From Physcomitrium patens (lineage: Eukaryota > Streptophyta > Bryopsida > Funariales > Funariaceae), in contig NC_037258.1 of assembly GCF_000002425.4 (NCBI RefSeq), positions 5,432,033-5,496,032 of the forward strand: a stretch of 64,000 bases of DNA. Direction: 5' to 3'. Below, one piece after another: positions 1 to 64,000 of the stretch; the first letter of the stretch is position 1; each line of letters starts with the position of its first letter. Below the pieces are notes generated by a model. That model was not told the origin of the DNA. It worked only from the letters and a program-made list of their open reading frames with translations, and did no database searches. A program made the position numbers and the translations under genes.

Positions 1-114
1 TATTTCTAAGATAATTTGTTCTAATACTTTGAACTAAGATCTCTTAATTTATTATAATCTCCACACTCTTTCACCTATTAATCGTGTTACATCATGACAG
101 CGTATGGAGCAAAA

Positions 115-1640
115 TAAGGCAAAAGCCATAGAAGATTAACCAACCTCCAAGAATGCTTTTGAAGTCCGCTCATTTTTAGGACTTGTTGGATATTATCATC
201 GTTTTATTTGGCAATTTGTACACATTGCTGCCTCATTGACAACTTCATTGGAGAAAGATGCCTCATTTGAATGAAAACTAGAGTAGAAAAGTACCTTTGA
301 TAGGTTGAAGGAGGCACTTATTACTGCTCCAATATTGCAACCATATAGTCTCAATCTTCGTTGTATGCTTGACATTGATACTTTTGACTTTGCTATTAGA
401 ATGGTCATTCAATAAGAATTTGATAGGGACCTTGAACCTATGGCATATAAATCATACAAGCTCAGAAGAGTAGAGCTCAATTACTCTACATGTGATTGAG
501 AGCAATTAGCGATTGTACATGCTACAAAGATGTCGCGATATTATCTATTGGAAAAGTAAGTATTTGTTTGAATTGGCCATCAATCCTTTCTATACAATTT
601 ACATATAAAAAATGTGAAATCACAACATCATCATTGAAAAGAATAATTGTAACTTTTTGATATGTAGCTTGAGTACAAACAAGAACAATAATATATTATG
701 TGAGATACCCTATTGTAAAGACTAAATTTGAAGGATGAATTAAGAGATAAGATAAAGTCGCTACCATTAGTAGTGTCATTTCAAATCTAACCAAAGCAGC
801 CAAATGAAAGAAAGCTATATATTGGGATGATTATTTCAAGATGATTAGCAATTTGCTGAAGATGGGTAATATACAATATCTAGATTTTAGTCTTAATGAT
901 GGCATGCTTTATTTTAAAAAATAGATTTATGTGATTGATAATGTTACACTTTTAATGCACATATTTTAAGAGAGACATGATATCTCAATATTTGAACATT
1001 TGATGCAAGAAAAGACTCTAGAACAAATATCAAGGATATGATTTTGAGCAAGTTTGGATTGTGATGTTCAAGCTTTTGTATGCTCTTGCAAGTCATATTA
1101 ATATAATAAAACATGAAACATAACATTTCATGGACTATTACAGCCAATTCCGCTATCTACAATATATTGGAAGCACGTGACTGAAGATCTCAGTACATGT
1201 TTGTTGTAGACACCTTATAATCATACCACAATTGCCATCATTATAGATCAATTCTTGAAGCAACTTTACTTGGCCATGATACTTGGCCATGATACGCTCA
1301 TGATACTTGCATAAGTCTTCTTTGATATCATCTTTTGTCATCATGGATTAATTTGTGTCATTGTTTCAGATTAAGATCTACACTTCACAAGAAGTTTTTC
1401 GCAAGCCTTATTCAAGTTACTACGCACACAACTTGTCATGTCTATAGCCTTCTATCTACAAATAGATAGATAAATAGAGCATATAAATTTGATCTTGGAA
1501 GATATGCTATAGACGTTTGTGGTAGTTCATCATAATGATTAGGATGGATACTTGATGCTCTTGGAGTTTGCTTATAATGATAATATTCAAATAAGTATCG
1601 ATTATTTATTTATTTTTTATTTATTTATTTTTTAATGTCG
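115..1640 (+). pseudogene. pol: Ty3/gypsy pol remnant: RT end, RNase H, integrase
   Basis: Translating this stretch gives the end of a Ty3/gypsy reverse transcriptase and the connection to RNase H (VRSFLGLVGYYHRFI near 170-225). It is followed by an RNase H start (about 290-560) and integrase pieces from about 900 on. These are an H2C2-like zinc-binding segment (ERHD...KTLEQISR), a core with HHGLICVIVSD, and a tail with LEFAYNDN near 1560-1600. The frame is broken by many stops and some frame changes, so no product is possible. It is cut by the window edge on the left and stops at a TTTA run on the right. The sequence is not a close copy of the chromoviruses further right. Lineage within Ty3/gypsy is not resolved. 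Confidence 0.75.
1600..1636. repeat. TTTA-rich microsatellite
   Basis: An imperfect run of TTTA units lies exactly where the upstream pol remnant ceases to be recognisable. A similar run flanks the Chr-2 fragment at 14111-14150. Confidence 0.7.
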
Positions 1641-2394
1641 ATTAGCAATCTGATTATTCTAGCAATTCTCCATCAATATCAACAACTCGTCCTATCAACA
1701 CTAACAACTTGATAATAGAAGAATTTATACAATGGCTTACAACAACCTTACAAGAGGTACAACATTACCTTTTTACGATGTAAAATTGACAAAAGCAATA
1801 TATAGATAATCACTAGCAACATAAGAGCTTTTGAGAAGATGATCAAGTATTACTCTCTAATGCCAACTTGCCACTTACTACATCAACCCAAATCCATAAA
1901 CTAGCATCTTAGTGGCTTGAATCTTTTTCCATTTTTGCAGTGATTTCTGATGTCACTTACCACCTTGAACTTTGGTAATATATTTGGATCCATTTAGTCT
2001 ATATATTTTACAATTGAAGGAATTTCATACTGAGCCAAAGTGTTTTCTAGATTGACACCAACCACCACAACCACTAATTGTAATTGATGACCAATGAGAA
2101 TATGAAGTGGAACATCGCTACCTTTGCCATGGCAGTGGATATCCACAAATTTAGTACAAAGTTCTTTGGAAAGGTTATTCCATCCATGATGCAACATGAG
2201 AACTTACACAAAATCTCACCAATTGCCAAGAAATAATTTGGAGATACCATTGAAAGTAGGTTAAGGATCTTCAGCATTAGTGGAGGGAAATTAATTGTAA
2301 TAATGTATATATAAGATATTAGTATTATTGACCCATAAAGATAGATATTTAAAACCATGGAAGTTTCTAGAATTGAGATTAGATTAATGTATTA
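1641..2394. other. AT-rich stretch, no gene recognised
   Basis: No family is recognised here. The minus strand has two short overlapping open frames (about 2358-1994) without known motifs or codon-like composition. I treat them as chance. The stretch may still belong to the decayed element at 115-1640. Confidence 0.4.
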
Positions 2395-2860
2395 GGTAAG
2401 ATCTACTTAGTACATTCTACAAAGAGTTTAGGGCGGTTTTCTAGATAAAACCCACTATAGAATCTTTTAAAAGAAGTTTAAGGTGGTTATCTAAAAGAGG
2501 TCCATTATCTAAGAACATTCTAAAAAATCCAAGGTGGTAGAATAAAATATAAATAGAATTGGCCACGGTCTTTTGAATCATTTAGTCAGATATCGCTTCA
2601 GACCCTTTCTCTTAATATACATAGATTTTATATCTTTTTGTTTTGTTTTATTCTATTTTTATTCCAATTGCTCAGTTTTATCTTTTGTATCCTATTCTCT
2701 TTAGTTTTATTTAGTTCTATTTTGGTCTAGTTTGTCTTACCTTGTGATAAGGTTTTATGTTGCTATGGATTACAAAGATCTTGAATACTTGGGATATACT
2801 AGTTTTGTTTTACTAACAATATCTATAAAAATTAAGAGTTTCTTCCAATGTCATCATATC
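2395..2860 (+). other. Possible decayed LTR or promoter-like stretch
   Basis: Two related segments with GGCGGTTTTCTAGA and GGTGGTTATCTAAA are followed by a TATA-like ATATAAATAG near 2548 and then a T-rich tract. This resembles the U3-TATA-R layout of an LTR. No matching second copy, TG/CA ends or target duplication was found, so this is a weak inference. Confidence 0.25.
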
Positions 2861-3884
2861 AAACATATTATTGTATTGTAATTGCTTATAATATATAAAA
2901 ATTAACTAAAATAGATAATATATTTATAAATATTGATGTATTTTAGAGTGGTTAGTAGATTAATTTAATGAAAGTTGATGTAAGAAAATTCATTTTGAAA
3001 TTTTTTTATATTGATTGTAATATTTAAATTATATAAGATTTGGATATTTAATATAAAACTTAAGAAAAATATTGGAGTACAAAAATGAAGATTCAAACCT
3101 CTAAGAAAATTATTTAGAAAGATATATAAAAGATATGAATGGATGAAGGCTGAAGGTAAAGATCTTCATTCTTGTTGGTTGAAGGCCATGTCTAATAGGT
3201 ATTTAATAAGCTATTTGTGGCTATAACAAAAGTTTTGGCAATTTTAGAAGAGGCATTTGAAAATCAAAAGCAAAGATTATAAGTTTTAGAATTTGGACTA
3301 AAATTTATGTGTAAATTTTAGAGGATTTAGAATTAGGGTGATGAAGTCATAGCCGTTTGAAGTTAAGGTGTCTTTTTAAAATATACTGTTGGTCTTTTGA
3401 GGAAATAAGAAGTTTTATGATAGAATTTAGAAATCAGGAAGTGCAACCACAAAGATGATTTTAATATCTACATCTTTTGTAAAAGAATTTCTATATTTGG
3501 AATTTGTATAAAGAATATTGAAGACAACACATGTGATTCAAAGGTAGTAAATGAATTGTTTTGTTGATAGTAATGGTTGAAGCCATATCTTAAGTTTTCA
3601 AATAAATTTTTGGCTTAAAATTTCTAAAAATATATATTATTAGGTTAAAAAGATATATATTAAAGTTTTATAGTACTTGAATACTTAGTTTGTGAGATAT
3701 GAAGAAAATTGTATATAGGTATATATAAGTAAGGGTTTGAAGTTATTAATAGGATTTTTACAATACATCAAGATCTGTAATAAATTTGCAATTAAAATTT
3801 GTTGTATTAGTTGTTAAAAGTACATTAGTACTTTATGTAAAATTTTAGTTTGTTTGAATAGTTCAATCATGAGATATGAACTAT
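2861..3884. other. AT-rich stretch, nothing recognised
   Basis: Very AT-rich DNA with no coding motif, no clear repeat and no element end that I can support. It lies directly left of the Chr-1 5' LTR and was presumably the target DNA for that insertion. Confidence 0.4.
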
Positions 3885-4355
3885 TGTAAAAGACATACAC
3901 ATATAAGCTTGTAATTACCCGTATAAATAAATAGAAATAAATAGAAGTATATAAAAGTAAGTTAATTCTATAATATCTTCTAAAAAAACTTCTTAGAAGC
4001 TTCATAGATGCTACTTTGACTTTATAGATGTCCATTGTTGACTTTTAGGTTAGAAACTTGGTCAACAAGTCAATCATGTACCACTTATGTTGGTAGCTTG
4101 AAGAACAAGCTAATTATGTGACAAATATATAGAAAAACTTGCCTTATAAGTCAAGGCATATATTCTACAAAGTCAACACATATTCAAGATCCTATAGAAC
4201 ATTGCCATGTAGCCCCTAGTTAAATAGTATATATAGAGACAAGAATGAAGTCCTCTTCACTCTTATTAATTCTTTTTTTGCTTTTAGTCTAATTTCAAGG
4301 GTCTCAAGTTTTCTTGTCTTTTGGCAATAAGCCATTCCAGTTTCTTTTAAAATTA
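3885..4355 (+). repeat. Chr-1 5' LTR, first part
   Basis: This begins TGTAAAAGACATACAC and matches 11019-11480 over its length, including the TATATATAG box near 4230 and the phrase AAGTTTTCTTGTCTTTTGG near 4308. The match is broken at about 4350 and resumes at 5688. The LTR was therefore split by the DNA at 4356-5687. Confidence 0.85.
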
Positions 4356-5687
4356 TGTTGTCATATTATGACATGATTATATGGTAAAAATATGACTAAA
4401 AATAATTTTTTTTATTTAATATTCTATTATATTAGTTCAACAAGTATTCAAAATATTTTAATAAGGCTTTTATGAAAGCTTCTTAGCCTATTTTCTTGTC
4501 TTAATAGCAAGTAGATAAAAGTTAATTAGTATTTTTACCTTCTAGGATATAGAAATTCTTTTATTGGCTTAAAAAGACCATAAATTGATAAAATTAGAAT
4601 AAAAGAGATAAATGGTTGGTATGGTTGATACCAAGGTCAAGTCGAGGGTAGGATTGGGCTAAAAAAATCCTTAAGATAGATTAGATTGATACTCGAGGAT
4701 CGATCGTTTGTGAGACATGGTCGAAATCAGACCTTTGGTTATTAAAATGATTGCTTAGGATAAATTAGAGATCCATTCAAAGATCAAAGATTAGAATTTG
4801 AGAGTTAGCTTAAAGTCCTTTTCAAAGGCATAAGGATTATTTTTTTAGGATTTTTGAAGGCTTAGCAATTATTATTCAAAATTAAGGTTTATATTGGTGA
4901 TTTGGATTTTATATAATATAATTAGGGCTAGAAATTTTGGCTAGGTCGTGCAATTGGTGTAACATCTATAGTTCAAAATTTGAAGCTATTTGAATTATTA
5001 GATGTGCTAAGTGTATACAAAATTTTGTAATAATTTAACAATGTGGTTAAGAGTTATCTGGTTTTTAGTACAAGAGGGTTTCAAAAGTTGGTAGTTTGGA
5101 GTTGGATAGGATTTTTAAGATCTAGCAATCTACTAGTTGGATCAAGGTGAAATTTGGCATGGTGTTGAAAGACTTGAAGATCAAGGTGGACACCAATTTT
5201 AAGTCAAAGTTAACGGTTAGAGAAGGAGAAATCACTACTGAGATTTTTGCTTCACCTTTTAAGTTGGTAGCCAATTGACATTAGTACAATTTTGGGAGGT
5301 TTTCTCACAATCTATAAGTTGGATTGGGCTGAAAATTCTTGAGCATATAGAAGACTTACATTTATAATTACAAGAAAAATTTTATATCAAGTGGATGGTT
5401 AGATTAGAAGTTACATCTTATTAAAGCTCACTAATTAGGATTAAAGCTTACAAAAAAAATCTAAATTACTTAAATATGAAAGTAACAAGGTAATTGAGGT
5501 TTATGTGTGATTGAGGCTACTAAAAAGAGTATTTTTTAGCACTTTTGAATCAAAATTTAGATTATATTCTTCTCATATGGATGAAATCTATTAGGATTTT
5601 TTTTGGATGTTTGTGAAATACAACCTCACCTTTCATAACTAGGTGCTTGGTGCATTTCTAAGCAAGTCAATACATAATACAACAACA
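4356..5687. mobile_element. Solo-1, putative solo LTR inside the Chr-1 5' LTR
   Basis: This 1.33 kb block separates two halves of the Chr-1 5' LTR that are contiguous in the 3' LTR. It starts TGTTGTCATATT and ends TACAACAACA, so its ends form a short TGTTGT/ACAACA inverted repeat as in LTRs. It has no coding sequence. A solo LTR left by recombination between two LTRs fits best. The flanking bases do not give a clean 5-bp duplication, so exact ends and identity are uncertain. Confidence 0.5.
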
Positions 5688-5772
5688 TACTTTCTTATTT
5701 TTATTTTGTCACTTTTTCTTAGATATAGATTTCATAGATTTATGTATCATCTTTCAATTCATGTCCTTAACA
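5688..5772 (+). repeat. Chr-1 5' LTR, second part
   Basis: This stretch matches 11490-11574 of the 3' LTR, for example ATTTTGTCACTTTTTCTT and ATCATCTTTCA. It completes the 5' LTR after the interruption and ends near CCTTAACA. Confidence 0.75.
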
Positions 5773-5786
5773 TATTGATAAGATTA
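5773..5786 (+). promoter_or_regulatory. Chr-1 primer-binding site, self-priming type (decayed)
   Basis: Just after the LTR end lies ATTGATAAGATTA. The LTR segment 30 bp downstream of the TATA box in the 3' copy (11392-11404) reads CACTCTTGTCAAC. Its complement is GTTGACAAGAGTG, which agrees with the site at 9 of 13 positions, three of the four differences being transitions. With the 5' copy of the LTR the agreement is 10 of 13. No tRNA-complementary sequence is seen here. The interpretation as a self-priming site rests mainly on the clearer Chr-5 case. Confidence 0.5.
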
Positions 5787-5978
5787 AACTTACAATATGA
5801 GAGCTTTGTCTTTTTTTGATTAAGAGTGGATTATTCCTTTCTCTTGATAAAATATAAGCATATTAGAAGTTACAAATTACCTTCTTCTAAACTGATATTA
5901 TTCTTAGTATTTTCTTTGTCCACAAGTCCTTTTTTTTACTTGTCTTGAATAATATTAGATATTTTTTTGAGTGTTATC

Positions 5979-6935
5979 ATGGGAGAGCTTATTGAAATGA
6001 AGAATGCAATGGCACAAATACAAGAGCAATTGAAGGAGTTGATACTTGTGATGCAACAACTTAGCTTACTACCACAAAGATCAATAAGAATGGCAGGAAG
6101 TGAGGATATTGAGATGATTAGAGCTGCCTCAACATCTGTATCAAATCATATCCCTTCACCTATGGTAGAACATCCTTCAATGTAAGAGAACTAAGAATGA
6201 CCTGTTTGAGAAGTTTAACTGTATAAGATCCAAATTTTGAGGATTTATCAATTAAATATAACTTTTGATTGAAGTTCAACCTCAAAGCTATCCAATTCTA
6301 AGATCATAAGTTAGATTCATTGGTACACTTCTTTCAGGTTCTATACTATCATGATTTTGATCTTTTCATGAATGATGAAATCTAATGCTAGATAATCTAG
6401 AGTTATTTTTGACAGAATTTTGGTCCATATATGGAGAATATGATGCAACTCGTGTTACAACCAACAAGATCTATATTTTGTGATAAGACAATCAATGTGT
6501 AACACTATGCTTCATAGTTTTAATAACTTACAACTGATATGAAGTAGAATGATGCTACACTTATCAGCCAATTTCTCTATAGATTATAATATGAAGTAAA
6601 GAAATTGATGCTCAACTTACCTGATCTTCAAACTTGAGTCAAGCAATTGACTTTGCAATGAAATACGATAATTAATTTTTCGAATTTCGATCTGAGAACT
6701 GTAGAAGTGGGCTTTAACATTACTATAATTTGATGGCAATATCAACATCTCTTCAACACATATATTCAAGAATAGGGGATATGTAAATTGATATCGTACG
6801 TTTTAAACCTATAACATAGCAAAAAAGACTTGTCGCTGTTAAGAAGGATTATGCTTATATTATAGAGAATCTAAATACAATGCTCAATATTATTCAAAGA
6901 AATGACAAAACCACAAAATGAGGAGCACAGCTATT
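5979..6935 (+). pseudogene. gag: Chr-1 gag remnant
   Basis: A frame from ATG 5979 encodes a Met- and Gln-rich N-terminus (MGELIEMKNAMAQIQEQ) that lines up with the gag starts of Chr-3 and Chr-5 and runs open to 6183. Downstream, gag homology continues through stops, with traces of a KFRGF-INQIKL-like segment near 6225-6265. Gag would form the virus-like particle. No intact zinc knuckle remains visible. The gene cannot make a full product. Confidence 0.6.
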
Positions 6936-6939
6936 AAAA

Positions 6940-9900
6940 AAGACAATGTGTTGGAAAATAAATTTGTCCAACTATAATAAGGACTATGCGGCTGGAATCT
7001 TGTACAATTTCTAATGAAGGTTTTATCTTCTTCTCAAAATCTTTTTTTTATTTTATAATAGATGTATATTTAGAACCTAATAATTATAAAGCCTTTGCCT
7101 TGATAGATTCAGGAATCTCAACTTATTTTTTAGACATAGAATTTGTTAAAAGTCATAAAATATTATTAATACAAAAAACTAAAGCTGTTCATATAGAAGT
7201 CATAGATAGTCGTCCATTGTCTTCTACAGATATTATTCATGAAACACTTCTTATAGATGTAGCAATAAATGGTCATAGTAGTTACATAATCTTTAATATA
7301 ATTAGATCTCCTACTAATCTAGTCATTTTAGGTTTATCATGGTTAGAAAAGTATAATCTTTATATAGATTGGATTTCTTATACTCTTTATTTTTTTAAAA
7401 GCATAACTAAGAGTGAAATTAATTCAATAGAAAGTCATAAGTCTAATACAATAAAACCTATATTTGTAGGTGCAAGAGCTTTTTTGCATGCTACAAAAGA
7501 AGAATCACCTTGTATCATTTATGTTACACCTATTTTTAATGATGCAAAGACTTCAAGTGGCATTCCAAGCCAATATCAAGAATTTTAAGATGTATTCGAG
7601 AAGAAGAATATGAATATTCTTCCAAAACATCATATCTATGAGTACTCAATTGATCTTCAAGAAGGAACACAATTGCTATTTGGACCAATCTATGATTTAT
7701 CACAAAATAAATTAGTAAAATTCAAAGAATATATTAAAAAAAATCTGGCCAAGAATTTTATATGCAATTCTAAATTACCAACAAGAACTCCAATCTTATT
7801 TGTGAAGAAGAAAGATGGATCATTACAGATGTGTATCAATTATCGAGGATTCAAGAAGATCACGATCAAAAATAGGTACACTCTATTTTTGATATCCAGA
7901 CATCTTGATCAACTGAATCAAGCTAAGATCTATACAAAAATAGATCTACAAAGAGCATACAATCTAGTACGTATTAAAAAAAGAGATGAATAGAAGACTA
8001 CGTTTTGAACTAGGTATGGATATTTTAAATACAATATCATGCCTTTTGGACTTATAAATGCATTAATAACTTTTTGACATCTAATGAATGATATTTTTTG
8101 AGAGTTTTTAGACAATTTTCTTATCTGTTATCTAGACAACATCTTGATCTATTCTAAGAACACAGATGAAGATAAATTTCATGTTCATTATGTATTACAA
8201 AAATTAAGAGATACAGAGTTCTATGCCAAGATAGAAAAATGTGTATTTTGCACTACTCAAATTGATTTCTTAGGATATATCATTTCAAATAATAGACTTG
8301 TGATGGATCCTAAGAAAGTTCAAACTATTATGGATTGGAAGATTCCAAAAATGATAAGAGATGTCTAATACTTTTTGGGCTTTACTAACTATTATTGAAT
8401 CTTCATCAAAGACTTTTTTTGAGTTGCAGTCTTACTTATATATTTGACTTACAAAGACAAACTTGAGTGGAGCAAAGAAGCTGAAACATCTTTTGAAGCT
8501 TTAAAGTCAACCTTTATATCTATACCAATCTTGTATCGTATCAACTTTTTTAAGGTATTTTTTATGGAAACAGATGCATCAGACTTTACTTTGGATGCCA
8601 TATTATCACAAATGGAAACAAATGATAAACTTTACCTAGTAGCTTTTCATTCTAAAAAAATTTCAATAGCTAAGATTAACTATGAAATCCACAACAAAGA
8701 ACTTCTTGTAATTGTGGATTCATTTTAAGAATAGCATCATCATCTATAAGGTGCTTCTAATCTATTCACCATATATACAAACTATAAAAATCTTGAGTAC
8801 TTCATGTCAACATGTATTTTGAATCATTGCCAAGCCCATTGCAGCATATTTTTATTAAGATTTGATTTCAAAATTATGTATCGACTTAAAAAATAAGAAG
8901 GTTTGTTAAACACCTTTTCTAGACATTCTTATTTTACACCAAAAGAAAGAGATGCATCTTTTGATCAACAAAAAATGATTTTCTTGAAGCCAGAGTAATT
9001 TTAATCTTCAAGTAATGACTATTGATTCCACCTTTGTAAAACAAATCCAATTAAGTATGTTTTTTGATCTTCTTGTTTATAATATCAAGAATCCTTCTTC
9101 TAAGTTCTAAGATACTTCTAAGTTTGAGTTCAAAAATAACATATTCTATTTTGAATGCCAATAATATGTTCCAAAATAAGAAGTATGATTACATATTCTT
9201 TAAGCACATCACGACTTTTCAGCAGCAAGATATTTTAGATACAAGAAGACTTTGAAGCTTATATCCAGATATTTTTGGTGGCTACAAATGTGAAAGGATA
9301 TGAAAGTTTTTGATCAGTCATGTGACATTTGTTCAAGATCAAAAACTCCTTGTCATCGACTTTATAGACTTTTTCAACTATTATCCATTCCAGAACAACT
9401 ATGGTCTTCTATTTCTATGGATTTCATCACAGATCTTCCAATCTCAAGTTCTTATGGCTTTATACTTGTGATAGTAGATCATTTTATCAAATTGGTTTAT
9501 TTTTTACCACGTACAAAATCTATCACATATAAAGAAACAACTAAACTCTTTCTTGACAATATCTATTGCTATCATGGATCATACAAAGATATCATATCAG
9601 ATAAGGAAACTCAGTTTGTATCAAGATTTTAGTAGATTCTTCTTAAGATTCTAAAAGTAAATATAAAATTATCTTCAACATTCCATCCTCAAATTGATGG
9701 ACAAATAAAGCATGTTAATCAAGTTTTGGAGTAGTATTTAAGATGTACTATCAACTACCAACAAGATGATTGGATAATTCTTTTGCCATTGGCAGAGTTT
9801 TTTTTATAATAATACATTATATTCTTCTACAAAATAAATATTTTTTTTTACTAATTATGCTTATCATCTACGACTTGATACTTTTATCTTTTCAAAAGCT

Positions 9901-10470
9901 GATAATCCTACGATGAAAGATTTGACAAATCATTTAACAAAGCTACATGCAACAATGAAGGCACAGTTAAAAGAAGCTTAAGAACAACAAAAGATCAATG
10001 CAGATGTTTATTAAAAGGAACAACCACCATTCTACGTGGATGACAAAATATAATTTTTTTGTCACAATATCAAGACTACTTGTCTTTGTCACTAGTTAGA
10101 CTATTGTAGGCTTAGACCATTTTCTATTTCTACACAAATCAATTCAATTGCATATTGTTTATACCTACCAGAGTCAATGAAAATCCATCTAGTATTCCAC
10201 GTGTCTCTTCTTGAACTATAAAAGATAGTGGATATACCAAGAAAAAGACAAGTGCCACCTCTTTCTATAAAAGTGGATAATAATGAAGAATTTGAAGTAC
10301 AAGAAGTCTTAGACTCAAGGCAGAGCCAAAATAAGTTGGAATATCTTATTCATTGATATGGATATAATATTAGTAAATTCATATAGAAGCTAACAAAGAA
10401 TCTTGGAAATGCAACAAAGAAGGTGGAAACTTTTCATCGATGACATTTATCAAAATCAAGATGAAGATTT
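6940..10470 (+). pseudogene. pol: Chr-1 pol remnant: protease, RT, RNase H, integrase, chromodomain
   Basis: Protease is recognisable at 6986-7588 with the active-site triad DSG (ALIDSGISTYFLD). RT follows at 7610-8370 with FVKKKDGSLQMCINYRG and the catalytic box changed to YLDN from YLDD. RNase H is at about 8440-8800. Integrase runs from about 8930, with a good open piece 9300-9632 holding the first catalytic Asp (SMDFITDLP) and SDKETQF around the second. A chromodomain-like EVQEVLDSR...KLEYLIH lies near 10280-10370. Most pieces before 8730 stay in one frame with added stops. The integrase is in another frame. In life this polyprotein would copy and integrate the element. Confidence 0.8.
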
Positions 10471-10689
10471 TTCCTATAAAAGAAACAAGATCTAGGTAAG
10501 ATAACATTCTACTTTCAATCCTTGTTTGTACCTTCTTGTATTTGTGATGTTGAGGAGATGAAGAACCAACAACTAACGGATTTGACTAAAGAGCCTTCAT
10601 TTGCTGACTTATTGAATAGAACATTATGATTGTCACAAACTTTAAGATACAATCGATATGAAGATCCTTAAAAATGACATATTTTTTTT

Positions 10690-11005
10690 TGAATAGATGG
10701 CGAGATACAATGCGTTTGGTATCATGACCTTAGAAAAGACTCCCAATGTTTGATAATTTTATTAGAGGTAGGAACAACTCTTGATAGTGTTCCAAATGTT
10801 TTATTTGAAGGAAGTTATAAAGGCCTCAACAATGACCAAATAACAAGGTGGTCTTCCTACCTTGATATGAGATACTATAGATGATTGAGAGGCCCTATCA
10901 AACATGTTTGAAGAGAACAAAGAATTGAATATGTGGCGAATATAATTTGTCACATCATAAATTTTCTCAATATATGATGATCGCTCCTCATGGAACTTAT
11001 TTCTA
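10690..11005 (+). pseudogene. Remnant of the chromovirus post-pol ORF in Chr-1
   Basis: Between the chromodomain and the 3' LTR, a frame near 10868-10960 reads LRGPIKHV...QRIEYVANI. It aligns with GHYHWLQGPMNHLPREQ in the extra ORF of Chr-5 (56489-56788) and with HYQWLRGPINHL in Chr-3. The frame is broken by stops. Function is unknown. Confidence 0.5.
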
Positions 11006-11018
11006 GAAGGAGGAGTAA

Positions 11019-11574
11019 TATCATGGACATACACATGTAAGCTTGTAAGTATCTGTATAAATAAAGAAAAGTAGATAGAAGTAGGTAAAAGTAAGTTAAT
11101 TCTATAATATCTTCTAAGAAAACTTTTTAAAAGCTTTATAGATGCTACTTTGACTTTATAGGTGTCCATTTTTGACTTTTAGGTTAAAAACTTGATCAAC
11201 AAATCAACCATGTGCCACACATGTTGGTTGCTTGAAGAACAAGCTAACTATGTAGCAAACATATAGAAAAACTTTCCTTGTAAGTCAAGACATGTATCCT
11301 ACAAAGTCAACACATATTGGAGGTCCTATAGAATATTGCCACATAGCCCTTAATTAGATAGTATATATAGAGACAAGAGTGAAGCCCTCTTCACTCTTGT
11401 CAACTCTTTTCTTGCTTCTAGTCTAGTTTCAAGGGTCTCAAGTTTTCTTGTCTTTTGGTAATAAGCCATTCTAGTTTTTTTTTTTATATACATACTTCTT
11501 TATTTCTATTTTGTCACTTTTTCTTTGACACAAGTTTCATTGATTTATGCATCATCTTTCAGTTATGTCCTTCA
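11019..11574 (+). repeat. Chr-1 3' LTR
   Basis: It matches 3885-4355 plus 5688-5772. It follows the polypurine tract, starts TATCATGGACATAC (an original TG probably changed to TA) and ends near GTCCTTCA. It contains TATATATAG at 11362 and a dyad GTGAAGCCCTCTTCAC at 11379-11394 at the expected transcription start. Confidence 0.8.
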
Positions 11575-12049
11575 AAGCTATTGAAGTTTGAAAAAAAATT
11601 ACCTTAAGGATATACAATATTTTATAGTATTTTTATTACATTTTTTGTGACCTTTGGTACTTAAGACTTATGTATTGATATAATTGTCCCTATATGAATA
11701 ATTTTATATATAGAATTGATATTTTTTTAATCTAGAAGCTTAATTAAGTAATTAATGACGACCAAAAGTAAGAACTTGATTAAGGCAAATTTTCTCTATT
11801 TCAATAACATTGTATCTTGTCATCCATTTAAGAAGAAATATATTATTCTTAAGGATCTACATGTCCATTATATTGTCTTTAAGATTATGATAATTAAAAT
11901 ATCTTATTTAATAATTTAAAAATTAATAGCTCTTTAATTGAATTTATTAATTTTGATTTTTTATTTCTTGAGTGTTACAAATACAAAGAAACCATAATTA
12001 AAGATAGAAGATAGGATGCAATTGAATATCTTATTCTTTATAATAAGTA
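11575..12049. other. AT-rich stretch between Chr-1 and Chr-2
   Basis: No coding motif or repeat match is recognised between the Chr-1 3' LTR and the chromodomain end of the antisense Chr-2 fragment. It may be decayed 3' sequence of Chr-2. Confidence 0.35.
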
Positions 12050-14110
12050 TTTACTTAATTCTTCATCTTGGTTTTGATAGATATTGGTGATAAAAAAACT
12101 TTGATCTTTTTTGTTGCAATTATAAGATTCTTAGCTTACTCTTATATATATTCATTAATATTATCTTTGCATCAATTTACAAGATATTTCAACTTAAGTC
12201 AGTATTATCTTGAATCTAAGACTTCTTTTATCTTGAACTCTTGATTATTATCCATTTCTATAGAAAAAAGTGATATTATAACAAAGTAATTATACTTTAT
12301 TGTTAACTTAGGATGAAGGTTATTTTTTATAGTAGATATTTGTATTGATCTTTTATTATTTTTGATCCTCCTTTAATTGTACCTTTATTATTGCATATAG
12401 CTTTAATAGGAAATTTGTCAAATCTTTTGCTGTAGAATTAATAAATTTTAAAAAATTAAAAATATCAAGTTATAGATAATAATTATAATTAGCATGGAAA
12501 GATGTTTATTGAATAGTAGAATGTACCATATTATTGTAAAAAAAACTCTAATAATGGCAAAAAGATTATTCAATTATCTTAATGGTAATTAATCATACAT
12601 CACAAATACTATTATAAAATTTAATTTACTTGTTCTACTTATCCATTAATTTTAGGATGAAAAATTAAAGATAATTTTATATTCAATTTCAAAATTTAAA
12701 AAAAGATTCTCTAAAATTTTGATATAAATTAGATTCTTCTATTAGATATAATATCTTTTGATAATCCATAAAAACAATAGTTATTGCAAAAAAAAAAATA
12801 GTTATTTTTCCACTTGTAACAGATTTTATATATAATATAAAATATGCCATTTTAGTGAAACAATCTATTATCACAAATATAAAGTCAGATAAATTTGAAG
12901 TTAGAAGATCTAAGATAAAATACATAGAAACAAAAAGCCAATATTGTTTTAGAATAGATAGTTGTTTTAAAAGTCTATAAGGTTAATGACAAGAAATTTT
13001 AGATTTTAAAAAAAGATCACATGATTTTATAAAGCATTTGATCTCCTTCCATATTTGAAGCCACCAAATATCTCTTAAATTTAATTTTAAGATCTTATTA
13101 TATCTAAACTGTCTTAGAATTAGAAAGTTATGATAAGATTAAAGAACACATAATTATACTTTATTTTTTGGAACATATAAGCATCATTTGAAATAGAATA
13201 GATTGTTCTTGAATTCAAACTTAGAAGTATTATAAGATTTAGAAGAATTATTTTTAGTATCACAAACAAGAAGATGAAGAGGCATACTTGATAAAACTTA
13301 TTTAAGAAAAGTTGAATCAATAATTATTATTGATTTCATTGCTCAAAGATGAAATTACTCTAGTTTTAAAAGAATTAATTTTTTATTGATGAAAGGTTGC
13401 ATCTTTTACTTTTTTCATGAGATAAAAGCATCTAAAAAACATATCTAATAAATCTTGTTGTTATTTTGGCCAATATGCAATCTTGAATTCAAATTTTGAC
13501 ATAGATATGTTTCAACTAGCTTAATAATAATTTAGAATAAGTGTTGATATGAAATACTTAAGATTCTTCTGATATATATAAATAATCACTACATTTGAAG
13601 CACCTTTTAGATACTAGTGCCATTCTTAAAACAAATCTTTAATTATAAAATGTTATTTCTTGAGGATCTCATAATTAATCTTTGCTATTGATTTTTTTTT
13701 GAATGTAAAGCAATATAGTAGAATTGTTTTTATTTATTTTCATTTGTGACAATATTACATTCAAAATAAAGTTTGATGCATCTACTTTTATAGAAAATAT
13801 CTTTAAAAAATAATATAATATAAAATTGATGTAAAAATAAATATTATCTTCAAAGTTTCAAATAATTTTTTAGGTTATTTATTTTGTTTAAATTTGTCTC
13901 TACAGGTCAAACATATAAGTAGACCTATAATTTGAAAAAAAATTCTTGATGAAGCTCTTATAATAATTGGAAAATTTTAAAAAACATTCGATATTTTTTA
14001 TTATTTTTGAATCTTCTAATCTATGATAATTTAGACTTTTTTAAGATTCATAATAAGGTAATTATTTGAAATGATGTATATTAAAAATTCAATTTGAATA
14101 GTATGAAATT
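12050..14110 (-). pseudogene. pol: Chr-2, antisense chromovirus pol fragment
   Basis: Read on the minus strand from 14110 to 12050, this gives the end of RT (QIEFLIYIISNNYLIM), RNase H, integrase and chromodomain in the order and wording of Chr-1 and Chr-3. The integrase core at 12925-12689 reads DLLTSNLSDFIFVIIDCFTKMAYF. The chromodomain (SIEMDNNQEFKIKEVLDS) lies near 12260-12200. Gag, protease, most of RT and both LTRs are missing. It is extremely AT-rich and full of stops. It ends sharply at a TTTA microsatellite, so it may be a rearranged or truncated copy. Confidence 0.75.
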
Positions 14111-14142
<32 letters not shown>

Positions 14143-14150
14143 TTTTTTTA
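14111..14150. repeat. TTTA microsatellite
   Basis: About eight TTTA units followed by a T run, at the truncated end of Chr-2 and about 65 bp left of the Chr-3 LTR. Confidence 0.85.
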
Positions 14151-14214
14151 TCTTTACATGGAATTATATATGTCTATATTTTTGTAACACATGATGGATA
14201 TGAAATTCATATTC

Positions 14215-14754
14215 TGTCATGGACATACATATTTATTCTAATATTTATCTATATGATTAAGTAGAAGTAGATAAAAGTAGATTCATTTTATAATATTTTC
14301 TAAATTAGCTTCCAAGAAGCTTTATAGAAGCTTCATAGATACTGCTTTGACTTTACATGAGTTTGTAGTTGATTGGTAGGATAGAAACTTGGTCAATAAG
14401 TTAATCATATGTTAGTAGCTTGTAATACAACCTAAGTATATGGCATACATATAAAAAACTTGCCTTATAAGTTAAGATATGTGTCTTATAAAGTCAATAT
14501 ATTTTGGAGGTCTTATATGACATTTCCATATAGTTCCTAATTAAGAGTTTATATAGAGGTAAGAATGAAGCCTTTTTTACTCTTTTCAATGCCTTTTTAG
14601 TCTTTAATCTTATTTGAAGACTTTCTAGTTTTCTTGTCTTTGGTAATAGTCATTTTAATTTAATACCATATCATCTTTGAATGAATTTCTAATCCTTTTG
14701 ATTGACACAAGAGTATATTAAGGATTTCTTTCTTCAAGATTTATGTTCTTGATA
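14215..14754 (+). repeat. Chr-3 5' LTR
   Basis: It starts TGTCATGGACATACAT, contains TTTATATA near 14548, and ends TTCTTGATA, where the 3' copy has CTCTGACA. It matches 60572-61094 along its length with many transitions. Confidence 0.8.
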
Positions 14755-14768
14755 ATTTAATAAGAATG
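14755..14768 (+). promoter_or_regulatory. Chr-3 primer-binding site, self-priming type (decayed)
   Basis: The bases after the LTR include TTAATAAGAAT. The complement of the predicted transcript start in the 3' LTR (ACTCTTGTCAAT at 60919-60930) contains TTGACAAGAGT. Eight of eleven positions agree and the other three are transitions. This is weak alone but parallels Chr-1 and Chr-5. Confidence 0.4.
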
Positions 14769-14976
14769 CTAACTTATTATTTTTATCTTATTATAGAAGT
14801 AAGTATATTATCTCAATTCTAATGTTGTATTTTGAAGGTTGCAGACTATCCACTTTTAAACAAATAATCTTCTTTTCTAATAGTGATTTTTTTCTTAAAG
14901 AGAGTAGATTATCCTTCTTTATAGATATTTTCATTTGATATTAGAAATTACAAATTATTCTCATTTGATTTAATTT

Positions 14977-15287
14977 TTGAATTTGTTTGAGTTGTCTATG
15001 GAAGAAAATATTATTGGTGCTATTCTCAGCAAAAGTGAAAATAGATTTGCAACTATTATAAATCTTCATGAATTTGTTAGCATTCTAAGAGTACAAATCT
15101 TACGTATTTTCAATATGAATCATAGAAGTACTATTCCTACGCCTATAAAAGAAGTTTAGAGTTAGCATAAAAAAATTGCATAATTGAAGAAAGTAAGTAG
15201 AACGACCTCACAACTAAATCTAGGAAGTTTTTCATCTATGAGTATGATAAAGACAAGGATTAATATACTTAAGAAGTTTGATAGAAG
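14977..15287 (+). pseudogene. gag: Chr-3 gag, first part
   Basis: The frame open to 15156 encodes a gag N-terminus (LSMEENIIGAILSKSEN). It continues with stops to KKFDR at the OTA-1 insertion point. It corresponds to MTESSESKLVAIMNAL in Chr-4. The remainder of gag is at 50371-50850. Confidence 0.6.
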
Positions 15288-15288
15288 T

Positions 15289-15980
15289 TGTAGAATAGGT
15301 AAATAAACTTTGTGGTAAGTTACTGGTTGGTGATTGATAACCTTAAAAATTAGACTGATGGTTAGGTAATTTAGTTGGTAATAGTAGGTTATTAGTGGAA
15401 TAAATGGTTATGAATTCAAAGGGTCATAACCTTTGGAATTTGTTGGCCAATGGTCCATCTTTTGGTAGAATAAAGAGGTTGAGAAAAGGGAGATCGGAGC
15501 CAAACTGTGAGAGTCGTAAGCCAAGGCAAGCTTGATGCTACTTCTTTTTGTTTCCTTGTTGTTGACGAGTAATTGATAGTTTTTGAATATTGAGAAGTTA
15601 GTCTAGAGTACTAGACTATGAGAGTCGTAAGCCGAGATATTGAATTCTGTGTGATGAATTGACAAACTGAATATAATAAGTAAGTTGGAGATCAGTAATT
15701 GAATATATATAAACCACAAAGAGAGTAAGTGGAAGATGAACGGATAAGAATATAGAAATATTGTTGAATTGATAGTCATAGAATGGATTATGACTTGAAT
15801 TAAGATGGAAGTAGTAAGCCTTAGTATTTTGTAGTTTGATAATTGATTTCAAATAGCTCAAGTATAGTCAATTGTGATACTAACAGACCTAATTCATATA
15901 ACCAATCTTTTTCCGTGTTTGAATCTACCTCTATTACTTCAATTGCTTTGATATATTGAAGCTTGAACACAACGAGAATA
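15289..15980 (+). repeat. OTA-1 5' LTR
   Basis: It starts TGTAGAATAGGTAAATA and ends CGAGAATA (CAATGAGAACA in the 3' copy). It has only one unit (about 15498-15526) of the 29-bp repeat that is present nine times in the 3' LTR. Confidence 0.85.
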
Positions 15981-15985
15981 ACATT

Positions 15986-16000
15986 TTGGCACGGCTGCCG
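15986..16000 (+). promoter_or_regulatory. OTA-1 primer-binding site
   Basis: TTGGCACGGCTGCCG lies six bases after the LTR end. It resembles the TGGCGCCG-type tRNA primer sites of Athila/Tat elements. The tRNA identity was not checked. Confidence 0.55.
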
Positions 16001-16224
16001 AAGAAATGATAATAATATGAAATGTTAGAAATTGATTATATAGAAAGAATGAAAGATTATGAGTGATAATCATGAAGGGGAGGATTATCAAAGAATTAAT
16101 AGACAAGCGAAAGAAAGACATGAGCGATTATGCATAAGAAATCTCCTAGGAGAATGACAAAGGATTTGTAGGTCCAAGTAAAATCAAAGGAAGAAAAATT
16201 CAAATTCAAATAGCAAGGAGACCA

Positions 16225-18420
16225 ATGATAACACCAATGGCCGCGAGAGTGCCAGAAATATCAATTGTAGTACAAATGGAAGCAGTAGGAGACCGAACTA
16301 TAAGTGTGGCACCATTACCTATTTTTAGTGGTTGGCCAGACTCTGATCCCGATCACCATATATCTCAATTCTTGATAGCCTGCGTGGCTAATAATAGTAG
16401 AACTGAAGACATTTGTTTGAGATGGTTGTCAGCAAATTTAAAAGATACAGCTTTTGAATGGTATAATCGACAACCAGTGGGTAGATTTCCTAATTGGGAG
16501 GCCTTAAGGAATGCCTTCCTATTCCATTTTAGACCAATTGGATTTGAAGATCGATTTAGAAAAAGTTTTATGAATAGTAAGATATTTGTGAGAGAATCAG
16601 TGGAGTCCTATTATGGCCAAATTGCGGATATATTTTGTAAATGGGCAAATAATCAAATGTCAGATGCGTTTATATTGTCGATATTAATCAATGGTTTGTA
16701 TCCACTAGAATTAAAAATATTTGTAAAAGAAGCTTGACCAGCTACGGTAGAGGCATCATTGGCATGAGCAAAGATGTGGGAAGAATGTCATTATGACCAA
16801 TTGTTAACAGTGGAGGCCACGATGATTTCAAGTTCAAGAAGCCAAAAAATACAATCAAAAAATGTGTCGATGGATAATTATCCACAAATGGTTGCATCCA
16901 ACATGAAGAATGTTATGTTGCAAAAACCAATTAATGCTACCCCACTCCAAACAATAGCACCAATAACAATGACACCTTATTTTACATCGCCAACCTATCA
17001 ACAATCGGAATTGCTCACAAATGCGATTGTTAAAGATTCAAATGAAGCATTGTTATTAAATCTAATAAAGAAGATGGAAGAATTGGCCGTGAATTTGTCT
17101 AAAGACAAGGAGAAACAACATAAGCCTTCTAATACGAGACCTAATGTATGGTATAATAATTTTAAGGGACAAGATCATTTTAATACAGAATGTCCATCAC
17201 TCAGACAAATGAGTATTCAATGTATATTTTTTAGAGGAAAGCACCCTACCCGAAACTGCTGGCATTTACAAAGGCAACAATAGTTCAATAACCAGACGAT
17301 ACAACCAATTCAATGGGATATTAATCAAATACAGACTGGAAATATAGGTGGTTGGAATAGTAATCGCTCAAATCGACCAAATCATGGCTTTGGAAATATT
17401 TAAAATACTAATTATAATCCGGTTTATGGAACAAAGATGCAGAATGGTAGAAATAATCAAGGAAGTAATCTCCAAACTATACCAATTCAGTAGTCTAATT
17501 TGCAACTAGTAGTAATTGGTCAGCAATGATCATTTATTATGGCTACTTGGAATCAGCCTAGTAGATATATTCTAGTGGAGACTCTAAGTGTATTTGACAG
17601 TATGGGTCAAAAACCACTACATTACTACCGGTACTGGCAAATTGGTCATTATGCTAGTAAATGCCCTAATCCAAAGTTTATACAAGAATATGCTCTAATA
17701 TGTGGAAATTCTAAGCAATTTGGTCATTTTCATTATCAATATAATGTTCTATTTAATCCTAATAATCATGATCATAAGATACAATCGACTGTGCAAATTG
17801 TAGAAGAAAAAAATAACAGGACACAGGAATCACCAGTTCATCGGGTAGAAGTAGTCCAAGCTATCCATACAAGAAGTCAGCAAAAGGAGAAAGGACCAAT
17901 TCAACATTTGGGTGATCTTGAAGCAAAGGGCCAATTGGACCCAATTATGGAGCCATTCAATCTAGGTCCTGACATGGGCCCTTTACTCAGTATAAGACCT
18001 GAATAGGTTGTGCATTCTAATGAGGTATTGATTACGGAGACTTTGATTCCATTTCAAGCTGTTCTGTTCTCTACACAGTTTCGGAAAACGTCCTTTCCGT
18101 TGAAAGATCCTCTCAGAGGCGTGAATTCCAAGGAACCAATATCAGCCAAATTAGAAGAACAATCTTATCCATTAAAAGAACCAATTTTATAGGCACCGTC
18201 AAATTCAATTCTAATAGCTTTACCAATTTCTAATATAGAGAAAATCAATTTTCCTACGTCAGTATCTAGGACTGGAAAGAAGAAACGGACATTCGAAATT
18301 ATCACTAATATAAAACCATATGATATTCTAAAAGATTTGGGTACCATTCAGTCCACGATCTCTATGAAGCAACTATTGGTGGTAGCACTTGAGTGCCAAA
18401 CTACCTTGAATTCTTCATTA
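16225..18420 (+). pseudogene. gag: OTA-1 gag
   Basis: A single reading frame runs from ATG 16225 through gag and on into protease up to 19423, interrupted only by in-frame stops (for example TGA at 16735 where OTA-2 has Gln). Gag shows the capsid-type phrases SDPDHHISQFLIAC and DTAFEWYNRQPVG (about residues 40-95). A first cysteine cluster lies near 17150-17280 and a zinc knuckle near 17635-17720 (QIGHYASKCPNP). It forms the nucleocapsid particle. Frame retention with stops only points to point-mutation decay at methylated cytosines. OTA-2 gag is a close homologue and confirms the frame. Confidence 0.8.
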
Positions 18421-19423
18421 ATTTGTTGCAGATCTCAAAATAAAGAAATTTAAAAAATAAGTTTGAATCTTGATCCGTGTGCACCAACGATTGATGTCTT
18501 AATTGATGGAGTGTTATTATCGGGAGTGCAAGTAGACGGAGGATCTAGTATAAATCTTATGAATGCCCCTACAATAGAGGAGTTGGATTTGGATCACTTA
18601 TTGCCTATTACAGTAGTTTTGAGAATGGTTGACTCCAATTGAGTTAAACTTATGGATATTTTACGAAGTATTGATATAGTAATTGTGGGGATTACTTACA
18701 AAATTGATTATATTGTTTTTCGATTGCGAAGCTTTATATTGTCATACCCAATTTTATTGGGGCGGTTGTGGTTATATCAAGCTAAAGCTCGAAATGTCTC
18801 GAGCCATAGTACATTAACAATTGGAAAAGATAATGATAAAATTGTGCTTCAAATGTACCATGTTCAATATTACGGAGAAACTCAAGTTGCCAATTCAGAA
18901 TTCATGTCGGATTATAAAGATGAGTCTACAAAAGAAGAAATTGGTGCACCTGACCCAATTTATATTGATACAAGGCAAGTTGTTGAGCACTTTAGAATGA
19001 AATACGAGTGTAAGAGACCGAGAGAGTACTTAGTTCCTCCAGATGTTATTGACGATTCTGATCATATGATTGCATATTAGATGAATAGACAGGATGTTAA
19101 TTACATTAGTATTATGGAATTGGAGTTAGAAAGTTTTAATTTGTCAGATTTTATGAAAGATTCTGAAATAAAGCAGAACATTATTCTAGAGACTCCTGAA
19201 ATTCCACGATGTCAATCAATTAATTTAGGTATAGAGGAGGCTTTCCAAATCATTCAGATTTACAATGGTATAAAAGGCAAGGAGAAAGAAATTTAGGTGG
19301 ATTACTTTTTAATGCATAAAATTACTTTCGCATGGTCGTATGCAGATTTGAAAGGAATTCCAACTGAAGTTTGTGAGCATCAAATTATATTGAAGGAGAA
19401 CGCTACACCAATACGCCAAAGAC
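18421..19423 (+). pseudogene. pol: OTA-1 protease and start of RT
   Basis: The aspartic protease active site appears as VQVDGGSSINLMN near 18525-18565, the same DGGS type as OTA-2 (VQIDGGSNVNLMN). After the protease comes a linker with the phrase DYIVFRLRSF...YPILLGRLWLYQ. The RT lead-in VCEHQIILKENATPIRQR ends at the Cop-1 insertion. Several stops interrupt the frame (for example 18642 and 19078). Confidence 0.75.
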
Positions 19424-19727
19424 TATTCAAGAAAAGAAGTCTAAAAGCTAAAAATACTTAGCATCAGTAAGGATCATAGTCTAAAAGAAGTGTGGAGAAA
19501 GATGATTCTTACTTCGAACATTTCTTTACTTATAGGTGGTGGTTTACTCACCAACGAGACAACTTCTATCCTTTTGATATTACATCTATTTCTATCTCAT
19601 CTAACTAAACCCTTGATGCCACCACAATAACTTATTTTAACTCTTTGCTGCCTTTTTAGTATTAGCAACATACTATGCTTAATCTCTATGTGGTTGTAAC
19701 TAAGCAAATACTTGCTGATCTTCAACA
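19424..19727 (-). repeat. Cop-1 3' LTR
   Basis: On the element strand this starts TGTTGAAGATCAGCAAG, right after the purine-rich CAAAGTAGGAG, and ends CTTGAATA (a changed CA end). Confidence 0.88.
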
Positions 19728-19789
19728 CTCCTACTTTGCTAATATTCAAAAGGCTTTTAATTCTAATCTCTGAATCAAGTCATGATGTC

Positions 19790-20060
19790 TATCCTTCATT
19801 AATACCTTTTTAAGCACATCAACAAGCATGTCATTTGTAATACAATACTTCATACCTATTATTCCATCTTCAATCTTCTCTCATATGAAATGATGTGAAA
19901 CATCAATGTCCTTGGTCCTTGAGTGGTGTTTTGGATTCTTGGCAATTTTCATATATCATTGTCTATAAGTGATTGGTACTCTTCTTCCATAGCCTTCTCC
20001 CACTTGATTGCATCTTCATACTTCATAGCATTACACAAAAATAATGGATCAACAAAAAGA
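19790..20060 (-). pseudogene. Cop-1 RT start fused to RNase H end
   Basis: On the minus strand the RT opening EDAIKWEKAMEEEYQSL is followed within a few codons by AKNPKHHSRTKDIDV, which belongs near the end of copia RNase H. It then runs on through GIIGMKYCITNDMLVDVLKK. The catalytic RT (YVDD) and most of RNase H are absent. The junction is near 19958 and involves a change of frame. Confidence 0.8.
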
Positions 20061-20209
20061 GCAACATTTGCATGTTCTTTACTTACTTAAGGAAGGATGT
20101 GATCCTTCCACAATTCACCACGTTGCTTTCTTTCTCTCAAATGATATCTCCTTTCACTTGTAGAAGAATATTCATATTTTTGCACTCCTTGTTCTTTTTC
20201 AACTCTTAA

Positions 20210-21424
20210 ACCTTGTCGTTCTTCACTCAATGGTTAATACTCTTCATCATTATCATCATCCCAATTTTCAATATCTTTATTTCTTTTATTTTTTGTCGTA
20301 GCAATTGTAAGAGCCTTCATATTTTCAACCTTCATTGTCTTCATCTTCTTGTTTCTTTCTTGAATTCAAAGATGTGTCTACAAACACACTATTACTTCCA
20401 CTTGGACACATCTCCAAATGCTCACAAGCACTCTTGTGCTCCAAAAACTCAACATCATGACTTTTGATGATCTTTTTAGTTTCCAAGCACATTAGCCTAT
20501 ATACCTTAGTACCTTCACAATAATCAAGAAATACATACTTTATATCTTTAACATCAAGTTTGGATCTCATACAATCTGGTGTTTTTACATATGCAATGCA
20601 ACCAAAGGTCCTCATATGGAAAATGCAAGATTGTCTCCCACTCCAAGCTTCTGTGTCATTGATGCAAGTGTACTTGTTGAACACCTATTTTTTGTATACA
20701 CTACATTCACCACAGCTTCCACCCAAAATTCATAGCCAAGGTTTTGAGCAGAAAACATGCTCCTTGCCATCTCTACTATGGTTCGATTTGTCCTTTCATC
20801 AACACCATTTTGTTGTGGAGTGTATGGAGTTGTGGTTTCTTTAGAAATTCCTTCATTCTTCAAATAAATATCAAATTGCTTAGACATGTACTCACCTCCA
20901 TTGTCCGTACACAACACCTTGATCTTGCATTCACTTTGTTTCTCAACAAGTAGTTTAAACTCTTTAAACCTCCAAAAGCATTCACTCTTGGCTTTCAAAA
21001 TGTAGATCCAAATCTTTCTTGAATAATCATCAATTAAAATAAGAAAATATCTTGATCCTCCAATACTTTTATTCTTCATAGGTCCACATACATCAGAATG
21101 GACAATCTCCAGCAACTTGGTAGCACGTGTTGCTACACTCTTTGGAAATGAGGCCCTTTGTTGTTTTCCTTGTATGCATCCTTCACATGCAACTTGTTTT
21201 GCATTATGGCTTATATTGCCAAGATCTAAGCCACTTACCATGGTCTTGAGCTCTCTCATGCTCTTCACATTCAAATGGCCAAGGCGACGATGCCATATAT
21301 TCAACTTATCTTGGTTTGATGTAAACTCAGCAAATGCGGCTACCTCCACTCTATTCACCTTCTTACAAATGAGGTAGTACAAATTTCCTTCTTTCAAGCC
21401 TTTGAAGAGCTTTTCTCCACTCAA
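20210..21424 (-). pseudogene. Cop-1 integrase
   Basis: The open piece 21424-20612 covers the pre-integrase zinc-binding region (WHRRLGHLN...CEGCIQGK) and the catalytic core. The Asp of HSDVCGPM, the Asp of CTDNGGEY and the Glu of TPQQNGVDERTN form the D,D-35-E triad. A frameshift near 20680 moves the C-terminal part (MRTFGCIAYVKTP, 20630-20210) to another frame. That part ends in an acidic tail. This enzyme would insert the cDNA. Confidence 0.88.
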
Positions 21425-21790
21425 TGTTCTTACAAAACATCCATTTTTGTCAAATTAAACTTTAAAACCTTCCATTACAAGTTTACTCACCGAAAGTAGA
21501 TTTTGCTTCATCTTAGGCACATGAAGGACGTTTTTGAATGTGATCCTATTGGTTTGTCCATTCACAACCACTTCTACTATAATAGAGCCAATTCCAATGG
21601 CTTCACATATACCACTATCTCCCAACACCACGTTTGATGCTAGAATAGCCTCATAAGTATCAAATAAACACTTATAAGGTGTCATATGCTTGGAACAACC
21701 TAAATCCACAATCCATCTTGACATGGCAGCCATAGAGGTCCGATTTGTTGCCGTGAATGCATAATCTTGTCCTCCAAACTCATCTTGCAT
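21425..21790 (-). pseudogene. Cop-1 protease
   Basis: In frame with gag and integrase. The signature WIVDLGCSKHMTP is the copia protease site DSGCSxHMT with the catalytic DSG changed to DLG. A stop just after VMEGFKV separates it from the integrase part. Confidence 0.8.
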
Positions 21791-22543
21791 ACTATTTATA
21801 TTTTCCTTCTTAATCTTTTTACCTTTGTAGCAATTTCGAGCAAAATGGCCTACTTTGCCACAAATGAAGGAAGATTTGATATTACCTCATTGATTTGAAT
21901 AGTTGCCTTTGCATTGACGTGAGTAGAGTGCTGAATCTTTACTTTGAGGCTCCTTTTCTTTCTTCTTGGTTACTTCAAGGGCAAGTCTTGCCGTCACATA
22001 ATCCATTGTAAGCTCTTTTAGCTTGATGGACTCCAATGCCATAATAAGGTAGTTGTAGGATTAAGAAAGGCTCATTAGCAAGGTCATGACATCATTACTT
22101 TCTTCTAAAGGTTTGTCAACAATTGCAAGTTGTTTTGCAAGAGCCTTTACTTTATTGACATGAGCCATGAGGTCTTCACCTTCTTCCATCTTGCAAGTAA
22201 AGAACTTCCTCCTTATATAGATGATGTTGGATAAGTTTTTGCTCTTATAGATGTTGCAAAGAGTCTTCCATGCTTCCGCTGATTCTTTGCAAGAGATAAT
22301 GTGGGAGAAGTTGGCTTCATCCACATTAATTGCAATCAATCCAAAAGCCTTCTTTTCATGACGTTTGAACTCTTTCTTCTTCTTCATATCAGCATCTTTG
22401 CTTGGAGCCTCTTCACTTTCATCTACAATATCCCAAAGATCCAAAGATGCCAACAAAAGCTCCATTTTTACCTTCCAATGGTAGAAATTGTCACCTCTAA
22501 ACTTCTCAATAACTCTCAATCCTTCACCTTCACTTGAAGCCAT
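21791..22543 (-). pseudogene. gag: Cop-1 gag
   Basis: From ATG 22543 the frame encodes a copia gag with FRGDNFYHWKVKMELLLAS (about residues 15-33) and ESAEAWKTLCNIY. It is open for 160 codons. After stops at about 22061 and 21890 the same frame shows the zinc knuckle CGKVGHFARNCYKG near 21865-21825. It would package the RNA. Confidence 0.82.
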
Positions 22544-23092
22544 GTCTAAGAAAGAGTTGTATCAAAAAAGATTGTAAGAAGAAGTCCTAATGCTCTCAAA
22601 AATCAGTAAGAAAGCCTTAGAATCCCAAAATCCTTCTTTGTGAACAAACTAGTATTTAAATTCTCAAAAATACTCTCAACATCACTTCTAAGACTTGTCA
22701 CAAGTCTGATGACTTATCTAAGTGTTTCAAATCTGATTTGCCACTATAATATCTCTCATATGCTGACAAATCACCTCTATATACCATAAGAGGCCTTTTA
22801 AGCACAATCAACAACTTTAGAATATGAAATTATAAATTTAGATTACCAAGGATCTATTTCAACAAAAGTATAATGCAAACTTTGTCTATAGGTGAAAAAC
22901 AAGATACTAACACCAAAATGCTCTTAACCACAAGTAAGAGCAAACCATCATTTAGATCTAGATCTAAAACTGAAAGTTAGGTTCTTCTAAAGCCTAACAT
23001 CAGCAACAATAAGTTGATCTACTCTGTACTTACAAAACCACTTCAAAGAACTTCAAAAAAATAATCAAGAAAATGTGAGTGGGTCCATAACT
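22544..23092 (-). other. Cop-1 5' leader
   Basis: Non-coding leader between the 5' LTR (right copy) and gag. The bases next to the LTR on the element strand read TTATGGACCCACTC, the expected place for a primer-binding site. The tRNA was not identified. Confidence 0.5.
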
Positions 23093-23395
23093 TATTGAAG
23101 AAAAGAAGTCTAAAAGCTACAAACACTTAACATCAGCAAGGATCATAGTCTAAGAAAAGTGTGGAGAAAGATGATTCTTACTTCCAACACTCTTTACTTA
23201 TAGGTGGTGGTTTACTCACCAACGAGACAACTTCTATCCTTTTGATATTACATCCATTTCTACTTCATCTAACTAAATCCTTGATGCCACCACAATAACT
23301 TACTTTAACTCTTTGCTACCTTTTTAGTATTAGCAACATACTATGCTTAATCTCGATGTGGTTGTAACTAAGCAAGTACTTGTTGATCTTTAATA
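23093..23395 (-). repeat. Cop-1 5' LTR
   Basis: Matches 19424-19727 almost completely. Its outer end reads TATTAAAGATC on the element strand, where the other copy has TGTTGAAGATC. Confidence 0.88.
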
Positions 23396-23400
23396 AAGAT

Positions 23401-23578
23401 AACATTGACTTAATCCAAAATACTCACTTATGGTAAAAGAAGAGCTAGATAAACTCTTGGAGGTTGGATTTATCTATCCAGTTCCTTTCAATGAATGGAT
23501 TTCATCAATTATTATGGTACCAAAAAAGAATAGAAAAGTTCACATCTATCAAGATTTTCGTAAATTAAATGTAGCTAA
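23401..23578 (+). pseudogene. pol: OTA-1 RT, second part
   Basis: Continues RT after Cop-1 with KEELDKLLEVGFIYPVP, IIMVPKKN and IYQDFRKLNVA, and stops at the Solo-2 insertion. OTA-2 has the same wording at 29480-29300. Confidence 0.85.
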
Positions 23579-25678
23579 TGTCAATTCTCAATTATACTCT
23601 AAAATTTAAATTTTTGTTATTTTCCTATTTTACGATAATTAAACATGTTAGATTAGGATTTATATAAGTAGAATTCAGTTTTATAGAATTTTTAGGATTA
23701 CAATCCCTCATGGTATAAATCATAGCCTAATTCCTTGAATTAGGTTAATTAGGACTAAAGTGACAAGAGTTAGAAAATTAGAATAGTAACTTAGTTAGTT
23801 TAATAATTTAGAGGTTGTTAATCATTACAATAAGGGTTGACTAAAAGCCAATGAGTACGGCTATAATCATTCACATGATTTAGGGGTTGGAATTATAATT
23901 CTCTAAAAGATTTAAAGAAGTTAGCAATGGTAATTTTGGATTTTTCCTCCAAATTTGGTAAATTTAAGCGACATGGTGGTTCTCTACTTAGTGGAAGTCT
24001 CTTTAATGCAATGGTGGCACCGGATTTACCTCGTGGAGTGAAGAAAACAAGATCAGCAACCTCTCTTTCAAAATACAAGAGAAGCAATGAAATTCTCATT
24101 TTGAAGAATTTCACAAAAAAATTGCCAAGATCCTTGTAAGTAAAAACTTCCATAGAAATTATAATTGAGCATGGATTGGGGAATGTGAGTAGTCGATCTT
24201 AGCTTAAAAAGATGTTTTTAACACAATAGTGAAGTTAGATTTAAAAAAAAAATGCCTTCTTGACCACTTACAAGGGCCATCAGCCTTCATAACGAGATTG
24301 GCTTTTGGATGAATGAAGGTCGTAGATCTAGAGTAGGGATCTGAAAAATCAAGGGTGGAGATGTAGCCACCCTTCTACGAGCCTCCACTCAATTGTATAA
24401 GAGAGGCTTGGTTTTCCAAGCCTTCTCTCTCTCCTCTTTTGGTGAAGGACAAAGCCATGCTAAAATTTGGCCAAAAACCCTAATTTTAATTTCATTTAGA
24501 TTTTAAATCTCATTGTGAATTTTTTGGGTAGGTGTGCATGGATTTCGAGTTGTGAATGATAGTCATTGGGTCTTAAAACACGTTTCATTGTGGTGAATAG
24601 CTCCCTTGGCCGCCCAATTACTCCAAAGGTTTCAAGAGCCTCAGATTTCCCTCCATCAGTCATTCAATTATTTTATTTCCAATGTGATTTTTTTTAAGGT
24701 TGTAGCTTTTGTTGTTAGCTTTCCAACAAGATAAGGCTCGCTCCATTTGGGGTTGAACTGAATTTTTGGTAAAATTTTGAGTGTGAGGGGGTCGACTGCC
24801 TTCGCAGTTTGGATTAATCGAGTTTGGGAAGGCATTTCTCAGTGCCTGATAACTGGATTCATTTGAAATTTTGGGAGCATCAATATTTGTAAGCTAAGCT
24901 TTGAAGGGCACAAGTTTCACTGGATTTAAAGACAATTTAAATTTTTAGCGAATTTCTAAGTGAAGGGGGTTGGTCACCGCGGCAGTTTGAATCACTCAAT
25001 TTCAAAGAAGCAATTCTCACGAGTAGGTCACTAGATTGCAATGAAATTCATTGGCGCAGAAGCATCTTTAAGTTAACCTTGCAACAACCTGCAAATCATT
25101 CAATTTGGAGCTAATTATAATTTTTGGCGAATTTTGGAGTAGAAGGGGGTCGCTGCCTTCAATCCTTGGCATTGTCAAGGTACCTTCGCTTTTATCCCTC
25201 TTATTTTATTTTTACTTTTATCTTCACAGTAACTCGTAAACTCCACATTTCAACTTTTGACTAATAAATTTTAACTTTTAACTTTTAACCTTTATATTCT
25301 CACTTAAATTTTTAAACTTTGAACTTTAATTTTTGAATTTAATATTTAACTTTATTTTTTAACTTTTAACTTTAACTTTAAACTTAACTTTTAATGTTGA
25401 ATTTTAACTTTTAATCTAAACTTAAGTTTTTATTCTTATTGTGAATTAATAAGAAAAACTTAATTAATTACTTTTATCCTTTTTTTGTGTGGTGAATTTC
25501 ATCTGATATTTTAATTTAATATTGGTAACTATTGCTTGGAAGGTGTTAATTTTAATTGAATTATAAACACCCACATTTTAATTAACCTAATAATTTCACA
25601 ATTAGAAGTTCTTCTATTCTACCTCTTGAGCTCATTATGTAGTATTAAATCCATAGAGTGGTGGATTTTTTGCTCACA
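23579..25678. mobile_element. Solo-2, 2.1-kb solo LTR in the OTA-1 RT
   Basis: A non-coding block that starts TGTCAATTCTC and ends TTGCTCACA. It is flanked by GCTAA (23574-23578) and GCTAC (25679-25683), a 5-bp duplication with one change. Removing it rejoins NVA-TNKDYFPLPF of RT. It holds a possible TATA box (TGTATAAGAG near 24395) and three related segments with GAAGGGGGT or GAGGGGGTCG near 24786, 24962 and 25143. Length, ends and lack of genes fit a solo LTR. The parent family is not present in the window. Confidence 0.7.
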
Positions 25679-25683
25679 GCTAC

Positions 25684-26930
25684 CAACAAGGATTATTTTC
25701 CTTTACCATTTACAGATAGTATATTGGATGCTGTCGCTGGACATGAATGTTATTCATTTCTTGATGGATTCTTCGGTTATAATTAAGTTAAAATTGTAAA
25801 AGAAGATCAGTTAAAAACTACTTTTACTACGGATTGGGGGACCTTTGCCTATAAGATTATGTTGTTTGGGCTTTGCAATGCACTAGCTACATATCAGAGG
25901 GTAATGATGCAAGCATTCCAAAATTATCTACGAATTTCAATAGAAATATTTCTAGATGATTTTTGTACATTTAGTACAAGAGCAAGGCATTTAGAATGTC
26001 TAGGTCAATGTTTGAATCAATGTGCCAAATATGGAATTTCTTTAAATTCAAAAAATACCAATTTGGTGTACCTTTTGGTAAACTGTTGGGTCATATAGTT
26101 TCGATGGTAGGCATTGCTACAGATCCGGATAAAATAAAGATTATAGTAGAATTAAAGCAACCAGACACTATTATAGATGTTCGATCATTTGTCGGCCATG
26201 TCAGTTGTTATCGACGATTTATCTTTTTATTTGTAGTTATATGCCTTTCCTTGACAAATCTCTTGAAGAAACCACCAATTGATGGGACCAGTCCATTTTG
26301 GACAAAGGAATGTACAATTGCATTCGAAACATTGAAACAAAAATTGATTTCAGCACCAATATTGGTGGCACCTTGTTGGAAAAAACCATTCCAAGTTTCT
26401 GTGGATGCATCTAATGTCACAATTGATTCTGTGCTAAGCCAGAAAGTTGACCGGGGTTTTGATCATCCTATTTATCATGCAAATCGTCCATTGGTAGCAA
26501 CTGAAAGAAATTATACAACAATCAAAAGAGAAGCATTGGGGATGATTTATTTCATACAAAAGTTTTGACATTATCTTCTTGGTTATAAATTTGTTTTCTA
26601 TGTCAACCATAATACTTTAAAATATATGATTAATAAGCCTCAATTGAGTGGTCGTAGTGCACAATGGGTTTTACTATTGCAGAAATTTGACTTTACTATT
26701 CAAGTAAGACCAGGAAAATCACATTCCAATGTAGACCATTTATCTCGATTATCTGATATATTGGGTAATGAACCCATTAACGATGCACTACTCAATGCGA
26801 AACTGTTTGCAATAGATATAATTACTCCGAAGTATAGTAAAATAATTCAATACTTGATATTTCAAACCTTCCCACCTAATTTTAATGAAAAGCTTAAATG
26901 ACGTTTAATAATAAAATGTGCACCTTATAT
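25684..26930 (+). pseudogene. pol: OTA-1 RT end and RNase H
   Basis: RT resumes with NKDYFPLPFTDSILDAVAG, FGLCNALATYQRVMMQAF and the catalytic box FLDDF (near 25948). A frameshift near 26050 separates KYGISLN from FGVPFGKLLGHIVS. RNase H follows with VSVDASNVTIDSVLSQ and ERNYTTIKREALG and ends near VRPGKSHSNVDHLSRLSD (26760). Otherwise only scattered stops occur. Confidence 0.85.
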
Positions 26931-27922
26931 GATGATTAGTGAAGCTTTATATAAATAAGGCAAGGATGGAGTTTTGCGACGTTGTAGTTATGAGACTGAA
27001 GTATGTACTATATTAGAAGGTTGCTACTTGGACAATTGTGGTGGATATTTTGCGAGAGATGGCAAGGCTCGTAAAGCTTTAAAAGTTGGTTATTGGTGGC
27101 CAACAATATTTGCAGATGTCCACCAATTCATCTGTCATTGAGACCCATGTCAGAGAACGGGTCGACCTATTGGAATTTCAGCAATGCCATTCGTACCAAT
27201 TCTAGCTCAAGCGCCTTTTAAAAAATGAGAAATTGATTTTGTGGGACTAATTGCACGAGCCTCGAGAAATGGAAAAAAAATGATATATATTAGTAGCAAC
27301 GGATTACGTAATAAAATGGGTTGAAGTCATAGCTACAAAAATCAATAGTTCAAGTACAGTAACAACCTTTTTGTATGAAAATATTATTACACGGTTCAGT
27401 TGTCTATGACAATTGGTTAGTGATTGAGGAACTCATTTTATAAATAGTACAATCAAAGCACTCACGGCTAAATACAAGATAAAATATTAGAAGACTACAC
27501 CATATTATCCTAGAGCCAATGGACAAACGGAAAAGACTAATGGAATTTTATGTAAAATCTTAAAAAAAACAGTTTTAGGAATGAGAACAGATTGGGACAT
27601 TAAGTTGTTTGCAGCTTTATGGGCATACCGTACTGCATATAAAGTTACTACCAATGCTACCTCTTTCCAATTGGTTTATGGCCAGGAAAAAATATTACTT
27701 ATTAAATTAGAAGTCCAAAGTTTACGAATTGCTATAGATACTAGATTGAGAGATCAGGATTCATTACGGCACCATTTAGAAGAATTAGAAAAATTAGATG
27801 AAACTAGAGCCAATGCATTAATAATCATGGAAACTACACAAAAACGAAGAAAGACTTATTATGATAGTAAGCTTAGACCAAAGGATTTTATGCCAAATGA
27901 TTTGGTACTTCTTTATGATAGT
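26931..27922 (+). pseudogene. pol: OTA-1 integrase, main part
   Basis: The zinc-binding region (VGYWWPTIFADVHQFICH and a CQRTGRP tail) is followed by the catalytic core. EIDFVG carries the first Asp, LVSD-GTHFINST the second, and PRANGQTEKTNGI the Glu. The tail runs to LVLLYDS, where OTA-2 is inserted after AGT of TATGATAGT. Several TGA and TAG codons interrupt it. Confidence 0.85.
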
Positions 27923-28744
27923 TGTGATTGCTCATTTTACTTATTCCAGAAGAAACCTCCCAGAATAAACTCGTATAGGGAGATTCGAACACGAAAAATG
28001 ATTAATTGTTTAAGCGTTCATGTTAGGGTCACACAATCAATTACCTCCTGAATGTATCCTCTCTATTTCCAATATCTGAACACACAAAGAAACTATAATC
28101 TCTTCCTTCACCTTATCGGTCTCTTCCTTACAATAATTCAGTCATATCAATAACTACTATTTTTACCAATATATTCACCCTCATAATCTCCAACTGTAAT
28201 ACTGCGCCTTCATAACTTTCAGCACACAATTATCCTCGTTCCAATCACTGGAATTCTTCACACAGAACTGCCATTCACATTACAGTGTTTTTTACAAACA
28301 CAGACTCATTCTCTCTACTGAACTACAATCAGATTTCAGCATTCAAACTTTCTTCTTTTCAAATAATACCAATCATATTTCCATTCCATAATTCACTTCA
28401 TAATATTCAGAAACTCTCAATCCTCTTATTCAAAGAAAATAACAAACAAAAGAAAAGAGGTAGCACCAAGCTTACTTTGGCTCATACTATCACAGCGATG
28501 GCCCTCGGCTCATGACTATCACAGTCTGGCCTTGGACTTACGACTCTCACAGTCTGGCCTTCTCTTCCCCTCTTCCATCCTCTTTATACTACTCCGAGAT
28601 ACCAACTCCTATACTACAGATGATAACTACTTTTCTTGATTATTCATCCATTCTACATGCTGAACCACCTTTTCAGTAATTATCTATCCTTGTTTATACT
28701 ATATACTAGGTATCTATATTCTGAAAATAACTACTTATTCTACA
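27923..28744 (-). repeat. OTA-2 3' LTR
   Basis: Same length as 41907-42728 and a few percent different, mostly transitions. It contains about three units of the CCAGACTGTGAGAGTCGTAAG repeat family (28480-28560). On the element strand it follows the purine tract AGGAGTAGGACTA. Confidence 0.93.
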
Positions 28745-29224
28745 TAGTCCTACTCCTAACTGTGCAGCATCCTCGCAAACACTCAATTGATACCTATCTA
28801 AAAATTATCTAATAAATCTCCACAAAAATTGTGATCTCTCTGGCCTATCTAATTAATCAATTGCCATAGTATCTGCTATTGGTTCCACCGATTCTGGTTC
28901 CAACTGTAAATCTTCGTCCTCTTCTTCCAATCCATCGACTTCTTCCTCAATTGATTTGATAGATCTTCATTATACTCGCCTAATTCACGGACTTGAACTT
29001 CCAGTTTCAGGATTTGGACATCCCAAAGTTCCAATTGTTGTTGCTGCTGACTCATCTATTCTGGAATATCTTCAATCGACACTTATGACCGGCTCCTCAC
29101 TGTTAACTCTTAATTGGAACTACTACTCTTGAAAACACAAGAAATACAAGAAAATGGCACTTCAGCCAATCCAAAATAACACCATAGAATGACTTTAATT
29201 GGTGCCCCACTCCTATTCTTTTAC
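28745..29224 (-). pseudogene. OTA-2 pol tail after the deletion
   Basis: On the minus strand a Gln-rich, helix-prone segment (MSQQQQQLELWDVQILK, near 29055) is followed by an acidic tail. It aligns with the OTA-1 segment after integrase (near 42950-43130; QQKMLEKRDNQIAVLSLR after one stop). It is thus the C-terminal end of pol, brought next to the RT start by deletion. Confidence 0.6.
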
Positions 29225-29546
29225 CTAGTGGTGATAATGACAACATGTTATCCATACTATTTGTGAAAGGTAATGAAAAGTAATCTTTCTTGGTGGTCAC
29301 ATTTAACTTTCAAAAATCTAGACATATCCTGATTTTTCCATTCTTCTTCGGTACCATTATGATTGAAAAAACCCACTCACTATTTGGTACCGGGTAAATA
29401 AAACCAACTGCAAGAAGCTTGTGCAATTCCTCCTTCACCATGAGAGAATATTTAGGATTAAGGCAATGTTGCTTTTGACAAACTGGCGTAATACCCTCCT
29501 CCAGAATAATCTGGTGCTCATACACGTCGACTGGAATCTCTTTCAA
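29225..29546 (-). pseudogene. pol: OTA-2 RT start
   Basis: Encodes the RT lead-in VYEHQIILEEGITPVCQ, KEELHKLLAVGFIYPVP and, after a break, KKDYFSLPFTNSMDNM. Homology to OTA-1 RT then ends abruptly near 29225, the 5' edge of the pol deletion. The catalytic box is not present. Confidence 0.8.
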
Positions 29547-29591
29547 ATCTGCATACGACCATACAAAGGTAGATTTGTGACAGACAAAAAA

Positions 29592-30491
29592 TTATTTCCA
29601 AGCATCCAATTCTATATCGATAATACTGGCATATATTTTAATTAGCTGTGGTATTTTGTTGGTGCCTAGGTTAATAGATTGATACAGAAGGTCTTCAACA
29701 ACCTCTGATTTAATTATCTTCTCCTGATCTGAATATCTTGTATTATCCGACATATAGGAACCACCCAAATCTAATTCGAATGTGCTGACTCTAATGACTG
29801 CAGGATTATTCATCCATTCGGCAATAGCATAATCCGAGTTAGTCGCATCCTCCTGATGTAGTAAATATTCACCCAGACTTCCACATTGGTAGACTCCTGC
29901 CTTTGCTGTTGAAGTATTTTGTCCTACCCCAAATTACGATGAACCTATAGCATCATCATCTGCCTCAATCGATTGACTCTCGTTGTCCAATGTAAATTCT
30001 CATTCCGACAATTGAGATTCTCCATGATATTGTACCGGGTACATCTGTAGAACAATCTGGTCACGGCCTTTTTCAATTGACAATGTGCCTTGGCCCCAAT
30101 CATTCTTAGCTTTGGCTTGATAAAGCCAAGGTCTGCCCAATAAAATGGCATATAATAACATAGAACTTTGTAATCGAAATACAATATAATCGATTTTGTA
30201 TGTCAATCCCATGATTATAGTGGCAATATTGCATAAGATTCCCATTGGCTTTATCCAATTATGATTTGCCATTCACAAGACCAATATCATAGATAGCAAT
30301 TTCTTTAGATTCAAGTCCTCCATTATATCCACGTTCATTAAATTCACATTGGAGCCACCATCGATTTGTACCCCTGGAATTAAAATTCCATCGATTGATA
30401 CATCAATTGTTGGTGCTCCCGGATCTGGGTTTAAGCTAACTTCATGAATTTCTTTAGTGCAGGATCTTCGCCATATTAATACTAAATTCAA
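29592..30491 (-). pseudogene. pol: OTA-2 protease and linker
   Basis: The protease motif VQIDGGSNVNLMN lies near 30370-30330. The linker DYIVFRLQSS...AILLGRPWLYQ follows near 30190-30110, with ASIIDIELDAWK before RT. The pieces lie in different frames (30491-30273, 30272-30000, 29813-29592), so at least one frameshift is present. Confidence 0.8.
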
Positions 30492-30524
30492 TGTAGATCA
30501 ACATTCTGGTGCTACAGCCAAAAG

Positions 30525-32048
30525 TTACTTCATTGTAATTGAAGACTGAATAACATCCAAATCTTTCCGAATGTCGTAGGGTTCCATATTGAGAGTAATT
30601 TCTAATGCTCTTTTACATTTCATTGGTTTTGATTTTACTCCGTTTGGCAGTAATTCCTTCCTGGCAATTGAGATTGCCGTTGATAACTTCGTTAACTTTT
30701 CTACCACTAAAGGTTCTTTTAATGCGTAAGATCTTTTATTGGTCTGTACAGGTAATGGTACTTGGTCAGTTGGGGTCGATCTTGATGGTCCCGGTAAATT
30801 GGCACATGGGACCGAATTGGGTTCCTGAGTCTTTTGAGGTCTCAATATTGGGATACGTCCCAATACTGATATTGGTTCATTTAGCCCCATGGACGGTGCT
30901 ACTTGCTCTCTTGCGATTGGTTCATCCAGGTCCTGAATTAGATTCTTGTCTTTTTGTTGGCCTTTGGTAAGCACTGCGTTCATCACCTCGACACGATGTA
31001 TTGGTGAGTCTCGTTGAACAGGGCCTTTGTCTTCCACCGGTTGGCTTATTTGTATTTGTTGGTCCCAATTATTATAATTAAAGGGCGCATTGCACTACTA
31101 ATAAGTGTGACCAGACTGCTTAAAATTTCCACATATTAGAGCATAGTCATCGTTGGCCTTTGGATTAGGACATTCACTTGCATAATGTCTGATTTGTCTG
31201 CAATGATAGCAACGAAGTGGTCTCCTGCCGACTCCTTCAGGGATATTGGGTGTCTCTATTGGTATATAACGGCTAGGTCTGTTCCATGTCAGATGAGTAA
31301 AGGATCCTGGTTGATCCATTGTTACTGTAGAGTCTGGCATTGGCTTCGTCATGGGTGGATATTGATGGTATCCTTGTTGATTCATCGCCAATCCGTGAGT
31401 ATTGAATACACCTTCTTGGTGAAATTCAGAGTTGAGGAAATTAGAATAATTCTTGTTTTGTTTATTCGCTCGATTTCTATTCCAATCAAACCTATTATTT
31501 GTATGTACTTGATTGACATCTCACGAAGTTGGTTGAGTCATTATCTAGTTACTGAGTTATTGTTGCTTTCGTAAATTCCAACAGTTGGTGGTAACATGCT
31601 TGCACCCGTAAAAGGTACATTATACAGTCATTTGGGGTGGTGAAGGACATTCTATTACTAAATGACCTTGCCTCTTATAATTGGTGCACCAGACATTCGT
31701 CCTAGTATTGGTAGGCTTTAGCCTTATCTCCTTATCTTTGGCCATATTAACGGCTATTTCCTCCATTTTCTTCGTCAAATTCAATAATAAGGTTTCATTG
31801 GAATCTTTTAGGGCTAGCATTATTGGTATCTCTGCCATAGTTAACGCTTGTTGTTGATACAAAAAATATGGAACATACGCTATTGTCACGTTTGGTGGTA
31901 TAGCTTGCAATGGGGTGACATTAACTGGCCCCTGAATATTGGTATTGGAATTGGCCCTTGTTTCTAACATCCATGGATAACTATCCACTGATTTGTTCTA
32001 AGACGGATTTTGATATCTACCTTGAACTGGAATCATCGTGGCTCCCGT
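30525..32048 (-). pseudogene. gag: OTA-2 gag, second part
   Basis: After Gyp-E, gag resumes with EATMIPVQGRYQNPS and continues through DSNETLLLNLTKKMEEIAVNM, a first cysteine cluster (CTNYKRQGHLVIECPSP, near 31660) and a CCHC zinc knuckle (CYHCRQIRHYASECPNP, near 31210-31160). The C-terminal region ends near 30525. It is better preserved than OTA-1 gag but still has stops and frame changes. Confidence 0.82.
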
Positions 32049-33364
32049 TGTCGTATTACGTGCTTTCTTGCTCGAGAACGCGCCGGGCATTTGGCTGTAG
32101 AAGGTAGTATGGAGATTCGCTGATAGTCAAGCAGTCTATCAGTTTTTGACTGCTGGAATATAAACGACTGCAACAATGTACCGTAAATCTATACGGATGC
32201 TCTTTGACTGCTTGTCGAAGTCTTTTTTTTTTTTTTTTTTTTTTTTTTTCCCCAGCCGGTAGATCTCTAGACGTTACAGAGAACCTCGAACAACCCAAAC
32301 TGTTAATCTTCAATACCCCTTTGTACTTACGATCTTGTATCCACTGACTGTCCTGTTAGATTAACCCAATAAATTTCATTCACTCCGCATACTCAATCCT
32401 ATAGACACCCTTTTAATCCTTCAATCACAGACGTAACTCGATTCTACAAAACAGTCAAGAGTATTCAAACCCACTTCATTTAAAAATCCTGATTTACCAT
32501 TACAACACTGACTTCAGTAGCGATTGCCTCAGTCTTCCCAAAACTCTACGAAGAAGAAAAATCCAAATTCTATGTCTTTCCTTCCCCGACCCGAAGCATG
32601 AAGCTCCTCTCTCTAATTCCCTTGATCTTCAAAACCCTCAATGAAAAAACCAAACTGGTCACCTTGCAGAAGCTCGAAAACTAGCTCCCCCTCCGATTCC
32701 CCCCTAACCTTATCCTCTGAATTTCTTCAATCTTCCGTCTTAGATCCGGAATTGGCTCCCACCTCAAGTTTGGATCCGAAATTGGCTCTCGCCGTCAAGC
32801 TTTCTCCTCCATTTTTACCTTTAAGAAATCTATTTATCGAAAACAACGTTCCTTGAAACGGCACAGAGAACACGACAGCCTGAAACAGAATCGAACACTG
32901 TAATCGGACCACATTGAGTCGCCCGACCAATTCAGGTCCTATATTGGAAAAGATGCCCGTAGTAACCTGGATGTTCCCGTAATTGGGTCAAATTGGTCCT
33001 CGCGTCAGATTGGCTAAGACCCGTAGTAAGTCCTGGATTTCCCGTAATTAGACTGCATTGGGTTGACCGGCCAATTCAGGTCTCATATTGGATAAGAGGA
33101 CCCGGATTGGATTATCGAAATTGGATCCAATTGGCTCCTCGAACCCGTCGTGTGAATTGGTCCTTCTCTTCCTGCTGATTCCTGTTATTGGAATCGAATG
33201 GAGCATTTCAGTATGCCCCGGCTGACTGTAACGGAGTGACTGAACCTGACCACTCAGTATTTGTACTGGAGTTGGTCGATGCTCCCAATATTCGAGGTAA
33301 CTGAATATTAATAAAATTCCCCTTTCTTTTTATTTTCACTATATACTCGTGTTACAACACGACA
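32049..33364 (-). repeat. Gyp-E 3' LTR
   Basis: Nearly identical to 39348-40646. The main difference is a run of about 29 T at 32222-32250, where the other copy has 8. Both copies contain two or more diverged internal repeats around CCAATTCAGGTC and CCCGTAATT. Confidence 0.93.
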
Positions 33365-33378
33365 TCTACCCCCTCTGA
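33365..33378 (-). promoter_or_regulatory. Gyp-E polypurine tract
   Basis: On the element strand CAGAGGGGGTAGA directly precedes the 3' LTR, as expected for the plus-strand primer. Confidence 0.75.
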
Positions 33379-33490
33379 ACCTGTGCATCCTCCGGTATGC
33401 ACCAATTTACCCAATTGCTGTTTGATTCAGAATATATCCCCTACGTCTTTGTCCAGTTCGTCTTTGTCACCTTCATTATCCATATTACTT

Positions 33491-34640
33491 TCATCTTCTT
33501 GCATGTGGAATCTCTGTACCTTCATTAAGGTCTTCCATATTCATCTCTGCGTGTCTTCGTTTAAATATTTTTACTCGCTTCCCTGCAATTGGTATTTTCA
33601 ATTTTGTACCATCTAACTCCCGTAATGAGTAAGTCGCATTATCATGAACAGTTGTTACAACATATGGTCCAAACCAACATTTTGAAAATTTCCGCAAAGT
33701 ACTATGTTGATTATCCAGACTATTGTCATAAACAAGTACCCAGTCACCTTCCTCGATTGCTTTTGGTCTCAATCGATGTTGCTTATCGAATCGCGCTTTG
33801 TTTTGTAACCTTGCTCTTTTTAACCTTTCCAATGTTATTAGGACATCTTCCGTTCTTTGCTCCAATTGTCGAATCCTAATAGCCAGAAGTTCTTCTCTTG
33901 TCAATCCATCTTCCCATGGTAGCATACTCCAAGTAAGTACCTTTTCTTCAATCAGCGTAATTGGTTTTTGACCTGTCATAAGTTCTACTGGCATATATCT
34001 TGTCACCGAACTATGTGTTGTTCGATCAGCCCATAATGCAAATGACAAAAGCCGTGGCCACTCTTTAACCTCCCCATTACAAGCTTTAACCAATGCTTTC
34101 ACAATCGACGGGTGACCGCGTTCGCTTTTCGCATTCCCTTCCGGATTATAAGCAGTAGTCAGTGATAGTTTAACTCCACATTTTTCAAAGAACTTACGAG
34201 CTTCTTGTGCATTTAATTCTCCACGATCTGCAGTGATTTTTCCTACGCACCCGTAACGGCAAATGACATCTTCAAGCAAAAACCTACAAATTCCCTCTGT
34301 AGATTTTGTCCTCAATGCTCTTCCTTCTACTAGATTTGATAAATCTTCACGAGCTAAAACCAAATATCTCATCTGCCATAACCCAACCGGCATAATAACC
34401 AAATCAACAACCCATTTAAAATGAATAGCCAAAGGATACGTAGGATGAAGACCATCTCGATGTCGGATATTAGAATACGATTGACAGATTTCACATGACT
34501 CTACAAATGAGAGCACATCTCGATACATATTTTTCCACCAATATCGTTCTTTGAGTTTAGTAAAAGTAGCCCAGATTCCTCTATGCCCTGCCCATAAACT
34601 ATCATGAAACTACTTTAATAATTTTAGTTTTTCTTCCTTT
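33491..34640 (-). pseudogene. pol: Gyp-E integrase
   Basis: The 345-codon open frame 34528-33491 plus some upstream codons covers the whole integrase. The zinc-binding region runs HDSLWAGHRGIW...CEICQS. The core has WVVDLVIMP (Asp), ITADRGE (Asp) and NPEGNAKSE (Glu). The C-terminal domain ends with FGPYVVTTVHDNATYSL. There is no chromodomain after it. It lies in a different frame from RNase H (shift between 34665 and 34528) and a stop occurs near 34610. The core itself looks uninterrupted. Confidence 0.9.
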
Positions 34641-34664
34641 TTGCCTATCACTCGTTGTGGCATT

Positions 34665-36880
34665 CTAATTCCTTTCTTTGGTCTCTTCCATAAGAATCCA
34701 TCTCGAAGTAAAAATCCACATGCTTTTTTTTCTTATTTGTTTGAATTTTTCAGTAGACCAATTCCCCAACTTAGACAAGGTATTCAAATAATGACCAATA
34801 TCCAATAATTCTCCTTCATAAGATTCTTCAAGAAATAGCTTGTCTTCTCTGTTGAGATTTGATATTGAATAGAATTTCAATCCGACATCATCAATGTCTT
34901 CAACCATTTCGTCCTCCCTCTCTTATCTTGCTCGAGATAGCATGTCTGCTACTAAATTGTTCTTTCCAGTGATATGCTTAAATTCTGGATTTAGTGACTT
35001 AATATAAGCAATCCATCTCAACATTGTTATATCTGGCATTGAACAGTTAATAATCATTCCAAGCAATGGCAAACAATCTGTTTCAATTACTACTACTGCC
35101 CCAATCAAATAGTCCTTTTCAGCTTTCATAGCCAAAACGACTCCCCAAAGTTCTCTTTTGACTTGCGAATATGCACGCTAACGAATACTTAAAACTTTAG
35201 CCCCAAATCGAACTGCAAATCTACTTCCATTCGAATCATCTTGACCCACCGTCCATCCAACGGCAATTGGACTAGCGTCTACAATAAGAATCACTGGTCT
35301 ATTGCACTTATAATCAACCTTCCTCAATATTGGAGGTGACATCAATAATTTCTTCAATATTTGCATTGCCTGAATATGCCTTTTTCTCCATTCAAATCGG
35401 TAACCCTTGCGTAACAGTTCATATAATGGATCCGCTATGTGAGCAAAATGAGGGATCCAGATTCGATAAAATACACATGCACCCAAAAACCTGCGAACCT
35501 CTGTTAAAGAACCACAATCCTCTTTCATCCTTCCAATTGCATCAACTTTAGTCGGATCTGGTTTTCTTCCGTAAGATCCACATAAATGTCCAACAATTAC
35601 AACCTCTCGCACTCCAAATACGGACTTCATACCCGATAATGTAAGATGAACTTCTCCAAGCCGAGTTAAAATCTTTTCACAATCTTGTATATGATCAACA
35701 ACATATCTTCGACACCCTCTCGTATCTAAAGTTTCATCCTTGTCTCCTTCTCTGCACCCTTTTATAGGAACATCATCCAGAAAAGGCATAGTCTTTTCCG
35801 GAATAAAATCTCTCAATACCTTATTCATCCCATTCATCATATGCGCAACCGAGTTGGTCGCGCCTTGAGGAAGAGTGCACATTCTAACCAATCCAAGCGG
35901 TGTCCTCATCGTTGTCATATCTCTACTTCCTTCGGCAAGTTGAAATTGATCATAACCTGAATACAAATCACCCATTGAATAGATCGCCCTTCCAGCAAAC
36001 GCCTCAGCAAATTCATCCACAATAGGTCCAATTCTTGCATTCTTGACAGTTACAGCATTCACCGGCTGCATATCTTGAATAAACCGTAGTGACCCATTCT
36101 TCTTAGGTACCGTAAACCATCGACTAGAATACGGCGCAAATGAAGGTTCTAATATTTTCATCTTTATCTTTTCTTTCAATAGTTCCTCCAATTTAGGTAA
36201 ATGTGCCCTCGGTACTGGAATCGGTCTTAGATTCCAAGGTACATGCGGTACAGTGAAGATAACCATAGGTGTTATAATATTTGGATCCACACATCCAATT
36301 TCATGAGATTCGAAGGCAAACAATCTACCTTGTTTAGCCAACATCTTTTTGAAGCAAGTAATTTCCTCCGGCAATAAAGAACCATCAGAACCAATCTTCA
36401 ATTCTTCAAAAGTCTCTTCAGTTAACTGATGTCCAATACTCATTGGATCTCTTAAACTTGCTTCTTTTGATGCTTCTCCCATTTGTTCTTTAGAATCCTC
36501 TGGTAATGGTCCGGCAACAGGCTTTACTTTCTTATCTGCCGTTTTATATCTCGTCTCTACTGTGACTTCTGGTGCTTGAAAAGATTCAAGCATGGTATAA
36601 ACCTCTCTTGAATGAATCTCAACAATCTTATCATTATCCCCTAATCCAATAGATGTAATCAATTCCAATGAATCTTCTAGTCCATTTTCTTCATAAACAC
36701 CTAAAATCCTCTCATCATCTTGCAATGTACCTATCTTGCGTAACTGTCCTTCAATATCATATAATCTTTTTCTTTCTTTTCTTTTAAAATCATCAACTTT
36801 CTTATACATAATATTTTCATTCTCCAATATACCAATAAAACTCGCATCAAAGGTACCTTCATCTCGCGAGAGTACCTCCT
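34665..36880 (-). pseudogene. pol: Gyp-E reverse transcriptase and RNase H
   Basis: One frame runs from about 36880 to 34665 with stops only near 35177 and 34922. RT shows WFTVPKKNGSLRFIQDMQ, YSMGDLYSGYDQF, TLPQGATNS and the catalytic box FLDDVP (near 35790), so FLDD replaces the usual YLDD. The connection GHLCGSYGRKPDPTKVDAI and VRRFLGACVFYRIW follow. RNase H begins at ILIVDASPIAVGW and continues past the stop with ELWGVVLAMKAEKDYLIG, IETDCLPL and NNLVADMLSRAR. No true ATG is needed because this is part of a polyprotein. Confidence 0.9.
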
Positions 36881-37400
36881 CTTTTGTACCTCCATAATCT
36901 CGCTTTACAGTGGTACCTCCCCAAAATCCTTAAATCCTTCAACAATCTTTGGCAATGGTTTCTCCCTCAACCTATCTCGATTTCGTTCATGGTTAGGAGG
37001 TACTGTTAGAAATTGTACAGCTTTCCTCCCATCCTCGCTCCGTACCCTTGCATAAGCAGAACCATCGTCAAGTACCTTTGTTTCCATCCGTGTTGCCGTG
37101 ATATAAGGTTGTCCTAAAATCAATAGATAAGACGGTTTATCTTGAACGAAGAAATGTTGCTCCGTCGCAACATCCCCAATCCGAATTTTGACATCTGGAC
37201 AAGCTCCATATAATTTGCCTCGTGTGTTATTAGCTGCTTGTATTGCCCATCCATGTTCCATATCAATTGGCCATTTTTGCTTCTTATAAAGATCTTTAGA
37301 CATGAGATTTATTTCAGAACCATGGTCCACCAAAGCAACTATTGGTTCTTCTATATCTCCACCTTCACCAATACCTCAGTAGTTGCCCTTCTCCAATGCT
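36881..37400 (-). pseudogene. pol: Gyp-E protease
   Basis: The 142-codon piece 37333-36905 shows a retropepsin-like site VDHGSEINLM and the flap and C-terminal phrase YLLILGQPYITATRM. The catalytic triad reads DHG in place of DSG or DTG. Frames differ from gag on one side and RT on the other. The junction near 36905 (FGEVPL) looks like a small indel. Confidence 0.8.
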
Positions 37401-37458
37401 TTCGAGTATAATGGCTCAAAGTTTCCATTTCCTTGTCACTAGAATCGTTGAAACGTAC

Positions 37459-39276
37459 TCACTGATTATACCTATTCTTTTCATTTGTTGGTTGCTTGTA
37501 ACCAATATCAACCTCTTCTTCATCTTTATATATTCTTGCATCAATAGCATGACTCATTCTAGTTTCGCTCATTAATTGCCTCTTTCGCTTAATGCTGTCA
37601 ATGATAACATCATGAAACTCCTTCTTTGCAATTTCCAAAACTTCTTTCAATATGAATTCCACCTTAGTGTTTAATATACGTTCTTCTAACACCCCTTTCA
37701 AATTTGTTGCCGCTTCAATGTCAGAAAGTAGCTTATAAGCAATTAATTTGCCCTTATCTTTTGTCTCCGTTGTTTTTTCTCCCAATGATGCTGAGGTATC
37801 CTTTATAGGCAATTCTTGTGAAGCTGCCTCTCGAGCCTTGTCTCCTCGAGTTTGCCTCTTAGAAGAATTTCCTACTCTAGTATCATCAAAATTTCCTCGT
37901 CTTTTTTCTTCCATCAAAGCTTCATGTTGGCTCTTAGCAACATATGCATGAACTGAAAGAGACTCAACAGGATCCTCTCAACCTGTTCTTCCTCGTATTG
38001 TAGCTGCAGTTCTCAATAACGCTTCTCGAGGTAATTTCTCTTCTTGCATTGTAGAAACGGCAGAAGCCCAAAACTCACTAGTTTCCGTACTTCCACCAAT
38101 TTCATCATCTACTCTAGCACCATAACTTGCACTTTCTCGTACTACTGTTTCATGCTCTTTTAAGTAATCTTGAACCAATGCTCTCATTCCTCCCTTGCCA
38201 AAATTGGTTTGAAGAAGATCCTTCCTATCTTTCAATGCTATCTTCCCATCTTTCCAGCAAATAATTCCCTGCCATATCATATTATTAAATTCATTGCAAT
38301 CTTTTCTAGTGTGTGAAGCATCATCACACCAAATGCATCTTTGTACATATCCTTGTTTTGAAACATTCTTCGAATTGTTTATAGAAGTATTCTCTTCAAG
38401 TATTGCTAATTTGATTTGAAGATCTCGCATTCCTTGTATAATTTCTTCCATACCCATATCTGCTTTCTTTGACAAGGATGTCGAAGGTTGAACTGTAGGC
38501 ATTGTCGGTGGTGTTGTACGTATTGGAGCTTTGGGTGCTTGTACTGTTTTCGGAATATTGCTCCTATCCTTCCTCCATTCTTTTTTTGTAAGCAACCCCA
38601 CCGCATCTTCAACGTTCTTCCACTTTGTTGTCAATCCTTCATCTTCTTCTTTGTCTTCAAGAAGGAGTTAAAATTTTCCTTGCAATTCTCCATCAGCAGC
38701 TTGAAGAAATAGATCAACTTTGTTCGGCTCCAATGTCAATTTTTCTACCTTCGATAATTGAGAGTACTGCCTCTCAAATTCCCTTAGTAGCTCTGTTGCT
38801 TGTAAATTCTTATTCGGCCGTTCAATCCATCCCAGAAACAGCTTCTTAGTAACGCAATCAGAATCTTCCAAGAAATATTTGTCTTTCAATGCATGTGAAA
38901 AATCCTCCCATGAATTCCCACAACGATCCGTAATCGATGTAATGTGGTCCCTTATCTCCGGTATCGTGGCAAGTCCAAATAGTGCAACCATTTTCTTCTC
39001 AGAAACCCGATTTAATTCCATTTCACGAACATAACATCTTAAATACCTTGAAATATTCCTTCCATCAAATTGATCAATTTTATTGACCACTGCTTGCAAT
39101 GCTTTGGTTGCCAAAGCTTCCTTTTGATCATTGCTTTGCTGTTGCTGCATTGACAATGAGAAGGCTTGAAACAAACTAGCAATAGACGGATCCATGTGCA
39201 TACCTTGTCCTTTAGAAGACTCCCCACTAGAAACTTCTCCCAAAAATCCTTCAAAATTTTTATTTTCGTTTTCCAT
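37459..39276 (-). pseudogene. gag: Gyp-E gag
   Basis: A single frame starts at ATG 39276, only 72 bases inside the 5' LTR, and runs to 37459 with stops near 38666 and 37976. The N-terminal third carries INQFDGRN-like wording (KIDQFDGRNISRYLRCY) and MVALFGLATIPEIRDHI. A CCHC zinc knuckle CIWCDDASHTRKDC lies near 38340-38298. The last part (NLKGVLEERILNTKVEFILK) resembles a region I recall as DUF4100, unverified. It would form the particle. Confidence 0.85.
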
Positions 39277-39325
39277 AAAAATAAAGATAAAATCAACCGA
39301 AATCTAATACCTTCTACCTCAAGCT

Positions 39326-39343
39326 TTCACGTCGGGATCACCA
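39326..39343 (-). promoter_or_regulatory. Gyp-E primer-binding site
   Basis: Four bases after the 5' LTR, the element strand reads TGGTGATCCCGACGTGAA, a tRNA 3'-end complement by its TGG start. This contrasts with the chromoviruses in this window, which lack such a site. Confidence 0.65.
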
Positions 39344-39347
39344 CTTA

Positions 39348-40646
39348 TGTCGTATTACGTGCTTTCCTGCTCGAGAACGCGCCGGGCATCTGGCTGTAGA
39401 AGGTAGTATGGAGATTCGCCGATAGTCAAGCAGTCTATCAGTTTTTGACTGCTGGAATATAAACGACTGCAACAATGTACCGTAAATCTATACGGATGCT
39501 CTTTGACTGCTTGTCGAAGTCTTTTTTTTGCCCCAGCTGATAGGTCTCTAGACGTTACAGAGAACCCCGAACAACCCAAACTGTTAATCTTCAATACCCC
39601 TTTGTACTTACGATCTTGTATCCACTGACTGTCTTGTTAGATTAATCCAATAAATTTCATTCACTCCGCATACTCAATCCTATAGACACCCTTTTAATCC
39701 TTCAATCACAGACGTAACTCGATTCTACAAAACAGTCAAGAGTATTCAAACCCACTTCATTTAAAAATCCCGATTCACCATTACAACACTGACTTCAGCA
39801 GCGATTGCCTCAGTCTTCCCAAAACTCTACGAAGAAGAAAAATCCAAATTCTATGTCTTTCCTTCCCCGACCCGAAGCATGAAGCTCCTCTCTCTAATTC
39901 CCTTGATCTTCAAAACCCTCAATGAAAAAACCGAACTGGTAACCTTGCAGAAGCTCGAAAACTAGCTCCCCCTCCGATTCCCCCCTAACCTTATCCTCTG
40001 AATTTCTTCAATCTTCCGTCTTAGATCCAGAATTGGCTCCCACCTCAAGTTTGGATCCGAAATTGGCTCTCGCCGTCAAGCTTTCTCCTCCATTTTTACC
40101 TTTAAGAAATCCATTTACCAAAAACAACATTCCTTGAAATGGCACAGAGAACACGACAGCCTGAAACAGAATCGAACACCGTAATCGGGACCACATTGAG
40201 TCACCCGACCAATTCAGGTCCTATATTGGGAAAGATGCCCGTAGTAACCTGGATGTTCCCGTAATTGGGTCAAATTGGTCCTCGCATCAGATTGGCTAAG
40301 ACCTGTAGTAAGACCTGGATTTCCCGTAATTAGACTGCATTGGGTTGACCGGCCAATTCAGGTCTCATATTGAATAAGAGGACCCGGATTGGATTATCGA
40401 AATTGGATCCAATTGGCTCCTCGAACCCATCGTGTGAATTGGTCCTTCTCTTCCTACTGACTCCCGTTATTGGAATCGAATGGAGCATTTCAGTATGCCC
40501 CGGCTGACTGTAACGGAGTGACTGAACCTGACCACTCAGTATTTGTACTGGAGTTGGTCGATGCTCCCAATATTCGAGGTAACTGAATATTAATAAAATT
40601 CCCCTTTCTTTTTATTTTCACTGTATACTCGTGTTACAACACGACA
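39348..40646 (-). repeat. Gyp-E 5' LTR
   Basis: Begins and ends like 32049-33364, with scattered transitions and a much shorter T run near 39522. Confidence 0.93.
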
Positions 40647-40650
40647 CCGT

Positions 40651-41250
40651 AGTTAAAAACTGATCATAATGGCATTCCTTCCAAACCTTGGCTCTATTAA
40701 GGGACGCAGCCATCGTAACGGGTTGAGCTTTCTTTACAAATATTTTTAGCTCTGGTGGGTGCAAACCATTGATTAATATGGATAAGATAAATACCTCCGG
40801 CATTTGGTGATTCGGCCACTTACTAAGTATATCAACTACTCAGCCATAGTACAATTCCACCACTTCCCCTAAGATCATTTTGCTATTCATTAACCTCTCT
40901 CGAAGGCGGTCCTCAAAACCAATTGGCCGAAGATGAGATAAAAATCCATTCTTCAATGCTTCCCAATTCGGAAATTGATCCACTGGTTGGCCGTTGTACC
41001 ATTCAAACGTTGTATCTTTTAAGGTCACTGGCAGCCATCGCAACCAAATATCTTCAGTTTTGTCATTATTAGTTACACATGTTGTAAGAAACTGAGACAA
41101 ATGTTGATCAGGATCTGCACCCGAAAATCCCTGAAAAGTAGGTAGTGGCGTGACACTAGTGGTACGATCGCCTACTGCATCCATTTGTACTGCAATCGGA
41201 ATGGCTGGTCCTCCTGACGCCATTGAATTTCTTGTTCTGCTGAACTCCAT
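40651..41250 (-). pseudogene. gag: OTA-2 gag, first part
   Basis: From ATG 41250 the frame gives VQMDAVGDRTTSV, GADPDQHLSQFLTTC and DTTFEWYNGQPVDQFPNWE, which match OTA-1 gag closely. It is open to 40840, then continues past one stop to CHYDQFLTT at the Gyp-E insertion point. Confidence 0.87.
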
Positions 41251-41906
41251 TTTAAAATAATCTCTGCTTTTCTTTATTCTAATTTTTGAGCTCTCAGTGC
41301 TCCTCGATTTACTGTTATTTTCTGCAAATAGTTTTATTGGTTGAATTACAAGTAAAAATATTGGATTTTGAAATATAATATAGTTATCTTTATTGGCGAC
41401 TAATTTGTGCCAATCTAAAGAGCCACTATGGCTCGTTTCAGCGATACCTTTTACTGAAAAAATACCCAATGGAGTACCAAATTCTTCTACGCCTCCTTCT
41501 CTTTTAGTTAACGACAAGATTTCTACTGGAATATTAACAAAATTTCTCGCAAGTATTCTTGGTAATTTTTCTAACGGTACATACGACTGCAGAATTAACA
41601 GTCTGTCCAATTATTGATATGTTTGGATATGTCGATAAGCTTGCAACCATGGTTTAATCCAATTCTGTCAATGCTTCCTTTTAAGATTATGTTCTTGCTC
41701 CTCTCTAAGCAAGTTCCTTCCTTGCGCTCTTTTCTGTCTTTCTCTCAACTAATTTATTTTCTTCGATGCAATGTTTTTATTCTTATTAACCATAATCTTG
41801 CTTCAAATACTATTGAAATCATCTTCCATTGCTAATTTTTTCACACGTTTGGTAATTAATTCCTAACACTCAAAGCTATTATCACTTTCCGGCAGCAACG
41901 ACAATA
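41251..41906 (-). other. OTA-2 5' leader with an open extension
   Basis: The leader is 656 bases, against 244 in OTA-1. In the gag frame it stays open for about 120 codons upstream of the gag ATG (from 41610). That stretch includes VPLEKLPRILARNFVNIP and EEFGTPLGIFSVKG, which look protein-like but which I do not recognise. No ATG starts this extension. The bases next to the LTR (TATTGTCGTTGCTGCC) resemble the OTA-1 primer site only in GCTGCC. Confidence 0.5.
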
Positions 41907-42728
41907 TGTGATTGCTCATTTTACTTATTCCGGAAGAAACCTCCCAGAATAAACCCGTATAGGGAGATTCGAACACGGAAAATGATTAGTTGTTTAAGCG
42001 TTCATATTAGGGTCACACAATCAATTACTTCCTGAATGTATCCTCTCTATTTCCAATATCTGAACACACAAAGAAACTATAATCTCTTCCTTCACCTTAT
42101 CGGTCTCTTCATTACAACAATTCAGTCATACCAATAACTACTATTTCCACCAATATATTCACCCTCATAATCTCCAACTGTAATATTGCGCCTTCACAGC
42201 TTTCAGCACAAAATTATCCTCGTTCCAATCATTGGAATTCTTCACACAGAACTGCCATTCACATTACAGTGTTTCACACAAACACAAACTCATTCTCTCT
42301 ACTGAACTACAATCAGATTTCAGCATTCAATCTTTCTTCTTTTCAAATAATACCAATCACATTTCTATTCCGTAATTCACTTCACAATATTCAGAAACTC
42401 TCAATCCTCTTATTCAAAGAAAATAACAAACAAAAGAAAAGAGATAGCACCAAGCTTACTCCGGCTCACACTATCACAGCGATGGCCCTTGGCTCATGAC
42501 TATCACAGTCTGGCCCTCGGCTTACGACTCTCATAGTCTAACCCTCTCTTCCCCTCTCCCATCCTCTTTATACTACTCCGAGATACCAACTCCTATACTA
42601 TAGATGATAACTACTTTTCCTAACTATTCATCCATTCTACCTGCTGAACCACCTTTTCAGCAATTATCTATCCCTGTTTACACTATACACTAGGTATCTA
42701 CATTCTGCAAATAACTACTTATTCTACA
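41907..42728 (-). repeat. OTA-2 5' LTR
   Basis: 822 bp, same length as the 3' LTR. On the element strand it starts TGTAGAATA, as in OTA-1, and ends GCAATCACA. Confidence 0.93.
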
Positions 42729-42733
42729 ATAGT

Positions 42734-43233
42734 CGATTTAAAAAATTTCCAAGAAAACTTCAAGTTCGATGGCATGGACCATATCGAGTTATTGACGGAT
42801 TTCCAAATGGTTCAATACAATTGGAAGATTTTATGGGTACTAAATTTATGATATAGACTAAATTAGCCGTATTAGTGAAGGAGACCAATAATTTAGTGCA
42901 GACCAATACACCAGTTTCAGCGACAATATCTTCGGAGATACCTTTGAAACTAACAAAAGAATGACAAAAGATGTTGGAGAAGCGTGACAACCAAATTGCA
43001 GTCTTGAGTCTTAGGTATAAGAATTGGGTTTGTTGAATGAAGATCTAACGGCGCATTTGGATGGAGAACCATTGAACACTGAGGCAGATGACGAAGATGT
43101 AAAGAGGAGAAGGTCACCAATTCAAAGGGTGGTAAGCCAACGCCATTGACTGAAGAAGCCAACGCTACTATGTCTTTATAAGTTGAGGCTAAATAATGTT
43201 TGCGAGGGCACTGCACAATTAGGAGTGGGACTA
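42734..43233 (+). pseudogene. pol: OTA-1 integrase C-terminus and pol tail
   Basis: The frame rejoins across OTA-2 with FKKFPRKLQVRWHGPYRV (42738-42791), an integrase C-terminal domain, then DGFPNGSIQLEDF. A tail with a Lys/Gln/Glu-rich, helix-prone segment follows (42950-43130). The polypurine tract TTAGGAGTGGGACTA ends just before the 3' LTR. Confidence 0.8.
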
Positions 43234-43535
43234 TGTAGAATAGGTAAATAAACTTTGTGGTAAGTTACTGGTTGGTTATTGATAACTTTAAGAATTAGAA
43301 TGATGGTTAGGCAGTTTGGTTAGTAACAATAGGTTGTTAGTAGAATAAATGGTTAAGAATTCAAAGGATCATAACCTTTGAAATTTGCTAGCCGATAGTC
43401 CATCTTTTGGTAGAATAAAGAGCTTGAGGAAAGGAAGATCGGGGCCAGACTGTGAGAGTCATAAGCATAGAGTCCAGACTATGAGAGTCGTAAGCCAAGG
43501 AGCCAGATTGTGAGAGTCATAAGCCAAAGGGCCAA
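43234..43535 (+). repeat. OTA-1 3' LTR, first part
   Basis: Starts TGTAGAATAGGTAAATA like the 5' LTR and ends with three units of the 29-bp tandem repeat. Chr-4 is inserted inside the repeat array. Confidence 0.9.
43440..43535 (+). repeat. 29-bp tandem repeats, first three units
   Basis: Units of the form GCCAGACTGTGAGAGTCGTA followed by AGCCAAGGG. The array continues at 49743 after Chr-4. Confidence 0.85.
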
Positions 43536-43956
43536 TGTCACGGACACAGAATACAGAATTGATATCTACCAAGAAGTTCAAGAAGAACTTGCAAGAACTA
43601 GATTAATCAACTGAATACAAGAACAACACCAGAGAGGTGAGCTAGAGCTCCAAGAGATGTGTTGTCGAGACTGAAGAATTCTTCAACCTCAATTCCAATA
43701 TATACTCCTATTTAGGAAGCTTCTCAAGCAACTTCTACCAACTAAGAAGCTTCTAGAAGGTTCCAGAGACTTGCTTCTAGAAGGTTCTAGAAACTTATCT
43801 CTAGAAGGTTCTAAAGACTATGTCCCCAACATCTTCTACCAACTAAGAAGCTTCTTGAAGGTTCTAGAGACTTACTTTTAGAAGGTTCTAGAAGCTTGTC
43901 TCTAGAAGGTTCTAGAAACTTGTCTCTAGAAGGTTCTAAGGACTATGTCTCTAACA
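43536..43956 (-). repeat. Chr-4 3' LTR
   Basis: On the element strand it starts TGTTAGAGACATAG after the purine tract AAAGGAGGAGGTGA and ends GTGACA. It contains seven heat-shock-element modules, TATATA at 43699-43704 and a perfect 16-bp palindrome CTGAAGAATTCTTCAG at the expected transcript start. Confidence 0.93.
43744..43942 (-). promoter_or_regulatory. Heat-shock-element array in the Chr-4 3' LTR
   Basis: Seven copies of a CTAGAAGGTTCTAG-like module spaced about 22-25 bp, most fitting the heat-shock factor site CTnGAAnnTTCnAG. It lies just upstream of the TATA box in element orientation. The match is seen directly; binding and heat response are inferred. Confidence 0.7.
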
Positions 43957-44102
43957 TCACCTCCTCCTTTAGCTTTGAGGTCTCTGAGAAGCAATATTGT
44001 TGTCAATCAGTACCAATGCAGAAAAATGAAGATCTTTCGCATAACGTCTGTTATGAACTCCAACTGTTATTCACGAGGCAAGTGGTTCATCGGCCCTTGA
44101 AG

Positions 44103-44336
44103 TCAATGGTAGTGGCCCACTCCTTCAACTTCTGACCAAGCATGAACTTTCGTGTCTTCATTGTAAAATTGTCTTGCAAATATGCCTTCTGGTTGACCAT
44201 TGTAAGCAGGCTCGGACTCAAATACAATCACTAGTGATCGGTTACTTAGTATCCTCCATCGTCGTCGTGGTGCAGGTGGTTCTTCATCTCGGGGTTGCCT
44301 TCGTGAATTAGTTGGTTGAGATAATCTAACTCGCAT
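44103..44336 (-). CDS. Chr-4 post-pol ORF (truncated by a stop)
   Basis: ATG 44336 opens a frame of 77 codons. The N-terminus is basic and Arg-rich (RRQPRDEEPPAPRRRWRI), followed by SEPAYNGQPEG and HAWSEVEGVGHYH. It ends at a TGA where Chr-5 has Trp (HYHWLQGPMNHL); homology continues for about 20 codons beyond. No known domain, signal peptide or membrane segment is visible. It lies downstream of pol and of an internal purine tract (44449-44462). A protein conserved in both copies is inferred; its function is unknown. Transcription would be from the LTR. Confidence 0.5.
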   Translation of the reverse strand: MRVRLSQPTNSRRQPRDEEPPAPRRRWRILSNRSLVIVFESEPAYNGQPEGIFARQFYNEDTKVHAWSEVEGVGHYH

Positions 44337-44439
44337 AGTATCTATCTCTTGGCTATCCGTATCAGAAGACCAAACTATGGCTACTGAAAAAATTCTATTT
44401 TATCTTGGAGAAAATAACTACATCAACTATGAATTTTGG

Positions 44440-44462
44440 TGGCGCCCTCCCCTTTTCTTATA
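44440..44462 (-). promoter_or_regulatory. Internal purine tract after Chr-4 pol
   Basis: On the element strand AGAAAAGGGGAGGGCG follows the pol stop by about 35 bases. Chr-5 has AGAAAGGAGGAGAG at the same place. In most chromoviruses the polypurine tract that precedes the LTR stands here, so this may be an old or second tract. Confidence 0.45.
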
Positions 44463-44497
44463 TTCTTAGGTGAGCAAGCTTCAGAAAGAAGCTATTC

Positions 44498-47400
44498 TCA
44501 AACCGGCTTAGATTTATGAGGATGTTGTTGATGAAACTCCTGTACTTTTTGTGGCGCATTGGTGAGATTTTCAGCTGGCTCCCACGTTTGCTCATTAATG
44601 TCCTAGCCGCACCAATGAACAAGATACTCCAACTTGCCCCACCTTCGTCGAGAATCTAGCACCTTTTCAACCTCGTATTCCTCGTGGTTCTTGATCTCAA
44701 TACTAGGTGGTGGACATTGCACTCTTTTAGGAAAAAATGACTCTCCATAAGGCTCCAACAAAGAAACATGAAAGACTGGATGTACCTTCATAGAAGCCGG
44801 TAATTCCAGACGGTACGCCACTGGATTGATTTGCTTTTGGATGATAAATGGTCTCAATCTTTGATAGTCCAACTTATCACATGGTTGCTTGGTCTTGATA
44901 TTCCATCGAAGAAGCCATGCTTTATCTCTAATTTTGAAAGTATGTGCTTGATTCCGAAATCTATCTGCAGACGCCTTGTAGGATTCTTGAGCAGATTGTA
45001 ATTAAAGCTTCATCGTATTTTGAAGCTCTGATAATTGTTTCGCAAATCCTTCAGCTACTGGATTGTTATTTGTTGATGGACTCAATAAATCAAGCTTTCG
45101 ATGATATCCATAGTTGGAAAAGAATGGTGTGTATTGAGTTGACGCATAAAGGGTGTTGTTATATGCAAACTCGGCTAGCTGCAAATATGTGGTCCAATAG
45201 TCTTGCTGATAGTTGATGCTGCATCGTAAGTATTGTTCCAAGACTTGGTTCATCTCTTCTATTTGGCCGTCAGTTTGAAGATGAAAAGCCGAAAAAAGCT
45301 TGATATCCACCTTCAGTATCTCAAAGAGAGATCTCCAAAACTTTGATACGAATTGGGTTCCTCGATCTGATACGATATCATCTAGTAGTCCATGATATCA
45401 ATACACATTATCGAGAAAGAACCTTGCTGTGACTTCACTAGACAATGTCTTCTTACAAGGAACAAAGTACGCCAACTTTGTAAGCCGATCTACCACGACA
45501 AAGATGTTGTCAAATGAGTTTGATGATGGAAGGTCCGTGATGAAGTCCATGGAAACTGAAGACCATGGGCGACGTGGAATCGATAATGGCTGTAAGAGTC
45601 CATAAGGGCGATGCCAAGGATTCTTGGATCTTGAACACATGTCGAAGGAGAGGACAAAATCTTTCACATCCTTCCACATTTGGAGCCACCAAAAATCTTG
45701 AGAAATAAGCTCCAAGGTCTTGTTGAATCCAAAATGTCCTGCAGCTAGAAAATTGTGGTGAGATTAAAGAACTCGGAGTCGTGTTGATCTTTTTGGGATA
45801 TATAACCGCTCTTCAAAGTATAAAAGATCTCCCTCCACCTTGAACTTTTCGTCATTGGCATGCTGCTTAATATCAATTGCTACTGAATCTTCAATGGTTA
45901 CGGTACATACCTGATTCAGGAAATCAACATCAATTGGCATAATAGTAGCGCAAAGCTGAAATTGCTCTAGCTTTAACAATGTCGTACATTGTTGATCAAA
46001 TGCTGCTTCTCTAACCTTTGGTACAAGATACGATCTCCTCGATAAGGTATCAGATAATCCTTGCTGCTTTTCAGGTTGATAAGTGATAATATAATCGAAC
46101 CTAGATAGCAACATATTCCACCGAGCTTGACGTTGATTTAGAACTCGAGCCGACATGAAATACTCCAATCTTGTGATCTGTATATACGATCACTGGATGT
46201 GCAGCTCATCAAGAAAGTGACACCATTCTTGGAAAGAATCCACTATAGCAAGAAATTCCTTATCGTGGATCTCATAATTGATTTCAGCAGTAGAGAACTT
46301 TCGAGAATAGAATGCAACCGGATGTAGCTTCTTGTCTTCTCCCATTTGTGAAAGTACAGCTCCCAAAGCAAAATTTGAAGCATCAGTTTCTCAATAGAAG
46401 GCCTTTGTAAAATCTGGATGTACGAAGATTGGAGTTGTAGTAAATGCGGTCTTCAGGTTTTGAAACGCCTTTTCTGCTAGAGGTCCCCATTCCAGCTTAT
46501 CCTTGCATGTCAACCGAGTGAGAGGAGCAGCAACTTGAGAGTAATTCTTGATGAAGATCCGATAGAAGTTGGTAAAGCTAAGAAAGCATTGTACGTCCCT
46601 CACCGTCTTTGAAACCTCCTAGGACACGATTGCTTCCACTTTCTTGGGATCCATCTTCAAGCCTTTTGTAGTCGCAATGAACCCCAGAAATTCCATCTCT
46701 ATTTGGTGAAATATACACTTCTCCAACTTGGCATATAATCCTCGCTTGCATAGTTTCTTCAAGATCAAACGAACATGTTTTTCATGCTCTTCCTCATTTT
46801 TGGAGAATATCAAAATATCATCCAAATAGATGACAACAAAATCATCAAGGTACTCTCGGAAAATGTCATTCATCATATGTTGAAAGACCGCTGGAGCATT
46901 GGTAAGACCAAAGGACATGACATTATACTCAAAATAGCCATACCTTGTACGAAATGTTGTCTTCCACTCATCTCCTTCCTTGATTCATACAAGGTTGTAA
47001 GCTCTCGTTAGATCAATTTTTGTAAAGATCCTTGCACGTCCAAGTTGTTCTAAGAGACCAGAAATCAAGGGTAACGGATAATGATTCTTCTTTGTTATCT
47101 TAATGAGGCCTCGATAGTCCATGCACATCCGCAACAAGCCATCTTTCTTCTTCACAAATAAGATGGGTGCTCCAGTTGACGATTTTGAATGGTGGATGAA
47201 GTTCTTGGCTAGATTCTCGTCGATGTACTTGTGCAACTCTGCCAACTCCATCTGCGATAGATTGTAGATTGGGCCAAAAGGTGGTTGTGCTCCTTCCTGT
47301 AAGTCTATGACGCAATCATATGGTCTGTGTTCCGGTAGCATGTCGGTATTTTTCTTTTGAAACACGTCTTTAAAATCCTTATATTGCTCCGGTATACTTG

Positions 47401-47995
47401 CTATCGAGATCTTCTCCCCGGTAGTTGGAGCCGCATAAATGATAAACGATGTGCCTCCCTTAGACAATCTTATAAATGCTCTTGCTCCAATAAATAAGGA
47501 TTTCTCTATTCGGGGTTTTCTACTAGGCTTGCTCTTGGGTGGTTTTGTGGAAAAGGTCATCTTCCGTAACTTCCAATCTATGAATGGGTTATGCTTTTCC
47601 AACCAGGAAAGACCAAGAATAATAGGATTTGATGGGGTTCTAATAATATTGAAAATAATATGACTACTATGGTCCTTAAACGTCACTTCTATAGGTTCTG
47701 ATTCATGGGTGACACTACCTGACAATAAAGGTCGCCCATCTATGACCTCAACGTGAACAAGTTTGGATTTTTGTACTAAAGGGATCTTATGACGCTTTGT
47801 AAATTCTTTGTCTAAGAAATAAGCAGATGCTCCTGAATCTAATAATGCTAAGGTTCTCAGTTTCTGAGGGCCAATAAACGAAGGGATTGTAAAAAAAAGG
47901 GCAGCTTGAGCAGAAAGAAAGGAACCTCGTTGTTGTTGCGATATTTCACCGTCCAGCTGTACGGTTCCTATTGTGGCTGGGCATCCTCGTTTTCT
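44498..47995 (-). pseudogene. pol: Chr-4 pol: protease, RT, RNase H, integrase, chromodomain
   Basis: Protease is at about 47950-47600, its active-site region near 47840 (DSGASAYFLD). RT has ILFVKKKDGLLRMCMDYRG, SFGLTNAPAVFQHMMND and the intact catalytic box YLDDIL (near 46820). RNase H includes [14 protein letters not shown] and [15 protein letters not shown]. Integrase has the zinc-binding end CSRSKNPWHRPYG, the Asp in SMDFITDLP and HLQTDGQIEEMNQVLEQ around the Glu. The chromodomain is EVEKVLDSRRRWGKLEYLVHW (two blocks, 44695-44600). Stops interrupt it at several points, most shared with Chr-5. A 1-base loss plus the shared 2-base loss near 46200-46165 cancel each other. Confidence 0.92.
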
Positions 47996-48993
47996 AAAAT
48001 AAACGCGCCCCTAGTCTTGATAATACGTCGATTTTGCTTCTTGGAGCAGTTTCCAACTTTGTGGCCTTCTTCACCGCAATACAAGCATAGACCTTCCTCC
48101 ATACGCCGCTTTTTTTCTTCTAGAGTAAGAGATTTGACATGTAACGCATCAATTTGCATGTCTTTTACCTCTGAATGTGAATTCACGCTGCTTGCCAACA
48201 TAGTTGGGGTGTGGCGAACCGTAAGTTGTCTTGAACGTTGGTCTTGGCGACGTTAAAATAGGCGGTTATCGCACTTCACAGCTTGGCTAATAGCTTCGTT
48301 GAGGGTTTGCGGATCAGGAAGAGTTAACAGCAAATCCTTCACGTCGTCCCTTAAACCCCAATAGAATTGACTCATCAACGCTTCTTCGTCCCAATTGATG
48401 TCACATGCTAATTGCCTGAAGTTCGATGCATAGACTAATGTAGAACGCATCCCTTGTCATAGTGACCGAATCTTTGTTGTAGCCCATCGAACCTTATCGT
48501 GTTCACCAAATGCTTCCGCAAACGCCTCCAAAATGGTTTCAAAGTTGTTTAGTATGGACGATCGTTTCTCAAACAAAGGAGCAAACCATGATAGAGCTTG
48601 TCCTGTAAGTAAGGTTCCAACAAGTCCAACACGTGACTCCTCCGTTGGATAGTCTTCGGGTTGTAAAACTGTTATCAATTTGATTTGGTTGACGAATCCT
48701 CGAAACTTGGAATGTGTACCATCGAACTTGTCCGGAAGGCTAACTCGGGGCTCCTTATGTTGTAGAATCAGCGGTGCTTGTCGAACTTGAGGCAAAGTTG
48801 CTTCTCCAAGTATAGAAGTTTGAGGCTGGTGCAACCTAGATTGTGCCATCCCAGATGCTCCATCATTATGAAGCCTTGCCACGACTCCTTCAATCTCTGT
48901 AGTTCTTTGCGATAACGTAGTGAGGGCATTCATGATAGCAACTAACTTGGACTCTGAACTTTCCGTCATACTAATGTCTTGGCTCCCGACCAT
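47968..48993 (-). pseudogene. gag: Chr-4 gag
   Basis: ATG 48993 opens the frame. Gag reads through VSLPDKFDGTHSKFRGFV, ALSWFAPLFEKRSS and KDLLLTLPDPQTLNEAI to a CCHC zinc knuckle (CLYCGEEGHKVGNC, near 48088-48047), and stops at TAG after EDAQPQ. Only two internal stops are present (near 48454 and 48252), the first shared with Chr-5. Pol follows in the -1 frame, overlapping the end of gag. Confidence 0.9.
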
Positions 48994-49260
48994 TCGAAGA
49001 GAAGGATAGAAATGACTCTACAAGAAGACAATATTGGTTTAGGGGAGGGTACTCCGCAACCTCTAAAATGCCTTAAGAGCTTCAAGAGAAGGAATAATCC
49101 ACTCTCTCCAAGAAGGATAAGACTCCAATATTGTAACAAAAGAAGTATCAGTTTAGAGGAGGGTAATCCGCAACCTCTAAAGTGCTAGTACACTTCCAAG
49201 CAGAGGGGTAATCCACACTCTAACAAAGAAGAAACTAGCTTTGATATCTAAGTTGAGTGA

Positions 49261-49273
49261 AGTCTCGACAAAC
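49261..49273 (-). promoter_or_regulatory. Chr-4 primer-binding site, self-priming type
   Basis: The element strand directly after the 5' LTR reads GTTTGTCGAGACT. The LTR segment at 49410-49398, 32 bp after the TATA box start, reads AGTCTCGACAACA. The two are complementary at 11 of 13 positions. No tRNA-type TGG site abuts the LTR. Confidence 0.7.
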
Positions 49274-49742
49274 TGTCACGGACACAGAATACAGACTTGA
49301 TATCTACCAAGAAGTTCAAGAAGAACTGGCAAGAACTAGATTAATCAAATGAATACAAGAACAACACTAGAGGGGTGAGCTAGAGCTCCAAGAGATATGT
49401 TGTCGAGACTGAAGAACTCTTCAGCCTCGATTCCAATATATACTCCTATTTAGGAAGCTTCTCAAGCAACTTCTACCAACTAATAAGCTTCTAGAAGGTT
49501 CTAGAGACTTGCTTCTAGAAGGTTCTAGAAACTTATCTCTAGAAGGTTCTAAGGACTATGTCCCTAATATCTTCTACCAACTAAGAAGCTTCTAGAAGGT
49601 TCTAGAGACTTGCTTCTAGAAGGTTCTAGAAGCTTGTCTCTAGAAGGTTCTAGAAACTTGACTCTAGAAGGTTCTAAAAACTTGTCTCTAGAAGGTTCTA
49701 GAAACTTGTCTCTAGAAGGTTCTAAGGACTATGTCCCTTACA
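49274..49742 (-). repeat. Chr-4 5' LTR
   Basis: Starts TGTAAGGGACATAG and ends GTGACA on the element strand. It has nine heat-shock-element modules, TATATA at 49437-49442, and a dyad at the predicted start. Confidence 0.93.
49485..49730 (-). promoter_or_regulatory. Heat-shock-element array in the Chr-4 5' LTR (nine modules)
   Basis: Nine CTAGAAGGTTCTAG/A modules. They form two blocks separated by a second copy of the LTR-start phrase (TATGTCCCTAATATC), so the U3 start was duplicated. The array ends about 45 bp from the TATA box. Confidence 0.75.
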
Positions 49743-49916
49743 GCCAAACTATGAGAGTCGTAAGTCAAGGGGTCAAACTTTGAGAGTCGTAAGCCAAGGG
49801 GCCAAACTATGAGAATTATAAGTCAAGGAGCCAGACTATGAGAGTCGTAAGCCAAGAGGCCAAATTATGAGAGTCGTAAGCCAAGGGGCCAGACTGTGAG
49901 AGTCGTATGCCAGGGC
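49743..49916 (+). repeat. 29-bp tandem repeats, last six units
   Basis: Continuation of the array at 43440-43535, giving nine units in the OTA-1 3' LTR against one in the 5' LTR. Confidence 0.85.
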
Positions 49917-50369
49917 AAGCTTGGTGCTACTTCTTTTTGTTTCTCTGTTGTTGACGAGTAATTCATAGTTTTTGAATACTGAGAAGTTAGTCTGAAATGC
50001 CATATTGTGAGAGTCGTAAGCCAAGATATTAAATTTTGTGTGATGAATTGAGAAACTGAATACAATAGGTAAGTTAGAGATCAGTAATTGAATATATATA
50101 AACCACAAAGAGAGTAAGTGGGAGATGAACGGATAAGAATATAAAAGTATTGTTGAATTGATAGTCATAGAATGGATTATGTGTTGAATTAAGATGGAAG
50201 TAGTAAGCCTTGGTGTTTTGTAGTTTGATAATTGATTTCAGATAGCTCGAGTACAGTCAATTGTAACACTAACAGACCCAATTCATATAACCAATCTTTT
50301 TCCGTGTTTGAACCTAACTCTATTAGTTTAATTGCTTTTGTATACTAAAGCTTGAATACAATGAGAACA
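49743..50369 (+). repeat. OTA-1 3' LTR, second part
   Basis: Continues the LTR after Chr-4 and matches 15510-15980 to its end CAATGAGAACA. Confidence 0.88.
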
Positions 50370-50370
50370 G

Positions 50371-50850
50371 TAGAAGCAGATCAAAATTTTGAAGATTTTT
50401 ATAATAAATCAAGCTTTATCTAAGGTTGCATCTATTTCAATATCCTAATGGATTTACTTAAGTTAGATTCATATGCACACTTCTATCAAGAAATATTCTT
50501 TCTTGGTTTGTACCTTTAATAAAAAAGAATTTACAATTATTTTATGATTTAGATTCATTCTTAAAATTATTTATGGCCTTATTTAGAGAAAGTGATAAAA
50601 AAAGAGTAGCAAAGACTAAAATCTTATCTTTACAATAAAAATCATGGTGAGCTATTATATATGTTGTTGAATTCCAAAACCTCACTTATAATATGGACTA
50701 GAATGACAAAGTTCTTATCAATCAATTTTTATATGCATTGAAGAATAATATCAAAGATTTGTCATTGATAATATGAAAGGTAAAAAGTCATTTGTTATCT
50801 TCTAGAGATGTTATGCATGAAGCAATTTCTTTAAATATAGCAATTGAAGA
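50371..50850 (+). pseudogene. gag: Chr-3 gag, second part
   Basis: Resumes with RSRSKF-RFL and continues with ILSWFVPLIKKN and NQFLYALKNNIKDLS, aligned with ALSWFAPLFEKRSS and KDLLLTLP in Chr-4. Many stops are present. Homology then passes directly to the middle of the protease, so the zinc knuckle and protease active site are missing. Confidence 0.6.
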
Positions 50851-51158
50851 TCATAATAGCATAGTAATATTTAATATAATAAGATCTTCATGTAATCTAG
50901 TTATTTTAAAATTATCTTAATTAAAAAATATAATCTTTAGATAGATTGGATTTCTTGTGACCTTAATTTTTTTGATAGTTTAATCCAAAATCTTGTTAGT
51001 CAAATAGAAATATATAAGTCTAGTACATCCAAATCTTTATTGATAGGTGCAAGAACTTTCATGCATGCTATTAAAAAATGGTAATTTTTTGCTGTGTATG
51101 CAATGTCCATTTTTGATGGTGAAAAGACCTCAAATAATATTTCTAGCTAGTATCCGGG
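50851..51158 (+). pseudogene. pol: Chr-3 protease C-terminal part
   Basis: VIFNIIRSSCNLVILKLS corresponds to IIFNIIRTPSNPVILGLSW in Chr-5. It runs to the Chr-5 insertion point after NISS-Y. The catalytic DSG is deleted. Confidence 0.6.
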
Positions 51159-51550
51159 TGTTAGGAACATAATTCTTAGAACCTTCTAGAGACAAGTTTC
51201 TACAACCTTCTAGAAGCAAGTCTCTAGAACCTTCTAGAAGCTTCTTAGTTAGTAGAAGATATTAGAGACATAGTCCTTAGAACCTTCTAGAGATAAGTTT
51301 CTAGAACCTTCTAGAAGCAAGTCTCTAGAACCTTCTAGAAGCTTCCTAGTTAGTAGAAGTTGCTTAAGAAGCTTCCTAAATAGAAGTATATATTAGAATC
51401 GAGGCTGAAGAGTTCTTCAGTCTCGACAACATATCTCTTGGAGCTCTAGCTCACCTCTCTGGTGTTGTTCTCATCTGATTAATCTAGTTCTTGTTAGTTC
51501 TTCCTAAACTACTTGTTAGATCTCGAGTCTGTATTTCTGTGTCCGTGACA
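51159..51550 (+). repeat. Chr-5 5' LTR
   Basis: U3 begins TGTTAGGAACATAA and carries six heat-shock-element modules. TATATAT is at 51387-51393, and the dyad CTGAAGAGTTCTTCAG is at 51405-51420. The predicted transcript start AGTCTCGACAACA is at 51419-51431. U5 ends GTCCGTGACA. Confidence 0.93.
51175..51346 (+). promoter_or_regulatory. Heat-shock-element array in the Chr-5 5' LTR (six modules)
   Basis: Six CTAGAACCTTCTAG-like modules, three in each of two blocks, because the U3 start is duplicated (TTAGAGACATAGTCCTTAG at 51269). One module is mutated (TCTACAACCTTCTAG). The array ends about 40 bp before the TATA box. Confidence 0.75.
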
Positions 51551-51563
51551 TGTTGTCGAGACT
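51551..51563 (+). promoter_or_regulatory. Chr-5 primer-binding site, self-priming type
   Basis: TGTTGTCGAGACT starts at the first base after the 5' LTR. It is the exact 13-base reverse complement of AGTCTCGACAACA at 51419-51431, which begins 32 bp downstream of the TATA box start. In Tf1 of fission yeast the first 11 bases of the transcript anneal to such a site and prime reverse transcription. No tRNA complement abuts the LTR. Confidence 0.8.
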
Positions 51564-51854
51564 TCACTCACCTCAGATATCAGAGCTAGTTTCTTCTTTG
51601 TTAGAGTGTGGATTACCCCTCTGCTTGGAAGTGTACTAGCACTTTAGAGGTTGCGGATTACCCTCCTCTAAACTGATACTTCTTTTGTTACAATATTGGA
51701 GTCTTATTCTTCTTGGAGAGAGTGGATTACCCCTTTTTTTGAAGCTCTTAAGGCATTTTAGAGGTTGCGGAGTACCCTCCTCTAAACCAATATTGTCTTC
51801 TTGTAGAATCATTTCTATCCTTCTCTTAGAATAGCCGGGGGCCAAGACATTAGT

Positions 51855-52856
51855 ATGACAGAAAGTTCAGAGTCCAAGTTAGTTGCTATCATGAATGCCC
51901 TCACTACGTTATCGCAAAGAACTACAGAGATTGAAGGAGTCGTGGCAAGGCTTCATAATGATGGAGCATCTGGGATGGCACAATCTAGGTTGCACCAGCC
52001 TCAAACTTCTACACTTGGAGAAGTAACTTTGCCTCAAGTTTGACAAGCACCGCTAATTCTACAACTTAAGGAGCCCCGAGTTAGCCTTCCAAACAATTTC
52101 GATGGTACACGTTCCAAGTTTTGAGGATTTATCAACCAAATCAAGTTGATAACAGTTTTATAGTCCGAACGCTATCCAACAAAGGAGTCACGTATTGGAC
52201 TTATTGGAACCTTACTTACAGGACAAGCTCTATCATGGTTTGCTCCTTTGTTTGAGAAACGATCGTCCATACTAAACAACTTTGAAACCTTTTTGGAGGC
52301 GTTTGCAGAAGCATTTGGGGAACACAACAAGATTCGATGGGCTACAACAAAGATTCGGTCACTATGACAAGGGATGCGCTCTACATCAGTCTATGCATCA
52401 GACTTCAGGTAATTAGCATGCGACATCAATTAGGATGAAGAAGCGTTGATGAGTCAATTCTATTGGAGTTTAAGAAATGATGTGAAGGATTTGCTGTTAA
52501 CTCTTCCTGATCTACAAACGCTCAACGAAGCTATTAGCCAAGCTATGAAGTGCGATAACCGCCTATTTCAACACCGACAAGATCAACGTTCAAAACAACA
52601 TATGATTCACTATGCTCCAACTATGTCGGCAAGGAGTGTGAATTCACATTCAGAGGTAGAAGACATGCAAATTGATGTGGTACGTGCCAAACCTCTTACT
52701 CTACAAGAAAAAAAGCGGCGTATGGAGGAAGGTCTATGCTTGTATTGCGGTGAAGAAGGCCACAAAGTTGGAAACTGTCCCAAGAAGTAAAATCGATGTA
52801 TTGTCAAGACTAGAGGCACGTTTATTCAGGAAAATGAGGATGCCCAGCTACAATAG
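51855..52856 (+). pseudogene. gag: Chr-5 gag
   Basis: ATG 51855 starts MTESSESKLVAIMNAL. The frame shows ALSWFAPLFEKRSS, QFYWSLRNDVKDLLLTLP and the zinc knuckle CLYCGEEGHKVGNC (near 52732-52773), and ends at TAG 52854 after EDAQLQ. About eight in-frame stops occur and no indel. One stop (IRSL-QGMRS, near 52366) is shared with Chr-4. Pol overlaps in the -1 frame. Confidence 0.88.
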
Positions 52857-55800
52857 GAACCATGCGGCTGGACAGTGAAATATCGCAACAACAACAAGAT
52901 TCTTTTCTTTCCGCTCAACCTGCCCTTTGTTTTACAATCTCTTTATTTATTGGCCCTCAGAAATTGAGAACCTTAGCATTATTAGATTTAAGAGCATCTG
53001 CTTGTTTCTTAGACGAAGAATTTGTGAAGTATCATAAGATCCCTTTAGTACAAAAATCCAAACTTGTTCACGTTGAGGTCATAGATGGGCGACCTTTACT
53101 ATCTGGTAGTGTCACCCATAAATCAAAACCTATAGAAGTGACGTTTAAGGGCCATAGTAGTCATATTATTTTCAATATTATTAGAACCCCATCAAATCCT
53201 GTTATTCTTGGTCTTTCCTGGTTGGAAAAGCATAACCCATCTATAGATTGGAAGTTATGGAAGATGACCTTTTCCACAAAACCACCCAAGAGCAAGCCTA
53301 GTAGAAAACCCCGAATAGAGAAATCCTTATTTATTGGAGCAAGAGTATTTATAAGATTGTCTAAGGGAGGCACATCGTTTGTCATTTATGCGGCTCCAAC
53401 TACCGGAGAGAAGATCTCGATAGCAAGTATACCGGAGCAATATAAGGATTTTAAAGACGTGTTTCAAAAGAAAAATACCAACATGCTATCAGAACACAGA
53501 CCATATGATTGCGTCATAGACTTACAGGAAGGAGCACAACCACCTTTTGGCCCAATCTACAATCTATCGCAGATGGAGTTGGCAGAGTTACACAAGTACA
53601 TCGATGAGAATCTAGCCAAGAACTTCATCCGCCATTCAAAATCGTCAACTGGAGCACCCATCTTATTTGTGAAGAAGAAAGATGGCTTGTTGCGGATGTG
53701 CATGGACTATCGAGGCCTCATTAAGATAACAAAGAAGAATCATTATCCGTTACCCTTGATTTCTGGTCTCTTAGAACAACTTGGACGTGCAAGGATCTTT
53801 ACAAAAATTGATCTAACGAGAGCTTACAACCTTGTATGAATCAAGGAAGGAGATGAGTGGAAGACAACATTTCGTACAAGGTATGGCTATTTTGAGTATA
53901 ATGTCATGTCCTTTGGTCTTACCAATGCTCCAGCGGTCTTTCAACATATGATGAATGACATTTTCCGAGAGTACCTTGATGATTTTGTTGTCATCTATTT
54001 GGATGATATTTTGATATTCTCCAAAAATGAGGAAGAGCATGAAAAACATGTTCGTTTGATCTTGAAGAAACTATGCAAGCGAGGATTATATGCCAAGTTG
54101 GAGAAGTGTATATTTCACCAAATAGAGATGGAATTTCTGGGGTTCATTGCGACTACAAAAGGCTTGAAGATGGATCCCAAGAAAGTGGAAGCAATCGTGT
54201 CCTAGGAGGTTTCAAAGACGGTGAGGGACGTACAATGCTTTCTTAGCTTTACCAACTTCTATCGGAACTTCATCAAGAATTACTCTCAAGTTGCTGCTCC
54301 TCTCACTCGGTTGACATGCAAGGATAAGCTGGAATGGGGACCTCTAGCAGAAAAGGCGTTTCAAAACCTGAAGACCGCATTTACTACAGCTCCAATCTTG
54401 GTACATCTAGATTTTACAAAGGCCTTCTATTGAGAGACTGATGCTTCAGATTTTGCTTTGGGAGCTGTACTTTCACAAATGGGAGAAGACAAGAAGCTCC
54501 ATCTGGTTGCATTCTATTCTCGAAAGTTTTCTACTGTTGAAATCAATTATGAGATCCACGATAAGGAATTTCTTGCTATAGTGGATTCTTTCCAAGAATG
54601 GCGTCATTTTCTTGAAGGAGCTGCACATCCAGTGATCGTATATACAGATCACAAGATTGGAGTATTTCATGTCGGCTCGAGTTCTAAATCAACGTCAAGC
54701 TCGGTGGAATATGTTGCTATCTAGGTTCGATTATATTATCACTTATCAACCTGAAAAGCAGCAAGGATTATCTGATACCTTATCGAGGAGATCGTATCTT
54801 GTACCAAAGGTTAGAGAAGCAGCATTTGATCAACAATGTATGACGTTGTTGAAGCCAGAGCAATTTCAGCTTTGCGCTACTATTATGCCAATTGATGCTG
54901 ACTTCCTGAATCAGGTACGTGCCGTAACCATTGAAGATTCAGTAGCCATTGATATTAAACAGCATGCCAATGACGACAAGTTTAAGGTGGAGGGAGATCT
55001 TTTATACTTTGAAGAGCAGTTATATATCCCAAAAGGACCAGCACGACTCCGAGTTCTTCAATCTCGCCACAATTTTCCAGCTGCGGGACATTTTGGATTC
55101 AACAAGACCTTGGAGCTTATTTCTCAAGATTTTTGGTGGCCCCAAATGTGGAAGGATGTGAAAGATTTTGTCCTCTCCTTCGACATGTGTTCAAGATCCA
55201 AGAATCCTTGGCATCACCCTTATGGACTCTTACAACCATTATCAATTCCACGTCACCCATGGTCTTCAGTTTCCATGGACTTCATCACGGATCTTCCATC
55301 ATCAAACTCATTTGACAACATCTTTGTCGTGGTAGATCGGCTTACAAAGTTGGCGTACTTTGTTCTTTGCAAGAAGACATTGTCTAGTGAAGTCACAGCA
55401 AGGCTCTTTCTCGATAATGTGTATTGATATCATGGACTACTAGATGATATCGTATCAGATCGAGGAACCCAATTCGTATCAAAGTTTTGGAGATCTCTCT
55501 TTGAGATACTGAAGGTGGATATCAAGCTTTCTTCGGCTTTTCATCCTCAAACTAACGGCCAAATGGAAGAGATGAACTAAGTCTTGGAACAATACTTACG
55601 ATGCAGCATCAACTATCAGCAAGACGATTGGACCACATATTTGCAGCTAGCCAAGTTTGCATATAACAACACCCTCTATGCGTCAACTCAATATACACCA
55701 TTCTTTTCCAACTATGAGTATCATCCAAAGCTTGATTTATTGAGTCCATCAACAAATAACAATCCAACAGCTGAAGGATTTGCAAAACAACTATCAGAGC

Positions 55801-56327
55801 TTCAAAATACATTGAAGCTTCAATTACAATCCACTCAAGAATCCTACAAGACGTCTACAGATAGATTTCGGAATCAAGCATCTACTTTCAAAATTGGAGA
55901 TAAAGCATGGCTTCTTCGACAGAATATCAAGACCAAGCGACTATGTGATAAGTTAGACTATCGAAGATTGGAACCATTTATCATCTAGAAGCAAATCAAT
56001 CCAATGGCGTACCGTCTGGAATTACCGGCTTCTATGAAGGTATATCTAGTCTTTCATGTTTCTTTGTTAGAGCCTTATCGAGAGTCGTCTTTTCCTGGAA
56101 GAGTACAATGTCAGCCACCTAGTATTGAGATCGAGAATCACGAGGAATACGAGGTTGAAAAGGTACTAGATTCACGACGAAGGTGGGGCAAGTTGGAGTA
56201 TCTTATTCATTGGTACGACTACGACATTAATGAGCGAACGTGAGAGCCAGCTGAAAATCTCGTGAATGCGCCGCAAAAGGTACAGGAGTTTCATCAACAA
56301 CATCTTTATAAACCTAAGCTGGTTTGA
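52820..56327 (+). pseudogene. pol: Chr-5 pol: protease, RT, RNase H, integrase, chromodomain
   Basis: The 325-codon piece 52862-53839 covers protease (site region ALLDLRASACFLD, with the usual DSG changed to DLR) and the RT N-terminal half. RT continues at 53906 with SFGLTNAPAVFQHMM and YLDDIL. RNase H ([17 protein letters not shown]) carries a 2-base deletion at about 54652-54657 (HK-LEYF), after which the frame changes. Integrase follows in a 256-codon open piece (54657-55427) with HFGFNKTLELISQDFWWPQM, CSRSKNPW, SMDFITDLP and IVSDRGTQF. The chromodomain EVEKVLDSRRRWGKLEYLIHW (two blocks) lies near 56150-56215. The stop is at 56325. Confidence 0.92.
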
Positions 56328-56363
56328 CGATAGCTTCCTTCTAAAGCTTGCTCACCCAAGAAT

Positions 56364-56378
56364 ATAAGAAAGGAGGAG
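56364..56378 (+). promoter_or_regulatory. Internal purine tract after Chr-5 pol
   Basis: AGAAAGGAGGAGAG stands shortly after the pol stop and about 490 bp before the 3' LTR, the counterpart of the tract in Chr-4. Confidence 0.45.
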
Positions 56379-56488
56379 AGTACCACCAAAATTCATAGAT
56401 AATGTAGTTATTTTTTCCAAAATAAAATAGAATTTTTTCAGTAGCCATAGTTTGGTCTTCTGATACGGATAGCCAAGAGATAGATACT

Positions 56489-56788
56489 ATGTCAGTCAGA
56501 TTATCTCAACCAACTAGCTCACGAAGGCCACCCCAAGATGAAGAATCGCCTACACCATGACGACAACGAAGGATACCGAGTAACCAATCATTGGTGGTTG
56601 TATTTGAGTCCGAGCCTGCTTATGATGGTCAGCCAGAAGGCGTGTTTGCAGGACAATTTCACAATGAGGATACGAAAGTTCATGCTTGGTCAGAAGTTGA
56701 AGGAGTGGGCCACTACCATTGGCTTCAAGGACCGATGAACCACTTGCCTCGTGAACAACAGTTGGAGTTCATAGCAAACGTTATGTGA
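56489..56788 (+). pseudogene. Chr-5 post-pol ORF, about 99 codons, one stop
   Basis: ATG 56489 opens a frame to TGA 56786 with a single internal TGA where Chr-4 has an Arg codon. The protein has an Arg- and Pro-rich start (RLSQPTSSRRPPQDEE), then VVVFESEPAYDGQPEGVFAG, HNEDTKVHAWSEVEGVG and GHYHWLQGPMNHLPREQ. I recognise no domain. The C-terminal block also survives in Chr-1 and Chr-3, so the ORF predates the split of these families. Its place after the integrase is where some retroelements carry an extra or acquired gene. Function not assigned. Confidence 0.55.
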
Positions 56789-56865
56789 CAGATCTTCATT
56801 TTCTTGTGTTGGTACTGATCAACAACATTGCTTCTCAGAGACCTCGAAGCTAAAGAAGGGGGTGA

Positions 56866-57204
56866 TGTTAGAGACATAATCCTTAGAACCTTCTAGAGAC
56901 AAGTTTCTAGAACCTTCTAGAAACAAGTCTCTAGAACCTTCTAGAAGCAAGTCTCTAGAACCTTCTAGAAGCAAGTCTCTAGAACCTTCTAGAAGCTTCT
57001 TAGTTGGTAGAAGTTGCTTGAGAAGCTTCCTAAATAGAAAAATATATTGGAATCGAGGCTGAAGAGTTCTTCAGTCTCGACAACACATCTCTTGGAGCTC
57101 TAGCTCACCTCTCTGGTATTGTTCTCATCTGATTAATCTAGTTCTTGTCAGTTCTTCTTGAACTTCTTGTTAGATCTTGAGTCTGTATTTTTATGTCCGT
57201 GACA
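56866..57204 (+). repeat. Chr-5 3' LTR
   Basis: Starts TGTTAGAGACATAATCC. It lacks the duplicated U3 block seen in the 5' LTR and has TATAT at 57043, a start-site dyad, AGTCTCGACAACA at 57073-57085, and ends GTCCGTGACA. Confidence 0.93.
56883..57000 (+). promoter_or_regulatory. Heat-shock-element array in the Chr-5 3' LTR (five modules)
   Basis: Five modules CTAGAACCTTCTAG at about 24-bp spacing in one uninterrupted block, the simplest array of the four LTRs. Confidence 0.75.
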
Positions 57205-60130
57205 CAAGATTTCTAAGATGTTTTTAAAAAAAATATATATAAATATCCTTTCAAATCATAGTTTTTATGATTATTCCATTGATTTTGAAGAAGGAACTCA
57301 ACTACTATTTGGACCAATCTATAGCCTATCATAAAAAAAATTGGCTATACTTAAGAAATATGTTCATGAGAATTTGGCTAAAAATTTTATATGCCATTCT
57401 AAATCTCCAAGCAAGGCTCCTATCTTATTTCTAAAGAAAAAAGATAAATCTTTACAAATGTGTATGGACTATCAAAAATTCAATAAAATTACTATTAAGA
57501 ATATGTATCCTCTATATTTGATTTCAAGACTTCTTAATCAATTCAATCAAAAAAAGATCTATTAAAAAATAGATCTATAAAGAACATATAATTTGGTACA
57601 TATTAAAGAAGGAAATTAATAAAAAAAATTATATTTTGAACCAAATATGGACATTTTGAATATAATGTCATGCCTTTTAGACTCACAATTGAATCAATTA
57701 TATTTCAACATCTAATGAATGATATCTTTTATGAGTTTCTTAATGATTTTGTCATCTATTATTTAGACAATATCTTAATCTACTTAAAAAACATAAAAGA
57801 GCATAAAGTTCATATTCATCTTGTGTTACAAAAACTTAAAGATGTAGGATTATATGCCAAGTTAGAAAAATGTATATTCCACACTATTCAAGTTAACTTC
57901 TTAGGATACAATATTTCTAATAAAAAGCTAATGATAGATCTAAACAATGTCTAGACTATCATAGATTGAAAGATCCAAGAATAGTAAGTAATGTATAATA
58001 CTTTTTGAGCTTTGCTAATTCCTAATGGATCTTCATTAAGAATTTTTCTCAAGTTGCAATTCTACTTACACATTTGACTTGTAAACGCAAACTTAAATGG
58101 AGTAAAGAAGCAAAAAAATCATTTAATGCTTTACAAAAAGAATTTATTTTTGCACCATACTTACATTGTGTTGAATTTTTCAAGGTATTTTTTATGGAAA
58201 AAAAATACATCAGACTTTGTTTTGGGTGCGGTATTAACACAAATGTGAGTAGATAATAAACTTCATCCATTAACTTTCTATTCTAAAAAAATTCAGTAAC
58301 TAAGATTAATTATGATATCTACAACAAAGAGCTTCTTGCAATTATAGATTCACTTTAAGAATGGCATCATTATCTAGAAGGCGCCTTGAATCTAATCACC
58401 ATATATACAAATCACAAGAATCTTGAGTACTTTATGTTAGAATATATTTTAAATTATTACTAAGTTCATTAAATCATATTTATAGCAAGATTTGATTTCA
58501 AAATCACATATCAACTCAGAAAACAACAAGCTTTGTTGGATGTCTTTTTTAGACGTTCTTAACTTCGATTAAAAGAAAAAAAAAAAATGCATCTTTTGAT
58601 TAGCAAAGAACAATTCTCTTGAAGTGAGAGTATTTTCACCTTCATGCAATAAAATCAACATTGTCTGTTGATTCAATCTTTGTCAAGCAAATTCAATGAA
58701 GTATGTCTTTTGATCTTTTCATCTATAATATCAAGAATAATTCTTCTAAATCTCATAATACTTCTAAGTTCAAGTTCAAGAATAATATACTCTTTTTTGA
58801 GGGACGATCATATATTTCAAAAAGTGACGCACAATTACGTATTTTTCAAGCTCGTCATGACTTTCTAATAGCCGGAAATTTTAGATACAACAAGACTTTG
58901 GAGCTAACATCAAAAGATTTTGAGTAGCTTCAAATGTGGCAAGCAGTCAAAGACTTTGTATAATCATGTGATATTTGTTCAAGATCCAAAACTCTTTGCA
59001 ATCAACCTTATAGACTTTTTCAGCCATTGTTTATTCTAAAATAATCATGGTCTTCTGCTTCTATGGATTTTATCATAGATCTTTTAATTTCAAATTTATA
59101 TGGTTTTATATTTATAATAGTAGATCATTTTATCAAGATGGTATATTTTATATTATATACAAAATCTATTACAGATAAAGAAATAACTAAGTTTTTTTTT
59201 TATAACATCTATTGCTATCATAGATTACTCAAGGTTATTATATCAAATAAGAAACTCAATTTGTATCAAGATTTTAAAATAAAATAAAATAAAATAAAAA
59301 ATAAAGATAGATATAAAGTTCTTTTTGAATTTTCATCTTCAAACTGATGGACAAATAGAAGGAAGGAATCAAGTTCTAAAGTAGTATTTGAAGTGTACTA
59401 TTAATTATCATCAAGTTGATTAAACAACTCTTTTACTAAAGGCAGAGTTTGTGTATAATAATTTAATATACTCTTCTACTCAATAAATACCTCTCTTTGC
59501 TAATTATGACTTGATACTTTTGACTTTTCAAAAGTTGATGATTTTGTGGTAAAAGATTTGGAAATTTTTTTGTTAAAGTTACATACAATAATAAAGACAT
59601 AATTAAAGGGAGCTCAAGAACAACAAAAGATCAATATGGATGCCTATTACAAAAATCAATTATAATCTAATGTAGATGATAAGGTATGATTATTCTATTG
59701 TAATATCAAGACTATTCATCATTGTGACAAGTTGGACTATTGTAGGCTTCAACCTTTTCCTATTTGTGAGTAAGTGAATTCTGTTGCTTATCAATTACAT
59801 AAATTGGAGTCTATGAAGAACCATATTATATTTCACATATCTCTTTTTGAGCCATATAAGATAGTGAATATCTTAGAAAGAAGACAAATACCACTTCTTT
59901 CTATAGAAATGAATAATAATCAAGAGTTTGAGGTGGAAGAAGTCTTAGATTCAAAGTGGTACTAAATAGGTTGAAATATCTTATTTACTGGCATCGATAT
60001 GATATTAGTAAATATATATGAGAGCTAATAAAGAATCTTATAAATGTAGCAAAGAGAATTGAGGCTTTTTATCAACAACATTCATCAAATTTAAAACAAA
60101 GAATAACAAATCTTCATTACAAAGGAAATA
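57205..60130 (+). pseudogene. pol: Chr-3 pol remnant: RT to chromodomain
   Basis: Continues after Chr-5 with QDF-DVF. RT wording (FICHSKSPSKAPILFLKKKD) is at 57370-57445 and the catalytic box, changed to YLDNIL, is near 57765. RNase H is near 58070-58400 and integrase near 58700-59500 (SMDFIIDLLIS, CCY-H..). The chromodomain is at about 59900-59960 (SIEMNNNQEFEVEEVLDSK). Frames change often and stops are dense. It is highly AT-rich. Confidence 0.75.
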
Positions 60131-60199
60131 AGATCTAAAAAAGATTACATAATGTAGAGTAAAAGATAAGACATTGTGATTGTCACAACCTTCAAGATA

Positions 60200-60571
60200 A
60201 TATAATCAAAATGAAGATCTTTAAGGATGATATGTCTTGCCTTGAATAGATGGCAATATACAATGTGTTTGATATCACAACCTTAGAAGAGACTCCTAAT
60301 GTTTGGTGATTTTATTAGAGGTAGGAACAACTCCTAACAGTGTTTCAAATATTTTATTTGAACAAAGTTATGAAGGCCTCAACAATAATCAAATAACAAG
60401 GTGGTCTTTCCACCTTAGTATGAAACATTATCAATGGCTGAGAGGACCTATCAACCATCTTTGAAGAAAACAAAGATCAAAGTATGTGGCAAATATAATT
60501 TGTCGCATCTTGAATTTCTTCAACATAATATGACAGTTCTTCATCAAACTTATCTCTAAAGGGAGAGATAA
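60200..60571 (+). pseudogene. Remnant of the post-pol ORF in Chr-3
   Basis: A frame near 60330-60560 reads FEQSYEGLNNNQITRW and KHYQWLRGPINHL and then VANII, aligned with GHYHWLQGPMNHLPREQ and FIANVM of Chr-5. The polypurine tract AAAGGGAGAGA precedes the LTR. Confidence 0.5.
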
Positions 60572-61094
60572 TATCATGGACATACATATTTACTATGATA
60601 TTTTCCTATATGATTAAGTAGTATATAAAAATAAACTTATTTAATAATATTTTCTAGAAAAGCTTCCTAGAAGCTTCATAGATGCTGCTTTGACTTTACA
60701 TGTATTTGTTGATTGATATAATAGAAACTTGGTCAATAAATTAATCACGTGTTGGTAGATTACGGAATAAGCTAACCATGTAGCGTATAAATAGAAAACT
60801 TCTCTTATAAGTTAAAATACGTGTTTTATAAAGTCAACATGTTTTAGAGGTCCTACAGGACATTGCCACATAACTCCTTATTAATAGTATGTATGGAGGC
60901 AAGAGTGAAGTCTTCTTTACTCTTGTCAATGTCTTTCTAGTCTTTAGTTTTTTTTCAAGACTTTCTAGTTTTCTTGTCTTTGGCAATAGCCATTCTAATT
61001 TAATACCATATCATCTTTGAGTGACTTTCTAATCCTTTTGAGTGACACAAGAATGTATTAAGGATTTCTTTCTTGAATATTCATATCTCTGACA
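60572..61094 (+). repeat. Chr-3 3' LTR
   Basis: Starts TATCATGGACATACAT and ends CTCTGACA. It retains GAAGCTTC-type half sites (CTAGAAGCTTCATAG near 60668) that may be ancestral to the heat-shock-element arrays. Confidence 0.8.
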
Positions 61095-61109
61095 CATAAA
61101 TACAAATAA

Positions 61110-62852
61110 GCAAATGAATTTGGGTAGAAGAAAGAAACATCTCCAAGTTACAATGAATGCCATTTGGCATAGCTATTTCTACACCTAGTATTAATAAAGT
61201 CTTGATCAACAAAGTGAAGAAGAAGAACAATTAAGCTTATTTTGGCTAGCAAGCGCTTCATTGTTAATCAAGTCTTAATGTCTACACTTTGGTACTTTAC
61301 TAGTGTATATGTTGGATCTAAGAAGGCCATCAAGCAAGTAAAGGGCCTCTTCATGAACTATTTGTCGGCAGGCTAGGAATACAAGACATGCACCTCGGTT
61401 GCATGGAACCTTTATATTTGCAAGAAATAGTTGGGCTGCTTAAGCCTCACAGATCCCGATGACACTACACAAGCCTTCTTCAGTAAGTGGATCATATGAG
61501 CATTCAAACCAAGACGGTCAAATGTACAATTATTTCTCAAGTGTAGACTATCATGCTTCCAGCCAAAACCAGGCACCAGTGGCCATTGAATCCCTCCTCG
61601 TGCATGGTTAGATTCCACAAGAGTGTCCCCTGCTCCAAGATCTGGAACAGGGTCAATTGGACATGGAAATCAATAGCTACAAATGTGTAATGGTGCCGAG
61701 CCACTTTATACAAAACGGCTATGAATATAGAGTTGTTGCATAGCCCAGAATTTGCCTCAAGTATTCACCCAACATTTTCTAGACAAGAGCTGTGATACTC
61801 TCCAATAGCGAACTATGCATGATTAGTTCTTGCTATTCACCGTCGTTACCAAATTTCCTACCGTGGAGCACTGCCCAATCAAAATTTCAGATGCTAGCAG
61901 ATGAAGAGCGAGGATGGACATCCATATGTGTTGCCATCCAACACTCGTGGAGAATTGATCAATGTCGGAGCTGCTCCCCCTGGAAGATACGACTGGATTG
62001 GCCTTTTTTAGCATGATCATTGCTCTAGCTCCATTATTGTATTTAGAGTGGACCACGGATTCCACCAGCCGTGTGATTAGATGACTCACATTTTCGTCAC
62101 CATCCTCCCCAGGGACCTATTTTCGGTGACAAAGAGCACCCAAACACTACATCTCATCTCAGATTTGTCATTGTGGCTTAGCTCGTCACTGGCTGACCAC
62201 GAGGCACGTACCCTGATTAGCTTAAATGCCATCACCCTGTTGTGTACTCCTTGCAAAGTTCGGATAACTATACACACCAAATGAGTTCAACATTACGCGA
62301 TACAATAAAAACAAGCCGACCCACAAACACGCTTCATGCTCAATTGGCAACACTGTTTATTCTCCAAAAACCTTCCAAAACTATACGGTAAAATTAAACT
62401 ACTCTGGACACTCTTACGGGGTATAGTACTGTGGGAACTTTGGCTGGAGCAAAACGACATGGCATTCAATAAGGAGTGGTCGCTCGAGCAGGTCACAACC
62501 CGGATTGGGCGTGCACTACAAGATTATGGCCGCATCGAATGGACTAAACTCAAAAATGACATTTCAGATTTCTGGTTTCCAAACTTCGACTCCACATGGG
62601 GACACAATAGCATCCTATGTTTTAGATTTGGGAATGTAGTGCGCTGGCAGCAGAACAGACTTAGTTTTCTAGCTTCACACCAATCCATCCCATAAACATG
62701 GGTTGTACCATAATCTCTTAGAGTCATTAGTCCTGTCGAGCTAGGCTGGGGTTTATTAATCCTATCTCAGCCCGGCCATGTATAGGTTACTCCCTGCAAT
62801 GAAATATTTCATTTGTGCCGAAAAAATTTAAAAAAAAATTTTAAAAAAAAAA
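61110..62852 (+). mobile_element. LINE-type retrotransposon, 3' part
   Basis: Translations resemble the region downstream of RT in plant LINEs: LWYFTSVYVGSKKAIKQVKG near 61290-61350, VAWNLYICKK, and LTDPDDTTQAFFSKWII near 61445-61495. The 119-codon open piece 62336-62695 carries LLRGIVLWELWLEQNDMAFN, the typical end of the zinc-binding (zf-RVT) region. The RT domain is absent, so this is a 5'-truncated or interrupted copy. An A-rich end at 62819-62852 closes it. Stops and frame changes show it is dead. Base composition is more balanced than in the chromoviruses. Confidence 0.65.
62336..62698 (+). pseudogene. LINE ORF2 C-terminal piece
   Basis: Open frame of 119 codons with the phrases LWTLLRGIVLWELWLEQND, ALQDYGRIEWTKLKND and VVRWQQNRLSFL. 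It is the end of the LINE polyprotein downstream of RT. Enzymatic parts are not included, so it has no activity by itself. Confidence 0.6.
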
Positions 62853-62872
62853 AACACACACACACACGAACA
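62842..62872. repeat. A run followed by a CA microsatellite
   Basis: A-rich tail of the LINE grades into ACACACACACAC and then GAACACGAAC. Confidence 0.75.
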
Positions 62873-64000
62873 CGAACAGCATAAAGGAATATTCCAACTG
62901 TGGCAATGAAACGGAACAAGCAGAACGCAATCGAAGGAGGGTTGTGTCCGATCAGAAGCTGTTTGCGAAAGGATTTTAAAGGGTCTTGATGATGGAGTTG
63001 GTGGTGGTGACCATGTGGGGTGGGGATTTTTATCAATGGTGAATGGATATTCTACTGTTGTTGTTTCTAGTGGTGGAGCGAAGGTGAAGGTGGTGTAGTG
63101 TTGGTTCCGTGGCGCCCTAGAATTGAAAGATCGAATGCATACAGGAATGCGGGAGCCGAGGATCAAGGCCAGAGTTGTCACCGATTCTAACGGATGTTTC
63201 AAAAACTATCGCTCCTGGCACCGTGTCAAAGAGCTTTCGCTCCCTGACAAGTTGTTGTAAAACCCCAGATTCTGCGAGCTCGTAGTCGCCATGCGTTGGA
63301 TTGACGGCGTTTGCTAGTTTAGTGAATCTAAAACGAGAGTGCCAAGTTGAAATGTAGAGCGGTGTGTGCAATAGCAACGTTCGAGTACTGGTGTCGGTGG
63401 CAAACTATAGCTCCACCAGCGTGTCGTCAGTTACTGTAACAGCCATCTGAAACAGGTGTGAGGGTGCGAAACCAGCGACTTTGGGGTTGTGCAGGGCATT
63501 GCGGTGACATGAATCGGGATGTATGTGCACGGGGAACTTTTGCTGTACTTCCACGAATGCTGTGACTGACTGACTGACTTGGGAATCCCACAGGACCAGA
63601 ACTCGCCTGATTAGCGTTCAGGTTCGAAGTGAATGTACAACCCAAGTCCGTTTTATTTATATTTAGATATTACCAGCTGGTCCTCACTGTAGATCAGTTC
63701 TACCTTGCCATGTACTGCCGGCCCAGAACGCCACCTCTCAAGTGGAGCAGATCTCATAAGTATTTAAAAGGAAACTAGAACCTGGTCTACAGTGTGTTGT
63801 CTTCCCAACTTACAATAATACAATTTTCCTTGACTCCAAACGACAGTCAGGCTAGAGTCCCGGTGTGGCTCCAGCATGACTGACTGAATATTTGTTTGTG
63901 TTTGTTCCCCAATGCTTGTGGGATGATTTATCCAACGTTCCGTCATGTATCCTTTCGTCAAGTCAATGATATTTCTAGCAATTCAATTCTGATCAGTAAA
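62853..64000. other. GC-richer DNA, no gene assigned
   Basis: Composition shifts to roughly balanced GC, and no retrotransposon motif is seen. The minus strand has a 124-codon frame (63202-62828) rich in Pro, Thr and Ser and an 86-codon frame (63377-63117) with LAESGVLQQLVRERKLFDTV. The plus strand has VVTDSNGCFKNYRSWHRVK near 63175-63230. None is a recognised family. It may be single-copy host DNA, for example a gene edge, or another repeat. A short GACT repeat lies at 63560-63576. Confidence 0.35.

Follow-up and report, generated by a model that had tools for sequence, protein, structure and literature searches.

The window, by which we mean the whole 64,000-nucleotide stretch of Physcomitrium patens DNA that was analyzed, contains two decayed copies of a Ty3/gypsy chromovirus: element B on the plus strand (51159-57204) and its sister, element A, on the minus strand (43536-49742). 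The two are 94% alike over 5.8 kb and represent one chromovirus family. B has a 5′ LTR of the TG...CA form (51159..51550, +) and a 3′ LTR (56866..57204, +), and A has its 5′ LTR at 49274..49742 (-) and its 3′ LTR at 43536..43956 (-). A 5-bp TSD, TTGGC, lies outside both LTRs of A and therefore places the LTR end at ...GTGACA / ...CCGTGACA, confirming the end of the 5′ LTR of B, where no TSD is visible. A is inserted in a 29-bp tandem repeat array (43412-43535, 49743-49920), which itself carries TTGGC. B is nested in an element of a second chromovirus family, between the PR and RT parts of that element, whose pieces are found at 50375-51132 and from 57242 onward (flanks 50375-51157 and 57205-61081). 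The U3 regions (51159-51360, 49466-49742, and 56866-57013) hold 24-bp tandem units that contain CTTCTAGAAG palindromes; the number of units varies and is unequal between the 5′ and 3′ LTRs of a single copy. A further LTR element (32049-40646, -) has TGGTGATCCCGACGTG a few bases past its 5′ LTR, a sequence resembling a PBS of the tRNA type.

The protein-coding parts of B are all on the plus strand. The gag region (51831..52364, +) is interrupted and by tblastn is 88% identical to positions 48460-48993 of A, an open stretch that matches DUF4939, with Ty3_capsid below its cut-off. PR and the start of RT occupy an open stretch (52862..53839, +) that ends at the same in-frame stop in B (53837-53839) and in A (46985-46987). 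The two copies also appear to have additional RT and RNase H stops in common; such common stops imply either that a defective lineage multiplied or that the same sites were hit twice. The end of RNase H and the start of the integrase (Integrase_H2C2) follow at 54657..55427 (+), and the end of the integrase (SH3_Tf2-1, PF24626, above its cut-off) and the start of the chromodomain at 55989..56240 (+). The chromodomain model PF00385 was matched in two stop-shortened stretches with E values of 3e-05 and 7.1e-05 (24.3 and 23.1 bits versus a cut-off of 25.1), and the rest of the domain was seen in another open piece. B thus has the chromodomain at the integrase C terminus by which chromoviruses are recognized. 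In B, inspection by eye showed the aromatic residues of the classical type (CHD_I), Y24, W45, and Y48 (EEYEVEKVLDSR and HWYDY); a stop interrupts the third aromatic place in A. A classical CHD_I chromodomain with these three residues marks the Tcn1 clade, according to the available parts of PMC3350952 and PMC6317226. Most of the best 120 matches in each protein search were nameless; the organisms named among them were a frog (45%) and Absidia, a fungus (39%), for the INT of B and the fern Ceratopteris (54%) for the PR-RT of A. The Ceratopteris richardii protein (P0163) combines a DUF4939 gag with RT and is 54% identical to the PR-RT of A. As judged from sequence comparison, the protein parts are Tf1/sushi-like and, together with the apparent host, make the elements look like Tcn1-clade chromoviruses.

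Complementarity at the LTR edge

The 13 bases directly after the 5′ LTR of B (51551-51563) are the exact reverse complement of LTR positions 51419-51431 (TGTTGTCGAGACT versus AGTCTCGACAACA), a segment that begins 32 nt after the start of the TATA box (TATATATT, 51387..51394, +; conserved in 41 copies); on both points the sequence-only reading was accurate. Placed by its spacing from the TATA box, the presumed transcript start coincides with the start of a putative 11-nt self-primer (AGTCTCGACAA, 51419..51429, +). The genome (470.4 Mb in 101 contigs) was searched for family copies, and 41 were compiled: both window copies, plus 39 matches from a listing of 40 whose remaining entry was B itself. 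The unit shared by these 41 copies is 2 nt followed by the 11-nt TTGTCGAGACT, and the spacer is mostly GT or AT, with TG in B only. The 13-nt match of B, exact as it is, thus amounts to 11 family nucleotides plus 2 private bases, and a 13-nt family unit was ruled out. Accordingly, a 2-nt spacer (51551..51552, +) separates the LTR of B from the presumed self primer-binding site TTGTCGAGACT (51553..51563, +), the complement of the element's own start segment; the 11-nt site of A is at 49261..49271 (-).

The pairing is common to a large family. The site matched its own transcript-start segment without mismatch in 29/41 copies. A larger set (81 copies offered, comprising the 41 above and 40 more, of which 80 were readable and 3 were removed as duplicates) gave 77 copies with 0 mismatches in 47, 1 in 24, 2 in 4, and 3 in 2. 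The LTR-end/leader frame CGTGACA-N14-CACTCA has 574 genome matches versus 7 for the reversed control, and 98 of the first 100 listed belong to this family (family 1). B is a member of a numerous chromodomain Ty3/gypsy family. A search for R starts without upstream U3, which could map the start, returned 1 match, an ordinary subfamily LTR. No relatives were confirmed in the viral contigs and genome contigs searched; two pattern matches lie in viral contigs (L009 and L010), where by our own estimate a few such matches would be expected by chance for 17 fixed bases.

Short complementarities of 7 to 8 nt are frequent and could in principle arise by coincidence. When the LTR was replaced by Markov-1 random sequence in 20,000 draws, with offsets of 0 to 3 allowed, a match of at least 12 nt appeared in 0/20,000 random LTRs and one of 11 nt in 3. 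Among 5,171 start points within B, none reached 11 nt and 4 reached 10 nt. Chance complementarity is accordingly given a negligible probability, the more so because the match recurs, with compensating changes, in a second family (see below).

The same reading had stated that no tRNA complement abuts the LTR, and this holds: a TGG first appears at offset 58, and the initiator-Met tRNA (iMet) shares at most 5 nt within the first 25 nt, where iMet was compared base by base and the remaining tRNAs by the TGG rule only. The genome has 12 iMet matches, and two fetched stretches were both called tRNA-Met by ARAGORN. The iMet PBS of tRNA-primed plant chromoviruses, TGGTATCAGAGC, is absent directly after the LTR; present instead is the TGG-less TATCAGAGC (51578..51586, +) at offset 27, an exact 9-nt match to the acceptor-stem complement of the genome's own iMet, of a length reached in 5/5,000 shuffled leaders. 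Subfamilies 1a and 1b share this stretch with L084 from the second group; it was not seen in family-2a leaders. Priming by iMet at this stretch would account for the match and its recurrence, but the stretch is preceded by AGA where CCA would need TGG, leaving the terminal primer base unpaired; continues with TAG-TTTC in place of the GAGGTTTC of the tRNA complement; and is about 25 nt too far downstream for the LTR end. On geometry and the CCA mismatch, iMet priming at TATCAGAGC was rejected, and we regard it as highly improbable. The stretch is possibly a relic of an older tRNA PBS.

A second family and the U3/R hairpin

A second family was found from the LTR at 60574-61081, with 30 loci, 11 of them readable as 5′ LTR plus site. 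Its presumed start is ACTCTTGTCAA (e.g., L070), and its site TTGACAAGAGT (L085) follows 2 nt past the LTR. The pattern GATAGTTTGACAAGAGTNCTAACTT has 2,229 genome matches at ≤3 mismatches versus 0 for the control. The LTR ends were set where the 5′ and 3′ copies part, as a TSD marked them at 0/30 loci. R differs between the two families at 3/11 positions, and the site differs at the 3 partner positions, so that the commonest letters of R and site pair at 11/11 positions within each family and at 8 to 9 of 11 across families (G-U counted as a pair). Individual family-2 copies (n = 11) show 0 to 3 mismatches between start and site. In both families, the complementarity ends at the presumed start, 31 to 32 nt past the TATA box start as counted by eye.

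The co-variation of start and site that the sequence-only reading had proposed as a check is therefore seen between the two families, but it is absent within family 1, where 77 copies have 38 mismatches versus 37.7 when copies are shuffled. The compensating changes strengthen the self-priming reading, which remains the best explanation of the data despite the lack of covariation inside the family. They also weigh against priming at TTGTCGAGACT by some different RNA of the cell, for example a half-tRNA produced by internal cleavage. Primers of this kind occur in some plant Ty1/copia lineages, as described in the consulted part of PMC6317226, but an accidental match to the element's own start would be needed in two families of different sequence, and even the whole iMet shares no more than the 5 nt given above; we consider this explanation very unlikely.

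A second conserved pairing borders the presumed start. In B, the arms 51399-51410 and 51415-51426 and the loop 51411-51414 form a U3/R hairpin (51399..51426, +; TCGAGGCTGAAG-AGTT-CTTCAGTCTCGA) directly before and over the start, with 12 pairs and -18.9 kcal/mol; 0/500 mononucleotide shuffles were equally stable. The five hairpins evaluated (B twice, A, and two second-group LTRs) range from -18.6 to -20.3 kcal/mol, each with 0/500 shuffles as stable. The second-family LTR in the window has its hairpin, with presumed start 60919, at 60896..60931 (+). Examples from other copies are CCGAGACTGAGG-GGAT-CCTCAGTCTCGA in subfamily 1b (L130) and GCAAGAGTGAAG-CCTT-CTTCACTCTTGT in family 2a (L070). Pair cells are kept at 97.4% in the 77 copies of 1a, 82.6% in 1b (12/21 loci readable), and 92.4% in 2a (11/30 readable). 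The two arms differ in concert between 1a and 2a, with 12/12 own pairs against 10 and 9 when crossed. In 1b, the commonest letters form 10/12 own pairs versus 10 and 11 when crossed with 1a, so compensation is limited to the comparison of 1a with 2a.

In both families, the 3′ arm of the hairpin contains the primer start. If transcription begins at A51419, the 5′ arm would be absent from the 5′ end of the RNA, because U3 is not transcribed there, and both arms would be present in the 3′ LTR, where the second primer-sequence copy of B (57073-57083) lies inside the hairpin. The hairpin would thereby hide this second copy from the site. It may also be a promoter palindrome with a role at the DNA level.

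The complementarity between R and the site could instead serve RNA folding (packaging, dimerization, or translation control) while something else primes. When the 5′ end of the RNA was folded in silico, R did pair with the site, in the minimum-energy structure as well as in the centroid, and the hairpin at the U3/R border is a second conserved fold; the 5′-end fold as a whole is no stabler than shuffles (z, -1.12; 31/200 at least as good). A primer must nevertheless end at the LTR edge, where iMet does not fit and no CCA-type site is near, and the second family has the same 2-nt offset and the same length of 11 nt. A purely structural role is thus judged unlikely.

The variable base after the site

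The base that abuts the site in B (51564..51564, +) is T in 50, G in 13, A in 12, and C in 2 of the 77 copies, ranking first of 422 columns for both entropy and transversions (25/77 transversions, with 14 and 11 in the next columns). Among the 98 family-1 matches listed, 26 transversions fall on this base and ≤3 on each of the other 13 positions. In family 2, the base is A15 G15 C2 T1 in the 33 matches that agree at all 24 other positions and G56 A32 C7 T5 in the best 100 matches; another position varies as well (T46 A21 in 67 matches with one mismatch). The share of bases other than T depends on the sample, at 21/41, 6/40, and 29/98. In the 40 copies from the start of the listing, the base is T in 34/40 and falls outside the 15 columns of 2,501 that are richest in transversions, most of which are far downstream in a gappy 2.5-kb alignment, with two in the LTR. 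In subfamily 1b, it is A in 12/12 readable copies. Unusual variability is therefore present in two of three groups, though in a sample-dependent manner.

On a tree of the 77 copies with the tested sites masked, the base undergoes 26 of at most 27 possible changes, versus a mean of 24.9 in 30 shuffles, and thus shows no detectable inheritance. This tree has no starred branch, and 61/74 inner branches are open. Three of 13 control sites changed less than in every shuffle (11, 8, and 18 versus minima of 12, 9, and 22); the other 10 carry no signal of inheritance, which marks the tree as weak. On an earlier 41-copy tree, the base changed 16 times of a possible 21 (without shuffles). A nearest-neighbor comparison of the 77 copies without the tested column gave 0.511 versus 0.470 expected (P = 0.29), a test of low power, as the transversion controls at -42 and -48 were likewise without signal.

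The base after the site may mark the 5′ end of the primer. We infer that RT, on copying the self-primer to its 5′ end, would add a base or copy a wobbling start. Were a copied cap the cause, C would be expected; C is rare at this base.

Proposed mechanism and relation to known systems

Taken together, the high-copy chromodomain Ty3/gypsy family of B very probably uses Tf1-type self-priming. Transcription would begin at A51419, and the first 11 nt would fold back onto TTGTCGAGACT, separated from the 5′ LTR end by 2 nt; the potential to pair is present in the sequence, and its use is predicted. RNase H would then cleave after nucleotide 11, and RT would extend the freed end via the 2-nt spacer into U5, which would set the LTR end at ...GTGACA, as the geometry allows. 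The primer copy of the 3′ LTR would be locked in the U3/R hairpin, consistent with its conserved pairing, leaving only the 5′ copy free to prime.

A joint reading goes further, and we offer it tentatively as a scenario with more doubt than support. It combines a switch of primer, in which an old iMet site that has lost its CCA partner persists about 15 nt past a newer self-site; a two-state device, in which the U3 arm, the transcript start, and the PBS evolve together and the primer is free at the 5′ end and locked at the 3′ end; and a variable base that records the primer 5′ end. If it is true, self-priming was added to an earlier tRNA-primed state, and simple inheritance from a Tf1-like ancestor in fungi would not explain it. 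The putative relic of a tRNA site is relevant to the origin of self-primed chromoviruses in plants, whether from fungi or by a primer switch within plants. The variable base, if confirmed, might reveal self-primer 5′ ends from genomes alone. One genome with two high-copy families that have different, compensated primer/site pairs makes the mechanism testable on natural copies.

Tf1 of Schizosaccharomyces pombe is a chromodomain Ty3/gypsy element, and the first 11 nt of its mRNA are reportedly complementary to a site adjacent to the LTR. The families described here resemble it in the 11-nt start/site complementarity beside the LTR, and the integrase end of B matches Pfam SH3_Tf2-1. They differ in that the host of Tf1 is a fungus and in that their own priming is predicted from sequence. 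To our knowledge, a U3/R hairpin and an iMet-like stretch are not known features of Tf1, and we know of experimental proof of self-priming in few elements, Tf1 above all.

The sequence-only reading had set its proposal against plant chromoviruses in general as tRNA-primed, a contrast that does not apply to this lineage. In the part of Neumann et al. 2019 (PMC6317226) at hand, Tcn1 elements of mosses and club-mosses are grouped with Tf1/sushi and are mostly without a tRNA PBS, with self-priming as the predicted mode; in this they differ from the remaining plant chromoviruses. The idea of self-priming for the lineage is thus already in print, and the general idea is not new. Within the literature searched, which covered passages of the main texts of these sources, there was no mention of the U3/R hairpin, the variable base, or the iMet relic for these elements; these and the covariation between two families are new in that scope.

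P. patens elements have been placed in the Tcn1 clade (Novikova et al. 2010, PMC2864245, in the section available), and the families here share with that clade a classical chromodomain with its aromatic cage, a 5-bp TSD (in copy A), and self-priming of the kind predicted for most of its members. They differ from SM-Tcn1 of Selaginella, for which the same section of the 2010 paper reports neither tRNA priming nor self-priming as evident. Judged by its description in the accessible text of Vendrell-Mir et al. 2020 (PMC7466625), RLG1 comprises 5,092 complete copies of a gypsy element with a chromodomain and is expressed in P. patens protonema; family 1, likewise gypsy with a chromodomain and thousands of copies, may, judged from this likeness, be RLG1. 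Tj1 of S. japonicus, by the description in the portion of PMC4600332 consulted, is an active element whose mRNA has a 5′ end complementary to the PBS, from which self-priming is proposed; it differs from the families here in its fungal host and shares with them the complementarity of PBS and transcript start.
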